This document shows positions 1-46,218 of a DNA stretch of 46,218 nt, piece after piece. Each line of letters starts with the position of its first letter. Positions within the stretch are counted from its first letter, which is position 1. The stretch is taken from NCBI GenBank assembly GCA_937870985.1, contig CALMXF010000407.1, forward strand, positions 1 through 46,218, in the 5' to 3' direction. A program made the translations under genes and the position numbers. This DNA is from an uncultured Chloroflexota bacterium (GTDB taxonomy: Bacteria > Chloroflexota > Chloroflexia > Thermomicrobiales > CFX8). The notes beneath the pieces are model-generated. The model did no database searches. It was not told the origin of the DNA and saw only the letters and a list, made by a program, of their open reading frames with translations.

Positions 1-115
1 TGCACCGCGCCAGCGGCCTGCTGATGCTGATCCTGCTGCCCTTCATCATCTGGATGTTCGACAATTCAGTGTCCTCTGAGTTTTCCTTTGCCCAGTTCAA
101 GGCCGCTTTTGGCGT
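1..115 (+). other. Fragment of succinate dehydrogenase cytochrome b subunit (sdhC-like), probably chimeric
   Basis: Forward frame 3 reads His-Arg-Ala-Ser-Gly at positions 3-17, followed by a hydrophobic helix, then SVSSEFSFAQFKAAF. This matches the first transmembrane region of SdhC, the membrane anchor of succinate dehydrogenase, which carries the conserved H-R-x-S-G haem/quinone-site motif; the SSE-SF-F wording is typical of beta-proteobacterial SdhC. The match fades at about 105-125, where the opposite strand becomes a ComEA-like coding sequence. There is no stop or start between them, so two unrelated genes abut head-on without their proper ends. I infer an assembly or cloning join rather than a native gene. 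The SdhC recognition is from memory of the family, not a search. Confidence 0.6.
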
Positions 116-484
116 CGGCCTGATCTCCGGCACGACAACCTGGTCGCCATCCTGGACGACTGCGGCCATCGGCAGCGACGATGTGTCTCCGCCCTTCGCT
201 TCACCGCCTGCCGCCTGAATAGCCTCGGCGATTCGGCTGCCGCGATCGAGCGTGTAGATCCCGGGCGCGACGACCTTGCCTCCGACATAAACGCGGATCG
301 TTGATGGGTCCGGCGCTTCGACGACATTCAGCACGACCGTCGGGGTAGATCGCGCGCGCAACACCGTGGTCATCAATGCGACGACCACTGCCCCGAGCGC
401 GACGCCGATCATCATCGCGCGGACCCAGGTCCACGATGATGAGTGCTGTGGTTGTTCCACGGCCTCGGTCTCCGAACTGCTCAA
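115..484 (-). CDS. ComEA-like membrane protein with SLBB domain, 3' truncated
   Basis: The minus-strand frame begins at a TTG (484) or an internal ATG (415). It encodes a short polar N-terminus, a transmembrane helix (MMIGVALGAVVVALM...) and then an SLBB-type domain: IRVYVGGKVVAPGIYTL, SRIAEAIQAAGG and DGDQVVVPEI. These are the hallmark blocks of the soluble ligand-binding beta-grasp domain in the N-terminal half of ComEA, the membrane-anchored DNA receptor for natural transformation. Full ComEA continues into a helix-hairpin-helix DNA-binding domain. Here the coding match stops at about 115 where sdhC-like sequence starts, so that half is missing. A minus-strand -10 (TATCAT, 499-504) with AGGACA at 522-527 lies just upstream of the TTG. 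The gene diverges from mfd. Function is known for the family only. Confidence 0.65.
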
Positions 485-495
485 TCTGATCAAGG

Positions 496-528
496 TGGAT
501 GATAGCGCAGGTCGCATATACTGTCCTG
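496..528. promoter_or_regulatory. Divergent promoter region of mfd and the comEA-like gene
   Basis: On the plus strand TATACT (517-522) is a good -10 for mfd, although no clear -35 is visible upstream. On the minus strand TATCAT (504-499) with AGGACA (527-522) at 17 bp spacing could serve the comEA-like gene. The two promoters overlap. The mfd -10 lies downstream of the most upstream possible mfd start (499), which supports the later GTG start at 607. Confidence 0.45.
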
Positions 529-606
529 TGCGGGAAGGCCACGCGGAAACGCGTTTGGCCCGCGCTTGTTGTCTGGAAATATGCAATCGGGCGAAATGAG
601 GGCGCG

Positions 607-3600
607 GTGACGCTATCCCACCTGCTGCCGCTGTTTCATGACATACCACTCCCAGCAGTCGGGCTAGCCAGAGTCGCCGAACCGTGGAGGACGCCGCCGC
701 TAGCCGCTGCTGCTCGCGCAGTGGCGCTCGCATCCATGGCAGGTCGGACATCCGGCCCGATCGTCGTGGTTGTCGGTCGGCAAGAGACCGCCGATACGGT
801 GATCAACAACCTGAGCCAACTCCTGCCGGTCGGGAACCCGCCGATGGCATGGAAGGCTGCCGATCCACTCCCATACGAACAGATGCCACACGATCCGGAT
901 CTGGCCGCCCAGCGTTCGACCATCCTGGGACGACTGGTTGCCGCGAACGAATCCGAGATGCCCCCGGTTATCGTTGCAACGGCGCGCGCCCTGATGACCG
1001 CCGTCCGCCAGCCCGGTTCGTATGTTCGTGATGTTGTCGAGCTCGCCGTCGGGCAGCGGATTGATGATGCTGCGCTCGTTCGACATCTCACCGCGGCCGG
1101 ATACGATCATCAGCCTCAGGTGGACGGCCCAGGGACGATGTCCCGCCGGGGCGGAATCCTCGACGTCTATTCGCCGGGGGCAGCCGATGCAATCCGGATT
1201 GAGCTGTTCGGTGATGAGATCGATAGCATCCGACGCTTCGATCCGCTGACCCAGCGCTCCACCGAGCGGGTCGCCTCCGCGCGCCTTCTACCCCCGATCG
1301 AATATGACCTCACGAATCGAGCCGTCGCGTTGGCGCGGATCGGCACGCTGAAGCTGGCTGCGCTGCGTGACGAGGTGCGCGAGGAGTGGGAACGACTGGT
1401 GGCGTTCCTGCAAGCGGGCGCCGTGCCGTCTTCGATCGACCTCCTTGCCTCCCTCTTCCCGGGCAACGACGCGTCCCTGCTCGATTACCTCCCAGCGTCG
1501 GCGCTTCTCGTTGTCGTTGATCCGCAATCGGTCGATCTGCAGATGGACCAGGTTGCGCTACAGGCAGAAGACGTGCGCCAGACACTGGAACAAGCAGGCG
1601 AGGTCCCCTCCGGATTTCCGATCCCCTATCGCCATCGGCGCGACCTCTTCTCCGATATCGAACGACTGGCGGTCTGGCGAATCGGGGATAGCGGTGACGA
1701 AGGTGTCGAAGTCGCGACCGGCGCGCCATTCGGGGACACTCCCGTTTTCGGTGGCCGCATCGATGACCTCGTCGCTGATCTGAAAGACGAGCTCACCGAC
1801 GGGTGGCGAGTCGTGTTGGCTACTGAACAGAGTGAGCGACTCCGCGATCTACTCGAGGAACACGATATCTACCCCCGCGCCTTCAAGCGTGGCGCTGCTG
1901 AAGCCGCAACCCCGCCGGCGCCCGGAACGGTCGACGTTGTCCACGCGCCACTCACCGTCGGATTTCGGTACGGCCCGGCGCGACTTCTCGTTCTGAGTGA
2001 TCTCGAACTGTTCGGTATCCGGAAGCTTGTCCGAACGCAAGGGACTCAGACTCAGGCACGACCGCGCAAGGCGAGGCAATTCAAGCCCGGCTCCTACGTC
2101 GTTCACGTCGAGCACGGCGTCGGACAGTTCGGCGGACTGGTGCGACTGGACCTCTCTGGCGTCGATCGCGAATATCTCCAGGTTGACTACGCTGGCGGAG
2201 ATCGCCTCTATGTGCCCGTCGATCAGTCTGACCGGCTTGTCCCGTACGAAAGTCCGGCCGGCGAACCGAAGATCACCCGTTTGTCATCTCCCGATTGGGC
2301 GAAGACGAAAGCCCGGGTCCGTCGCGCGATCCGTGAGATGGCCTGGGAGTTACTTCAGCTGTACGCCGCGCGGGAGACGGCACAGGGGCGCGCATTCCCG
2401 AGCGACTCAACCTGGGATGCCGAACTCGCGGAGTCGTTTCCGTTCCGTGAGACGGTTGAGCAGGACAAAGCCATTCGGGACGTCAAGGCGGATATGGAAT
2501 CTGCGCGCCCAATGGATCGCCTTGTTTGTGGCGATGTGGGCTATGGCAAGACAGAGGTCGGGCTGCGGGCCGCCTTCAAGGCGGTCAACGATGGAACCCA
2601 GGTCGCCGTGCTGGTGCCGACGACGATTCTCGCGCTGCAGCACTACAACACATTCCGCGAACGCCTCGCCCCGTTCCCGGTTCGCGTCGAGATGCTTTCG
2701 CGTCTTCGAAGCAAGACCGACCAGTCTGCAGTAGTTCGCGGTCTCGCCGATGGCACAGTAGATATCGTCATCGGGACGCATCGACTACTTCAGAAGGATG
2801 TCGACTTCAAGAACCTGGGGCTGCTGATCGTGGATGAGGAGCAGCGATTCGGCGTCCGCCACAAGGAACACATCAAGCGGATGCGTTCGGCGATCGATGT
2901 CCTCACGATGACCGCGACGCCGATCCCTCGGACGCTCCACTTCGCGCTGACCGGCCTGCGGGATCTGTCACTGATTACCACACCGCCGCAAGATCGCGTG
3001 CCAATCCGCACATTTGTCACGCCGGCCGACGACGCAATTATTCGGGAGGCGATACTGCGGGAGCTTGCTCGTGGTGGCCAGGTCTACGTTGTCCACAACC
3101 GCGTCCAGAGCATCTACCGCACCTGCGAGCGGCTTCGGGAACTCGTGCCCGAGGCGCAGCTCGCTGTTGCTCACGGTCAGATGAACGAACACGATCTCGA
3201 GCAGGTTGTGTTGGCGTTCATGCGCCAGGAGTTCGACGTGCTGATTTGCACGACGATTATCGAGTCCGGGGTCGACATACCGAATGCGAATACGATCGTT
3301 CTGGAAAACGCACAGATGCTCGGGCTCACTCAGATGTATCAGCTCCGAGGGAGAGTTGGCCGTTCGACCAATCGCGCGTACGCCTATGTCCTGTACCCGC
3401 CGAACACGCCACTCTCCGTCGAGGCATTGGAGCGGCTTGAAGCAATACAGGAGGCAACCGAGCTTGGCGCCGGGTTTCAGGTCGCGATGCGCGACATGGA
3501 AATCCGCGGCGCGGGGAACATTCTCGGCGGTGAGCAGTCAGGCCACATCGCGGCGGTGGGATTTGATCTGTACACCAGGATGCTCGCGCACGCTGTCGAG

Positions 3601-4137
3601 GAGATTCGTGCCGGCCACCCGATTGCCGAACCAGAGGAGATCAACCTCGATATCGCGGTCGAGGCCGGCATCCCCGAAGAGTTCGTTTCCGACGAGCAGT
3701 CCCGGCTGGAGCTCTACCAAAGGATTGCTGCCGCGCCCAACGAGCGAGCGCTGGTCGACCTCGATGCCGAGCTTCGCGATCGGTTCGGTGCGGTTCCCGC
3801 TTCAACCGAGCGACTGTTCGATCTGGTCCGGCTACGCCAGCGCGCGAGCCGACTGGGGATAACGACCATCGTCGAACGCGACGGCGATATCGTCGTGCGT
3901 CCGGTCATCGGGGGCAAGCTGAGCCAGCAGCAGTTGCGACGTGAGCTGGGCAACGGAATACGTGTCACGCCCAACCAGGTTCGTATTCGTGTCGAAGACC
4001 TGCGAGTAACTCGCGACGTCGCGCTCAATCGGCTCTTTGATGTGATCGCGAGCGCGGGCGCCAGTATGGCGGTTCAGGGAGATGAATCTTCCTCAACTTC
4101 GAGTTCCGCAATGATGGCGCGGGCTCGATCTGCCTGA
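607..4137 (+). CDS. mfd: Transcription-repair coupling factor Mfd
   Basis: Mfd is an ATP-driven translocase that removes RNA polymerase stalled at DNA lesions and recruits UvrA for nucleotide excision repair. The 1176-residue product has the usual length and domain order: a UvrB-like N-terminal module with the LPYEQ-type block; an RNA-polymerase-interacting domain from about residue 490 (FKPGSYVVHVEHGVGQF); a RecG-like motor with Walker A GDVGYGKTE (642-650), DEEQ box (743-746) and TATPIPRT (769-776); then the LRGRVGR helicase motif and a TRCF C-terminal domain. I chose GTG 607 because GAGGG lies just upstream and a likely -10 (517-522) excludes the longer reading from 499. The 3' end overlaps the convergent DUF2007 gene by 64 bp, so the Ser-rich Mfd tail is antisense to that gene. 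Confidence 0.96.
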   Translation: MTLSHLLPLFHDIPLPAVGLARVAEPWRTPPLAAAARAVALASMAGRTSGPIVVVVGRQETADTVINNLSQLLPVGNPPMAWKAADPLPYEQMPHDPDLAAQRSTILGRLVAANESEMPPVIVATARALMTAVRQPGSYVRDVVELAVGQRIDDAALVRHLTAAGYDHQPQVDGPGTMSRRGGILDVYSPGAADAIRIELFGDEIDSIRRFDPLTQRSTERVASARLLPPIEYDLTNRAVALARIGTLKLAALRDEVREEWERLVAFLQAGAVPSSIDLLASLFPGNDASLLDYLPASALLVVVDPQSVDLQMDQVALQAEDVRQTLEQAGEVPSGFPIPYRHRRDLFSDIERLAVWRIGDSGDEGVEVATGAPFGDTPVFGGRIDDLVADLKDELTDGWRVVLATEQSERLRDLLEEHDIYPRAFKRGAAEAATPPAPGTVDVVHAPLTVGFRYGPARLLVLSDLELFGIRKLVRTQGTQTQARPRKARQFKPGSYVVHVEHGVGQFGGLVRLDLSGVDREYLQVDYAGGDRLYVPVDQSDRLVPYESPAGEPKITRLSSPDWAKTKARVRRAIREMAWELLQLYAARETAQGRAFPSDSTWDAELAESFPFRETVEQDKAIRDVKADMESARPMDRLVCGDVGYGKTEVGLRAAFKAVNDGTQVAVLVPTTILALQHYNTFRERLAPFPVRVEMLSRLRSKTDQSAVVRGLADGTVDIVIGTHRLLQKDVDFKNLGLLIVDEEQRFGVRHKEHIKRMRSAIDVLTMTATPIPRTLHFALTGLRDLSLITTPPQDRVPIRTFVTPADDAIIREAILRELARGGQVYVVHNRVQSIYRTCERLRELVPEAQLAVAHGQMNEHDLEQVVLAFMRQEFDVLICTTIIESGVDIPNANTIVLENAQMLGLTQMYQLRGRVGRSTNRAYAYVLYPPNTPLSVEALERLEAIQEATELGAGFQVAMRDMEIRGAGNILGGEQSGHIAAVGFDLYTRMLAHAVEEIRAGHPIAEPEEINLDIAVEAGIPEEFVSDEQSRLELYQRIAAAPNERALVDLDAELRDRFGAVPASTERLFDLVRLRQRASRLGITTIVERDGDIVVRPVIGGKLSQQQLRRELGNGIRVTPNQVRIRVEDLRVTRDVALNRLFDVIASAGASMAVQGDESSSTSSSAMMARARSA

Positions 4138-4325
4138 TCCTCGCGGACGAGGATGTAATGCTCGTTGAGTGCGTTTGTGGTGAAGCTGTGCCCCATGCCG
4201 CCGGCCTTCAGCGCACTGATGATCCCCTCGTCCTCGAGCACCTGCTGCCAGATCTCGGCGATGATCTCGTTTGGCGCGACTGCGGCGGTGACGACGCGCA
4301 CGTCGTCGTGTTCTTCGTGGCTCAT
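4074..4325 (-). CDS. DUF2007-family small protein
   Basis: This 83-residue protein has the DUF2007 pattern: a V-x(3)-NEIIAEIWQQVLEDEGI helix followed by an I-L-VREDQADRARAIIAEL helix. That is the ferredoxin-like ligand or signal-transduction fold of the family. Its molecular role is not established. It is translationally coupled to mutS2: its ATG overlaps the mutS2 stop by 4 bp (4322-4325), so it is the second gene of a mutS2 operon. Its 3' end lies inside mfd on the opposite strand by 64 bp. No signal peptide or membrane segment is visible. The family assignment is fairly secure; the link with MutS2 is by position only. Confidence 0.75.
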   Translation of the reverse strand: MSHEEHDDVRVVTAAVAPNEIIAEIWQQVLEDEGIISALKAGGMGHSFTTNALNEHYILVREDQADRARAIIAELEVEEDSSP

Positions 4326-6682
4326 GAATCCCTCAGATAAACAACCGTCACGCCATCCCCGCCTTCGTAGTGCGGCGGGGTTTCAAACTTCTCCACCAGC
4401 GGGTGTCCGCGCAACACATCGCGAACAACGTCGCGCAAGGCGCCCGTCCCCTTGCCATGCACGATCCGGACAAACGGCAGCCGCGAGAGGTACGCGTCGT
4501 GTAGATACTCGTCGACCAGTTGGTCCACGCCTGCCGCTCGTTGACCGCGGAGATGCAACTCCATGTCCACTTCGCGGCGCGGTGGCGGCATGCTTGGCGC
4601 TGGTCGGTGGTCGATTTTCGGCTTGCTGCCCAGCTTGCGCACCCCCGACAGCGGCTGGCGAACCTTGAATGCCCCCATCTGGACATCCACCCCGGTCATG
4701 TCGTCGGAGAACCCGGTGACTTCACCCTCGCCGCCCAAAGCGACGAGCTCGACATGATCGCCCAGTTTCAGCGGGACCCGGACAGTGGCCCGCGCCGGCC
4801 GGCGACGTTGAGACTCCTTGACGGCACGAGCCGCTGCTTCGACATCCTGCCGGGCGATGTCTTTGACTGGCTTGATTTCGGCCCGTTCGACGCGAACCGG
4901 GACTTCGCGGATGCGGCGGATCGCTTGGCGAGCCTCTGCGAGCTCGCGCTCGACCTCGGCCAATGCGTCTCGTCGTGCGCTTTCGCGCTCGATCTCTGCT
5001 TCCGCGCGAGCGTGCTCCGCTTCACGGCGAAGATTCCCGGCGACAGCGCGTTCTCGTGTTGCCTCTCGCCGTGCGACCTCAGCTTCCTCGCGCCGTTGAC
5101 GGATCTCGCCGAGTAACGTATCCGCTCGTTCGACCGACGGATCTACGAACGTCCGGGCTCGTTCGATGACTCGATCGGGCATGCCCAGGCGTCGCGCGAT
5201 CGCGAGCGCGTTTGACTGGCCAGGGATGCCGACCACCAGACGGTACGTCGGGGAGAGTGTCTGCAGGTTGAACTCGACGCTCCCGTTCTCTGTGCCTTCG
5301 GTGGAATAGGCGAACGCCTTCAGCTCGGAGTAGTGGGTCGTCGTTACTCCCAGGCATCCTACGTCGAGGATCTCGGTGATGATCGACCGGGCGAGCGCGG
5401 CGCCCTCCTCCGGGTCGGTGCCAGCGCCGAGCTCGTCGAGAAGGACGAGGCTTTCCCGCGAGACGCCATCCAGCATCGCGATCACCCGAACCATGTGCGA
5501 GGAGAACGTCGAGAGATTCTGCTCGATGCTCTGTTCGTCGCCGATATCGGCGAAAATGCCGTCGAAGACCGGCAGCTCACTGCCCTCGTCAGCAGGTATG
5601 AACAGTCCCGACTGAGCCATGACCGCCATCAGGCCGATCGTCTTCAATGCGACTGTCTTGCCACCGGTGTTTGGCCCCGTGATGACCAGCACCCGGAAGG
5701 TCGTGCCCAGCTCGATGTCGATCGGGACGACGGTCGATGGATCAAGCAGCGGGTGGCGAGCGCGGTTCAGCACAACCCGACGACCATTGTGGGATTGACC
5801 GTCGACGATGGCCGGCATCGTCGCGCGACTCGCGGATGCGTAACGTGCCTTTGCCAGCGCCATGTCGATCGCCGCCAGCGCTTCCAGCGTGCGACGTAGC
5901 TCTGGTGCTGCCTCGCCGACCTCCCGTGAGAGCACCGTGAGGATCCGCTCGATCTCATGTCGCTCTGCAGATTGCAGCTCCCGCCAGCGATTGTTCAGAT
6001 CGACGATATCCATTGGCTCGACGAAGAGCGTCTGCCCGCTCGCGGAGGTGTCGTGGACGACACCCGGCATCTGTCCACGTCGATCGGCGCGGACCGGCAC
6101 AACGTAGCGTCCGTCTCGCTGGGTGACGATCGGGTCCTGGATCGCAGAGTGCTGCAGATACCGATTGATCCGCTCCAGAAGCCGGCCGTGGGCCGACCTG
6201 AGCTGCTGGCGTATTGTGCGCAATGCGTCGCTCGCCGAATCCAGCACCTCACCACGCTCGCCAATGCAGCGGCGGATGTTCGCCTCGATACCCGGCAGCT
6301 CGACGATGAATCCGACAAACTCATCGATTTCCGGGTATCGCTCGCTGGCCTCCTCAATTCGCCGAAACGAGCGCTTGAGCGCGCGAGCAGCCGCGATCGT
6401 CGAGAGAACATCCAGCAGCTCTTCGGGCTGAAGCACTCCCCCGATCTCTGCGCGCTCGACCTCGGTGCGGATGTCGCGACAGCCTCCGACACCGAAGCCG
6501 GCATGGTCTTCGAGGAGGCGATAGGCCTCGTCGGTAACCCGCAACAAGTAGCGGACAGTTGAGGCATCGGCCGACGGTCCGAGCTCGGTGGCCCGTACCG
6601 CAGCCAGCGAGAATTGACAATGTCGCGCCACGCTCGCCCGGACGCGGTCGAACTCGAGTGTCGTCAGAATGTCGGTTGCCAC
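4322..6682 (-). CDS. mutS2: Endonuclease MutS2 (Smr-domain MutS homologue)
   Basis: MutS2 is a MutS-family ATPase lacking the mismatch-recognition domain. It is known for suppressing homologous recombination and, in Bacillus, for splitting collided ribosomes. The 786-residue product shows a core/lever domain (1-310), an ABC-type ATPase with Walker A GPNTGGKT (336-343) and Walker B LVLLDELGAGTDP (412-424), a long charged coiled coil (about 515-600), a KOW-like beta segment (about 640-685) and a C-terminal Smr nuclease domain with MELHLRG (707-713) and HGKGTG (742-747). All key ATPase and Smr signature residues appear present. The start is GTG at 6682, with GGAAGAG upstream. It is followed by the coupled DUF2007 gene and diverges from lexA. 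Confidence 0.95.
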   Translation of the reverse strand: MATDILTTLEFDRVRASVARHCQFSLAAVRATELGPSADASTVRYLLRVTDEAYRLLEDHAGFGVGGCRDIRTEVERAEIGGVLQPEELLDVLSTIAAARALKRSFRRIEEASERYPEIDEFVGFIVELPGIEANIRRCIGERGEVLDSASDALRTIRQQLRSAHGRLLERINRYLQHSAIQDPIVTQRDGRYVVPVRADRRGQMPGVVHDTSASGQTLFVEPMDIVDLNNRWRELQSAERHEIERILTVLSREVGEAAPELRRTLEALAAIDMALAKARYASASRATMPAIVDGQSHNGRRVVLNRARHPLLDPSTVVPIDIELGTTFRVLVITGPNTGGKTVALKTIGLMAVMAQSGLFIPADEGSELPVFDGIFADIGDEQSIEQNLSTFSSHMVRVIAMLDGVSRESLVLLDELGAGTDPEEGAALARSIITEILDVGCLGVTTTHYSELKAFAYSTEGTENGSVEFNLQTLSPTYRLVVGIPGQSNALAIARRLGMPDRVIERARTFVDPSVERADTLLGEIRQRREEAEVARREATRERAVAGNLRREAEHARAEAEIERESARRDALAEVERELAEARQAIRRIREVPVRVERAEIKPVKDIARQDVEAAARAVKESQRRRPARATVRVPLKLGDHVELVALGGEGEVTGFSDDMTGVDVQMGAFKVRQPLSGVRKLGSKPKIDHRPAPSMPPPRREVDMELHLRGQRAAGVDQLVDEYLHDAYLSRLPFVRIVHGKGTGALRDVVRDVLRGHPLVEKFETPPHYEGGDGVTVVYLRDS

Positions 6683-6817
6683 GTGCTCTTCCGTTTGCTT
6701 CGCTCAGGGTTGGTTGTTCAGTCGCCAGGGTGGTCCGAATGTCGCAGCGTTCATTGTATCGTCCCGCCTCGCGAACCACCCTCAAGCGCGGATCGCACCT
6801 GAACGTGAAAGGTCTGG

Positions 6818-6847
6818 TTGACACGAACATCTGTTCGTCATTATACT
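6818..6847 (+). promoter_or_regulatory. lexA promoter with embedded SOS box
   Basis: TTGACA (6818-6823) and TATACT (6842-6847) are separated by 18 bp. The spacer holds the perfect palindrome-type SOS box CGAACATCTGTTCG (6824-6837), which fits the Bacillus/actinobacterial LexA consensus CGAACNNNNGTTCG. LexA bound here would block RNA polymerase, so lexA is very likely autoregulated. The predicted transcript start, near 6854, gives a leader of about 57 nt. Confidence 0.9.
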
Positions 6848-6910
6848 GACGTCGTCGAGTGGCTGCTGCGATCGATAGCGTACCGCTGGATCATGTGGGA
6901 GAGAAGAGAT

Positions 6911-7552
6911 ATGAAGGAATTGTCGGCGCGTCAACGAGATATTCTCGGGTTCATCGAGACGTTCACCGATGCGCGCTCCTATCCCCCAACGATTCGCGAG
7001 ATCCAGGATGGATTGTCGATCTCATCCACCAGTGTTGTGGATTACAACCTCAAGGTTCTCGAGCAGCGCAACTTGTTGCGCAGGAACAGACATATTTCCC
7101 GGGGCATTGAGGTGGTCGGCAGAGCGACATCGCGTCGGGGCGTTATCTCGATTCCCGTCGTCGGCCGGATCGCCGCTGGCGAGCCAATTCCGGTGCCGGA
7201 TGACCTTGTAACTCAGGAGTTCATCGACACAATCGAGTTGGGCGTCGACGTGCTAGGTTCACGGACGGAGGGCTTGTTCGCCCTTCGCGTCAAGGGGCAT
7301 TCAATGGTCGATGCCTTGATAAACGATGGTGATGTTGTCGTTCTCCGACACCAGAATGTCTGCGAGAATGGCGAGACGGTGGCGGTCTGGCTCAAGAGCG
7401 AGCGCGAGACGACGCTGAAGCGGCTGTATCGCGAGGGTTCCCAGATTCGCCTTCAGCCGGCCAACGTGACGATGGGGCCGATCTACACCGACGCGAAGAA
7501 CGTCGAGATCCAGGGAAAGCTTGTGACCGTCGTCCGGCCAGTGATCCAGTAG
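6911..7552 (+). CDS. lexA: LexA SOS repressor
   Basis: LexA represses SOS genes and cleaves itself when stimulated by RecA filaments on single-stranded DNA. The 213-residue product has an N-terminal winged helix (LSARQRDILGFIETF, then the recognition helix around residues 25-45) and a C-terminal S24 latent protease. The scissile Ala-Gly bond is A89-G90 in the VGRIAAGEP block, the nucleophile is Ser131 in VKGHSM, and the general base is Lys170 in TTLKRL. ATG 6911 is chosen because GGGAGAGAAGA lies just upstream and the longer reading starts inside the promoter. The promoter carries a consensus SOS box, so regulation is autogenous. It diverges from mutS2. Confidence 0.97.
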   Translation: MKELSARQRDILGFIETFTDARSYPPTIREIQDGLSISSTSVVDYNLKVLEQRNLLRRNRHISRGIEVVGRATSRRGVISIPVVGRIAAGEPIPVPDDLVTQEFIDTIELGVDVLGSRTEGLFALRVKGHSMVDALINDGDVVVLRHQNVCENGETVAVWLKSERETTLKRLYREGSQIRLQPANVTMGPIYTDAKNVEIQGKLVTVVRPVIQ

Positions 7553-7600
7553 CCTCGCGTCTTCAATCGGATCAGCTTCGCTCTGGCGGTCGACGCATCC

Positions 7601-8746
7601 ATGTTGTTACCATCTGCCGTCATGCGCGAAGACACCTTCGACATTGTCATGCTGGGCACATTCGGCCTGTGGCGACTGGGAACGCTCCAGTCGCGCGCGC
7701 TTCCGTTCGCCAGCGAGCTCGCCGCGCGAGGCTATCGCTGTGCGATCGTCACCAGCCCATGGGATATGCCGTTCGAGCGCGGAGTCGTCGAGACGCGGGA
7801 TGGTGTCTTGATCGTCAACACTGCGGCTGCCGGCGCCACGACGCTTCCCGCCGTGTTCCAGCAGCTCGAAGTCATCCGACACCTGCGCCCGCGTCTGATC
7901 CACCTGTTCAAGCCGCGCGGATTCGGCGGCATTGCGGCCCGCTGTCTCCTTGGCCGCGTGCCTGTCATCGTCGACAGCGACGACTGGGAGGGCGACGGTG
8001 GCTGGAATCGCCAGGGTCACTACCCGCTGGCCCAGCGTCGACTCTTTGATTGGCAGGAGCGCACCCTGCTTCGTGACGCGGATGGTGTCACGGCCGCCAG
8101 CACCCTGCTTACTGAGCGCGCGTGCGTATTGCGACGCTCGTCACGGAACGTCCATCGGCTGCCGAACGGTCTTGCGTCGTCATGGATCGCGGAGCTCGAG
8201 GCCGCGCGCTCACCCGCATCGGAGCGCGCGGCTCCAACCGTGCTGCTCTACTCCCGCTTCGAGGAATTCGCGCCGGGCTGGCCAGACCAGTTTGCACGGT
8301 CGCTACGAGGGCACTACCCGCAAGCGCGGATTGTTTCTGTTGGGGGTGGTTCAGCTACTGAAGTAGAGCAAATGGGATATGTAGCGCGAGAAGTGATTCC
8401 GTCGGTGCTCGGTTCAGCTGCCGTCGCCGTGTTCCCGTACCAGGACACTCTCATCACCCGCAGCAAACAGTCGGTGAAGTTGCTCGAGCTGATGGCGGCC
8501 GGCTGTGCGATCGTCGCATCAGACGTCGGCGATGTGCCGGCCGTCCTCGGGCCGGCCGGCCGCCTTGTTGCCACCGACAATCCCGAGCGATTTGCCGAAT
8601 CAACCGCTGTGCTGCTCGCCGATATGTCAGGAAGAATGACGCTGGGCGCCGCAGCGCAGGAACGTGTGCGATCGCACTTCTCAATCCCCGCCATCGTTGA
8701 TCGGCTTACCGAAGCCTATGCCGAACATGGAGTAACAGGCCGATGA
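7601..8746 (+). CDS. Glycosyltransferase, family GT4-like
   Basis: The 381-residue soluble protein resembles group 1 (GT4, GT-B fold) glycosyltransferases, which move a sugar from a nucleotide-sugar donor to an acceptor. The N-terminal Rossmann half has a glycine-rich loop (MLGTFGLWRLGTL) and VDSDDWEG. The C-terminal donor half has the block KLLELMAAGCAIVASDVGDVPAVLG, in which the first Glu corresponds to one member of the usual E-x7-E pair. Sugar and acceptor cannot be told. An alternative start is ATG 7622; neither start has a clear ribosome site. It begins 48 bp after lexA and overlaps the VanZ-like gene by 4 bp (ATGA), so it heads a coupled run of three envelope genes. Confidence 0.8.
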   Translation: MLLPSAVMREDTFDIVMLGTFGLWRLGTLQSRALPFASELAARGYRCAIVTSPWDMPFERGVVETRDGVLIVNTAAAGATTLPAVFQQLEVIRHLRPRLIHLFKPRGFGGIAARCLLGRVPVIVDSDDWEGDGGWNRQGHYPLAQRRLFDWQERTLLRDADGVTAASTLLTERACVLRRSSRNVHRLPNGLASSWIAELEAARSPASERAAPTVLLYSRFEEFAPGWPDQFARSLRGHYPQARIVSVGGGSATEVEQMGYVAREVIPSVLGSAAVAVFPYQDTLITRSKQSVKLLELMAAGCAIVASDVGDVPAVLGPAGRLVATDNPERFAESTAVLLADMSGRMTLGAAAQERVRSHFSIPAIVDRLTEAYAEHGVTGR

Positions 8747-9138
8747 ACACGCCCGGTTCTCTACGCCGGCTAGCGGTGATGGGCGTTCTTGCCTGGATGA
8801 TCCTGATTTTCGCACTCTCATCGAGGAGCACACTCCCGACGACCGGAGGGCTGCCGGCCAACGTCGCCGCTATCATTGGCCATCTTGTTGCCTATGCGGT
8901 GCTGGCCGCGCTGATCCGCCTCGCAATACGCGGATTCGAGCCCGACTTCCGCGCTGATTTGATCTCGGTTACTCTCGCGGCGCTGTATGGGCTGAGCGAC
9001 GAATTCCACCAGTCCTTCGTCCCGGGCCGCGACGCCAGCGTCTTCGACGTCCTCGTCGACATCGCGGGGGCATCGCTCGGCGTAACAATCACAAATCTGA
9101 TGGGAAGCTTCTGGCGTCGACCAGGCAGGGAATCATGA
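8743..9138 (+). CDS. VanZ-like membrane protein
   Basis: The 131-residue protein has four predicted membrane helices and the typical VanZ features: an early FALSSR segment, a GH-L-AY helix (IIGHLVAYAVLAALIR), the LSDEFHQSFVPGRDASVFDVLVDIAGASLG block and no catalytic domain. VanZ-family proteins are associated with teicoplanin resistance in enterococci but are widespread in ordinary genomes, where their role is unclear. The conserved Asp-Glu-x-x-Gln and Gly-Arg-x-x-x-x-x-D residues are all present. It overlaps both neighbours by 4 bp, which suggests co-translation with two glycosyltransferases and a role in surface polymer handling (inference). Confidence 0.85.
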   Translation: MNTPGSLRRLAVMGVLAWMILIFALSSRSTLPTTGGLPANVAAIIGHLVAYAVLAALIRLAIRGFEPDFRADLISVTLAALYGLSDEFHQSFVPGRDASVFDVLVDIAGASLGVTITNLMGSFWRRPGRES

Positions 9139-10571
9139 TGGCGCAGGACCGGAGAGCACTGATCCTCGTCACAGCGATGGCCGCCATCTTTTTCGCCGCG
9201 TTCGTCCCACGCTTCGTGGCACGACTCGATCCGCTGACCGGTGATGAGCCGTTCTATGTGATGACCGCAATCAGCATCGTTCGCGATCGTGACCTCGACG
9301 AGTCGAACAACTACGCTCAACGTGATTTCGATGAGTTCTATCCCGCCGACCCGCTTCCGAGTGACTGGCAGGGTTGGGGCGGATTTCCGCGCACGCTACC
9401 GCCGCACCCAGCGCAGTCGGTGCTTCCCGGGCTTCACACGAAGCACGGGCTTGGGCTTTCATTTCTGATCGCTGTGCCATACGCGTTCGCCGGGCGTATT
9501 GGCGCGATGGCCGTCATTATCATCGCCGCAGCGTTGCTAACGGGGCAGATGTATCTCCTCGCTCGGGAGGCTGGCAGCGGCATTCGCCTGGCGGGGGCGA
9601 TCGCGTTAGCGCTCGCGGTTAGCCTGCCGATTGCGCCATACGCGTTGCTGATCTTCCCAGAGATTCCGGCCGCGCTCATCCTCGTCTATGCCGTCCGACG
9701 CCTGAGTCGAGATGAGAATCGAGTCTGGCAGTGGTTGCTAACGGGGGTTGCGGTTGGATTCCTGCCCTGGCTCCATCAACGCTTCGCCCCGACTGCCGCG
9801 GTTCTCGGCATCGTGTTGTTCTGGCGATGGTGGCGGTCGCGCAAGCTCGCGGCGGGCATCGCCTGTCTGCTTGTCGGTATCGGGGCGGCAACCCTGATCT
9901 ATTACAATTGGTGGCTGTACCACTCACCGGTGCAGAATGTGGCCGACCATGCCGGGTTTTCCTCAGCAACGGGGACCGTCAACGGGCTGTTCGGACTGCT
10001 GCTCGACGCGCAGTGGGGGCTGATCATCAATGCGCCGATATACATCGTTGCGATCGCCGGGCTTCCGCGCTGGCTGAAGATCGATCGGAATCGCGGGCTG
10101 TTGGCGATAGCGGCGATCACGCCGTATCTGCTGGAGGTCGGCGCATATCGGGTCTGGTGGGGAGAGTGGGGCCCGGCGGCCCGCTACCTCGTCCCAGTCG
10201 CGCCACTTGCCGCGGCGACGCTAGGCGCGGTGCTTGCGACCAGCGGATGGTCGGTGCGCGCCATTGTTGGCGGAACATGGCTCATTGGGGCGCTATTGAC
10301 GCTCGTTGGCTTCGCCGATCCCCAGCGCTTCTATCACCAACCGGACGGTGCGAACAATCTGGTGACTCGGGTTGGAGAGATCGTCGGACTCGACGTTGCC
10401 GGCCATCTTGTGTCGTTTCAGCCGTACGCAATCTCGCCTGTCCTGGACAGGGTCATGGCGGGGCTCATTCTTCTTCTGGCCTTCTGGATCACGACAGCGA
10501 TCATCTATATTCCACCGAAGATCGGCCAGCCGAGTGATCCAGCCCACGATGCCGCTACACTAGAGTCGTGA
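9135..10571 (+). CDS. Multi-pass GT-C type glycosyltransferase (PMT/ArnT-like)
   Basis: The 478-residue integral membrane protein has about eleven hydrophobic helices. After the first helix it carries an acidic extracytoplasmic loop with LTGDEPFYVM, the Asp-Glu type signature of GT-C enzymes that use lipid-linked sugar donors (mannosyl- and arabinosyltransferases, PMT/ArnT superfamily). The early loop also contains HPAQSVLPGLHTKHG. Donor and acceptor are unknown. Start is ATG 9135 or 9138, overlapping the VanZ-like gene. Together with the two genes upstream it forms a small operon for decorating or anchoring a surface glycan (inference from context). Confidence 0.75.
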   Translation: MMAQDRRALILVTAMAAIFFAAFVPRFVARLDPLTGDEPFYVMTAISIVRDRDLDESNNYAQRDFDEFYPADPLPSDWQGWGGFPRTLPPHPAQSVLPGLHTKHGLGLSFLIAVPYAFAGRIGAMAVIIIAAALLTGQMYLLAREAGSGIRLAGAIALALAVSLPIAPYALLIFPEIPAALILVYAVRRLSRDENRVWQWLLTGVAVGFLPWLHQRFAPTAAVLGIVLFWRWWRSRKLAAGIACLLVGIGAATLIYYNWWLYHSPVQNVADHAGFSSATGTVNGLFGLLLDAQWGLIINAPIYIVAIAGLPRWLKIDRNRGLLAIAAITPYLLEVGAYRVWWGEWGPAARYLVPVAPLAAATLGAVLATSGWSVRAIVGGTWLIGALLTLVGFADPQRFYHQPDGANNLVTRVGEIVGLDVAGHLVSFQPYAISPVLDRVMAGLILLLAFWITTAIIYIPPKIGQPSDPAHDAATLES

Positions 10572-10605
10572 CGAGGAGCGTGAACGACGAGAAGGTAGAT
10601 GGTCG

Positions 10606-11166
10606 ATGTTTGAGCTACTAACCGGGCTCGGGCTAGCGATGCCGGCCGGCTTGAATGCATACATTCCGATTCTCGCGATCGCGCTGGCCGACCGATATAC
10701 CGGACTGATTCAACTCGCCGCGCCCTATAATGTCATCGCATCCCCATGGGCAATTGCGATCATTTCGGTGCTCCTTGGGATCGAGATCATTGCCGACAAA
10801 ATCCCGATCGTCGACCACATCAATGATCTGTTTCAGTCGTTCATCAGGCCGGCTGCCGGAGCGTTGCTCGTCATGGCCAGCACCGACGCCGTCCACAGGA
10901 TCAACCCGATCCTGGCGATGATCCTCGGCCTCTTCGTTGCGGGCGGCGTGCACATCACCAAGTCAACATTCCGGCCGATCGTGACCGCCACTACCGGAGG
11001 AGTCGGGAACCCGATAGTCAGCGCAGCCGAGGATGGCACGGCAATCTGCCTGAGCGTGCTCGCGCTGGTTGCGCCGATTCTCATCGTTCTCGTGATCGTC
11101 GCCGTCGCCGGCTTCGCGTTCGTGATGATTCGACGCCGATATGCACGACGTGCTTCGCTTATCTGA
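10606..11166 (+). CDS. DUF4126 membrane protein
   Basis: The 186-residue protein has about four to five membrane helices and begins LLTGLGLAMPAGLNAYIPILAI, the diagnostic glycine-rich first block of DUF4126. The later motifs (D-PIVDHIND, RPAAGALL and a GG-VH-TKSTFRP segment) also fit. Function is unknown for the family; helical repeats with small residues suggest a carrier or channel, but this is not established. It lies 34 bp after the GT-C gene on the same strand and could be transcribed with it. Its final segment is positively charged (RRRYARR), consistent with a cytoplasmic C-terminus. Confidence 0.75.
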   Translation: MFELLTGLGLAMPAGLNAYIPILAIALADRYTGLIQLAAPYNVIASPWAIAIISVLLGIEIIADKIPIVDHINDLFQSFIRPAAGALLVMASTDAVHRINPILAMILGLFVAGGVHITKSTFRPIVTATTGGVGNPIVSAAEDGTAICLSVLALVAPILIVLVIVAVAGFAFVMIRRRYARRASLI

Positions 11167-11177
11167 AGCAGACAGAC

Positions 11178-11214
11178 TTGCGTCGTACCGACTCATGGTT
11201 TATCATAACCATGA
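11178..11214 (+). promoter_or_regulatory. dnaJ-like gene promoter with palindrome over the -10
   Basis: TTGCGT (11178-11183) and TATCAT (11201-11206) have 17 bp spacing. The -10 is the loop of a perfect inverted repeat, TCATGGTT (11193-11200) and AACCATGA (11207-11214). This geometry is typical of a repressor operator. It is not the CIRCE element of HrcA (TTAGCACTC-N9-GAGTGCTAA). The regulator is unknown. Confidence 0.6.
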
Positions 11215-11256
11215 CGTAGGTGTGAGTGAGTGTTCAGCCGAATCGGGGCACCTCAA

Positions 11257-12291
11257 ATGCAATTTCAGGACTACTATTCTCTCCTCGGTATCGGGCGCAA
11301 GGCAAGCGACGCCGAGATCAAGAAGGCATATCGGGAGAAGGCGCGCCGACTTCATCCGGACGTAAACAAGGCCCCAGACGCTGAAGAGAAGTTCAAGGCG
11401 GTCAATGAGGCCTATCAGGTGCTATCCGACGCCGACAAGCGCGCGCGCTACGATCAGTTCGGCGCCGACTGGGAACGCTACCAGGCAACAAGCGACTCGA
11501 ACGCCGGCCCGGGTGATTTCAGTCAGTGGGTCTCGCAGCAGTCCGGCGGCCCCAGCGGCGCCCGCGTTGAATACCGAACCAATGGCGGTGAGGGGTTTTC
11601 CGACTTCTTCGAGACGCTATTCGGCAGTCAGAAGGGCCGGCAGCGCCGACGCGCCCGGACGCCTCGGCGCGGAGAAGACCATGAATACACTGTCGAGGTG
11701 CCGCTCCGAGACGCGTTCACCGGCACATCCCGCACCTTCGAGATCCAGATACCCGAGCCATGTCTGGAATGCAACGGCACTGGCGCCACCCACGGCCAGA
11801 TCTGCCTCATCTGCGAAGGAACTGGAACTGTCGCACGCCGGTCACGCATCGAGGTCACGATTCCGGCCGGTATTCGGGAAGGTCAGCGGGTCCGCGTGGC
11901 CGGCAAGGGTTCGCCAGGGGGCGACGGTGGACCCGCAGGTGATGTGTACTTGCGCGTCAAGGTCGTTTCGGACGAGCAGTTCTCGCTCGATGGGAACGAT
12001 CTTCGAGCCGATGTCGATATCCCGTTGTATACCGCGGTTCTCGGCGGCGAGGCCATCGTCAGGACGTTGACCGGCAAGGTTGCGCTAACGATTCCTTCCC
12101 AGTCGAAGAATGGGAAGATGTTCCGTCTACGCGGACAAGGCTGGCCGACGGCGATCGGGTCCAGTGAGCGAGGCGATCTCTTCGCCCGCATACGCGTCGT
12201 TCTTCCAGCAAACCTCGGCGAGGAGGAGCTATCGTTGTTCGAAAAGCTCCGTGACATGCGCGAGCCGGAGAAGACTGCGCCAGTCGCGTGA
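11257..12291 (+). CDS. DnaJ/CbpA-like co-chaperone with a half zinc finger
   Basis: This Hsp40 co-chaperone should stimulate DnaK ATPase and deliver substrates. The 344-residue product has a J domain (about 5-68) with the essential H33-P34-D35 tripeptide, a Gly/Ser-rich linker with DFSQW and [10 protein letters not shown], then two beta-barrel client domains. Canonical DnaJ has four CxxCxGxG repeats. Here there are only two: C169/C172 (CLECNGTG) and C183/C186 (CLICEGTG). CbpA has none, so this is an intermediate form able to bind one zinc. ATG 11257 is chosen since the J domain begins directly after it; the longer reading from 11230 is less likely. It is transcribed from the palindrome-overlapped promoter just upstream. 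Confidence 0.88.
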
Positions 12292-12317
12292 TATCATACG
12301 CGGTTGGCGGGCGAACG

Positions 12318-12340
12318 AAATCAGCCCGCGTCTTAGCGCG
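12318..12340 (+). other. Small hairpin in the purA leader
   Basis: GCGGGC and GCCCGC are 6-bp complementary arms separated by about 11 nt, within the 79-bp gap between the dnaJ-like gene and purA. No U-tract follows. It could be a weak terminator or part of a leader. Coordinates are approximate. Confidence 0.25.
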
Positions 12341-12370
12341 CCTGCGTCGATTCTCTGAGGGGCGGGATAT

Positions 12371-13654
12371 ATGCCGGTAGCAATCGTGCTCGGTGGCCAA
12401 TGGGGTGACGAAGGCAAGGGCAAGATCATCGATGCGCTGGCGTCCAGCGTAGATGTTGTGGTTCGCGCCAACGGCAGCGCGAACGCGGGACATACCGTCG
12501 TCACCGACCGGGGAGTATTCAAGTTCCACCTGATTCCCTCAGGCATCCTTCATCCCGATTGCACCTGTGTCATCGGCGCCGGAGTTGCGCTCGACCCGGC
12601 GATTTTGCTGCAGGAACTTGACGACATGCACGCCCGTGGAGTTGACACCTCGCACCTTCGCGTCTCATCCCGTTGCCACCTGATCATGCCCTATCACCCG
12701 ATTCAGGACCGGCTCGAAGAATCCAGCCGCGGCGCAAATACCATCGGAACCACTCAGCGGGGCAACGGACCGTGTTACGCGGATAAGGCCGCGCGGCGCG
12801 GGATCCGTGCCGCCGATATTCTCGATCCCGAGTATCTTGTCCGCCGGCTTGAGCCTGTATTGGCCGAGAAGAATGCGCTCCTTGGCGCGCTCTATGGACA
12901 CCCGCCGTTCGACCTGGAAGAGATGGCCGAACAATTCGCCGCGTACGGCGAGCGGTTGGCGCCATATATCGGTGATGTCGAGGTCGAGATCCAGGATGCG
13001 ATCGACGCTGGCCGCAACGTCATGATCGAGGGCGCTCAGGCGGCGATGCTAGACATCGACTACGGCACCTATCCATACGTTACGTCATCGTCCCCGACAG
13101 CGGCGGGGGTCTGCCAGGGGGCGGGAGTCGCGCCCACTCAGATCGACCGCGTGATCGGCGTCTACAAGGCGTACTCCACGCGGGTCGGCGCTGGCGCGTT
13201 TCCGACCGAGCTCTTCGACGACACCGGCGATATGCTGCGCTCGCGCGGCGTCGAGTTCGGCACAACCACCGGGCGACCACGCCGGACGGGTTGGTTCGAC
13301 GCGGTCCAGGCGCGCTATACGGCACGTCTGAACGGCATCACCGAGATCGCGCTCACGAAGCTCGATGTCCTCGACGGCGTCGACGCGGTTCATGTCTGCG
13401 TCGGGTACGAACTCAACGGGGAGCGTCATGATTCCCCCCCTGCCCGGATCGAAGACTACGAGCAGGTGAAGCCGATCTATGAGGAGTTGGCCGGCTGGGA
13501 AGACGGGGGCAGCGACACAGCGGCGTCTGCCGGCCTGCCCGAGGCGGCCCAGATATATCTGCGGCGGATCGCGGCGCTCGTTGGCGTCCCGATCACCTTC
13601 GTCGGCACCGGCCCACATCGCGACCAGCTCATTCACGCGACCGCGGCGGACTAG
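12371..13654 (+). CDS. purA: Adenylosuccinate synthetase
   Basis: PurA condenses IMP with aspartate using GTP to form adenylosuccinate, the first committed step of AMP synthesis. The 427-residue protein has the normal length. It begins with the P-loop-like GGQWGDEGKGKI (the Asp of GDEGKG is the catalytic base), then NAGHTVV with the catalytic His, the IGTTQRGNGPCYADKAAR block, EGAQAAMLDIDYGTYPYVTSS, and TGRPRRTGW near the GTP/aspartate site. ATG 12371 is preceded by GAGGGGCGGG. It is convergent with gpsA, with only 12 bp between stop codons. Confidence 0.97.
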   Translation: MPVAIVLGGQWGDEGKGKIIDALASSVDVVVRANGSANAGHTVVTDRGVFKFHLIPSGILHPDCTCVIGAGVALDPAILLQELDDMHARGVDTSHLRVSSRCHLIMPYHPIQDRLEESSRGANTIGTTQRGNGPCYADKAARRGIRAADILDPEYLVRRLEPVLAEKNALLGALYGHPPFDLEEMAEQFAAYGERLAPYIGDVEVEIQDAIDAGRNVMIEGAQAAMLDIDYGTYPYVTSSSPTAAGVCQGAGVAPTQIDRVIGVYKAYSTRVGAGAFPTELFDDTGDMLRSRGVEFGTTTGRPRRTGWFDAVQARYTARLNGITEIALTKLDVLDGVDAVHVCVGYELNGERHDSPPARIEDYEQVKPIYEELAGWEDGGSDTAASAGLPEAAQIYLRRIAALVGVPITFVGTGPHRDQLIHATAAD

Positions 13655-13666
13655 GCCCGGTCGGTA

Positions 13667-14677
13667 TCAGTCCAGCTCAGCCCGTTGGTTACGCGTCAGC
13701 AGCACATGGATCGCGTCATCGACCGAGACCTGACCGTCCAGCACCGCGACGATCGCGTCGGCAATTGGTGTCTCTACTCCATATCGCCGACCTAGCTCCG
13801 CCATCGCATACGCGGTCGTCGCCCCCTCGACGACATGGCCGATCCGCTGGCGCGCGTCCTCCATGCTCAGCCCCTCGCTGAGCAGCTGACCGAACGTTCG
13901 GTTGCGGCTGAGCGGGCTCTCGCAGGTCGCAATCAGATCGCCAAGTCCGCTCAATCCGCCGAATGTGAGCGGATTCGCGCCCGCTGCGATGCCCAGCCGT
14001 GTTAGCTCTGCTAGCCCGCGGGTAATGAACGCAGCCTTTGCGTTTTGCCCCATCCGGAGGCCGTCCGACACGCCCGCGCCGAGCGCGATGACGTTCTTCA
14101 GCGCGCCGCCAATCTCGACGCCGATGACGTCCCGGCTCGTGTACACACGAAACCGCGCGGACGAAAGGAGCGATTGCACAGTCTCGGCGGTGAACAATGC
14201 CGCCGACGCAACAACCGCCGAGGCCGGCAGACCTCGCACGATCTCGCCAGAGAGATTCGGCCCGGATAAGATGGCGATTCTCTCAACGGGGATGCCGCCC
14301 ACGTCGGACAGCACTTCGCTGGATCGCGCGAGCGTGTCTCTCTCGAGCCCTTTGCTGCACGACACGACCAGTGTGTTGCCTGCGAGCACAGTCCGAAGCC
14401 GCTGGCTGATTTCACGGACGGCCTGTGTTGGGACGACCACGAACACCACATCCGCATCCTGCGCCGCCATGCGGATATCTGATGTCACGCCAATCGCGGG
14501 CGCGAGTGGCACTCCGGAGAGATACCGCACATTTTCGCCGGCGGCGCGAATGGCGTCAGCTTGTTCCTCGTCGCGCGTCACGAGCCGCACGCTCGCCCCG
14601 ACTGAGTCAAGATGGAGGGCGAGCGTCGTGCCCCACGCGCCAGCTCCGACTACCGCCACTGATGAGGGGTTTGACAT
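13667..14677 (-). CDS. gpsA: Glycerol-3-phosphate dehydrogenase [NAD(P)+]
   Basis: GpsA reduces dihydroxyacetone phosphate to sn-glycerol 3-phosphate, the backbone of phospholipids. The 336-residue product has the N-terminal Rossmann motif [10 protein letters not shown] (11-20), the VVPTQAVRE segment, [16 protein letters not shown], and the catalytic Lys region in [17 protein letters not shown], followed by [15 protein letters not shown] 14677 follows a strong GGAAGGAA site; the longer reading from 14896 would run into the divergent fabZ gene. It diverges from fabZ across 66 bp, so two lipid-precursor genes probably share a promoter region. Confidence 0.96.
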
Positions 14678-14743
14678 TTCCTTCCAGCGCTTCCTAGACT
14701 CAACCGCGACCACGGTGCAGATCGAACGAAAGGACACAGACAG

Positions 14744-15184
14744 GTGCTGGACACACGCGAGATTCAGGCGATTATCCCCCACCGCTACCCCTTTCTTCTT
14801 GTCGACCGTATTCTCGAGGTCGAATATGGCGTCCGCGCAGTGGGTTTGAAGAATGTCACCGCGAACGAGCCCTTCTTTCAGGGGCATTTTCCCCACTATC
14901 CGGTGATGCCAGGGGTCTTGATCATCGAAGCCCTTGCGCAGGTCGGAGCGGTGGCACTACTCGGCATGGACGAGCATCGCGGCAAGATGGCGTTCTTCGC
15001 GGGTATCGACGGCGTCCGGTTCAAGCGACAGGTGAAGCCCGGCGACGCTCTCCGGCTGGAGGTGGTGATGGGCCGAATGCGTCGTGGGATCGGAACTGGT
15101 TCGGCCGTCGCGACGGTCGATGGTGAGCTCGCGGTCAAAGCGGAGCTGATGTTCGCCGTCGCGGATCTCGACCAGCCCGCATGA
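14744..15184 (+). CDS. fabZ: 3-hydroxyacyl-[ACP] dehydratase FabZ
   Basis: FabZ dehydrates beta-hydroxyacyl-ACP in fatty acid elongation. The 146-residue hot-dog protein has the characteristic [13 protein letters not shown] start, the catalytic His48 in [13 protein letters not shown] and Glu62 in the following helix (IIEALAQ), and [15 protein letters not shown]. The start codon is GTG 14744 after GAAAGGA. It is the first gene of a long operon: its stop overlaps the ATG of the next glycosyltransferase by 4 bp. In diderm bacteria fabZ often sits with lipid A genes; here it sits with GT9 enzymes but no lpx gene is visible. Confidence 0.95.
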
Positions 15185-16191
15185 CCCAGGGGGCAGCCTC
15201 GCCGGCCCGCATCGGTGTTGTGAAGCCGTGCTGTATCGGCGACTGCGTGATGGCGTTGCCAACGCTCGACTCACTCGCCGCGGCGTTCCCGAACGCGGAT
15301 CTGCAGGTGTTCGTCGGTCCGCACTCGCAGCCGATATTCGAAGGGCGCGAACCGTGGACAGTCCGAAGCATCGGCGACCGCATAACCGCGAAGGCCGCTG
15401 GGCGGCAGGCGCTATCGATCCGGGCCGAAGACTTCGATCTGGTTGTCGTGTTGGAACGTTCGCGAATATTGACGTCTGCCTTCGTCGCCCTGGCGGGATG
15501 TCCTGTGGCGGCCGTCACTCGCGTCATGCCCGAAGTTCGTCATGAAAGCGTGGCCTATCTCGACGCGTTGCGCGGATTGGCGATCGAGCCGCTTGTCACG
15601 CAACCTGTTCTCCGGCCGTCTCGACAGGAGGCGGAGATCGCCGATCAGCTGTGTTCTTGCTGGCCTCGCACGGTATTGTTCCATCCAGGTGGCGCAGAGA
15701 ATCCCGGAGCGACCATGCCCGACAAACGGTGGCCGGCGAGCCACTACGTCGCGTTGGCCCGCCTGATCGAGTCCCATGGCTATACCGTGATCTTCTCTGG
15801 CGGCGCGAGCGATCGCGAGCTCGTCAGCCGGATCGTCCAAGACGCCGGATTGCCGAGCGACCGCTCTCTCGCCGGCCAGGTCAGTCTCGGGGGCGCCATC
15901 GCCGTCGCAGCCAGATCGAGCCTGTACGTCGGCGGTGACACTGGCATGAGCCATATCGCCGCGGCGGCTGGGACGCCCGTCGTCGCGATCTTCGGCCCGA
16001 CCAATCCCCGCCGGTACCGACCGATCGGCGATCGAGTGACCGTCGTGGCGCCCGCGGCTTCGTGGACACTCCCCGATGTTGATCTTCGGCGGGCAAGCAG
16101 CGCGACAGTGCCATGCACGAGCGACGTCACGGTTGACCAGGTCTCCGCAGCCTGCCTGGCCATCCTTCCGCCGGGAGGCTCGTCGGAATGA
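15181..16191 (+). CDS. Glycosyltransferase family 9 (heptosyltransferase-like), first copy
   Basis: The 336-residue GT-B protein matches family GT9, whose best-known members are ADP-heptose:LPS heptosyltransferases (WaaC/WaaF). Visible signatures are the N-terminal [15 protein letters not shown] (the phospho-sugar loop of the family), the [16 protein letters not shown] block and the C-terminal donor motif [26 protein letters not shown]. No heptose-synthesis gene is visible in the window, so the donor sugar is unknown. It overlaps fabZ and the next GT9 by 4 bp each. The protein has no membrane segments and should act at the inner face of the membrane. Confidence 0.88.
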
Positions 16192-17318
16192 CGACTTTGG
16201 CACACATGATTCGCGACGCGGGGCTTGTCGTTGCAGCCGGAGTATCGCCACGCGCGACGAGCGCTGGCGACACCGTGCTTGTCATGCAGCCGGATCATCT
16301 TGGAGACATCCTCCTGTCGCAGCCGGCGGTCCGCTTGCTCCGGCAGCAATTGCCGGATGTTCGCCTTGTCGCCGTCGTCGGCAGCTGGTCGAGCGACATT
16401 GCACGTATGGCGTGGCCAGTCGACGATATCGTGACAGTCGAATTTCCCGGGTTTACGCGCGCCGCCACCCGTGATCCGAGCGCGCCGTACCGGAAGCTGA
16501 AGTCGGCGGCCAGATCACTGGCTCCCCTGAATGCGGGAATCGCGATCGTCCTGCGCCCGGACGCATGGTGGGCGGCCTGGTTGGGGTCGCTCGTGGCCTC
16601 CGAGGTCATTACGTCGGATGATCCTCGCGCGAGCCGGTTTGCAACTCGTCAGGCACTCCTTGTCGACGACGAGCACGCAGCTCTGCGGGCGGCCAGGATC
16701 GTCGCTGAATGGGTCGGAGGTGAACTGCCTTCGCCGGTGACAGCCCCGCTCTCGATACCACCATGCAAGTCGGCTCGTGACGGCACGACGTCCCTCTTGC
16801 GCGCGGCCGGCATCGACAGCAGTTATGTCGTCATCCATCCGGGTTCCGGCGCCGCTGTCAAGCTCTGGCCGGAGTCTCGCTGGCGGCAGGTGATCGATGC
16901 CTTGCGGAATCAGGGGGTCTCGGTCGTCGTGACCGGCAGCGACGGGGAACGTGATCTCTGCGATCGCATCACCTCGGGCGTCGATGCGGTAAGCCTCGCC
17001 GGCCAGACGAACATCGCGGGACTCCTGGAAATCATGCGCGGAGCAACCCTCGCCATCGGCGCCGACAGCGGGCCGATGCACCTGGCCGTTGCGGCCGGGA
17101 CGCCAACGATCCACCTCTTTGGCCCAAGCGACCCGTGCCGCTACGGCCCATGGGGTGACCCTGTACGTCACAGAATCATCTCGGCTGGCTGGCGATGCCC
17201 GCGGTGCGGCGATCTCAGCCCCGGTCGGCCAGCCGGCTGCGGTTGCATGTTGGCAATCACACCCGAGGCTGTTATCGCCACGATCGACTCGCTGTTGAGC
17301 ACCCATGCGACGGGTTGA
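16188..17318 (+). CDS. Glycosyltransferase family 9, second copy, with Cys cluster
   Basis: The 376-residue GT9-family protein shows the start motif VLVMQPDHLGDILLSQPAVR, the IHPGSGAAVKLWPESRW block and the donor-site motif GADSGPMHLAVAAGTPTIHLFGPSDPCRYGP. Near the C-terminus it has CPRCGD followed by AGCGCM, a four-Cys cluster that could bind a metal; similar Cys patterns occur in the third GT9 here but not the first. Substrate is unknown. It overlaps the preceding GT9 by 4 bp and the next GT4 gene by 14 bp, which indicates strong translational coupling. Confidence 0.88.
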   Translation: MTTLAHMIRDAGLVVAAGVSPRATSAGDTVLVMQPDHLGDILLSQPAVRLLRQQLPDVRLVAVVGSWSSDIARMAWPVDDIVTVEFPGFTRAATRDPSAPYRKLKSAARSLAPLNAGIAIVLRPDAWWAAWLGSLVASEVITSDDPRASRFATRQALLVDDEHAALRAARIVAEWVGGELPSPVTAPLSIPPCKSARDGTTSLLRAAGIDSSYVVIHPGSGAAVKLWPESRWRQVIDALRNQGVSVVVTGSDGERDLCDRITSGVDAVSLAGQTNIAGLLEIMRGATLAIGADSGPMHLAVAAGTPTIHLFGPSDPCRYGPWGDPVRHRIISAGWRCPRCGDLSPGRPAGCGCMLAITPEAVIATIDSLLSTHATG

Positions 17319-18405
17319 CCTCGCGGTTGATGCCAGCCGTTCTGACTCGGCCGAGCGGACCGGAACCGAGTGGTACTCGTTTGAGCTTCTGCGCGCGATG
17401 GCCGCCATCGACGAGCGGCCGGCAATGACGTACTACCATCGCGAGTTCCGGCCGGACTGGCCCTCCGGCTCGCATGTGGATCACGAGCTCATCCGGATGC
17501 CGCGGCTCTGGACTCATGCCGGCCTCTCGCTGCGGATGCTTCGCGACCGGCCGGCGGCGCTCTTTGTTCCATCCCACGTCATCCCGGTCATTCACCCGCG
17601 AGCCTCGATCGCGACGATCCACGACCTCGGTTACCTGCATGAGCCTGAGGCGCACGACCAGGCATCCCGGCTGATGCTCGACCGCACGACTCGCTGGAAC
17701 GGTCGTGTTGCCAGCCGTCTCATCGCAGTCTCCGCCACGACACGTGACGATCTGATTCGTCACTATGGGGTGTGGCCCGGCAAGATTGCGGTCGTCCACT
17801 CCGGCATCGACCACCAGCGATTTCGCCGCCACGATCCATCGGCCACGCTTTCGCACGCCGGAATCACGCGTCCATATCTACTGTTCCTCAGCACAGTTCA
17901 GCCGCGGAAGAACGTCGTCCGTCTTGTCGAAGCATTCGAGCAGCTCGACAATCATGACCTGCATCTCGTTATCGGCGGACGATCGGGCTGGATGAGTGAC
18001 CCGATCGAGCGTCGTCTGAAACAGAGCCCCAGGAGCGACCGCATCATCCGGCTCGGCTATGTTCCCGACGAACTCGTGCCGGCCCTGTATGCGGGCGCGG
18101 CGGCGTTCGTCCATCCGGCGCTCTACGAGGGGTTCGGGCTTGGGATCCTCGAGGCGATGGCCTCCGGCGCGCCAGTCGTAACCAGCAACATCGCCAGCAT
18201 GCCGGAGGTATCGGGCGACGCTGCGATTCTCGTCGACCCGCATGATGTTCGCTCCATCCGCGACGGCATCCTCGCAGCGCTTGATCCTGCGAACCGAGTC
18301 GACCTGGTCGAGCGGGGCGCGCGTCGTGCCGCCGGCTTCACCTGGGAACGAACAGCCCAGCTGACGCTCGACGTGATCGCGGAGGCGCGACGTGGGCGCA
18401 ACTGA
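17305..18405 (+). CDS. Glycosyltransferase family 4
   Basis: The 366-residue GT-B enzyme begins VDLAVDASRSDSAERTGTEWYSF, a glycine/threonine-rich acceptor loop typical of mannosyltransferase-like GT4 proteins. It has IHDLGYLHEPE, ISA-type VSATTRDDLIRHYGV, a VHSGIDHQRF hinge and the donor block ALYEGFGLGILEAMASGAPVVTSN, containing the E-x7-E motif with both Glu residues, then SMPEVSGDAA. Sugar specificity is not readable. It overlaps the flanking GT9 genes by 14 bp on each side. Confidence 0.9.
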   Translation: MRRVDLAVDASRSDSAERTGTEWYSFELLRAMAAIDERPAMTYYHREFRPDWPSGSHVDHELIRMPRLWTHAGLSLRMLRDRPAALFVPSHVIPVIHPRASIATIHDLGYLHEPEAHDQASRLMLDRTTRWNGRVASRLIAVSATTRDDLIRHYGVWPGKIAVVHSGIDHQRFRRHDPSATLSHAGITRPYLLFLSTVQPRKNVVRLVEAFEQLDNHDLHLVIGGRSGWMSDPIERRLKQSPRSDRIIRLGYVPDELVPALYAGAAAFVHPALYEGFGLGILEAMASGAPVVTSNIASMPEVSGDAAILVDPHDVRSIRDGILAALDPANRVDLVERGARRAAGFTWERTAQLTLDVIAEARRGRN

Positions 18406-19486
18406 GCGGCGCATCCTCGTTGTCAAGCTCGCTGACCTCGGGGACCTCCTCATCTGCGAGCCGGCCTTGCGCTCGTTGCGCGCCGCCTACCCCGACGCGT
18501 CGATCGACGTCGTTGTGCCGCCGTCGTCCGCCGCGCTCCTGCCGTTACTTGGCCACGGTCTTCGGGCAGTCACGTTCCCAAAACAGCTGTTCGATCGGCC
18601 ACGCTCGTTGGCCCGTCCGGATCGACTGATGATGGGCGCTCGCTTTGGCTTGTCGCTTCGTCGCGCTGGCTATGACACCGTCGCGCTGCTCCATCACCTG
18701 ACCACCAACGCAGGGGCGGTCAAGTTCCGATGGCTCACACGGGCTACCGGCGCACCCGAAATAGTTGGTCTCGATAATGGGCGAGGGACATTCCTCACCA
18801 CGCGGGTCCAGGATCTCGGTTTCGGCGCGCGCCATGAGGTGGAGTACATGCTGGCCATCGCGAAGGCCGCCGGTGGAGTTGACGTCGATCCCGCCCCTCG
18901 GATTGATCAGTCGCTCCTGCCTCACGTTCCCGGCCTGCCGCGTGACTACGCAGTGATCTACCCAGCCACTGGTCCATACTCGCCCGCGCGCACCTGGGCA
19001 GCCGAGCGTTATGGCGCAATCGCGGCTGCGGTCGCGGCCCGTGGGATCACCCCGGTAATCGTCGGCGCGAAGGACGCGCTGGAGCCGTCAGCAATCATCC
19101 GACGCATTGCGCCAGACGCGCTGGATCTCGTCGCATCGACGAATCTCCCTGGGCTCGCGGCAGTGCTCAAGGGGTCACGAGTGGTCATTGGCGCAGACTC
19201 CTTTGCGGGCCACCTGGCGGCTGCTCTCGATTGTCCCCGGGTAACGGTTTTCGGGCCATCGAACCGGGATGCGTGGAGGCCATGGGGTTCTCAGGACGTC
19301 GTCGAGGCAAGCCAGGTTGCGGCAACACGTGGGCTGGTCGTGTACCATGATCTTCCCTGTCAGCCATGCCTGTACACGGGCTTCCGGCTCGGCCGGCCCG
19401 CTGGCTGTCCAACACGGACCTGCATGGCACTGGTTACTGTGGAGGACGTCGTGCGCGCCATCGATCTCGTCATCGGGGGTTCCTGA
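18392..19486 (+). CDS. Glycosyltransferase family 9, third copy
   Basis: The 364-residue GT9-family protein has ILVVKLADLGDLLICEPALRSL at the start, YPATGPYSPARTWAAERY in the middle and GADSFAGHLAAALDCPRVTVFGPSN near the end. The C-terminal segment HDLPCQPCLYTG...GCPTRTCM carries four to five cysteines in the pattern seen in many WaaF-like proteins. The start is GTG 18392, inside the 3' end of the GT4 gene by 14 bp. Its TGA shares one base with the ATG of the following membrane-stress gene, so the glycan and stress halves of the operon are translationally joined. Confidence 0.87.
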   Translation: MGATERRILVVKLADLGDLLICEPALRSLRAAYPDASIDVVVPPSSAALLPLLGHGLRAVTFPKQLFDRPRSLARPDRLMMGARFGLSLRRAGYDTVALLHHLTTNAGAVKFRWLTRATGAPEIVGLDNGRGTFLTTRVQDLGFGARHEVEYMLAIAKAAGGVDVDPAPRIDQSLLPHVPGLPRDYAVIYPATGPYSPARTWAAERYGAIAAAVAARGITPVIVGAKDALEPSAIIRRIAPDALDLVASTNLPGLAAVLKGSRVVIGADSFAGHLAAALDCPRVTVFGPSNRDAWRPWGSQDVVEASQVAATRGLVVYHDLPCQPCLYTGFRLGRPAGCPTRTCMALVTVEDVVRAIDLVIGGS

Positions 19487-20016
19487 TGTTCCGGGGAGGC
19501 CGGACGATCGGGCTGCTGTTGATCCTCGGCGGCCTCGGTATCATGGCAATCTCCGCCGCATGGCTGGCCTCTGGCGTTGCCGACAAGAATTCCGGACTTC
19601 GGACATCGGGCGCGATTCTGGGCGGCGGGCTGCTCTTCGTTGCAATCATCTTGCCGATGCTGGCCGGCGGCACGTATGTATTCCTGAAAGGACGAAGCGA
19701 AGAGGCGCAGTTCGCAACCGGACAACGCCAGCGAAAGTTACTCGCGATCGTCGAGACTGCCGGACAGATCAGCATCGCCGATCTCGCGCTGCAAATCGGT
19801 GGAACACGAGACTCCGTCCGTGATGATCTGTACGACCTCGTGTCCAAGGGCCTCTTCTCTGGGTACGCAGACTGGAACCGAGGCATTTTGTACACTCGCG
19901 CCGCGTCGGATCTACGCGGTTCGAAGACGTGTCCCAACTGCGGAGGGCAGCTGGAGATCGCGGGCAAGGGCTTGATCCGCTGCCCGTATTGTGGAGCCGA
20001 GATCTTCCTGCCATGA
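19486..20016 (+). CDS. Membrane-anchored winged-helix / zinc-ribbon protein
   Basis: This 176-residue protein has two N-terminal membrane helices (about 7-30 and 43-68), a predicted helical winged-helix-like domain (about 75-125; KLLAIVETAGQISIADLALQIG, then SVRDDLYDLVSKGLF) and a C-terminal zinc ribbon with C149/C152 (CPNCGG) and C166/C169 (CPYCGA). I do not recognise a named family. The cytoplasmic wHTH plus zinc ribbon on a two-helix anchor suggests a sensor or adaptor for the adjacent PspA/SPFH genes rather than a soluble regulator (inference). ATG 19486 is the true start: it overlaps the GT9 stop by one base, and the longer frame from 19366 is a shadow of the GT9 gene. Confidence 0.7.
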   Translation: MFRGGRTIGLLLILGGLGIMAISAAWLASGVADKNSGLRTSGAILGGGLLFVAIILPMLAGGTYVFLKGRSEEAQFATGQRQRKLLAIVETAGQISIADLALQIGGTRDSVRDDLYDLVSKGLFSGYADWNRGILYTRAASDLRGSKTCPNCGGQLEIAGKGLIRCPYCGAEIFLP

Positions 20017-20046
20017 TGCGCAGTGTGAAGCGTAAGGAGGCCAGCG

Positions 20047-21039
20047 ATGTCCACGCGTGACAGGCTCGACCGGGCGCTCAACCGCGTCCCCGGTTATGCC
20101 GGCTATCGCGATAAGGAACGTCGTCGTGACAGTGACCGCGCCATTCGCGCCAAACTGGCAACCGATTACGGACAGCTCGCTGACCGGCTCGGCCGCTTGG
20201 GTAACCGCCTGGCAGAGAATCGCAAAATCGACGCTGTCGGGATCGTCGATAAGCCACTGACACTGCTTCGATCGTTCATCGACCGCGTCCGGGTCGCAAC
20301 CTACGGCTATGCGCCCGCGTTCGCCAATGATGTTGTCGATGCGGCTGTCCTCGACCAGATCGCCGCATTTGACTCGGCGCTTGCAGACCAGATACCGACA
20401 CTGGAGGAGCAGATCGCCTCGCTGGAGAGTGCCGACCCGTCCGCTGGCGAGTTCCGCGCCGCCGCCGACCAGATCGGCGCGACAGTGCAACAACTGTCCG
20501 ATCGGTTCGATAGACGGGCCGAGGTCATCCATGCTGGCCGGCCATTGCCCGAAAAGGACATGCTCGCACTGCTGGGGCCGGCCGCGCCGGATCAGCCGTC
20601 AGAGCTTTGGACGCTGCGGACCGGCGACGCGGTCTCGTACAACGGGCAGGACTACTCGGTAATCGGACACGTCACCGCCGGTATGTCGAGCGGCTCCCGT
20701 CGCGCCTATCAGTTGCGCGGCGGTGATGGCCGGCAGTGGCTTGAGGTCGGTGACCGGCATGACGACCCACTCGCATGGCTGACGGAGGCGGAGCTGCAGT
20801 TGGTTGGTCGACCATCGTCGGTCAAGCTCCGAGAGACAGACTACGCATTCATGCACGAAACGCAGGCGCGCGGCGAAGTGGAAGGGCGCCAGGGGTCGGA
20901 CGAGCAATCTCTCCGTTACCTGGAATACGGCGCAGGCACCCGCGTCTTGCATATCTACCAGTGGGGCACCCAGTATCTGGCGCTCGAAGGTGTCGCGATC
21001 GACCTTCGCGACATCGAGCTATACCCGAGCCACCGATAG
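20047..21039 (+). CDS. DUF4178-domain protein
   Basis: The 330-residue protein has a charged helical N-terminal half (about 1-170, probable coiled coil) and a C-terminal beta-rich domain of DUF4178 type, recognisable by LRTGDAVSYNGQDYSVIGHVT, the YQLRGGDGRQWLEVG strand pair and a final YLEYG...VLHIYQWGTQYLALEGVAI. DUF4178 proteins frequently occur near PspA or polyamine-synthesis-like genes; their activity is unknown. A near-perfect ribosome site (AAGGAGG) precedes ATG 20047. It lies 30 bp after the winged-helix/zinc-ribbon gene and 48 bp before pspA, clearly within the operon. Confidence 0.72.
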   Translation: MSTRDRLDRALNRVPGYAGYRDKERRRDSDRAIRAKLATDYGQLADRLGRLGNRLAENRKIDAVGIVDKPLTLLRSFIDRVRVATYGYAPAFANDVVDAAVLDQIAAFDSALADQIPTLEEQIASLESADPSAGEFRAAADQIGATVQQLSDRFDRRAEVIHAGRPLPEKDMLALLGPAAPDQPSELWTLRTGDAVSYNGQDYSVIGHVTAGMSSGSRRAYQLRGGDGRQWLEVGDRHDDPLAWLTEAELQLVGRPSSVKLRETDYAFMHETQARGEVEGRQGSDEQSLRYLEYGAGTRVLHIYQWGTQYLALEGVAIDLRDIELYPSHR

Positions 21040-21087
21040 CTCGGCAAACCGGGACGAACGTCCCATCAGTGGAGGAGAATCTCACAG

Positions 21088-21801
21088 ATGGCCATCCTCG
21101 ATCGCATGTCCCGCCTTATTCGCGCGAACATCAACGACCTGCTCGACCGCTCGGAGGATCCGGAGAAGATGCTCAACGAGCTTCTGCGCGAGATGGACAG
21201 CAGCATTGTCGAAGCCCGCAGCCAGGTCGCGAACACCATCGCGCAGGAGAAGGAGCTCGAAGCTGACCTTCAACAATCGCAACACGACGCCCGCGAATGG
21301 GAGAGGCGCGCGGAGCTCGCCGTCGGCGCCGCGAAGGATGATCTCGCTCGGGAAGCGCTACGGCGTAAGCGGGACGCCGAGAGCATCGCAACCGTCTATG
21401 CTCAGCAACTGACTTCGCAGCAGGAGATGGTCGAGAAGCTGAAGTCGCAACTCACCATGTTGCAGGCAAAGCGCGACGAGGCTGTGTCGAAGCGCGACGT
21501 CCTTGTTGCTCGTCACCGCGCAACCGTGGCTCAGCGCCAGATCACCGAGAGTCTCTCAACCCTTCCTGGGCTCGACTCGTCGAGCGAGCTCGACCGGATG
21601 GAGAAACGGATCCGGATGGAAGAGTCGAAGACCGCCGCGCTGGGAGAGCTCCAGGGTGATGATGTCGAGTACCAGTTCCAACAGCTCGACCGGGACGACG
21701 ATATCGAAAGCGAGCTCGCTGCTCTCAAGTCGCGCAAAGCGGGCAACGACACGAAAAGCCTGAATCCAGGAGCGCCAACCGAGTCTGGATCGTCGAGCTA
21801 G
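21088..21801 (+). CDS. pspA: PspA/IM30 family membrane-stress protein
   Basis: PspA is an ESCRT-III-like coiled-coil protein that binds and stabilises stressed inner membranes. The 237-residue product has the family start MAILDRMSRLIRANINDLLDRSEDPEK and the long helical hairpin (about 25-190) with M-LNELLREMDSS and VAN-IAQEKELE. The C-terminal tail after residue 190 is short and polar. Length and start are standard. The GGAGGAG site upstream of ATG 21088 is strong. It sits between DUF4178 and SPFH genes, the same neighbourhood as Bacillus pspA-ydjGHI, which supports a membrane-integrity module. Confidence 0.93.
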   Translation: MAILDRMSRLIRANINDLLDRSEDPEKMLNELLREMDSSIVEARSQVANTIAQEKELEADLQQSQHDAREWERRAELAVGAAKDDLAREALRRKRDAESIATVYAQQLTSQQEMVEKLKSQLTMLQAKRDEAVSKRDVLVARHRATVAQRQITESLSTLPGLDSSSELDRMEKRIRMEESKTAALGELQGDDVEYQFQQLDRDDDIESELAALKSRKAGNDTKSLNPGAPTESGSSS

Positions 21802-21843
21802 CCGGCAGTTTCGCCCGGTCCGCTGGTGGCAGGAGGAAGTCAA

Positions 21844-22905
21844 TTGGCCATCCTGGATCTTATCGAGTATATCGACTCACGCCCCGACGAGATCGTCCAT
21901 CGCATCCCGGAATACGGATCGGGCGAGTTTCGGCTTGGCTCACAATGCGTCGTCCGGGAGTCGCAGCAGACTGTGTTCGTCCGGGATGGGAAGGCGCTGG
22001 ATATTCTGCCCCCGGGGCGGCATACCCTCACGACAGCGAACATCCCACTGCTGACCGGCATCATCGGGCTGCCATTCGGATCAAAGAGCCCGTTCCGCGC
22101 CGAGGTCTATTACGTGATGATGCGGGAGTTCACCGGCCTGAAGTGGGGCACGACGCAGCCAGTCGTGTTCCGCGACAGTGAGTTCGGGATGATCCGCATC
22201 CGCGCGTTCGGCACCTACTCAATGCAGGTCAAGGATCCGCAGGTCTTCGTGAATCAGATCGTCGGCACGCAGTCGACGTATTCGACGAGCGACATCGAGA
22301 ACTACCTGCGCACGATCATCATCAACGAGTTCAACGACATGATGGGCGAGACGCTGACGACCCTGCTCGATGTTCAGGCGAAGACAGTCGATCTCGCGAC
22401 TGCCGCACTCCACAGCCTGACGGATAACTTCGAGAGGATCGGGCTTGAGATACGCTCGTTTCAGATCGGCGCGATCACGCCACCCGATGAGGTACAGACC
22501 GCAATCGATCAGCGCAGCGCAATGGGCGCGATCGGCAACATGCAGACCTACACCCAGTACCAGGCCGCGCAGGCGATCGGTGGTCTCGGTCAGGGAGGCG
22601 AGGGAGGACAGGGGAGCAACCTCGCGGAGGGAGCCGGCCTTGGCGCCGGGATCGGGATCGGAGCGGCTATGGCTGATGCGCTTCGTCAGTCGATGGCCGG
22701 AGGGCAGCAACCTGCCCAGCAAGCGCAGGCGGGCGGGCAACGCTTCTGTCCGAATTGCGGCAATCCCGTCCCCGCTGGCGCGAAATTCTGCCCAAGCTGC
22801 GGCCATAACGTTTCGGCAACAGCCGCCTGCCCGAAGTGCGCGACCGAAAACCCCACGGGCTCGAAGTTCTGCCAGAACTGCGGGACCGCGCTGGGCACGA
22901 CGTAA
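21844..22905 (+). CDS. SPFH-domain protein with C-terminal double zinc ribbons (YdjI-like)
   Basis: The 353-residue protein has an SPFH/band-7-like domain (about 20-230; SQCVVRESQQTVFVRDGKALDIL-PGRHTLTT, then FGMIRIRAFGTYSMQVKDPQVF), a glycine-rich linker (about 245-290) and two C-terminal zinc-ribbon units (CPNCGN...CPSCGH and CPKCATE...CQNCGT), eight Cys in all. Bacillus YdjI, which recruits PspA to membranes, has a related layout. The best start is TTG 21844, because AGGAGG (21831-21836) is spaced 7 bp from it; GTG 21826 is an alternative. It is the last gene of the operon and is followed by a strong inverted repeat. Confidence 0.85.
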   Translation: MAILDLIEYIDSRPDEIVHRIPEYGSGEFRLGSQCVVRESQQTVFVRDGKALDILPPGRHTLTTANIPLLTGIIGLPFGSKSPFRAEVYYVMMREFTGLKWGTTQPVVFRDSEFGMIRIRAFGTYSMQVKDPQVFVNQIVGTQSTYSTSDIENYLRTIIINEFNDMMGETLTTLLDVQAKTVDLATAALHSLTDNFERIGLEIRSFQIGAITPPDEVQTAIDQRSAMGAIGNMQTYTQYQAAQAIGGLGQGGEGGQGSNLAEGAGLGAGIGIGAAMADALRQSMAGGQQPAQQAQAGGQRFCPNCGNPVPAGAKFCPSCGHNVSATAACPKCATENPTGSKFCQNCGTALGTT

Positions 22906-22927
22906 CCACAACCAGAAATCGTGATTA

Positions 22928-22989
22928 GTCAAACGGGTCGCCACTCATGTGCAACCCGTTTGACCGTGGCCGCGTGTTCGGCCTAGAAT
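22928..22989 (+). promoter_or_regulatory. ino1 promoter with long inverted repeat over the -35
   Basis: TTGACC (22960-22965) and TAGAAT (22984-22989) have 18 bp spacing and precede ino1 by about 100 bp. An 11-bp perfect inverted repeat, GTCAAACGGGT (22928-22938) and ACCCGTTTGAC (22954-22964), with a 15-nt centre, runs into the -35. It may be an operator, or the terminator of the upstream SPFH gene, but no U-tract follows the stem. Confidence 0.55.
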
Positions 22990-23092
22990 CTGTTGGTTTG
23001 CCCGGCCGCATCGCGGCCAGGCCGAATTGGCGTCGCGCCGTGATGACCACGCGCTGACCTACACAACAACGCGAGCAAAGGAAGAGCAAAAC

Positions 23093-24226
23093 GTGGCAGA
23101 CAGGAAGATCCGGGTAGCGATCATCGGCGTCGGCAACTGCGCCTCGTCGCTGGTGCAGGGCGTTCAGTACTATGAGAATGCGAACCCGAATGAGTTCGTG
23201 CCAGGGCTGATGCATGTCGAACTCGGGGGATATCACATCCGCGATATCGAGTTCTCTGCTGCGTTCGATGTCGACGCGACCAAGGTCGGCAAGGACCTGA
23301 GCGAGGCGATCTTCTCAGGACCGAACAACACCTACAAGTTCGCGGATGTGCCTCACCTGGGTGTCACTGTTCACCGTGGGATGACTCACGATGGCCTGGG
23401 CAAGTATCTCTCGCAGATCATTACCAAAGCGCCCGGCCCGACGGCAGACATCGTTCGCATCCTCAAGGAGACCGAGACCGACGTCGTCATCAACTACCTG
23501 CCGGTTGGCTCCGAGATGGCGACGAAGTGGTATGTCGAGCAGTCACTGGACGCCGGTTGCGCGTTCATCAACTGCATCCCGGTATTCATTGCGCGAGAAG
23601 AGTACTGGCAAAAGCGCTTTGAGGAGCGTGGACTGCCGATCATCGGCGACGACATCAAGTCCCAGGTTGGCGCGACGATCACCCACCGTGTCCTCACCCG
23701 GTTGTTTGCCGACCGAGGCGTGCGCATCGATCGAACCTACCAGCTCAACTTCGGCGGCAATACCGACTTCATGAACATGCTCGAGCGTGAACGGCTGGAG
23801 TCAAAGAAGATCTCGAAGACGAACGCCGTCACATCACAGATGGATTACGAGCTGCCGGCCGAAAATGTCCACGTCGGCCCGAGCGACTATGTGCCATGGC
23901 TCGAGGATCGCAAGTGGTGCCATATCCGGATGGAAGGCACAACGTTCGGCGATGTGCCACTGAATCTTGAGCTGAAGCTGGAAGTCTGGGATTCGCCAAA
24001 CTCGGCCGGCGTCGTCATCGACGCGGTGCGCTGCGCGAAGTTGGCGCTCGATAACAACATCTCAGGCTCACTGCTGGCGCCATCGTCGTACTTCATGAAG
24101 TCGCCGCCTGTCCAGTACCACGATGATATTGCCCACCAGAAGGTCGAGGAATTCATCGCGCAAACCGCCATCGGGGCTGGCGCACGCCGTGCGGCCTCCG
24201 TGAGCGAGACAGATACGGAATCCTGA
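23093..24226 (+). CDS. ino1: Inositol-1-phosphate synthase
   Basis: Ino1 isomerises glucose 6-phosphate to myo-inositol 1-phosphate using bound NAD, the first step to inositol lipids and inositol-based solutes or thiols. The 377-residue product has the short actinobacterial/archaeal form. Visible blocks are the NAD loop [53 protein letters not shown] and the active-site region [28 protein letters not shown] 23093 follows GGAAGAG; the longer reading from 23027 lies in the leader. It starts a new transcription unit with the palindrome-linked promoter. In Chloroflexota inositol phospholipids are plausible, but which product is made here is unknown. Confidence 0.95.
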
Positions 24227-24251
24227 GGAATCACGGAGGCGTTGGAGCACA

Positions 24252-24842
24252 ATGTCGACGCTGCGTAAGGTGGCGCGTCGCTGGTTCAACGCCTCCGTCG
24301 ATGATTCACTCCTGCTCAACCTGTCCTATGTCCTGCATGAGCGTTCGGACTCCGCAGCCGTTCGTGCGCTCGCCGCGGGCTGCCGGTCACACGCTGCGTG
24401 GTTGAACCAGAGCTCGACGCTGCCGATTGCTACCGTCGAGGGCGCGATCGACACCGCGATCGACATCTGGCTCACTGCAACGATTGGGCTCCACCGCGAC
24501 CTACCGGACGCGCTGCAGGGCGCCTACGCGCAGAACGCTGAAATCCTCCTGATCGACGAGCCGTCGGCCTCAATGACCACCACGTCATTCTTCCGTGCGG
24601 ATGCAGCGATTTCACTGCCCCCCGTCGCCGGCGCGACGATTGGCGTCGCCGGCCTGGTTGCTCGACCGGGCCGCACCGACGCGCACCTCGTCATTGCCGG
24701 CCCGTTTCAATGGCCGAACCAGCAGCGGGCAGCAATCCGGGCGCTGGAACGATTGATCCAGCAACACGTCGACCAGTGGATCCCACCTCATGCGCTATGG
24801 CAGGCGCCAGCGGAGAAGCTACTTTCGGGCGAGGTCGCCTGA
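24252..24842 (+). CDS. Hypothetical protein downstream of ino1
   Basis: I do not recognise this 196-residue protein. It is soluble, with no signal or membrane segment, is alanine-rich and looks mostly helical at both ends, with a possible beta core (TTSFFRADAAISLPPVAGATIGVAGLVARPG...HLVIAGPFQWP). The final part (RAAIRALERLIQQHVDQWIPP) is an amphipathic helix. ATG 24252 has GGAGG upstream and lies 25 bp after ino1, so it is probably co-transcribed with it. Its 3' end overlaps the convergent XPB-like helicase gene by 24 bp. Codon usage looks like its neighbours, so it is likely a real gene. Confidence 0.65.
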   Translation: MSTLRKVARRWFNASVDDSLLLNLSYVLHERSDSAAVRALAAGCRSHAAWLNQSSTLPIATVEGAIDTAIDIWLTATIGLHRDLPDALQGAYAQNAEILLIDEPSASMTTTSFFRADAAISLPPVAGATIGVAGLVARPGRTDAHLVIAGPFQWPNQQRAAIRALERLIQQHVDQWIPPHALWQAPAEKLLSGEVA

Positions 24843-26390
24843 GGCCACATCCGGCCGGGGCACCGACGCGGCATCCAAGAGCTCGTATTGATAGCCCTGG
24901 CTGACCAGAAAGCGCTGCCGCCGAACCGCATAACCTTCCTCGGACGTCCCGCATGCGACGAGCGTGTAGAAGCAAGCGGACTTCCCCGGCGCCGGCCGGA
25001 GGACGCGTCCGAGTCGCTGTGCCTCCTCCTGACGTGAACCGAATGTCCCGGAGATCTGGATCAACACCGACGCATTCGGCAGGTCGATGCCAACCGTCCC
25101 GATTCGGGAGATGCCGAGAACCGGGATGTCTCCCTCTCGAAACCGGGCGAGCACCGCCTCGCGTTCCCCACGATCCGACTGGCCGGTCAGCACAGGGAAT
25201 CCAAGCACCTCTCCTGCGCGGCGGAGCCCGGCAACGTGAGTTCCTGCAACGATCACTGGGTCGTCTCGATGGATCGCCAGAAGCCGTTTCAATACCGCCA
25301 GGCGATACCGCAGACGCTCGCGAGCAGTCGGGGCCTCCGGGATCCGCACCTCGACACAGCGGGCCGGCGCGATCCAGCCTTGCCGCTCAAGCTCAAGCCA
25401 CGACACATCGTAGAGCGCGGGGCCAACGAGCGCGCTAATCTCGTCTTCCCGCCCATCCTCACGAACCAGTGTCGCCGTCAGGCCTAATCGACGCGACGAT
25501 TGGAATGCTGCCGCAAGCCGGAAGACATCGGCCGGCAGTGACTGGACTTCGTCGTAGATGACGAGATCCCAGTGTCGCTCGCGCAGCCCGTCTCGGACGC
25601 GGCCGGTGGTGGCCGCGTGGTAGGTGACGATCATCACTCGCTCGGCGCCGATCGAACGCGCATGGGCGCTAACGCGCTCCGGTGACAGGTTCGATAATCC
25701 GACAAACGCCGACAGCCACTGCTCGGACACGGTTCGCGATGGCGACAGAACGAGCGTGGATCCGCCGATTGCGGCGGCCGCCGCCACACCAACAATCGTC
25801 TTCCCCGCGCCACATGGCAGCAGCACGAGCCCTGAACCGCCAACCAGGAACGCGCTGACCGCCTCCCGCTGATACGGTCTCAGCGTCGCTGTTACGCGGT
25901 AGGGGTCTGCTCGCGCATGGATAGCTCGGCCATCCGCCACGGGCCAGCCCGCGGTCATCGCGGCGATCTTCAGCTCCCCGATCTCGGACTCATCTACCGG
26001 AGCGACCCAGCGCGAGTCGCGTTGCTGTGGTGATAGCCCGAGGCGACGTAACAGACCCGCGTCTGAAGCCGTTATGACAACGGATCCGTCGCACTGTTCA
26101 AGCCGCAGGCGACCCCAGCGCGCCATGACCTCGGTGACGCGAGCGGCGACCGGCTGAGGGATTGGCCCGGCCGCGGCAGCGGCGAGGTCGCGAAGAACGT
26201 CCACACCCGTGAAGCCACGCGCAGCAGCACCCCACAACGCCATATTCGAGAGCTCGAATACATAGTCATCGGCGACAACGGACCGCAAGACGGAGGAGCG
26301 CCGCGCGACATCCACCAGCCGGTCGCGGCCGACGCCACTGGTGATATGGATCAACCCATCGCGCCGAAAGATAAGTTGACTCACGGCCAT
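24819..26390 (-). CDS. XPB/Rad25-like superfamily 2 DNA helicase
   Basis: XPB helicases unwind DNA in a 3'-5' direction; in archaea and some bacteria they pair with the Bax1 nuclease in repair. The 523-residue product has an N-terminal helicase-associated domain (1-110) and a damage-recognition-like region (about 110-165). Motif I is LLPCGAGKT (191-198), motif II is DEVQ (280-283; DEVH in most homologues), and the XPB-specific RED motif is VREDG (309-313). Motif VI is QRLGRVLRP (458-466), followed by a C-terminal tail. ATG 26390 is preceded by TAGAAT about 43 bp upstream. No Bax1-like gene is visible nearby. It diverges from gyrA. Confidence 0.88.
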   Translation of the reverse strand: MAVSQLIFRRDGLIHITSGVGRDRLVDVARRSSVLRSVVADDYVFELSNMALWGAAARGFTGVDVLRDLAAAAAGPIPQPVAARVTEVMARWGRLRLEQCDGSVVITASDAGLLRRLGLSPQQRDSRWVAPVDESEIGELKIAAMTAGWPVADGRAIHARADPYRVTATLRPYQREAVSAFLVGGSGLVLLPCGAGKTIVGVAAAAAIGGSTLVLSPSRTVSEQWLSAFVGLSNLSPERVSAHARSIGAERVMIVTYHAATTGRVRDGLRERHWDLVIYDEVQSLPADVFRLAAAFQSSRRLGLTATLVREDGREDEISALVGPALYDVSWLELERQGWIAPARCVEVRIPEAPTARERLRYRLAVLKRLLAIHRDDPVIVAGTHVAGLRRAGEVLGFPVLTGQSDRGEREAVLARFREGDIPVLGISRIGTVGIDLPNASVLIQISGTFGSRQEEAQRLGRVLRPAPGKSACFYTLVACGTSEEGYAVRRQRFLVSQGYQYELLDAASVPRPDVASGDLARK

Positions 26391-26428
26391 TGAGGCTGCC
26401 CGTTTCTGCGTCCAGACGCCAAAACTGA

Positions 26429-26450
26429 TATGATTCTAAGGTTATTGGAG
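26429..26450 (+). promoter_or_regulatory. gyrA -10 box and ribosome binding site
   Basis: TATGAT (26429-26434) is a good -10 and GGAG (26447-26450) lies 7 bp before GTG 26458, which supports that start. No convincing -35 is seen. On the minus strand TAGAAT (26438-26433) could serve the divergent helicase gene, so the two promoters overlap within 68 bp. Confidence 0.45.
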
Positions 26451-26457
26451 CGCGTAC

Positions 26458-29019
26458 GTGCACGTCGGCTGGGAGACCCTCCTCGTGGAAATCGGGAACA
26501 TTCGACCAATCAGCATCGACACCGAAATGAGGCGCTCCTACCTCGACTATGCGATGAGTGTCATCGTGCAGCGCGCCCTGCCGGATGTCCGCGATGGGAT
26601 GAAGCCGGTCCAGCGACGGATTCTGTACGGCATGTCGGAGATGGGCCTCCGGGCCAACACTCGGTTCCGGAAGAGCGCAGGCATCGTCGGCGAAGTTCTC
26701 AAGAGCTATCACCCGCACAGTGACACAGCCGTCTACGACGCGCTCGTCCGCATGGTACAGGAGTTCTCGCTCCGCTACCCGCTAGTCGATGGCCAGGGCA
26801 ACTTCGGCTCTGTCGATGGGGATGGCGCGGCGGCGATGCGCTACACCGAGGCGAAGCTCAGCGCGATCGCCGAGGAGCTGCTCGCTGATATTGACAAGAA
26901 CACGGTCGATTTCCAACCAAACTACGATGGCACGACAACCCAGCCAGTCGTGCTGCCGGCGAAGCTCCCCAACTTGCTGATCAACGGCGCGGCCGGCATC
27001 GCTGTCGGGATGGCCACGAATATCCCGCCGCACAACCTGAGCGAGATCTGCGACGCCATTGTTCACCTGGTTGACAACCCGGAAGCAACTATCGAAGATC
27101 TGATGAATTTCGTCCACGGGCCGGATTTCCCGACTGGCGCGACGATCCTCGGCCGCGAGGGCATCAAGGCCGCGTTCGCAACCGGACGAGGACGGGTGGT
27201 TATCCGAGCCAACGCCTTCATCGAGGAGACGAATCGGGGCCGGTACGCCATCATCGTGACTGAGTTGCCGTACCAGGTCAACAAGGCGGCGTTGATCGAG
27301 AAGATTGCCGAGCTCGTGAAGGTCGGCCGGCTGGATGGCATTCACGACCTGCGTGATGAATCCGACCGGGACGGCATGCGCATCATGATCGAGCTGAAGC
27401 GGGACGCGCAGCCAAAGAAGGTGCTCAACAACCTCTACAAGTTCACTGCCCTCCAGTCGTCGTTTGGCGTCAACATGCTGGCGTTGGTCGACGGTGTGCA
27501 GCCACGAGTCCTCGGTCTGCGACGCATCCTCGAGCTGCACATCATCCACCGGCAGGAAATCCTCACTCGCAGGACCCAGTTCGAGCTGGAGCGAGCCAGA
27601 CGTCGCGCCCATATCCTCGAGGGGCTCAAGATCGCGCTCGATAACCTCGATGCGATCATCAAGACCATTCGCGAGTCACGAACCAGCGAGAGCGCCCGGA
27701 ACAACCTCATGAAGGGGTTCAGCCTCAGCGAGGTCCAGGCAACCGCGATCCTCGATATGCAGCTCCGCCGGCTCGCGGCGCTGGAGCGCAAGAAGATCGA
27801 GGACGAGTACCGTGAATTGCTGAAGGAGATTGCCCGGCTGGAGGACCTGCTTGCCAGCCCGCACAAGATCCTCCAGTTGATCAAGGACGACGTGACATAC
27901 CTGAAGGAAACCTACGGCGATGCGCGTCGGACACGGATCGTCGATGCCGACGGTGAGATCAGTGACGAAGACCTCATCCCGGAGCTGAATGTGCTGGTCA
28001 CGATGACCAATCGAGGTTACGTCAAGCGCATCCCCGACGGCGTCTATCGCACCCAGCGGCGCGGCGGTCGCGGCGTCACTGGGGTGACAATGCGCGAGGC
28101 CGACGGTGTCCAGCACCTTGTTGCCGCCAACACCCACGATTCACTACTGTTCTTCACCAACCGTGGCCGTGTTTTCCAGCTCAAGGTCTATGATCTGCCA
28201 GATGTCGGGCGAATGGCCAAGGGGATGGCGGTTGTCAATCTTCTCAGCCTGCAGCCGAACGAGTCGATCACAACGCTACTTCCAGTTCGCGATTTCAAAG
28301 AGGCAGAGTATCTCTTCTTCTGCACTCGCAACGGTCGCATCAAGCGCACGGCGCTCGATCAATTTTCAGCCGTCCGATCGACGGGTCTGATCGCGATCAC
28401 GCTCGACGATGACGACGAGTTGGCGTGGGTGCGCATGACCAGCGGCAACGACGACATCATCCTTGTCACCGAACAGGCCAAGGCAATTCGATTCGACGAG
28501 GGGGATGCGCGCGCGATGGGTCGGCCGGCGGCCGGCGTCATCGGCATTCGCCTGGGGGTCTCCGATCGCGTGATGGCAGCGATCGTCATCGATGACATCG
28601 CCGCCGGGAATGACCTGCTGCTCGTCTCGGAGAATGGCTTCGGCAAGCGAACAGCCGTGTCGGAGTTCAACGTGCAGCATCGGGGCGGCCAGGGCGTCAC
28701 TGCAATGAGGTTAACGACCCGCAACGGCAAGCTCGCCAGCGCCGAACTCGTTACCCCTGACCAGGAAGTGATGCTGATGTCGAACGACGGCATCGTGATC
28801 CGAACGCGGGTCGAGCAGATCTCACGCTACGGCCGGCAAACTCAGGGCGTAGCCGTCATGCGACTTGGCAGCGGTGATCGAGTGGTTTCGATGACAGTGC
28901 TCTCCGAGCAAAGCGAGGAGGCCGACGCGCTCGTCGACACGCTGGCCGAGATCGACAAAGAGGAGCGCGCTCCGAAGTCGAACGGCCGAACGCCAAAGAC
29001 GCCCAAGGCAAGTCGCTAA
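26458..29019 (+). CDS. gyrA: DNA gyrase subunit A
   Basis: GyrA is the breakage-reunion subunit of gyrase, which introduces negative supercoils. The 853-residue product has the winged-helix/tower core with catalytic Tyr129 in [10 protein letters not shown], a long coiled-coil (about 380-490), and a C-terminal beta-pinwheel with repeated G-x-GKR-type blades. The GyrA box is GRGVTGVT-like (QRRGGRGV), and later blades have [11 protein letters not shown] and [10 protein letters not shown]. In the quinolone region the usual HPHGDS reads HPHSDT. Start GTG 26458 has a well-spaced GGAG; GTG 26485 is an alternative. The stop codon overlaps the convergent membrane-protein stop by 4 bp. No gyrB is visible in the window. 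Confidence 0.96.
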
Positions 29020-29873
29020 CCCGCGTCCGGACGAATCCGTTTACGGCGCTGGCGATCGATTCGCATCGTCAGCGCCGGTGTCGCTACGAGCAAGCCTCCC
29101 GCGACTATCGTCGTCAAGAGTGCGATCATGTTCGCGGACGCCATCACTGTAGTCGATCCCGCCCCACGCGCAATCACCGCAATCCCCCCGACAAACACGA
29201 CGAACCATGCAATCGGATTCAGTGGTCTCAACGCATCGTCGAGCATGCCATCCGACAGGGTTGCCAGCGCGGAGATCATGAGCGCCAACGACAGGCCGAT
29301 TGAGGCCTGTTGCGCTCCGAATCGCCCGGCCCCCAGTACAACCGCAGTCACAGCAAGCGGACCCGGCAGGAACGCGAGCGCAGCCGACACGGCAGGCGCT
29401 TCGGCCATCGAAGTTAGCAGCGCCGCAAACAGGAGCGCAACGACCATTGCGCAGATGGTGGCGGTTGCCGCAGCGAGGGCCGGCCCCCAGCCCCCGCCGA
29501 TACGCGGATCTGCGATCACAAGACTCGCCGCGACGAGCGCCGTTGGGACGACGGTCAGCATCGAAATCGTGTCGATCGCCGTGATCGGCCAACTCACTTG
29601 CGCTTCCGAGCGGTGAACTGCATATGCGCCAACAGCAAAGAGCGCGGCTAACGCCACCAGCGTCAACGCGAGCGCAATATCTCCGAGTCGTTCGTTGAGC
29701 GCGGGCACCGCGAGCAGCAGCGTCGCGCCGAGTGCGCGAAAGATCGTCGGCGGCACTCGTGAGCGCCAGTCGGCCGGAAACCACGGTCGTGAAGGCCGGC
29801 TCTGGCGGGCGCGTGGTGGCTGAAAATGCCGTCGTGGCGCCGGGGGCGGGCCCGCCGCTTGTTGCTGTCTCAC
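29016..29873 (-). CDS. Multi-pass membrane protein of unknown function
   Basis: The 285-residue protein has a Pro/Arg-rich cytoplasmic N-terminus (about 1-40) and eight or so hydrophobic helices rich in Ala, Leu, Ile and Gly, ending with a basic tail ([12 protein letters not shown]). I recognise no family motif. It ends against gyrA with shared stop bases (29016-29019). The start is GTG 29873; TAGAAT (29885-29880) sits so close that the transcript probably begins at or next to the start codon, suggesting a leaderless mRNA. It diverges from nadD. Function is unknown. Confidence 0.6.
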
Positions 29874-29909
29874 GCGAGCATTCTACCGTGCCGCTGCGAT
29901 GACCGATGC

Positions 29910-29915
29910 TATACT
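29910..29915 (+). promoter_or_regulatory. nadD -10 box
   Basis: TATACT is a near-perfect -10 located 26 bp before GTG 29942. Because an ATG at 29906 would lie within this box, it argues that translation begins downstream. No clear -35 is visible. Confidence 0.4.
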
Positions 29916-29941
29916 GCCTCGCCCGAGAGGATGAGTCCCAT

Positions 29942-30586
29942 GTGCGACGGGAGCGCGACCTGAACGGCGATATCCGTGTTGGTGTCTTTGGTGGAACCTT
30001 CGACCCGATCCATATCGGGCACCTCATCGTCGCCGAGATCATGCGGTTTCGGTTACAGCTCGCCCAGGTGATTTTTCTGCCGGCCGGCGTTCCTCCTCAT
30101 AAGCCCGGACGGATCGTCTCGGCCAGCGAACACCGAGTCGCCATGCTCCGGATCTCGATCGGCGAGTCGTCGAGCTTCGCGATAAGCACCATCGATCTCG
30201 ACCGCGAAGGCTGGTCGTACACTGCTGACTCGCTCAGAATCCTGCGTAACAGAATCAGCGAAACCTCGGAACTCTATTTCCTGATGGGCCAGGATTCGCT
30301 ACGCGACTTCCCGACCTGGAATCGACCGAATCTGATCGCCGCACAGGCCCGGCTCGGAGTCGCGCTCCGGCCAGGTGTCGAAGTCTCGGTCGCCGAAATC
30401 GAGCACGCGGTGCCAGAGACGCGTAACCGTATCGACCTTGTGTCGATTCCCTTGATTGGAGTCTCGTCTACCGAGATCCGCGCGAATGTCCGCAGCGGCG
30501 GACCCTATCGGTACCAGGTGCTTCCCGGAGTCGCCGACTATATCCGGGATCACGGCCTGTATCTCGATGTGGACGAACGGAATTGA
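29942..30586 (+). CDS. nadD: Nicotinate-nucleotide adenylyltransferase
   Basis: NadD transfers AMP from ATP to nicotinate mononucleotide, forming deamido-NAD in NAD synthesis. The 214-residue product has the nucleotidyltransferase signature GVFGGTFDPIHIGHL, the PPHK substrate loop (FLPAGVPPHKPG), MGQDSLRDFPTW, and the ISST-like IGVSSTEIRANVRSG motif that holds the nucleotide. I choose GTG 29942 rather than ATG 29906, which lies inside the likely -10. The next gene, secD, has its own promoter. The usual companions rsfS and proBA are not in the window. Confidence 0.93.
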   Translation: MRRERDLNGDIRVGVFGGTFDPIHIGHLIVAEIMRFRLQLAQVIFLPAGVPPHKPGRIVSASEHRVAMLRISIGESSSFAISTIDLDREGWSYTADSLRILRNRISETSELYFLMGQDSLRDFPTWNRPNLIAAQARLGVALRPGVEVSVAEIEHAVPETRNRIDLVSIPLIGVSSTEIRANVRSGGPYRYQVLPGVADYIRDHGLYLDVDERN

Positions 30587-30595
30587 GATCTTCGG

Positions 30596-30625
30596 TTGAC
30601 ATCGTTCCAAGACGACGCGTACACT
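30596..30625 (+). promoter_or_regulatory. secD promoter
   Basis: TTGACA (30596-30601) and TACACT (30620-30625) have 18 bp spacing and begin directly after nadD. Expected transcription starts near 30632 and gives a leader of about 80 nt containing two short hairpins. Confidence 0.75.
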
Positions 30626-30657
30626 CAGCGGTCGGCATGATGAGGGACGCTACGCCA

Positions 30658-30696
30658 GGCGCTTTCAGCGCCACTAGTGCCCGGCGACTAAGCCGG
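30658..30696 (+). other. Two-hairpin leader upstream of secD
   Basis: GGCGC/GCGCC with loop TTTCA (30658-30672) is followed by a self-complementary CACTAGTG (30672-30679) and then CCGGC/GCCGG with loop GACTAA (30681-30696). The second stem ends 16 bp before the TTG start. The block may be a cis-regulatory RNA. I cannot match it to any riboswitch class I know. Confidence 0.4.
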
Positions 30697-30712
30697 CAAG
30701 GGGTGGGTTTCA

Positions 30713-32161
30713 TTGCGTGCGCATTCCAGGATAACGATAACGGTCATACTCCTCATCACATTTGTCTCTGCCTGGCTAGCAATCCCGTCTGACTGGCTGA
30801 ATATTGCCGGGGCCAAAGACAACATCTACGTGCACCAGGGGCTCGACCTTCAGGGTGGTCTCCAGGTGGTGCTTGAGGCGCGGCCACCCGAGGGTCAGTC
30901 CGTCAGCCGCGACGAGCTCGTCGGGACACGCGACACGATTCAGCGTCGTGTCGGTGGACTCGGAGTCTCCGAGCCGCTGATCCAGACGCGCGGCAGCAAC
31001 CAGATTGTCGTCGAGCTGCCCGGCGTCAGCGATCCTCAGCAGGCTGTTGACTTGCTGAAGCAGACTGCGCTCCTCGAAATCATCGATCCACAGGGCCAAT
31101 ATCTCCCCGTCGGCACGAAGGTCAACACAACGCTCGGCTCGGCGCGACAACCCGGCGCGGATGGCACGCCAGCGACCGGCGAGGCGACGCCCGGCTCGAC
31201 ACCCGACGGTACGCCGGCGGCAACTCCCGGCGCAGGAGCCAGCACCGATCAGAATGCAGGCGGCCCAACATTCACCACGATTGTCTCCGGGGCCGACCTT
31301 GCCGACGCGTTTCCGACTCAGGACAGTGTCGGATCAATCGTCGTCGGATTCCGGCTCAAGCCGGAGGCAGCCGACAAGTTCTACGAGTACACAAGCACCC
31401 ATATCGGCCAGCCGATGTCGATCGTCGTCGACAACACCGTCATCAACTCCGCGACGATCCGTGACGCAATCTCCAACGAGGGTGTTATCAACGGGCTCAC
31501 CCCTCAGGAGGTCACCAATCTCGTCCTGCAACTGAAATCCGGCGCGCTGTCGGTGCCACTGGAGGTCGTTCAGAGCCGGACTATCGGCCCGTCGCTCGGG
31601 CAGGACTCGATCGACCAGTCCATCCTTGCCGGCCTCGTCGGGCTCGGGCTCGTCGCGCTGATGATGATCCTCTATTACCGACTGCCGGGTCTCCTGTCGG
31701 TCTTCGCATTGCTGATCTATACATCGATCGTCTTTGCGTTGTTCAAGCTCATCCCCGTGACGCTGACACTGGCCGGCATCGCTGGCTTCATTCTCTCGAT
31801 CGGCATGGCAGTCGACGCGAACGTCCTGATTTTCGCCCGGTTGAAAGATGAGCTCCGGCTTGGACGGCCTATTCCGGAAGCAATCGAGGCGGGATTCGAC
31901 CACGCCTGGCCATCGATTCGCGACTCCAACATCTCAACGATGATCACCTGCGCGATCCTGTTCTGGTTCGGCCGCTACACCGGCGCCAGCATCATCCAGG
32001 GTTTCGCGCTAACATTATTCGTTGGTGTCGTCGTGTCGATGTTCACCGCCATTGTCGTGACTCGAAATATGCTGCGCATTCTGCTTACGATCCGTCCGAT
32101 CAACGATCGCTGGTGGCTGGGAGTCGATCACGGGCAGGGTGTCCCCGCCCGAGCCGAGTAG
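30713..32161 (+). CDS. secD: Protein translocase subunit SecD
   Basis: SecD with SecF uses proton flow to pull exported proteins through SecYEG. The 482-residue product has one N-terminal membrane helix (about 7-25), the P1 extracytoplasmic domain with GLDLQGGLQVVLEA, and five C-terminal helices (about 305-465) including LAGIAGFILSIGMAVDANVLIFARLKDELRLG, which contains the conserved Asp of the proton path. The P1 domain contains an unusual Thr/Pro/Gly/Ala low-complexity insert (about residues 145-185). The start is TTG 30713, with a GGGGTGGG-rich stretch upstream. The secF gene follows after 31 bp. Confidence 0.95.
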   Translation: MRAHSRITITVILLITFVSAWLAIPSDWLNIAGAKDNIYVHQGLDLQGGLQVVLEARPPEGQSVSRDELVGTRDTIQRRVGGLGVSEPLIQTRGSNQIVVELPGVSDPQQAVDLLKQTALLEIIDPQGQYLPVGTKVNTTLGSARQPGADGTPATGEATPGSTPDGTPAATPGAGASTDQNAGGPTFTTIVSGADLADAFPTQDSVGSIVVGFRLKPEAADKFYEYTSTHIGQPMSIVVDNTVINSATIRDAISNEGVINGLTPQEVTNLVLQLKSGALSVPLEVVQSRTIGPSLGQDSIDQSILAGLVGLGLVALMMILYYRLPGLLSVFALLIYTSIVFALFKLIPVTLTLAGIAGFILSIGMAVDANVLIFARLKDELRLGRPIPEAIEAGFDHAWPSIRDSNISTMITCAILFWFGRYTGASIIQGFALTLFVGVVVSMFTAIVVTRNMLRILLTIRPINDRWWLGVDHGQGVPARAE

Positions 32162-32192
32162 GAGAAACCGACGTGACAGGGGTTGTAGTTCC

Positions 32193-33128
32193 ATGATCGA
32201 TATCGTCGGCAAACGACGCATCTGGTACTCCATCTCGGCGCTGCTGATCATTCCGGGGGTCATTGCCTTGCTGGTTCATGGTCTCAGCCTGGGCATCGAC
32301 TTCACTGGTGGCACCTCGTGGGAGCTGCAATTCCAGAAGCCGGTCGACTCACTGGAGGTTCGATCCATCCTGGCCACGCATGGCTACTCGGATTCGATCG
32401 TTCAAACCTCCCAGGACAACACGATCCTGATCCGGATGAAGGAGCTCAAAGAGGGTTCGCCAGAGAAGACCGCGATCGAGAACGAATTCCGAGCGCGATT
32501 CGGCGAATTCAAGGAACTGCAGATCGAGACAGTCGGCCCAACCGTCGGCAATGCGATCCGCAACCGGGCGATCCTTGCGGTGATTCTCGCATCGATCGGC
32601 GTGCTCTCCTACATCGCCTGGGCATTCCGGAACACCGATAGTCCTGTGCTCTATGGAACGGTCGCGATCGTCGCGATGCTCCACGATGTCCTGTTCGTCC
32701 TCGGCGTCTTTTCGATTCTGGGCTGGGTGGCAGACATCGAGGTCGATGCCCTGTTCGTCACCGCCGTGCTCACTGTCATGGGCTTCTCCGTTCACGATAC
32801 GATCGTGGTCTTTGACCGAATCCGCGAGAACCTCGGAAAACGAATCGCCCCGACGTTCGAGGAAACGGTCAACTACTCGGTCGCCCAGACGATGGTGCGC
32901 TCGTTGAACACGTCGCTCACCGTCATTCTGACGCTGGCGGCGCTGTATCTCTTCGGCGGCGAGTCGACGCGGTGGTTCGTGTTCGCCCTGCTGATCGGAG
33001 TTGCGGCCGGCACCTACTCCTCGATCTTCAACGCGAGCCAGTTGCTTGTCTCCTGGCGAAACGGGGAAGTCCAGCGCTTCTTCCTGTTCTGGCGCAAGCC
33101 ATCTGGCTCGCGCGCGCGCGCAACCTGA
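32193..33128 (+). CDS. secF: Protein translocase subunit SecF
   Basis: SecF is the smaller partner of SecD. The 311-residue product has the first helix (about 10-30), the short P4-type domain beginning GIDFTGGTSWELQFQ, and five C-terminal helices with AIVAMLHDVLFVLGVF, LFVTAVLTVMGFSVHDTIVVFDRIREN and the final SSIFNASQLLV. The functional Asp-containing motif of the SecDF family is intact. ATG 32193 is chosen; the longer reading from 32139 overlaps the secD end. The last residues are an Arg-Ala run encoded by a CG repeat. The next gene starts only 4 bp after the stop. Confidence 0.95.
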   Translation: MIDIVGKRRIWYSISALLIIPGVIALLVHGLSLGIDFTGGTSWELQFQKPVDSLEVRSILATHGYSDSIVQTSQDNTILIRMKELKEGSPEKTAIENEFRARFGEFKELQIETVGPTVGNAIRNRAILAVILASIGVLSYIAWAFRNTDSPVLYGTVAIVAMLHDVLFVLGVFSILGWVADIEVDALFVTAVLTVMGFSVHDTIVVFDRIRENLGKRIAPTFEETVNYSVAQTMVRSLNTSLTVILTLAALYLFGGESTRWFVFALLIGVAAGTYSSIFNASQLLVSWRNGEVQRFFLFWRKPSGSRARAT

Positions 33129-33132
33129 CCTG

Positions 33133-34500
33133 ATGGGTCAGTCTCCGAACGACGAAGCGCGACGCACCGCGGTTATCGGCGGCGGTATCGCGGGTCTGAC
33201 CGCGGCATACCGTCTCGCTCGCCAGGGGCACCGGGTGACACTCTGGGAGCAGGATGAACAGCTCGGAGGGTTGGCTGCCGCGTTCGAGCTACCGTCGGGC
33301 GCTGAGATCGAGAAGTTCTACCACCATCTGTTCATGAGCGATCGCGCGATCATCGAGCTGATGGAGGAACTCGGCATCGGCAGCCGCCTGCGTTGGATTG
33401 ACTCCAATGTCGGGTTCTTCTATGACGGACGGATCTACCCGCTCACAACTGCGACCGATCTGATCAGGCTACCGTTCATTCCAGTGGTGGATCGTGTCCG
33501 GCTGGGTCTGATCACCCTCTATCTCCAGCGCATCAGCACGTCATCCGGCGGCTGGAAGCGGTTCGAACGGGTTACAGCCTGGGAATGGCTGCGACGGACT
33601 GCGGGCCAACGGGCCTTCAATCGCGTCTGGGGAGCCCAGCTCCGGGCGAAATTCGGCCCACGCGCGCCCGAGATTGCGATGGCGTGGTTCTGGAACAAGA
33701 TCTTTCTCCGAACCCAGTCACGACCGGGCCTCCTGGCTCGCGAGCAGTTGGGCTACATAGATGGTAGCTTCAATGTTCTGATCGATCGTCTCGCCGATGC
33801 TTGTCGGGAACTTGGCGTCGATATTCGCACAGGCACTGGCGTCGAGGCACTCGAACGGCACGACGAAAGCGCCAGCCAGTTCACGCTGGTCGGCGCCGAC
33901 GGCCGGCGTGACGATGCCGATATCGTCGTGGCAACTATCCCATCGCCACTCATCATGCGTCTGATCCCTGATATGCCTGCAGCATACGCTCAGCAGCTTA
34001 CGTCAATGATTTATCAGGGCGCGATCGTGATCCTCCTGCAGCTCGACCGCAAGCTGTCAGATATCTACTGGCTCAACATCGGCGACGACCGGCTCCCATT
34101 CACCGGGATTATCGAGCACACCAACCTACTCGACCCCGCTGACTACGGAGGAGCTCATCTGGTCTATGTTGGAAAGTATCTCGACTGGGACCACCCGTTC
34201 GTCACAATGACCGACGACGAGCTTCGCCACGAGGTCGTGCCAAAGCTTCGTCTTGTGAACCCCGGATTCGATGATAGCTGGATCGAGCGAATGTGGGTCT
34301 TCCGCGCTCGAGCAGCTCAGCCGATCGTCACACTCGAGTATTCGGAGAAGGTCCCGTCACATCGATCCCCGATTGCCGGCCTCTACGTCGCCAACATGTC
34401 CCAGATCTATCCGGAGGATCGGGGCACCAACTACGCGGTCGATCTCGGGAACCGCATCGCCGAAATCATCGACGAGGATCTCGCCGCCGGGAGTGCCTGA
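33133..34500 (+). CDS. FAD-dependent amine-oxidase-type oxidoreductase
   Basis: The 455-residue flavoprotein starts with the dinucleotide-binding motif VIGGGIAGLTAAYRLARQGHRVTLWEQDEQLGGLAA, the pattern of protoporphyrinogen oxidase, phytoene desaturase and related enzymes. It has a mid-protein FAD segment (VVATIPSPLIMRLIPD) and a C-terminal GLYVANMSQIYPEDRGTNYAVDLG, the flavin ribityl-binding signature. The YPEDRG ending is common in glycan- or lipid-linked UDP-galactopyranose-mutase-like relatives, but the substrate cannot be told. ATG 33133 follows secF by 4 bp, so it is co-transcribed with secDF; the longer reading from 33001 overlaps secF. Confidence 0.82.
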   Translation: MGQSPNDEARRTAVIGGGIAGLTAAYRLARQGHRVTLWEQDEQLGGLAAAFELPSGAEIEKFYHHLFMSDRAIIELMEELGIGSRLRWIDSNVGFFYDGRIYPLTTATDLIRLPFIPVVDRVRLGLITLYLQRISTSSGGWKRFERVTAWEWLRRTAGQRAFNRVWGAQLRAKFGPRAPEIAMAWFWNKIFLRTQSRPGLLAREQLGYIDGSFNVLIDRLADACRELGVDIRTGTGVEALERHDESASQFTLVGADGRRDDADIVVATIPSPLIMRLIPDMPAAYAQQLTSMIYQGAIVILLQLDRKLSDIYWLNIGDDRLPFTGIIEHTNLLDPADYGGAHLVYVGKYLDWDHPFVTMTDDELRHEVVPKLRLVNPGFDDSWIERMWVFRARAAQPIVTLEYSEKVPSHRSPIAGLYVANMSQIYPEDRGTNYAVDLGNRIAEIIDEDLAAGSA

Positions 34501-34530
34501 CACGGCCCTCCTCTCGGTTCCGAAGTCCGG

Positions 34531-34536
34531 TATACT
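34531..34536 (+). promoter_or_regulatory. -10 box before tRNA-Arg
   Basis: TATACT lies 23 bp before the tRNA, where a tRNA gene promoter would be expected. No good -35 is visible 17-18 bp upstream. Confidence 0.4.
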
Positions 34537-34559
34537 TGGCCCCGTGTCACAGCGCACAT

Positions 34560-34635
34560 GCGCCCGTAGCTCAGCGGATAGAGCGCTTGCCTCCGGAGCA
34601 AGAGGCCACAGGTTCGAGTCCTGTCGGGCGTACCA
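34560..34635 (+). tRNA. tRNA-Arg (anticodon CCG)
   Basis: The 76-nt cloverleaf is complete. The acceptor stem is GCGCCCG (34560-34566) with CGGGCGT (34625-34631; first pair G-T), and the 3' end ACCA (34632-34635) is encoded. The D arm carries GCTCAGC...GAGC, and the anticodon loop CTCCGGA on a CTTGC/GCAAG stem gives anticodon CCG (reads CGG). The T arm is ACAGG-TTCGAGT-CCTGT. Anticodon and stems all pair, so the call is secure. Confidence 0.97.
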
Positions 34636-34882
34636 TTACCCTTGGCTTGCACAAGCTGAAAATACCAGCTTCCGGAATGATCCTCACGCGTCGCGAGTAG
34701 TCGCGACGCCCACGCCGCCGCAACCCTGGTTATCCATCATTCCACTGGCGAAGTTGGAGTAGAATCTCTGAATCGCATCGTTTGATCGTGCCGATGTCCC
34801 GGAGCTTCGACATCCGCCGCCTCACGATATCAGCTGCTGGCTATCGAGACTCCAGCACCGGCAGAATCGCTCGGCCTTCCTC
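34636..34882. other. Intergenic region after the tRNA with two hairpins
   Basis: This is the first part of a 413-bp gene-free stretch ending at the first bactofilin. It holds AAGCTG/CAGCTT (34653-34671, 7-nt loop) and a stronger 9-bp perfect stem, GCGTCGCGA/TCGCGACGC with loop GTAG (34688-34709). The second could end the secDF or tRNA transcripts, but no U-tract follows. I see no coding potential in the remainder. Confidence 0.5.
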
Positions 34883-34921
34883 TGGACATAGGGTGTACGT
34901 ACACTCTATACTCGTGAGTGT
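34883..34921 (+). promoter_or_regulatory. Bactofilin promoter with nested palindromes
   Basis: TGGACA (34883-34888) and TATACT (34907-34912) have 18 bp spacing. The spacer holds the perfect 12-bp palindrome GTGTACGTACAC (34893-34904). A second inverted repeat, ACACTC (34901-34906) with GAGTGT (34916-34921), brackets the -10. Alternating GTGT/ACAC half-sites suggest a repressor that can bind in two registers. The remaining leader to 35049 is about 130 bp and shows no clear fold. Confidence 0.6.
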
Positions 34922-35048
34922 AATCAACGAGCGAAGACCTGAGATCAGTTGTTAAGCTCAGATGGCGTCCACGTGGTGGTCTCCGTGTTGGCCAGGTCAG
35001 GGTCGTGTACGTACCGCCATCGCGGCCGGAACATGAGGGAGGCAGGCA

Positions 35049-35579
35049 ATGGTATTCCGTAAAGAAAGTCGCACGGATTCATTTCAGCGTCAGATCTCGA
35101 CACTGAGGCAGCAGCTTGGTTCCGATGAGGACGAAGTCGACGACGCTGAGGAGTTGCCGACCTATTCGGCGCCCGCAGAGGCCGCCGCACGATCGCCATT
35201 GCCCTCGATCGAGAGTCAACGTCGCCATCAACCACCACGAATGTCCGACGCTTCGACCGGAGTAGTGTCCGCGAACTCCAGCTGGAGCGGGACGCTGCGA
35301 TCCGAAGGATCGATCCAGATCTTCGGGACAATCGAGGGTGAGCTGAGCGCGAGCGATGAGATCTATGTCGCTGAGGGCGCGACAGTCGATGCGCGCATTC
35401 GTGCGCGCACCATCATTGTGGCCGGCGCGGTGACTGGCACGATCGAGTGTCTCGGCCGCCTGGAGGTGATGCCGTCAGGCTCGATTTCCGGCGATGTGAC
35501 ATCGCCGACGCTCATCGTTCACGAAGGCGCCACCGTCGAGGGTGACGTGAAGATGCAGTCGCCCACGCCGGTCGAGTAG
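35049..35579 (+). CDS. Bactofilin family protein, first copy
   Basis: Bactofilins are polymer-forming cytoskeletal proteins that build beta-helical filaments and scaffold envelope enzymes. The 176-residue product has a charged, Ser/Pro-rich N-terminal tail (about 1-65) followed by the repeat-rich right-handed beta-helix core (about 70-170): IQIFGTIEGELSASDEIYVAEGATVDARIRARTIIVAGAVTGTIECLGRLEV and so on, with a hydrophobic every-other-residue rhythm. The C-terminal tail is short. ATG 35049 follows GGGAGGCAGGCA. It lies 34 bp before a second bactofilin. Confidence 0.9.
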   Translation: MVFRKESRTDSFQRQISTLRQQLGSDEDEVDDAEELPTYSAPAEAAARSPLPSIESQRRHQPPRMSDASTGVVSANSSWSGTLRSEGSIQIFGTIEGELSASDEIYVAEGATVDARIRARTIIVAGAVTGTIECLGRLEVMPSGSISGDVTSPTLIVHEGATVEGDVKMQSPTPVE

Positions 35580-35613
35580 CGCCAGCGCGCCACGATAAGA
35601 GGAGCCAGCCACC

Positions 35614-36192
35614 ATGAGTATGCGCACAGCAACCGTACCGCCAGACACGCTAGCCGCTCAGTCACTCGAGGGCAGCCGGTCACTCATCGACCGGCACACC
35701 ACGGTCGAGGGAACGCTGGCGACACCGCACGATCTGCGAATTGAGGGGCGCGTCACCGGAGTTCTGCAATGTGACGGTGTACTGTATGTCGCGGCCGGGG
35801 CCGAGGTCGATGCTGATATCGCCGCAACCGACGCGATTGTCGAAGGGACGATTGCTGGGTCAATCACATGCTCTGGCCGGCTCGAGGTTCGTTCGACCGG
35901 CGTTGTGCAGGCCGTTGTCAAAACGCATCGTCTGGTCATCCACGAGGGCGCAGTCCTCGAAGGTCGCCTCGACATGGAGTCTGTATCCGACGCCGCGGAA
36001 ACTGATGCTGCTGAAGGCTCGGTGGAGGCTCCCGCTGAAGTGGCCGATTCCAGCGGTGAATCTGCCTCATCATATTCGTATCTCCGGAATTTCTCGTCAC
36101 CAGCAGCCTCATCCTCCCGGGGTGACACGGACTTGCCCGGGCAAGAGGCTCGTGATGACTCGGACGATGACACAGGTAACAATCCGACATAG
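35614..36192 (+). CDS. Bactofilin family protein, second copy
   Basis: The 192-residue protein is a second bactofilin with the core at about 25-130: TTVEGTLATPHDLRIEGRVTGVLQCDGVLYV, then AEVDADIAATDAIVEGTIAGSITCSGRLEV and HRLVIHEGAVLEGRLDME. Unlike the first copy the tail is C-terminal: about 60 residues rich in Glu, Ala, Ser and Asp. The two copies may co-polymerise while presenting different tails to partners (inference). AGAGGAGCC upstream of ATG 35614 is a good ribosome site. It is the second gene of the bactofilin operon. Confidence 0.9.
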   Translation: MSMRTATVPPDTLAAQSLEGSRSLIDRHTTVEGTLATPHDLRIEGRVTGVLQCDGVLYVAAGAEVDADIAATDAIVEGTIAGSITCSGRLEVRSTGVVQAVVKTHRLVIHEGAVLEGRLDMESVSDAAETDAAEGSVEAPAEVADSSGESASSYSYLRNFSSPAASSSRGDTDLPGQEARDDSDDDTGNNPT

Positions 36193-36221
36193 CTCGATCT
36201 GCCATCGTCAGGCCCTCGTGC

Positions 36222-36227
36222 TATACT
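36222..36227 (+). promoter_or_regulatory. -10 box before the SH3 protein gene
   Basis: TATACT is a good -10 in the 163-bp gap after the second bactofilin; no convincing -35 lies upstream. It suggests the SH3 gene can be transcribed separately from the bactofilins. Confidence 0.35.
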
Positions 36228-36355
36228 CGTCACCGGTCGATGATTTCGATACGCCCTGCGCGATCCTCGCGGACGCTGGTGCGTGTCATTGTGCTCAGTC
36301 ATTCGACTGCGACGATTGAGAAGTGGCGCGAAGCCAGCCGGTGATGGGGGGCGGA

Positions 36356-37252
36356 ATGTCCGGGCGCAAGTGCAGCACCTGCAAGCACTACGAGCCGGCG
36401 CCGATCTGGCGCAGGGGATGGTGTCGCAACCCGGCCCTGTATGCACCCCAGCAGAACCATCTCGTGTATGAAGACGATCTCGATTGCGAGCGCGGCATGG
36501 GAAACTACTGGGAACCCGCCGACGCCACGGGCCAGATCCGCCCCTACATCCCGCTTCACCCGGTTTCCGATGATTCCGCGAACCCCAGCAGAGTTATCTC
36601 GACGCACGCAGGCCAGCCGATCTATTCGGTGTCTGGTTCTTCCGGCTATGGCAGCGATCCCGATGACGACTATCCCTCGGCCGGCGAGGAGCTCTCTCGA
36701 CCAGGCGGGGCTAGCGGACGGGATCCCGGACATTATGCCGAAGGGCGTTATTGGACAGATTACCTTCGCATCGGCGCGCCGATCCTTGGTGTGATCCTGA
36801 TCCTCGCGCTGTTCTGGTTCTGGGCGAACGCATTCTGGGGTGGCAACAAGAATACCCCCGCGATTGGCGGGACGCCACAAGCCACGCTGTCATCCATCAC
36901 CGCATCGCCAGTAGCAACCAACGGAGTTGGCACGGGCGGGTCGCCGATCATCCTCACAACCCCGCCGGCCGGTGCAGCTACCCATCCTCCGGGCGTAGCG
37001 ACGAAGCCGCCAACCGGCAGTGGCACGATTGCGATAGGCTCAACCGTCACAGTCGCTAACTCCGGTGGAACCGGTGTGAACTTCCGGAGCGAGCCATCCA
37101 CCGATGCTGAAATCGTCGATATCTTGCTCGATGGCACCGAGCTCACGGTCGTCGATGGTCCGCTGGATGCCGAGGGCTACACATGGTGGCAGGTCGAAGG
37201 CGCCGCGGGGACCGGCTGGCTCGTCCAGGACTACCTGAAGGCCAAACCCTAG
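36356..37252 (+). CDS. Single-pass membrane protein with cytoplasmic Cys motif and external SH3 domain
   Basis: The 298-residue protein combines a short N-terminal zinc-finger-like motif ([21 protein letters not shown], then DDLDCERG; four Cys), a variable polar segment, one hydrophobic helix (about 142-163) and a Thr/Pro/Gly-rich linker. A C-terminal bacterial SH3 (SH3b) domain follows (about 225-297: [36 protein letters not shown]). The N-terminus should be cytoplasmic and the SH3b outside, where it may bind cell-wall peptides. ATG 36356 follows GGGGGG; GTG 36323 and ATG 36344 are alternatives. It follows two bactofilins, so it is a candidate cytoskeleton-to-wall linker (inference). Confidence 0.8.
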
Positions 37253-37315
37253 CATCACTCCAGATCTCTCACGTTTCGACATTCGACCACAGGCGTCGGC
37301 AACGTGTTCCTGTGC

Positions 37316-37337
37316 TACAATGCCGGATTGTCCGGCA
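37316..37337 (+). promoter_or_regulatory. rpsB -10 box with hairpin at the start site
   Basis: TACAAT (37316-37321) is a likely -10, though the -35 is weak. It overlaps by one base a perfect 7-bp inverted repeat TGCCGGA/TCCGGCA with loop TTG (37321-37337), which would cover the transcription start. It could be an operator or the terminator of the SH3 gene. The rest of the 194-bp gap is a leader; a ribosomal-protein autoregulatory site may be present but I cannot identify it. Confidence 0.4.
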
Positions 37338-37446
37338 TGCGCCGGATAAATACGCACGCGCATCGGCGGGCATCGGGTGTGACCGGCAAGGCTGCCGGGA
37401 CGATGTCCGATTCACGGCGCGCGGAGGAAAAACACCGGGAGGTATG

Positions 37447-38286
37447 ATGGTCGCGAAGGTCGCACGCGAAGACACCCAGGTCACAATGAAACAACTGCTG
37501 GAGGCCGGGGTTCACTTTGGCCACCAGACGAAGCGCTGGAATCCGAAGATGCGCCCGTACATCTTCGGCGAGCGCAACGGCATTCATGTCATCGACCTCC
37601 ATCAGACAGCCAAGCTGCTCGAAGAAGCGCAGGACTTCCTGGCAGATCTCGCCGTGCGCGGTGGGAAGATCGTCTTCGTCGGCACCAAGAAGCAGGCTCA
37701 GGCGACTGTCGAGGAGCAGGCAAGCCGTTGTGGCATGTTCTATGTGAACCGCCGGTGGCTCGGCGGCACATTGACGAACTTCGTCACGATTCGATCCCGT
37801 CTCCAATATCTGCGGAATCTCGAGCGTCAATCGCTCTCCGGCGAGCTCGCCTATCTTCCCAAGCAGGAGGCGCAGGCCAAGGAGCAAGAGCTCGAGAAGC
37901 TCCAGCGAACACTCGGCGGACTCAAGGAGCTCGCCCAGCGGCCGGCGGCGATCGTGATCGTGGATCCGCGGCGGGAGGAGCTCGCAATCAAGGAGGCCAG
38001 CCGGCTTGGCATCCCGATTGTGGCAATGGTTGACACGAACTGCGACCCTGACCCGATCAATTTCGTGATTCCATCGAACGACGACGCTATCCGGTCGGTT
38101 CGACTCGTGTTGTCGAAGTTGGCCGATGCCATCATCGAGGGAAGCACGCGCCTCGAAATCGCGATTGCCGACGAGCAAATGGACTCGCGGGGCCCTGCTG
38201 AGGACTACGGCTATCCGGGCGATGAGGCCGAGGAGAGCGACGAGGCCGGCAGCGACGGGGCTGCAGGGCGGTCACGCCGCCGCTAA
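37447..38286 (+). CDS. rpsB: 30S ribosomal protein S2
   Basis: S2 is a late-assembling small-subunit protein. The 279-residue product has the family start [22 protein letters not shown] near residue 14, the middle [15 protein letters not shown] and [34 protein letters not shown], and the PSNDDA motif. An acidic/Arg-rich tail of about 45 residues follows the conserved part. ATG 37447 is preferred (GGGAGG four bases upstream); 37444 and 37486 are alternatives. It heads the translation/lipid block with tsf, pyrH and frr. Confidence 0.97.
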
Positions 38287-38303
38287 CGACCGAGATGTCC
38301 TTC

Positions 38304-38343
38304 GCGGCCCGTGTCCGGTGTGGTCGACACCGGCACGGGCCGC
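38304..38343 (+). terminator. Long stem-loop between rpsB and tsf
   Basis: GCGGCCCGTG (38304-38313) pairs with CACGGGCCGC (38334-38343), and CCGGTGT (38315-38321) pairs with ACACCGG (38327-38333). This makes a 17-bp stem with one bulged T (38314) and a 5-nt loop. No U-tract follows. It probably attenuates read-through or stabilises rpsB mRNA rather than fully ending transcription. Confidence 0.55.
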
Positions 38344-38392
38344 ACCGTGACGAAGCGATGCGCGAACAACCAGTATTAGTAGGAGAGTAGTC

Positions 38393-39699
<1,307 letters not shown>

Positions 39700-39743
39700 C
39701 GCTGGAGTCTCCGCGGCGGAGTCCAGCAGTGATGGGAGGCGAG

Positions 39744-40301
39744 ATGGTCCCCGAAATCAAGCATGACGCCGAGCACCGAATGGCTGGCGCGATCGACGCG
39801 TTGCATCGCGAACTCGCGGGTATCCGCACCGGTCGTGCTGCTCCTGGCCTCGTCGAACGGCTATCGGTCGATTACTACGGCACAGCGACTCCGCTGAATC
39901 AGATCGCGGGTGTATCGGCGCCCGAAGCACGCCTGCTCGTGATCCAGCCCTGGGATCGCAGCTCACTCGGTGCGATCGAACGGGCGATTCAGAAATCAGA
40001 TCTGGGCCTGACGCCAAATAACGATGGCGTCGTCATCCGGCTCGCGATCCCCTCTCTCACCGAAGAGCGCCGCAAAGCGCTGGTCAAGGTCGTCCGAGGC
40101 AAGGTTGAGGAAAGCAAGGTCGCGATCCGTAATGTTCGTCGCGATGCCGTCGATCATCTCAAGGGACTTCTCAAGGACAAAGAGATCGGCGAGGACGACG
40201 AACGACGCGCGCAGACTGATATCGATAGCCTCACCAAGCGTTTCACCGACGATGCAGATCACATTGGCCAGGCCAAGGAAGCCGAGATTCTCGAGGTCTA
40301 G
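39744..40301 (+). CDS. frr: Ribosome recycling factor
   Basis: RRF with EF-G splits post-termination ribosomes. The 185-residue product has the canonical length and blocks: LAGIRTGRAAPGLVERLSVDYYG, TPLNQIAGVSAPEARLLVIQPWD, IEKAI-type AIERAIQKSDLGLTPNNDGVVIRL and the helical RKALVKVVRGKVEESKVAIRNVRRDA. ATG 39744 follows GGGAGGCGAG and gives the standard start; the longer reading from 39696 adds an unsupported N-terminus. It lies between pyrH and uppS. Confidence 0.96.
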   Translation: MVPEIKHDAEHRMAGAIDALHRELAGIRTGRAAPGLVERLSVDYYGTATPLNQIAGVSAPEARLLVIQPWDRSSLGAIERAIQKSDLGLTPNNDGVVIRLAIPSLTEERRKALVKVVRGKVEESKVAIRNVRRDAVDHLKGLLKDKEIGEDDERRAQTDIDSLTKRFTDDADHIGQAKEAEILEV

Positions 40302-40322
40302 TCACCGACAGGGGCATTCACG

Positions 40323-41069
40323 ATGCATGATGGATCGCAGCCGATTGCGACCGCCATCCCGGAACACGTCGGTATCATCATGGACGGCAACGGTCGCTGG
40401 GCGAGACAACGCGGACTCCCGCGGATTGCGGGCCACGAGGCCGGAACCGAGAACATCCGTCGAATTACGACGCGTGCCGCGGAGCTCGGCATCGGCTACC
40501 TGACGTTGTGGGCGTTCTCAACCGAAAATTGGCGAAGGCCGCCGGATGAAGTGGCAGGCATTCTGAGCATCCTGGCTCGCGCGATCGAAAGTGAGACCGC
40601 CGAGCTCCACCGGCAGGGCGCCCGCCTGCAACATATCGGCAGCCTCGAGGGCCTTTCATCTGATCTCTGTCGTTCGATCCGCGACGCTATCGAGCTTACG
40701 CACAACAACGACCGCATCACGCTCACACTGGCGTTCAATTACGGTGGCCGGGCAGAGATCGTCAGCGCAGTCCGCGCGATCGTCGCGGCCGGGATTCCGG
40801 CCGATCAGATCACCGAAGAGACGATCTCCGCGCATCTTTTCACCACGGCCATGCCCGACCCGGATCTGATCGTCCGGACATCAGGTGAGTTCCGCACGAG
40901 TAATTTCCTGATCTGGCAAGCGGCCTACGCTGAATATGTCTTCAGTCCGGTGTTATGGCCAGATTTCGGACCCGACGAGCTCGACGATGCCGTCAGCGAA
41001 TTCGGCAGGCGCGAACGGCGATTCGGCGGCCTCATGGGGATGGCGCCGGCTCAGCCGGCCCAGGTCTGA
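40323..41069 (+). CDS. uppS: Isoprenyl transferase (undecaprenyl diphosphate synthase-like)
   Basis: This cis-prenyltransferase extends farnesyl diphosphate with isopentenyl diphosphate to make the lipid carrier for wall and surface glycans. The 248-residue product has IIMDGNGRWARQRG with catalytic Asp21, the GHEAG phosphate loop, LTLWAFSTENWRRP, LAFNYGGRAEIV and the C-terminal DPDLIVRTSGEFRTSNFLIWQAAYAEYVF. Chain length of the product is not readable from sequence. It sits 21 bp after frr and 6 bp before cdsA. Confidence 0.95.
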   Translation: MHDGSQPIATAIPEHVGIIMDGNGRWARQRGLPRIAGHEAGTENIRRITTRAAELGIGYLTLWAFSTENWRRPPDEVAGILSILARAIESETAELHRQGARLQHIGSLEGLSSDLCRSIRDAIELTHNNDRITLTLAFNYGGRAEIVSAVRAIVAAGIPADQITEETISAHLFTTAMPDPDLIVRTSGEFRTSNFLIWQAAYAEYVFSPVLWPDFGPDELDDAVSEFGRRERRFGGLMGMAPAQPAQV

Positions 41070-41075
41070 TCGCCA

Positions 41076-41945
41076 ATGAAACAACGAGCGATCTCCTCAA
41101 TCGGCGTCGTTCTGATCGGTGTCGTGCCGGCCATTCTTGGAAGCCCGGTCTTCTCGGTGGTTGTCGGACTCATCGCGATCGGCGCGCTCTATGAGCTCTA
41201 TCGTGCATATCAGCGCGTCGGTGCGCGTCCATCGACGTGGACAGGAACCGTCGCGATCATCGCGCTTGTTGTCATCGCCGGCACCGACGCGCCGTTCCGC
41301 GCGCTTACCGGCGCCATGTGCGCGTACACGCTGCTCGCCCTCGCCCAGCATCTGGTCAAGAAAGACATCAACGGCGCTCTCATCGATTGGTCGTTCAGCC
41401 TCAGCGGGGTGATGTACATCGGTTTCACCCTTATGCATTTCATCCTGATTCGTCGGATCCACGGCGCCGTCAATGTGGACTGGATCCGCGACGCGGATGC
41501 CTTGATCGGTGATGGCGCTGCCGCGCTCGGTCTGGCCTGGTTGCTATTCGTGCTCGTTACAACCTGGATGACCGACGTCTTCGCCTATCTGATCGGTCGG
41601 CAATGGGGGCGGGTCAAGCTCATCCCGCATATCAGCCCCGGCAAGACACGCGAGGGCGCAGTTGCCGGCCTCCTTGGTGGCGCGATCACCGGCCTCGTCT
41701 CCGGGCTGGCATTCGGTCTTCCTGTTTCACCGATCCTGCTCCTCGTGCTCGGTGGGCTGGTCGCGCTTGGCGCGATGATTGGCGACCTTTGCGAGTCACT
41801 GATCAAGCGCCAGATCGGCATCAAGGATATGGGTTCAGTCATCCCCGGGCATGGCGGCGTTCTCGACCGCATCGACGCGTTACTCGTGACGGTGCCATTC
41901 ATGTTCTACGCCGCGTTGTTCGTGGGTTGGCTGGGGTGGACGTGA
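41076..41945 (+). CDS. cdsA: Phosphatidate cytidylyltransferase (CDP-diglyceride synthase)
   Basis: CdsA makes CDP-diacylglycerol from phosphatidate and CTP, the branch point for phospholipids. The 289-residue product has about eight membrane helices and the C-terminal signature: GDLCESLIKRQIGIKDMGSVIPGHGGVLDRIDALL. The preceding WMTDVFAYLIGRQWGRVKLIPHISPGKTREG block is also typical. It overlaps the dxr start by 4 bp and follows uppS by 6 bp. Together with ino1 and gpsA elsewhere in the window it provides the precursors of phosphatidylinositol-type lipids. Confidence 0.95.
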   Translation: MKQRAISSIGVVLIGVVPAILGSPVFSVVVGLIAIGALYELYRAYQRVGARPSTWTGTVAIIALVVIAGTDAPFRALTGAMCAYTLLALAQHLVKKDINGALIDWSFSLSGVMYIGFTLMHFILIRRIHGAVNVDWIRDADALIGDGAAALGLAWLLFVLVTTWMTDVFAYLIGRQWGRVKLIPHISPGKTREGAVAGLLGGAITGLVSGLAFGLPVSPILLLVLGGLVALGAMIGDLCESLIKRQIGIKDMGSVIPGHGGVLDRIDALLVTVPFMFYAALFVGWLGWT

Positions 41946-43099
41946 GTGACCGACGCCAACGGATTGCAATCCTTGGCTCTACAGGATCGATCGGACGAAA
42001 CACACTCGACGTGATCTCGACCCACAGAGATCGCTTCGAGGCGGTGGCGTTGGCGGCCTCACGCAATGCGGGCGAGCTTGAGCGTCAGGCGATTGAGCAC
42101 AATGTTCGTTATGTCTCGCTCGAGCATGGCCATGTCGCTCTCGACGGTGTGACGACGATCGATATTGATCCGCTCACCACGATGGCGACGCTGGATGAGG
42201 TGGACATCGTCGTCATTGCCACCACTGGCCACGCCGCAATTGAGCCGACCATCGCCGCGCTGAACGCTGGCAAGGTCGTCGCGCTGGCGAACAAGGAAAC
42301 GATCGTCGCTGCTGGCGCGCTCGTGATGCCGATCGCGCGCCAACGGCCAGGATCCCTCCGGCCGGTGGATAGCGAGCATTCTGCGCTCTGGCAATGCCTG
42401 GGCGGTCGTGCCGACAACATCGGCAACGTCCAGAAGCTGATTCTGACTGCGTCCGGAGGCCCCTTCCGCGGGTTCTCGATCGATCAGCTCAAGGGCGTCA
42501 CTCCCGAGGATGCGTTGCGCCACCCTACGTGGGACATGGGCGCGAAAGTCACTATCGATTCTGCAACGCTGATGAACAAAGGTCTCGAAGTGATCGAGGC
42601 GCATTGGCTGTTCGACATGCCATTTGCCCAGGTCGAGGTCGTCGTTCACCCGCAGTCGCTCGTTCACTCGCTCGTCGAGTTCGTCGATGGTTCGGTCCTT
42701 GCCCAGATCGGCTCACATGACATGCGGCTGCCGATCCAGTATGCGCTCAGTTGGCCGGATCGATTGGGGCCGCCGGCGCCACCCATCGACATTCTCGCGC
42801 TGTCGCGGCTCGATTTTGAGGCGCCAGATACCGACTCGTTCCCTTTGCTCCGTTTGGCCTACGCCGCTGGCGAGGCCGGCTCGACCTACCCAACTGTGCT
42901 GTCTGCCGCCGATTCGGTTGCAGTCTCCGCGTTTCTCGATCGCCGTATTGGCTTTGCGGACATCGCGTCGATCGTGTCAACTATCCTCGACGCGCACAAC
43001 CCTGATCATGGGACCATCGCAATTGAGACGATTCTCGAAGCAGATCGTTGGGCAACCGCCGGCGCTCTGGAATTGGTCGATCGCACCGGACGTCGGTAG
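41942..43099 (+). CDS. dxr: 1-deoxy-D-xylulose 5-phosphate reductoisomerase
   Basis: Dxr (IspC) makes 2-C-methyl-D-erythritol 4-phosphate, the committed step of the non-mevalonate isoprenoid path that supplies uppS. The 385-residue product has the NADPH motif ILGSTGSIGRNTLDV, ANKETIVAAG, the metal site PVDSEHSALWQ, LTASGGPFRG, HPTWDMGAKVTIDSATLMNKGLE and HPQSLVHSLVEF. The start is GTG 41942, which overlaps the cdsA stop by 4 bp; longer readings from 41603 are shadows of cdsA. In many genomes rseP and ispG follow dxr; neither is seen here. Confidence 0.96.
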   Translation: MSDRRQRIAILGSTGSIGRNTLDVISTHRDRFEAVALAASRNAGELERQAIEHNVRYVSLEHGHVALDGVTTIDIDPLTTMATLDEVDIVVIATTGHAAIEPTIAALNAGKVVALANKETIVAAGALVMPIARQRPGSLRPVDSEHSALWQCLGGRADNIGNVQKLILTASGGPFRGFSIDQLKGVTPEDALRHPTWDMGAKVTIDSATLMNKGLEVIEAHWLFDMPFAQVEVVVHPQSLVHSLVEFVDGSVLAQIGSHDMRLPIQYALSWPDRLGPPAPPIDILALSRLDFEAPDTDSFPLLRLAYAAGEAGSTYPTVLSAADSVAVSAFLDRRIGFADIASIVSTILDAHNPDHGTIAIETILEADRWATAGALELVDRTGRR

Positions 43100-43125
43100 A
43101 GCGCGCGACTCTCCCCACTGCCGTT

Positions 43126-43143
43126 GGCCTGGTGATCAGGGCC
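43126..43143. terminator. Weak hairpin between convergent dxr and comF-like genes
   Basis: GGCCTG and CAGGGCC form a six-pair stem with one bulge and a 5-nt loop in the 83-bp gap between convergent genes. A bidirectional terminator would be expected here, but no T-tract is present on either side. Confidence 0.25.
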
Positions 43144-43182
43144 ACCGGATTTGGTCCTCAACGCACCCCAGCTGAATGCTGA

Positions 43183-43875
43183 CTACGCCGTCGCGACGGT
43201 CACCGCACACACTGACTCGGCCCCCGCCTTCCGACAGGCAAGCGCGCACTCGACGAGAGTCGATCCCGTAGTGAGAACATCATCAACGAGCAACACGCGC
43301 ATTCCACGAAGTTGACGGCGAGCGACGAAAGCACCCCTGACGTTCTCCCGGCGTTGGCCTGCGTCAAGCTGAACTTGCGACCGCGTCTCACGAATCCTCA
43401 CCAGTGCGTCCACTGCCTCGATCTCCACATGAGTGGCCAGATGCCGAGCGATGAGCCACGACTGGTTGAAGCCGCGGGCTCGTTCCTTCGCGCGATGCAG
43501 CGGCACCGGAACGAGGACGTCGATCGGCGAGTCGTGCAAACACACGATGGTCGCCAATGCGCCCCCACACCACTCCGTCCTGGCCCGCTGTCCGTCATAT
43601 TTCATGAGATGGATCATCGTCCGTATGGCGCCTTCGTACTGAAACGCGCTGCGCGCGTGATCGATCGCATCGCCCCACGCGTCGCAACGTTCGCATGTCT
43701 GCGGACCGATGCCGAGCGGCCGGCCACAGCGCTGACATGCACAGTCGCCATCGATACCCTGCACAGTCGCAGCGCAACGTGGGCATAGCCACGCGCCACC
43801 GAGCCCACACCCGGAGCAGACGGGCGGCAGGACCGTGTCGAGGAGCAACGTTAGCAGTCGCCGGTGTACTGTCAT
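43183..43875 (-). CDS. ComF family phosphoribosyltransferase-like protein
   Basis: The 230-residue protein has an N-terminal zinc-finger region with paired cysteines (CSGCG, CPRC, CQRCG, CERC) and a C-terminal PRTase domain with the hallmark VLLVDDVLTTGSTLVE (PRPP-binding loop). It also contains the LVPVPLHRAKERARGFNQS segment. ComF acts in natural transformation in Bacillus and Haemophilus, but homologues also occur in non-competent bacteria, so competence is only suggested. ATG 43875 starts directly before the first helix; the reading from 43938 is longer than usual. With the truncated ComEA-like gene at the left edge it is the second competence-type gene in the window. Confidence 0.9.
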   Translation of the reverse strand: MTVHRRLLTLLLDTVLPPVCSGCGLGGAWLCPRCAATVQGIDGDCACQRCGRPLGIGPQTCERCDAWGDAIDHARSAFQYEGAIRTMIHLMKYDGQRARTEWCGGALATIVCLHDSPIDVLVPVPLHRAKERARGFNQSWLIARHLATHVEIEAVDALVRIRETRSQVQLDAGQRRENVRGAFVARRQLRGMRVLLVDDVLTTGSTLVECALACRKAGAESVCAVTVATA

Positions 43876-44080
43876 ATTGTGCGCTCGCCAATTATCACAT
43901 CGTCGGGGATCAACTGATTCCTCGAAGTGTGCAGACACATCGCGCTATGCCCCTCGTGCTCAGAGACCGTGCCATCGCAAATGAGCCGCTCGACGACGCG
44001 TTCTCCAGATCCACTGGCTCCCAGAGTATCATCGGAGCGAGACCGATGGCGTGCCAATGCATGGAGATGCTCCCAGGAAG
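43876..44080. other. Intergenic region between comF-like gene and polB
   Basis: This 205-bp stretch separates two divergent genes and should carry both promoters. I see no consensus -35/-10 pair, no SOS-type box and no strong hairpin. Candidate in-frame upstream starts for the polymerase (ATG 44057) fall at its right end. Confidence 0.4.
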
Positions 44081-46218
44081 ATGACAGAGCAAGAAGCAGA
44101 ATACGCTGGTGATCTTTTCGGTGTCGACCCGACACCAGGCATCGTCGCTGTCGAACGCGCTGGAGACCGCGGTATCCGTATCTATCACCGGACGCACGAC
44201 GGTGTCCGCGAGCAGTTGGTGGAGTTCACGCCGTGGCTGGTTGTCGACGCCGAGACCGTGCCGAACCTTCCCCGCCAGATGTCCACGACTCTGCTCGATG
44301 GTGATGGCCGCCTACGCGTTCGTTGCGACGCCCCAAACTGGGCGGCGTGGCTCGATGTCTATCGATGGTTGCGCGAGGCCGGCCGGCCATTCGCCACGTT
44401 TACGAGCGCAGCCGATCAGTATCTTGTCGATTCAGGTCGCGGCCTCTTTCGCGGTATTTCGTTTGATACCGTGGTTCGAGCTCAGATCGACATCGAGACG
44501 CTCGGGCTCGACCCGACTGTTGAAGGCGCCCGCATTCTCCTCGTGACGGCCGCGATCAACGGCGAGTCAGCAATCGTATTCCGCGGGGACGAGCTGAGTG
44601 AGCCGGATATGATCCGGGCGTTGACGGCGTGGCTTCAATCGAACGATCCCGACGTTATCGAAGGTCACAACATCTTCAACTTCGACCTGCCGTATCTGAT
44701 CGAACGCGCACGTCGGTACCACCTGGAGCTCGAGTGGGGTCGAGATGGCTCACCCGTTCGAGTTGGCGGAGAGCAACGCTTCAAGGCGGGGGCTCGATCC
44801 ATCCCGTATAACGCCGCGCGGATCTACGGGCGCCATCTTGTCGACACCTATCAACAAATCCAACGCTACGACACGGCCGGACAACTCTCCTCATACGCCC
44901 TCAAGCCGGCGATCCGGGCACTCGGCCTTGCCCGTCACGACAGAACCTACGTTGCTGGGGTCGATATCACCGCGGCCTGGGATCATGATCGCGAACGCCT
45001 GATCCACTACGCGATCGATGATGTCCTCGATGTGAACGTACTGAGCGAGCTCGCGCTGCCGACTGAGTTCTATCAGACACGCATCCTGCCGCGGGGACTG
45101 CAATCAGTCGCGACAGGCGGGCCGGGTGAGAAGATCAACGATCTGATGCTCCGAGCATATCTGTCGAGAGGCTACAGCATCCCAACGCCGGGCCCCCCAC
45201 GGGGGTACCCGGGCGGATACACCGAGTTGCGCCGGACTGGTCGCTTTTCCCCGGTGGTCAAGTGCGACATTGAGAGTCTGTACCCTTCAATCATGCTGGT
45301 GGATGACATCCGCCCGGCATCTGACGAGCTTGGTATGTTTGTTCCAATGCTCGGGGTTCTCACTAAGCGCAGACTCCAGGCCAAGCGACGCGAGCAGCAA
45401 AGCACCGGGCACGATCGCGCGCAGTGGCGCGGCATTCAGACCAGCTTCAAAGTACTGATCAACTCGTTCTATGGGTATCTCGGCTATTCGCGAGGCTATT
45501 TCAACGACTACGATGCCGCCGAACGGGTCACGCTCCGTGGGCAGGACCTCATCCAGAACATTGTCGTGCAACTCGAATCGAACGGCTCACGGGCAATCGA
45601 GGTTGACACCGACGGTGTCTTCTTCGAGCCCCCTGCGGATGTCAGAACGCTCGCGTCGGAGGAGGCGCTCGTGGCGCGCGTCAGCGAGACGCTTCCAACC
45701 GGAATCAATCTCGCTCACGATGGTCGCTTCTTGGGGATGCTATCCCTGCGGCTCAAGAACTACGCGCTCCTCGGATACGATGGCACGGTAACACTGAAGG
45801 GAAGCGGGCTACGAAGTCGACGCGAAGAGCGCTTTCTGGGCCAGTTCCTTCACGATGAGGTTGCGCGGCATCTCGCACCCGATCAGTTTGGTGATCCGCG
45901 CCAGGCCTATCTCGATCTCGCAGAGCGCATCATCGACGGCCGGCTCGGTGTCGACGACGTATCACGCATCGAAACCATAACGGACCAGACGTTCATCAGT
46001 CCGGCCACCAGGCGTCTGGCCGAGGCCGTCCACGGTGAAAGGATTGGAGAACGGGTGGCAGTGTATGAGCGCGCTGACGGATCTCTCGCAAGAGCATCCG
46101 GGTTCGACGACGACGCCAATTCCAGCTATCTCCTCCGAAGGCTTCGAGATTTCGCCGAGCGCTTTCGTCCCTTGTACGCCACAGACCAGGAGTTCCACTA
46201 CACGTTTCCGATCGTCAC
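44081..46218 (+). CDS. Family B DNA polymerase, 3' end beyond the window
   Basis: Family B polymerases carry 3'-5' proofreading and polymerase domains; in archaea they replicate DNA, in E. coli Pol II does translesion work. At least 712 residues are present. The exonuclease has Exo I D137-I-E139, Exo II in the NIFNFDLPYL block (D202) and Exo III Y310-AID-D314. The polymerase has motif A DIESLYPSI (D396), motif B K457-x(3)-NSFYGYLG and motif C D509-T-D511 followed by G. All catalytic acids are present, so it should be active. The segment between motif A and the fingers is short. ATG 44081 lies directly after GGAAG; ATG 44057 is possible. It continues past the right edge. Confidence 0.88.
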   Translation, partial: MTEQEAEYAGDLFGVDPTPGIVAVERAGDRGIRIYHRTHDGVREQLVEFTPWLVVDAETVPNLPRQMSTTLLDGDGRLRVRCDAPNWAAWLDVYRWLREAGRPFATFTSAADQYLVDSGRGLFRGISFDTVVRAQIDIETLGLDPTVEGARILLVTAAINGESAIVFRGDELSEPDMIRALTAWLQSNDPDVIEGHNIFNFDLPYLIERARRYHLELEWGRDGSPVRVGGEQRFKAGARSIPYNAARIYGRHLVDTYQQIQRYDTAGQLSSYALKPAIRALGLARHDRTYVAGVDITAAWDHDRERLIHYAIDDVLDVNVLSELALPTEFYQTRILPRGLQSVATGGPGEKINDLMLRAYLSRGYSIPTPGPPRGYPGGYTELRRTGRFSPVVKCDIESLYPSIMLVDDIRPASDELGMFVPMLGVLTKRRLQAKRREQQSTGHDRAQWRGIQTSFKVLINSFYGYLGYSRGYFNDYDAAERVTLRGQDLIQNIVVQLESNGSRAIEVDTDGVFFEPPADVRTLASEEALVARVSETLPTGINLAHDGRFLGMLSLRLKNYALLGYDGTVTLKGSGLRSRREERFLGQFLHDEVARHLAPDQFGDPRQAYLDLAERIIDGRLGVDDVSRIETITDQTFISPATRRLAEAVHGERIGERVAVYERADGSLARASGFDDDANSSYLLRRLRDFAERFRPLYATDQEFHYTFPIV

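Follow-up and report, generated by a model that had tools for sequence, protein, structure and literature searches.

A predicted operon of a Thermomicrobiales bacterium joins a glycosyltransferase cassette and a PspA-SPFH module that occur separately in related genomes

The locus described here is from an uncultured Chloroflexota bacterium of the order Thermomicrobiales (assembly GCA_937870985.1), whose genome sequence is 89% complete and which belongs to a family that we will refer to as f1. In the stretch of DNA that was analysed (46,218 nucleotides of contig CALMXF010000407.1, hereafter the window), nine genes follow each other in one direction between positions 14744 and 22905, and their reading frames, order and coordinates match those given in an earlier note on this DNA. 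The nine proteins were assigned to families by means of Pfam and NCBIfam searches. The genes, the gene that follows them and the two best promoter-like sites of the region are as follows.

14671..14700, + strand: promoter-like site TTGACA-18-TAGACT 5' of fabZ (agrees with the consensus at 10 of 12 positions)
14744..15184, + strand: fabZ, 3-hydroxyacyl-ACP dehydratase (NF000582, 194 bits, cut-off 113)
15181..16191, + strand: GT9a, heptosyltransferase-like (PF01075; closest solved structure WaaF; GD, KRWP and DTGxxH kept)
16188..17318, + strand: GT9b, heptosyltransferase-like (PF01075; closest solved structure WaaC; D13, K192, D261 and H266 equivalents kept)
17305..18405, + strand: GT4 glycosyltransferase (family search)
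18392..19486, + strand: GT9c, heptosyltransferase-like (PF01075; K192 replaced by R; DSFxxH)
19486..20016, + strand: wH gene, a two-TM protein with a winged-helix (weak DDRGK1/COP9/PCI resemblance) and a C-terminal zinc ribbon (searches and structure prediction)
20047..21039, + strand: PGYxGY (LIMLP_15305-like) helical domain fused to a C-terminal beta-rich DUF4178 domain (DUF4178, 50 bits; model pLDDT 90)
21088..21801, + strand: PspA/IM30, ESCRT-III superfamily (PspA_IM30, PF04012, 155 bits)
21826..22905, + strand: SPFH protein (Band_7_1, 230 bits) with two C-terminal zinc ribbons, YdjI-like
22960..22989, + strand: promoter-like site TTGACC-18-TAGAAT between the SPFH gene and INO1 (sequence scan)
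23093..24226, + strand: INO1, myo-inositol-1-phosphate synthase, a neighbour (start picked by homology)

The three GT9 proteins match PF01075 at 87–116 bits, and the PspA encoded here is the only one found in the source genome. The DUF4178 gene is a fusion, the N-terminal half of which represents a separate, LIMLP_15305-like family. The INO1 gene, whose product we take from its family to be a myo-inositol-1-phosphate synthase, starts 187 bp 3' of the SPFH gene.

The tight spacing noted earlier was also confirmed, with overlaps of 4 bp (fabZ/GT9a and GT9a/GT9b) and 14 bp (GT9b/GT4 and GT4/GT9c), and with gaps after the wH gene of 30 bp (wH/DUF4178), 48 bp (DUF4178/PspA) and 24 bp (PspA/SPFH). 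The single shared base at 19486, which had been taken to tie the glycosyltransferase (GT) half to the membrane-stress (Psp) half, is likewise present, and an overlap at the GT9c/wH junction is kept in all five f1 genomes (−1, −1, −8, −4 and −8 bp) and is therefore not due to chance. Outside f1 the space 5' of the wH gene is usually 34–330 bp, and there is one more overlap, a junction of −4 bp between GT4 and wH in one genome (G006) of family f3. The total of promoter-like sites in the region does not exceed chance expectation (3 versus 1.8 ± 1.6), so that their positions alone are suggestive; the site ahead of fabZ overlaps the first codons of the divergent gpsA gene, and no such site was detected by the scan at the boundary between the two halves. 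Due to the conserved overlaps and the placement of promoter-like sites at the ends only, the nine genes are likely to form a single transcript in f1. The site at 22960 likely marks the beginning of a separate INO1 transcript, and INO1 is probably not part of the operon.

The earlier note had suggested that a lipid-linked glycan is made by the GT half and that the membrane load thus created is watched by the PspA module, and it had named conservation of gene order as a check. When the locus was compared in 61 genomes of the order Thermomicrobiales (families f1–f5), this coupling was not borne out: both halves in their entirety are found together in only 7 of the 61 genomes, which belong to f1 and f4 (in one of them, G002, the locus is split across two contigs), and elsewhere the halves occur apart in both directions, the outcome that had been expected to count against the proposal. 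In family f2, the genes fabZ-GT9a-GT9b-GT4-GT9c are present without the Psp block in 15 fetched loci (three partly cut by contig ends), usually preceded by purA and followed, where the contig runs on, by INO1 and gyrA; none of the 21 f2 genomes contains DUF4178, and the only PspA of this family is a divergent one located elsewhere. In f3, the Psp block directly follows fabZ with no GT gene in 16 genomes, while in 12 others (two with a contig ending before fabZ) GT4 stands between them as the sole GT; GT9 is missing genome-wide from 25 of 32 f3 genomes. The four genes of the Psp block were together wherever they were seen in this order, except in the f5 genome G008, where DUF4178, PspA and SPFH genes are present without fabZ or a wH gene at the locus. 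The surrounding stretch, mutS2-lexA-dnaJ-purA-gpsA-fabZ...gyrA, is conserved across f1–f4. The locus thus provides a clean test case in which adjoining halves of an operon are seen to be evolutionarily separable.

The GT half was noted earlier as unusual in that GT9 enzymes were found in a lineage not expected to make LPS. This holds, as LpxC was detected in none of the 61 Thermomicrobiales genomes and all four control genomes were matched. The accompanying statement that heptose genes are lacking is correct for the window but not for the closest relatives, which have an HldA-like kinase; in the incomplete source genome itself no strong match to a heptose gene or kinase was found. Based upon the published catalytic-residue criteria for GT9 heptosyltransferases (PMC3559599), GT9a and GT9b possess both the D(T/S)(G/A)XXH signature and the catalytic D, and in their alignment with E. 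coli WaaF and WaaC the catalytic D, the K of KxWP and D(T/S)GxxH are all kept. GT9c, which has R for K and DSFxxH, may use a donor different from that of the other GT9s. Strong HldA-like kinases are present in 29 of 35 GT9-bearing genomes versus 2 of 26 others (p = 2e-9), and within f3 in 5 of 7 genomes with GT9 versus 1 of 25 without (p = 6e-4), both p values making the evidence look stronger than it is, since the genomes are related. In genomes G001 and G018, genes for an HldC-like nucleotidyltransferase and a WecG/TagA-type transferase are situated close to that of this kinase, as is one that we read as MurJ-like; the HldA- and HldC-like genes of the relatives score below the curated cut-offs. 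Because of the catalytic residues, the co-occurrence of the kinase and the absence of LpxC, the GT9 donor is likely ADP-heptose-like, in a bacterium without lipid A. However, strong GmhA matches mostly accompany a further cluster of three GT9 genes and are missing in cassette-only genomes (e.g., G001, G004 and G009), which, together with the lack of a strong kinase in the source genome, means that the donor may not be a canonical heptose. The genome of T. roseum, an organism with diol lipids, was reported to contain four genes possibly related to LPS and no outer-membrane machinery (PMC2615216), and GT9 genes of the f2 type may be among these four. Sphaerobacter and Thermomicrobium are presumed to have the arrangement seen in f2. 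For acylmannosides in Thermomicrobia, the literature search gave no result.

The Psp half has a wider distribution. A scan of named genomes with a profile of the wH protein returned 80 loci, 36 of which are outside Thermomicrobiales (Anaerolineae, Caldilineales, Thermoflexales, Ardenticatenales and others) and carry a triad consisting of the wH/zinc-ribbon protein, a middle protein and the SPFH/zinc-ribbon protein. Neither PspA nor fabZ was present within the DNA fetched for these 36 loci, and this core has no GT cassette of the present type nearby. The middle protein matches the DUF4178 gene of the window over a short stretch only; in fully read loci it is about 175 aa long and is the counterpart of the N-terminal half of the protein encoded in the window, with no DUF4178 match and with a LIMLP_15305 match below the cut-off of that family. 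In the Thermomicrobiales version, the middle protein is fused to DUF4178 and PspA directly precedes SPFH. In the reading that we favour, DUF4178 (by fusion) and PspA were added to this triad in Thermomicrobiales. The triad defines a Chloroflexota-wide SPFH/winged-helix module, which may be the platform onto which PspA was recruited.

Structure prediction for the PGYxGY-DUF4178 protein gave N-terminal helices followed by a beta-rich C-terminal domain; for this protein, neither a fold search of the PDB with the model (best E 0.034) nor a sequence profile provided a convincing match. The model of the wH protein (pLDDT 78, pTM 0.51) contains two TM helices, the second of which runs into a long helix and the winged-helix. 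Its best fold matches are to winged-helices of the COP9 signalosome, the proteasome lid and UFL1/DDRGK1 (E 0.004–0.08, none below 0.001), and a sequence profile of the wH protein independently, if weakly, lists DDRGK1 (E 0.024–0.079). The weak DDRGK1/COP9-type matches by fold and profile are, taken together, no more than suggestive of a winged-helix that binds protein rather than DNA. A DNA-binding regulator was also considered and is possible, as the wH protein of one relative matches Sul12a/Sso10a at E 1e-6, a score below the curated cut-off.

In a tree based upon concatenated sequences, f1, f2 and f4 formed a clade (support 1.0) distinct from f3, but the order within this clade had a support of only 0.158, and gains and losses can therefore be polarised only in part. 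The GT4 sequences group largely by family in their own tree, consistent with vertical descent, and of the cassette genes GT4 has probably been at this site the longest. The simplest reading of these results would be that fabZ-GT4-Psp was the ancestral locus of the order, that GT9 genes were present from the ancestor of f1, f2 and f4 onwards (or else were lost in f3), and that GT4 was lost repeatedly in f3 and the Psp block in f2.

The explanation that we favour, and consider probable, is that the nine genes are transcribed together in f1 and yet comprise two functionally separate cassettes, one for a glycan and one for membrane repair of a kind resembling PspA-YdjGHI, both occupying a slot anchored by fabZ. 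The three GT9 enzymes and the single GT4 enzyme would extend a cell-envelope glycan or glycolipid in a stepwise manner, at least in part with an ADP-heptose-like donor. By analogy with B. subtilis, the wH/zinc-ribbon and PGYxGY-DUF4178 proteins would constitute a membrane platform on which the SPFH/zinc-ribbon protein docks and recruits PspA, which would then polymerise on the stressed membrane, the stress input likewise being modelled upon that system. Co-transcription would coordinate the output of envelope-building genes, and a specific signal between the halves is probably not needed.

A single dedicated system of the kind put forward in the earlier note, where PspA monitors or repairs the load imposed by a lipid-linked glycan, has in its favour the reading-frame overlaps conserved in five f1 genomes, the presence of both halves also in f4 and the antiquity of the fabZ-GT4-Psp order within Thermomicrobiales; some functional coupling is possible in view of this old adjacency and of the overlaps. 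However, the complete GT cassette is present in f2 without any Psp block, most f3 genomes have this block without GT9s, and the core triad outside the order lacks this cassette, which makes such a system quite improbable. At the other extreme, the arrangement could be pure synteny within a slowly rearranging chromosomal stretch, so that co-transcription would be meaningless. Although conservation of the whole stretch in f1–f4 is consistent with this, the tight overlaps in f1 and the GT4/wH junction of G006 suggest selected co-expression, and the Psp-block genes are nowhere seen split within the order apart from G008; we therefore regard it as improbable.

Two further readings concern what the halves may do. 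The GT cassette could glycosylate a phosphoinositol lipid or a diol lipid to whose synthesis the adjoining INO1 gene contributes. INO1 is the next gene after the cassette in most f2 loci and after the Psp block in several f1 loci; the diol lipids of T. roseum and its few LPS-related genes, with no outer membrane genes (PMC2615216), would agree with this. However, the association of INO1 with GT9 is weak (22 of 35 genomes with GT9 versus 6 of 26 without), G004 lacks INO1 although its cassette is complete, and a literature search yielded nothing for this idea, to which we assign a very low probability. It is also conceivable, but rather unlikely, that the two-TM DDRGK1-like wH/zinc-ribbon, PGYxGY and SPFH/zinc-ribbon proteins form an undescribed Chloroflexota platform module that is older than its association with PspA and that, coupled in Thermomicrobiales to PspA and to the synthesis of lipid and an LPS-free, heptose-type glycan, is a bacterial counterpart of remodelling by a winged-helix adaptor plus ESCRT-III.

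The GT half resembles the WaaC/WaaF enzymes of the LPS inner core in its GT9 family membership and in the D13/K192/D261/H266 equivalents of GT9a and GT9b. It differs from them in that the GT9s of this locus score below the curated equivalog cut-offs, GT9c diverges at K192 and in its signature, and LpxC is missing from the 61 genomes. Bacteria that lack lipid A may thus carry out GT9 glycosylation from an ADP-heptose-like donor. For the Psp half, a DUF4178 protein adjoining PspA is also known from the PspA-CesT/Tir-DUF4178-spermidine synthase operons (mSystems 2024, PMC11237479), but none of CesT/Tir, spermidine synthase and DUF350 is among the nine proteins and DUF4178 is here fused to PGYxGY. 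Neighbourhoods of SPFH-PspA and wH-PspA were noted in general in a study of ESCRT diversity (PMC10936438); the main text of this study and that of a survey of Psp systems (PMC9239133) do not mention Chloroflexota. The archaeal ESCRT loci of the former study similarly combine ESCRT-III-superfamily, winged-helix and SPFH/zinc-ribbon proteins in one locus, whereas no Vps4/AAA ATPase is encoded by the nine genes and the wH match is weak and is to DDRGK1/COP9, not to a demonstrated ESCRT-II protein. In the pspA-ydjGHI operon of B. subtilis, the SPFH protein YdjI, together with YdjG and YdjH, brings PspA to the membrane (PMC8581546, PMC9239133). Among known systems the Psp half is most similar to this operon. 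The two loci share PspA and an SPFH protein (Band_7_1) with C-terminal zinc ribbons within one operon, and in our B. subtilis control the YdjI-type protein matched the same Pfam family, Band_7_1, as the SPFH protein of the locus. A TM protein with a zinc ribbon is encoded here too and may be the counterpart of YdjG, but it carries a winged-helix domain; there is in addition a PGYxGY-DUF4178 protein, and many Chloroflexota modules have no PspA at the locus. As TPM/YdjH had no match among the nine proteins, the Psp half is not of the ydjGHI type, although by analogy it probably works like it.

The triad of the two-TM winged-helix/zinc-ribbon protein, the LIMLP_15305-like PGYxGY protein and the SPFH/zinc-ribbon protein is spread Chloroflexota-wide, and in the loci L094, L113, L118, and L126 it was observed with PspA absent. 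A DUF2207 protein lies upstream of it in L113, and similarly in L118, where a MoxR-type AAA ATPase is found downstream. Relatives of the winged-helix/zinc-ribbon protein were also present in L146 and L147, from records labelled Caldisericaceae/Caldisericota, where no SPFH neighbor of this protein was detectable; these may reflect transfer or mislabelled bins. In an f5 genome (L039; G008:C292), DUF4178-PspA-SPFH is present, the winged-helix gene and fabZ are both absent, and two long regulator-like ORFs lie upstream in their stead.

Genes flanking the operon in the window:
7601-8746 and 9135-10571, upstream, a further GT4 gene together with a multi-TM protein lacking annotation
24252-24842, a 196-aa protein

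Neither the multi-TM protein, possibly a GT-C type transferase, nor the 196-aa protein has a Pfam match; the latter follows INO1 (myo-inositol-1-phosphate synthase) in several f1 and f2 genomes.

Some relatives carry an additional cluster comprised of GmhA, a bifunctional HldE-like protein, three GT9 and two GT4 proteins:
L164 (G018:C1:36000-53000), about 4300-12700, second GT9 cluster

Its HldE-like protein consists of PfkB and cytidylyltransferase-like parts, and the genomes bearing this cluster lack LpxC. The cluster appears to be a canonical locus for an ADP-heptose glycan, with no LPS.

Follow-up and report, generated by a model that had tools for sequence, protein, structure and literature searches.

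Results

Two bactofilins and a bitopic SH3b protein

The window (the whole stretch of DNA that was analysed, 46,218 nt of an uncultured Chloroflexota bacterium of the order Thermomicrobiales) carries two bactofilin genes, here called BAC1 and BAC2, followed on the same strand by a gene for a bitopic protein with four cysteines, a transmembrane (TM) helix and an SH3b domain (the SH3 gene), and then by rpsB. The features are as follows.

34883..34912, + strand: promoter-like site upstream of BAC1, TGGACA-18-TATACT (consensus scan)
35049..35579, + strand: BAC1, bactofilin with a 71-aa N-terminal tail (PF04519, E 2.3e-23; its orthologue heads the conserved block)
35049..35063, + strand: MVFRK, BAC1 N-terminus, candidate membrane-targeting sequence (orthologue pattern, likeness to MFSKKKK)
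35082..35117, + strand: FQRQISxLRQQL segment of the BAC1 N-terminal tail (in orthologues of all three families in which the genes are co-located)
35262..35549, + strand: BAC1 bactofilin domain (residues 72-167 of 176)
35614..36192, + strand: BAC2, bactofilin with a 73-aa acidic C-terminal tail (PF04519, E 1.2e-24)
35680..35970, + strand: BAC2 bactofilin domain (residues 23-119 of 192)
36070..36093, + strand: SYSYLRNF, BAC2 tail motif, local form of (S/T)FIRRFGGPExxW (orthologue pattern)
36199..36227, + strand: promoter-like site of the SH3 gene with a TG-extended -10, TGCTATACT (consensus scan)
36356..37252, + strand: bitopic Cys/TM/SH3b protein, 298 aa (Pfam, alignment, AF2, charge bias)
36356..36526, + strand: four-Cys module C-x2-C-x13-C-x20-C, candidate HiPIP-like fold (invariant Cys; HiPIP-type matches)
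36746..36772, + strand: conserved juxtamembrane RYWTDYLRI (alignment; diverged in family f2)
36770..36838, + strand: transmembrane helix, N-in (AF2 helix 133-161; charge bias in 41/41)
37073..37240, + strand: extracytoplasmic SH3b domain (PF08239, E 1.9e-9)
37441..38286, + strand: rpsB, next gene of the conserved block (PF00318, E 4.8e-93)

The two bactofilins score 82.7 and 86.9 bits against PF04519 (curated cut-off 27.9) and the bitopic protein 38.0 bits against SH3_3, PF08239 (cut-off 27), which upholds the sequence-only reading of a bactofilin pair ahead of such a protein; the whole source assembly has no further bactofilin. The opposite tails described in that reading are also there. BAC1 has 71 residues N-terminal and 9 C-terminal to its domain, and BAC2 has 22 and 73, with 18 D/E versus 3 K/R in the C-terminal tail. 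Most BAC1 orthologues start with M(V/I)FR(K/R) (a loose pattern finds it in 47 of 53), which resembles the published bactofilin membrane-targeting consensus MFSKKKK (PMC12448750); BAC2 has no start of this type. The BAC2 tail motif reads TFIRRFGGPExxW in family f5, with variants in other families; by pattern it was found at 37 of 53 loci, plus three near matches, and it is absent from family f2 and from the Thermomicrobium/Thermalbibacter group. We infer a division of labour in which BAC1 would bind the membrane and BAC2 a partner. That the SH3 protein binds to the tail motif is unsupported, as Thermomicrobium has lost the motif and keeps the SH3 gene.

Translation of the bitopic protein starts at the ATG at 36356, which is preceded by a conserved ribosome site, GGGGGCGG; a GTG start at 36323 is ruled out by that site and by the orthologue alignment. 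The AF2 model has a single helix (residues 133-161) and an SH3b fold (230-296, pLDDT 86-98), and the best PDB profile matches of the latter are bacterial cell-wall SH3b domains. All 41 relatives compared have a K/R surplus on the N-terminal side of the helix (3.1 versus 0.5 per 20 aa), so the protein should lie N-in/C-out, with the Cys module in the cytoplasm and the SH3b domain outside, as had been read from the sequence at first. In the same-genus genome G003, an insertion of 2 nt within the disordered linker interrupts the orthologue of the SH3 gene (L069:8803-9797), either through an assembly error or as a true frameshift.

Across 33 loci, the median intergenic gap is 48 nt between BAC1 and BAC2 and 170 nt between BAC2 and the SH3 gene. 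The promoter-like block ahead of BAC1 is conserved in G003, where the surrounding DNA has diverged. Since the BAC2-SH3 gap also holds a promoter-like site, whose CGTGCTATACTCGTCACCGG is identical in G003, the SH3 gene can probably be transcribed alone as well, judging from these sequence elements.

Conservation of gene order and the question of passive linkage

The order BAC1-BAC2-Cys/TM/SH3-rpsB-tsf-pyrH is conserved in 51 Thermomicrobiales genomes, the window's included, although some copies in this count are truncated by contig ends (L092 within BAC2, several others ahead of rpsB). With so many genomes sharing it, the order of the three genes is no accident. The genomes come from three families, between which the proteins are about 35-50% identical. 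A scan of 84,980 species (genome_contigs) found 59 relatives of the Cys/TM/SH3 protein. At 41 of 43 testable Thermomicrobiales loci, the bactofilins lie directly upstream, and the 2 exceptions both belong to family f2 (G102 and G103), in which the bactofilin pair and the SH3 gene are both retained at separate loci. The other 16 relatives comprise 2 cut at contig ends, 9 from neighbouring lineages and 5 two-copy paralogues; none of the 9 from neighbouring orders (0/9) has a bactofilin within the stretch read. The expectation that the SH3 protein would mostly be found with bactofilins is thus borne out inside the order and fails outside it. The association is real and old within Thermomicrobiales, but it is not obligatory for the protein family. 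One further genome, G104 (f3), has neither the bactofilin pair nor the SH3 gene, and it retains the two-copy Cys gene described below.

These data bear on a rival explanation, namely that the SH3 protein is an envelope protein that works independently of bactofilins, in a block that persists through the housekeeping linkage rpsB-tsf-pyrH. No genome examined has the bactofilins together with the SH3 gene at a site away from rpsB; the association is therefore inseparable from linkage to rpsB and may be passive. As a neighbour, rpsB is as constant as the bactofilins are, the SH3 gene has its apparent conserved promoter, relatives outside the order have no bactofilins nearby, and in f2 all the parts are separated. 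Against this, in the 51 genomes of three families no other gene ever takes the place between BAC2 and rpsB, whereas the genes upstream of BAC1 vary by family, and the other location of the Cys module is also beside a cytoskeletal gene, rodZ. On balance we regard purely passive linkage as rather unlikely.

Upstream of the block, secD, secF and an FAD amine-oxidase-like gene (30713-34500) show synteny limited to family f1 and part of f4. A tRNA-Arg(CCG) gene at 34560-34635 has the amine-oxidase-like gene on one side and BAC1 on the other.

A second setting of the module, beside rodZ

Most Thermomicrobiales genomes have a paralogue in which a long, probably disordered stretch connects two Cys modules (L198:5923-8155 and L135:6268-8710; also L199, L200, L201 and L202), and the next gene downstream encodes RodZ (HTH_25 plus RodZ_C). 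Like the bactofilins' proposed partner, RodZ connects cytoskeleton and wall, as the anchor of the cell's other shape-giving skeleton; neither of its two domains occurs in the window protein, and what the two proteins share is that the neighbour of the rodZ gene encodes the same Cys module. A strong rodZ match is present in 49 genomes; in 46 of these a Cys module lies upstream of rodZ on the same strand and contig, and in 44 of the 46 it is within 500 nt of the rodZ HTH. At L198, the two-module gene and rodZ form a two-gene unit flanked by oppositely oriented genes. All but one of the 61 genomes of the order have MreB. The module was found in 16 of 400 Chloroflexota; 12 of these are Thermomicrobiales, and the remainder include three weak partial matches. 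One lineage-confined Cys module thus adjoins genes of both cytoskeletons, and this position, unexpected and not part of the sequence-only reading, is the strongest guilt-by-association argument for a role in morphogenesis. In the source genome, neither a second Cys gene nor rodZ was found; an assembly gap is the likely explanation, because the assembly is fragmented (447 contigs, 89% complete).

The fold of the four-Cys module

The only cysteines of the bitopic protein, at residues 6, 9, 23 and 44, are invariant across 41 aligned sequences, and a comparison of the module with that of G003 (dN 0.02, dS 1.12, the latter near saturation) indicates strong purifying selection. Foldseek with the AF2 model of the module gave 59 matches, of which the top three are glycyl-radical-enzyme small-subunit chains and five are HiPIPs, with E values of 0.28-4.6 for these two classes. 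The top PDB match of the sequence profile, at a weak E of 0.22, is PioC, a HiPIP. Pfam, run on 33 members, returned HIPIP in 5 and HPIP_like in 4 (best E 0.0011, weak), and NCBIfam called one member a glycyl-radical small subunit. In hhalign, the module gave 35% against a HiPIP alignment and 63% against a glycyl-radical small-subunit alignment, both of them small and assembled with two query sequences, one of which matched 2hip almost completely and the other 2y8n_B as a homologue. The controls gave at most 9.8% for column shuffles that kept the Cys (60 trials each) and 0.4% for rubredoxin. The window's own module has no match in Pfam, NCBIfam or PHROGs, and the AF2 model of the isolated module, at pLDDT 66, is too low in confidence to serve as sole support.

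The structure and profile matches are individually weak, but they agree, and our best guess is that the module has a HiPIP-like [4Fe-4S] fold. It shares with HiPIPs and glycyl-radical small subunits (PF01355, PF18524) the four Cys in a C-x2-C-(aromatic)...G-x-C...C pattern; it differs from them in that it occurs fused to TM/SH3b or, beside rodZ, in duplicate, and the similarity is weak. A phage or plasmid origin was rejected, since tblastn matches were at chance level only.

The sequence-only reading had called the module a zinc finger, a label that the structure and profile searches, weak as each match is, do not favour. In short cytoplasmic domains four Cys are often zinc ligands, and on that general ground an ordinary zinc-binding interaction domain might be proposed here. 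However, the C-x2-C-x13-C-x20-C spacing does not have the paired CxxC...CxxC of zinc ribbons, and the rubredoxin control falls far below the values for the HiPIP and glycyl-radical alignments, so that we consider a zinc domain unlikely. A bolder proposal is that a HiPIP-like [4Fe-4S] cluster responds to oxidation or iron, acting as a switch for the assembly or the positioning of bactofilins and MreB/RodZ. The strict conservation of the four Cys is consistent with this, as is the agreement on HiPIP-type matches among fold search, PDB profile, Pfam, NCBIfam and hhalign. Yet the best Pfam E value belongs to one alignment member and every match is weak, the window's module has no Pfam match and a model of low pLDDT, no redox partner gene was seen, and a purely structural cluster would appear identical. 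We hold such a sensor to be very doubtful.

Discussion

The three genes may specify a bactofilin scaffold attached to the membrane, together with the protein that anchors it to the wall, a reading to which we give about even chances. BAC1, with its candidate N-terminal membrane-targeting peptide, and BAC2 would make up filaments, or jointly decorate them, along the inner side of the membrane, BAC2 contributing no targeting peptide but a long acidic C-terminal tail with a conserved aromatic/Arg motif. The bitopic protein would meet the bactofilins through its cytoplasmic part, comprising the four-Cys module, a disordered linker and RYWTDYLRI, cross the membrane, and bring its SH3b domain to the peptidoglycan on a P/T-rich linker. 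In this way it would set the sites at which the filaments work on the wall, the part that Csd5 plays for CcmA in Helicobacter. The module, probably a HiPIP-like [4Fe-4S] fold, would serve as a docking or redox-responsive element, and the two-copy paralogue would probably play the equivalent part for MreB/RodZ. The domains, the topology, the gene order and the re-use of the module beside rodZ are observed; binding partners, peptidoglycan binding, the cluster and a function in shape we infer.

The connector reading draws support from the domains and topology, the conserved block, the invariant Cys, the conserved juxtamembrane residues, the MTS-like start of BAC1, the presence of the module upstream of rodZ, and the functional precedents Csd5-CcmA (PMC9507126) and BacA-PbpC (PMC12448750). 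It is weakened by family f2, where the parts lie apart, by the relatives in other orders with no bactofilin nearby, by the SH3 gene's apparent promoter, and by Thermomicrobium, which has no BAC2 tail motif though the block is conserved.

The closest functional parallel is Csd5 of H. pylori, which is bitopic, attaches to peptidoglycan by its SH3 domain and, by its cytoplasmic part, binds the bactofilin CcmA and brings it to the envelope; Csd5 was termed unique to Helicobacter, with other transmembrane proteins expected elsewhere (PMC9507126). The window protein has the same plan of cytoplasmic N-terminal part, single TM helix and external SH3 domain (Pfam, AF2, charge), so that a cytoskeleton-to-wall connector, as first proposed, fits the topology and the stable gene association, but with Csd5 as precedent it would not be new. 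The window protein differs in its four-Cys module, in having two bactofilins and in the adjacency of the genes, and its binding to the bactofilins is a prediction from that adjacency. The scan of 84,980 genomes, an indirect test of Csd5 kinship, returned Chloroflexota loci only, and the two proteins are apparently unrelated in sequence. By analogy of topology the window protein would work like Csd5; membership in the Csd5 family is unsupported at present.

In the BacA-LmdC operons of other bacteria, the bitopic envelope protein encoded beside a bactofilin is an M23 peptidase (PMC10945521). The window protein likewise sits beside bactofilins, but it has an SH3b domain and no peptidase domain: Pfam gives SH3_3 only, and there is no M23 match on the window's contig. 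M23 peptidases are present in all 61 genomes of the order, and that of the source genome adjoins mreB, not the bactofilin locus. There it lies just upstream of mreB (G000:C65:1012-2535), as it does in others of the order (e.g., G118:C1:838092-839437). Caulobacter BacA-PbpC offers another parallel, with an N-terminal MTS on the bactofilin and a bitopic client, PbpC, that BacA binds via its cytoplasmic N-terminal tail (PMC12448750); unlike PbpC, the window protein has no enzymatic domain. The open-access literature on bactofilin in Chloroflexi or Sphaerobacter, when searched, yielded no work on this locus.

Taking the two settings of the module together, one could suppose that in Thermomicrobiales a lineage-specific HiPIP-like [4Fe-4S] module is an adaptor shared by the two shape-determining cytoskeletons, fused to TM-SH3b for the bactofilins and doubled in the RodZ partner of MreB. 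We think this improbable; if true, an iron-sulphur cluster would enter bacterial morphogenesis.

To our knowledge, the way in which bactofilin filaments are tied to the wall has been worked out for few species, most of them diderms of the Pseudomonadota and Campylobacterota. Another TM-SH3b protein associated with bactofilins, in a distant phylum and with no apparent relation to Csd5, would suggest that this solution arose more than once. The Cys module is the most interesting and unexplained part of a real, conserved locus. Its likeness to HiPIPs makes one ask whether a protein of cell shape might contain a metal cluster, and its place beside both bactofilin and RodZ provides a testable handle on possible coordination of the two cytoskeletons.
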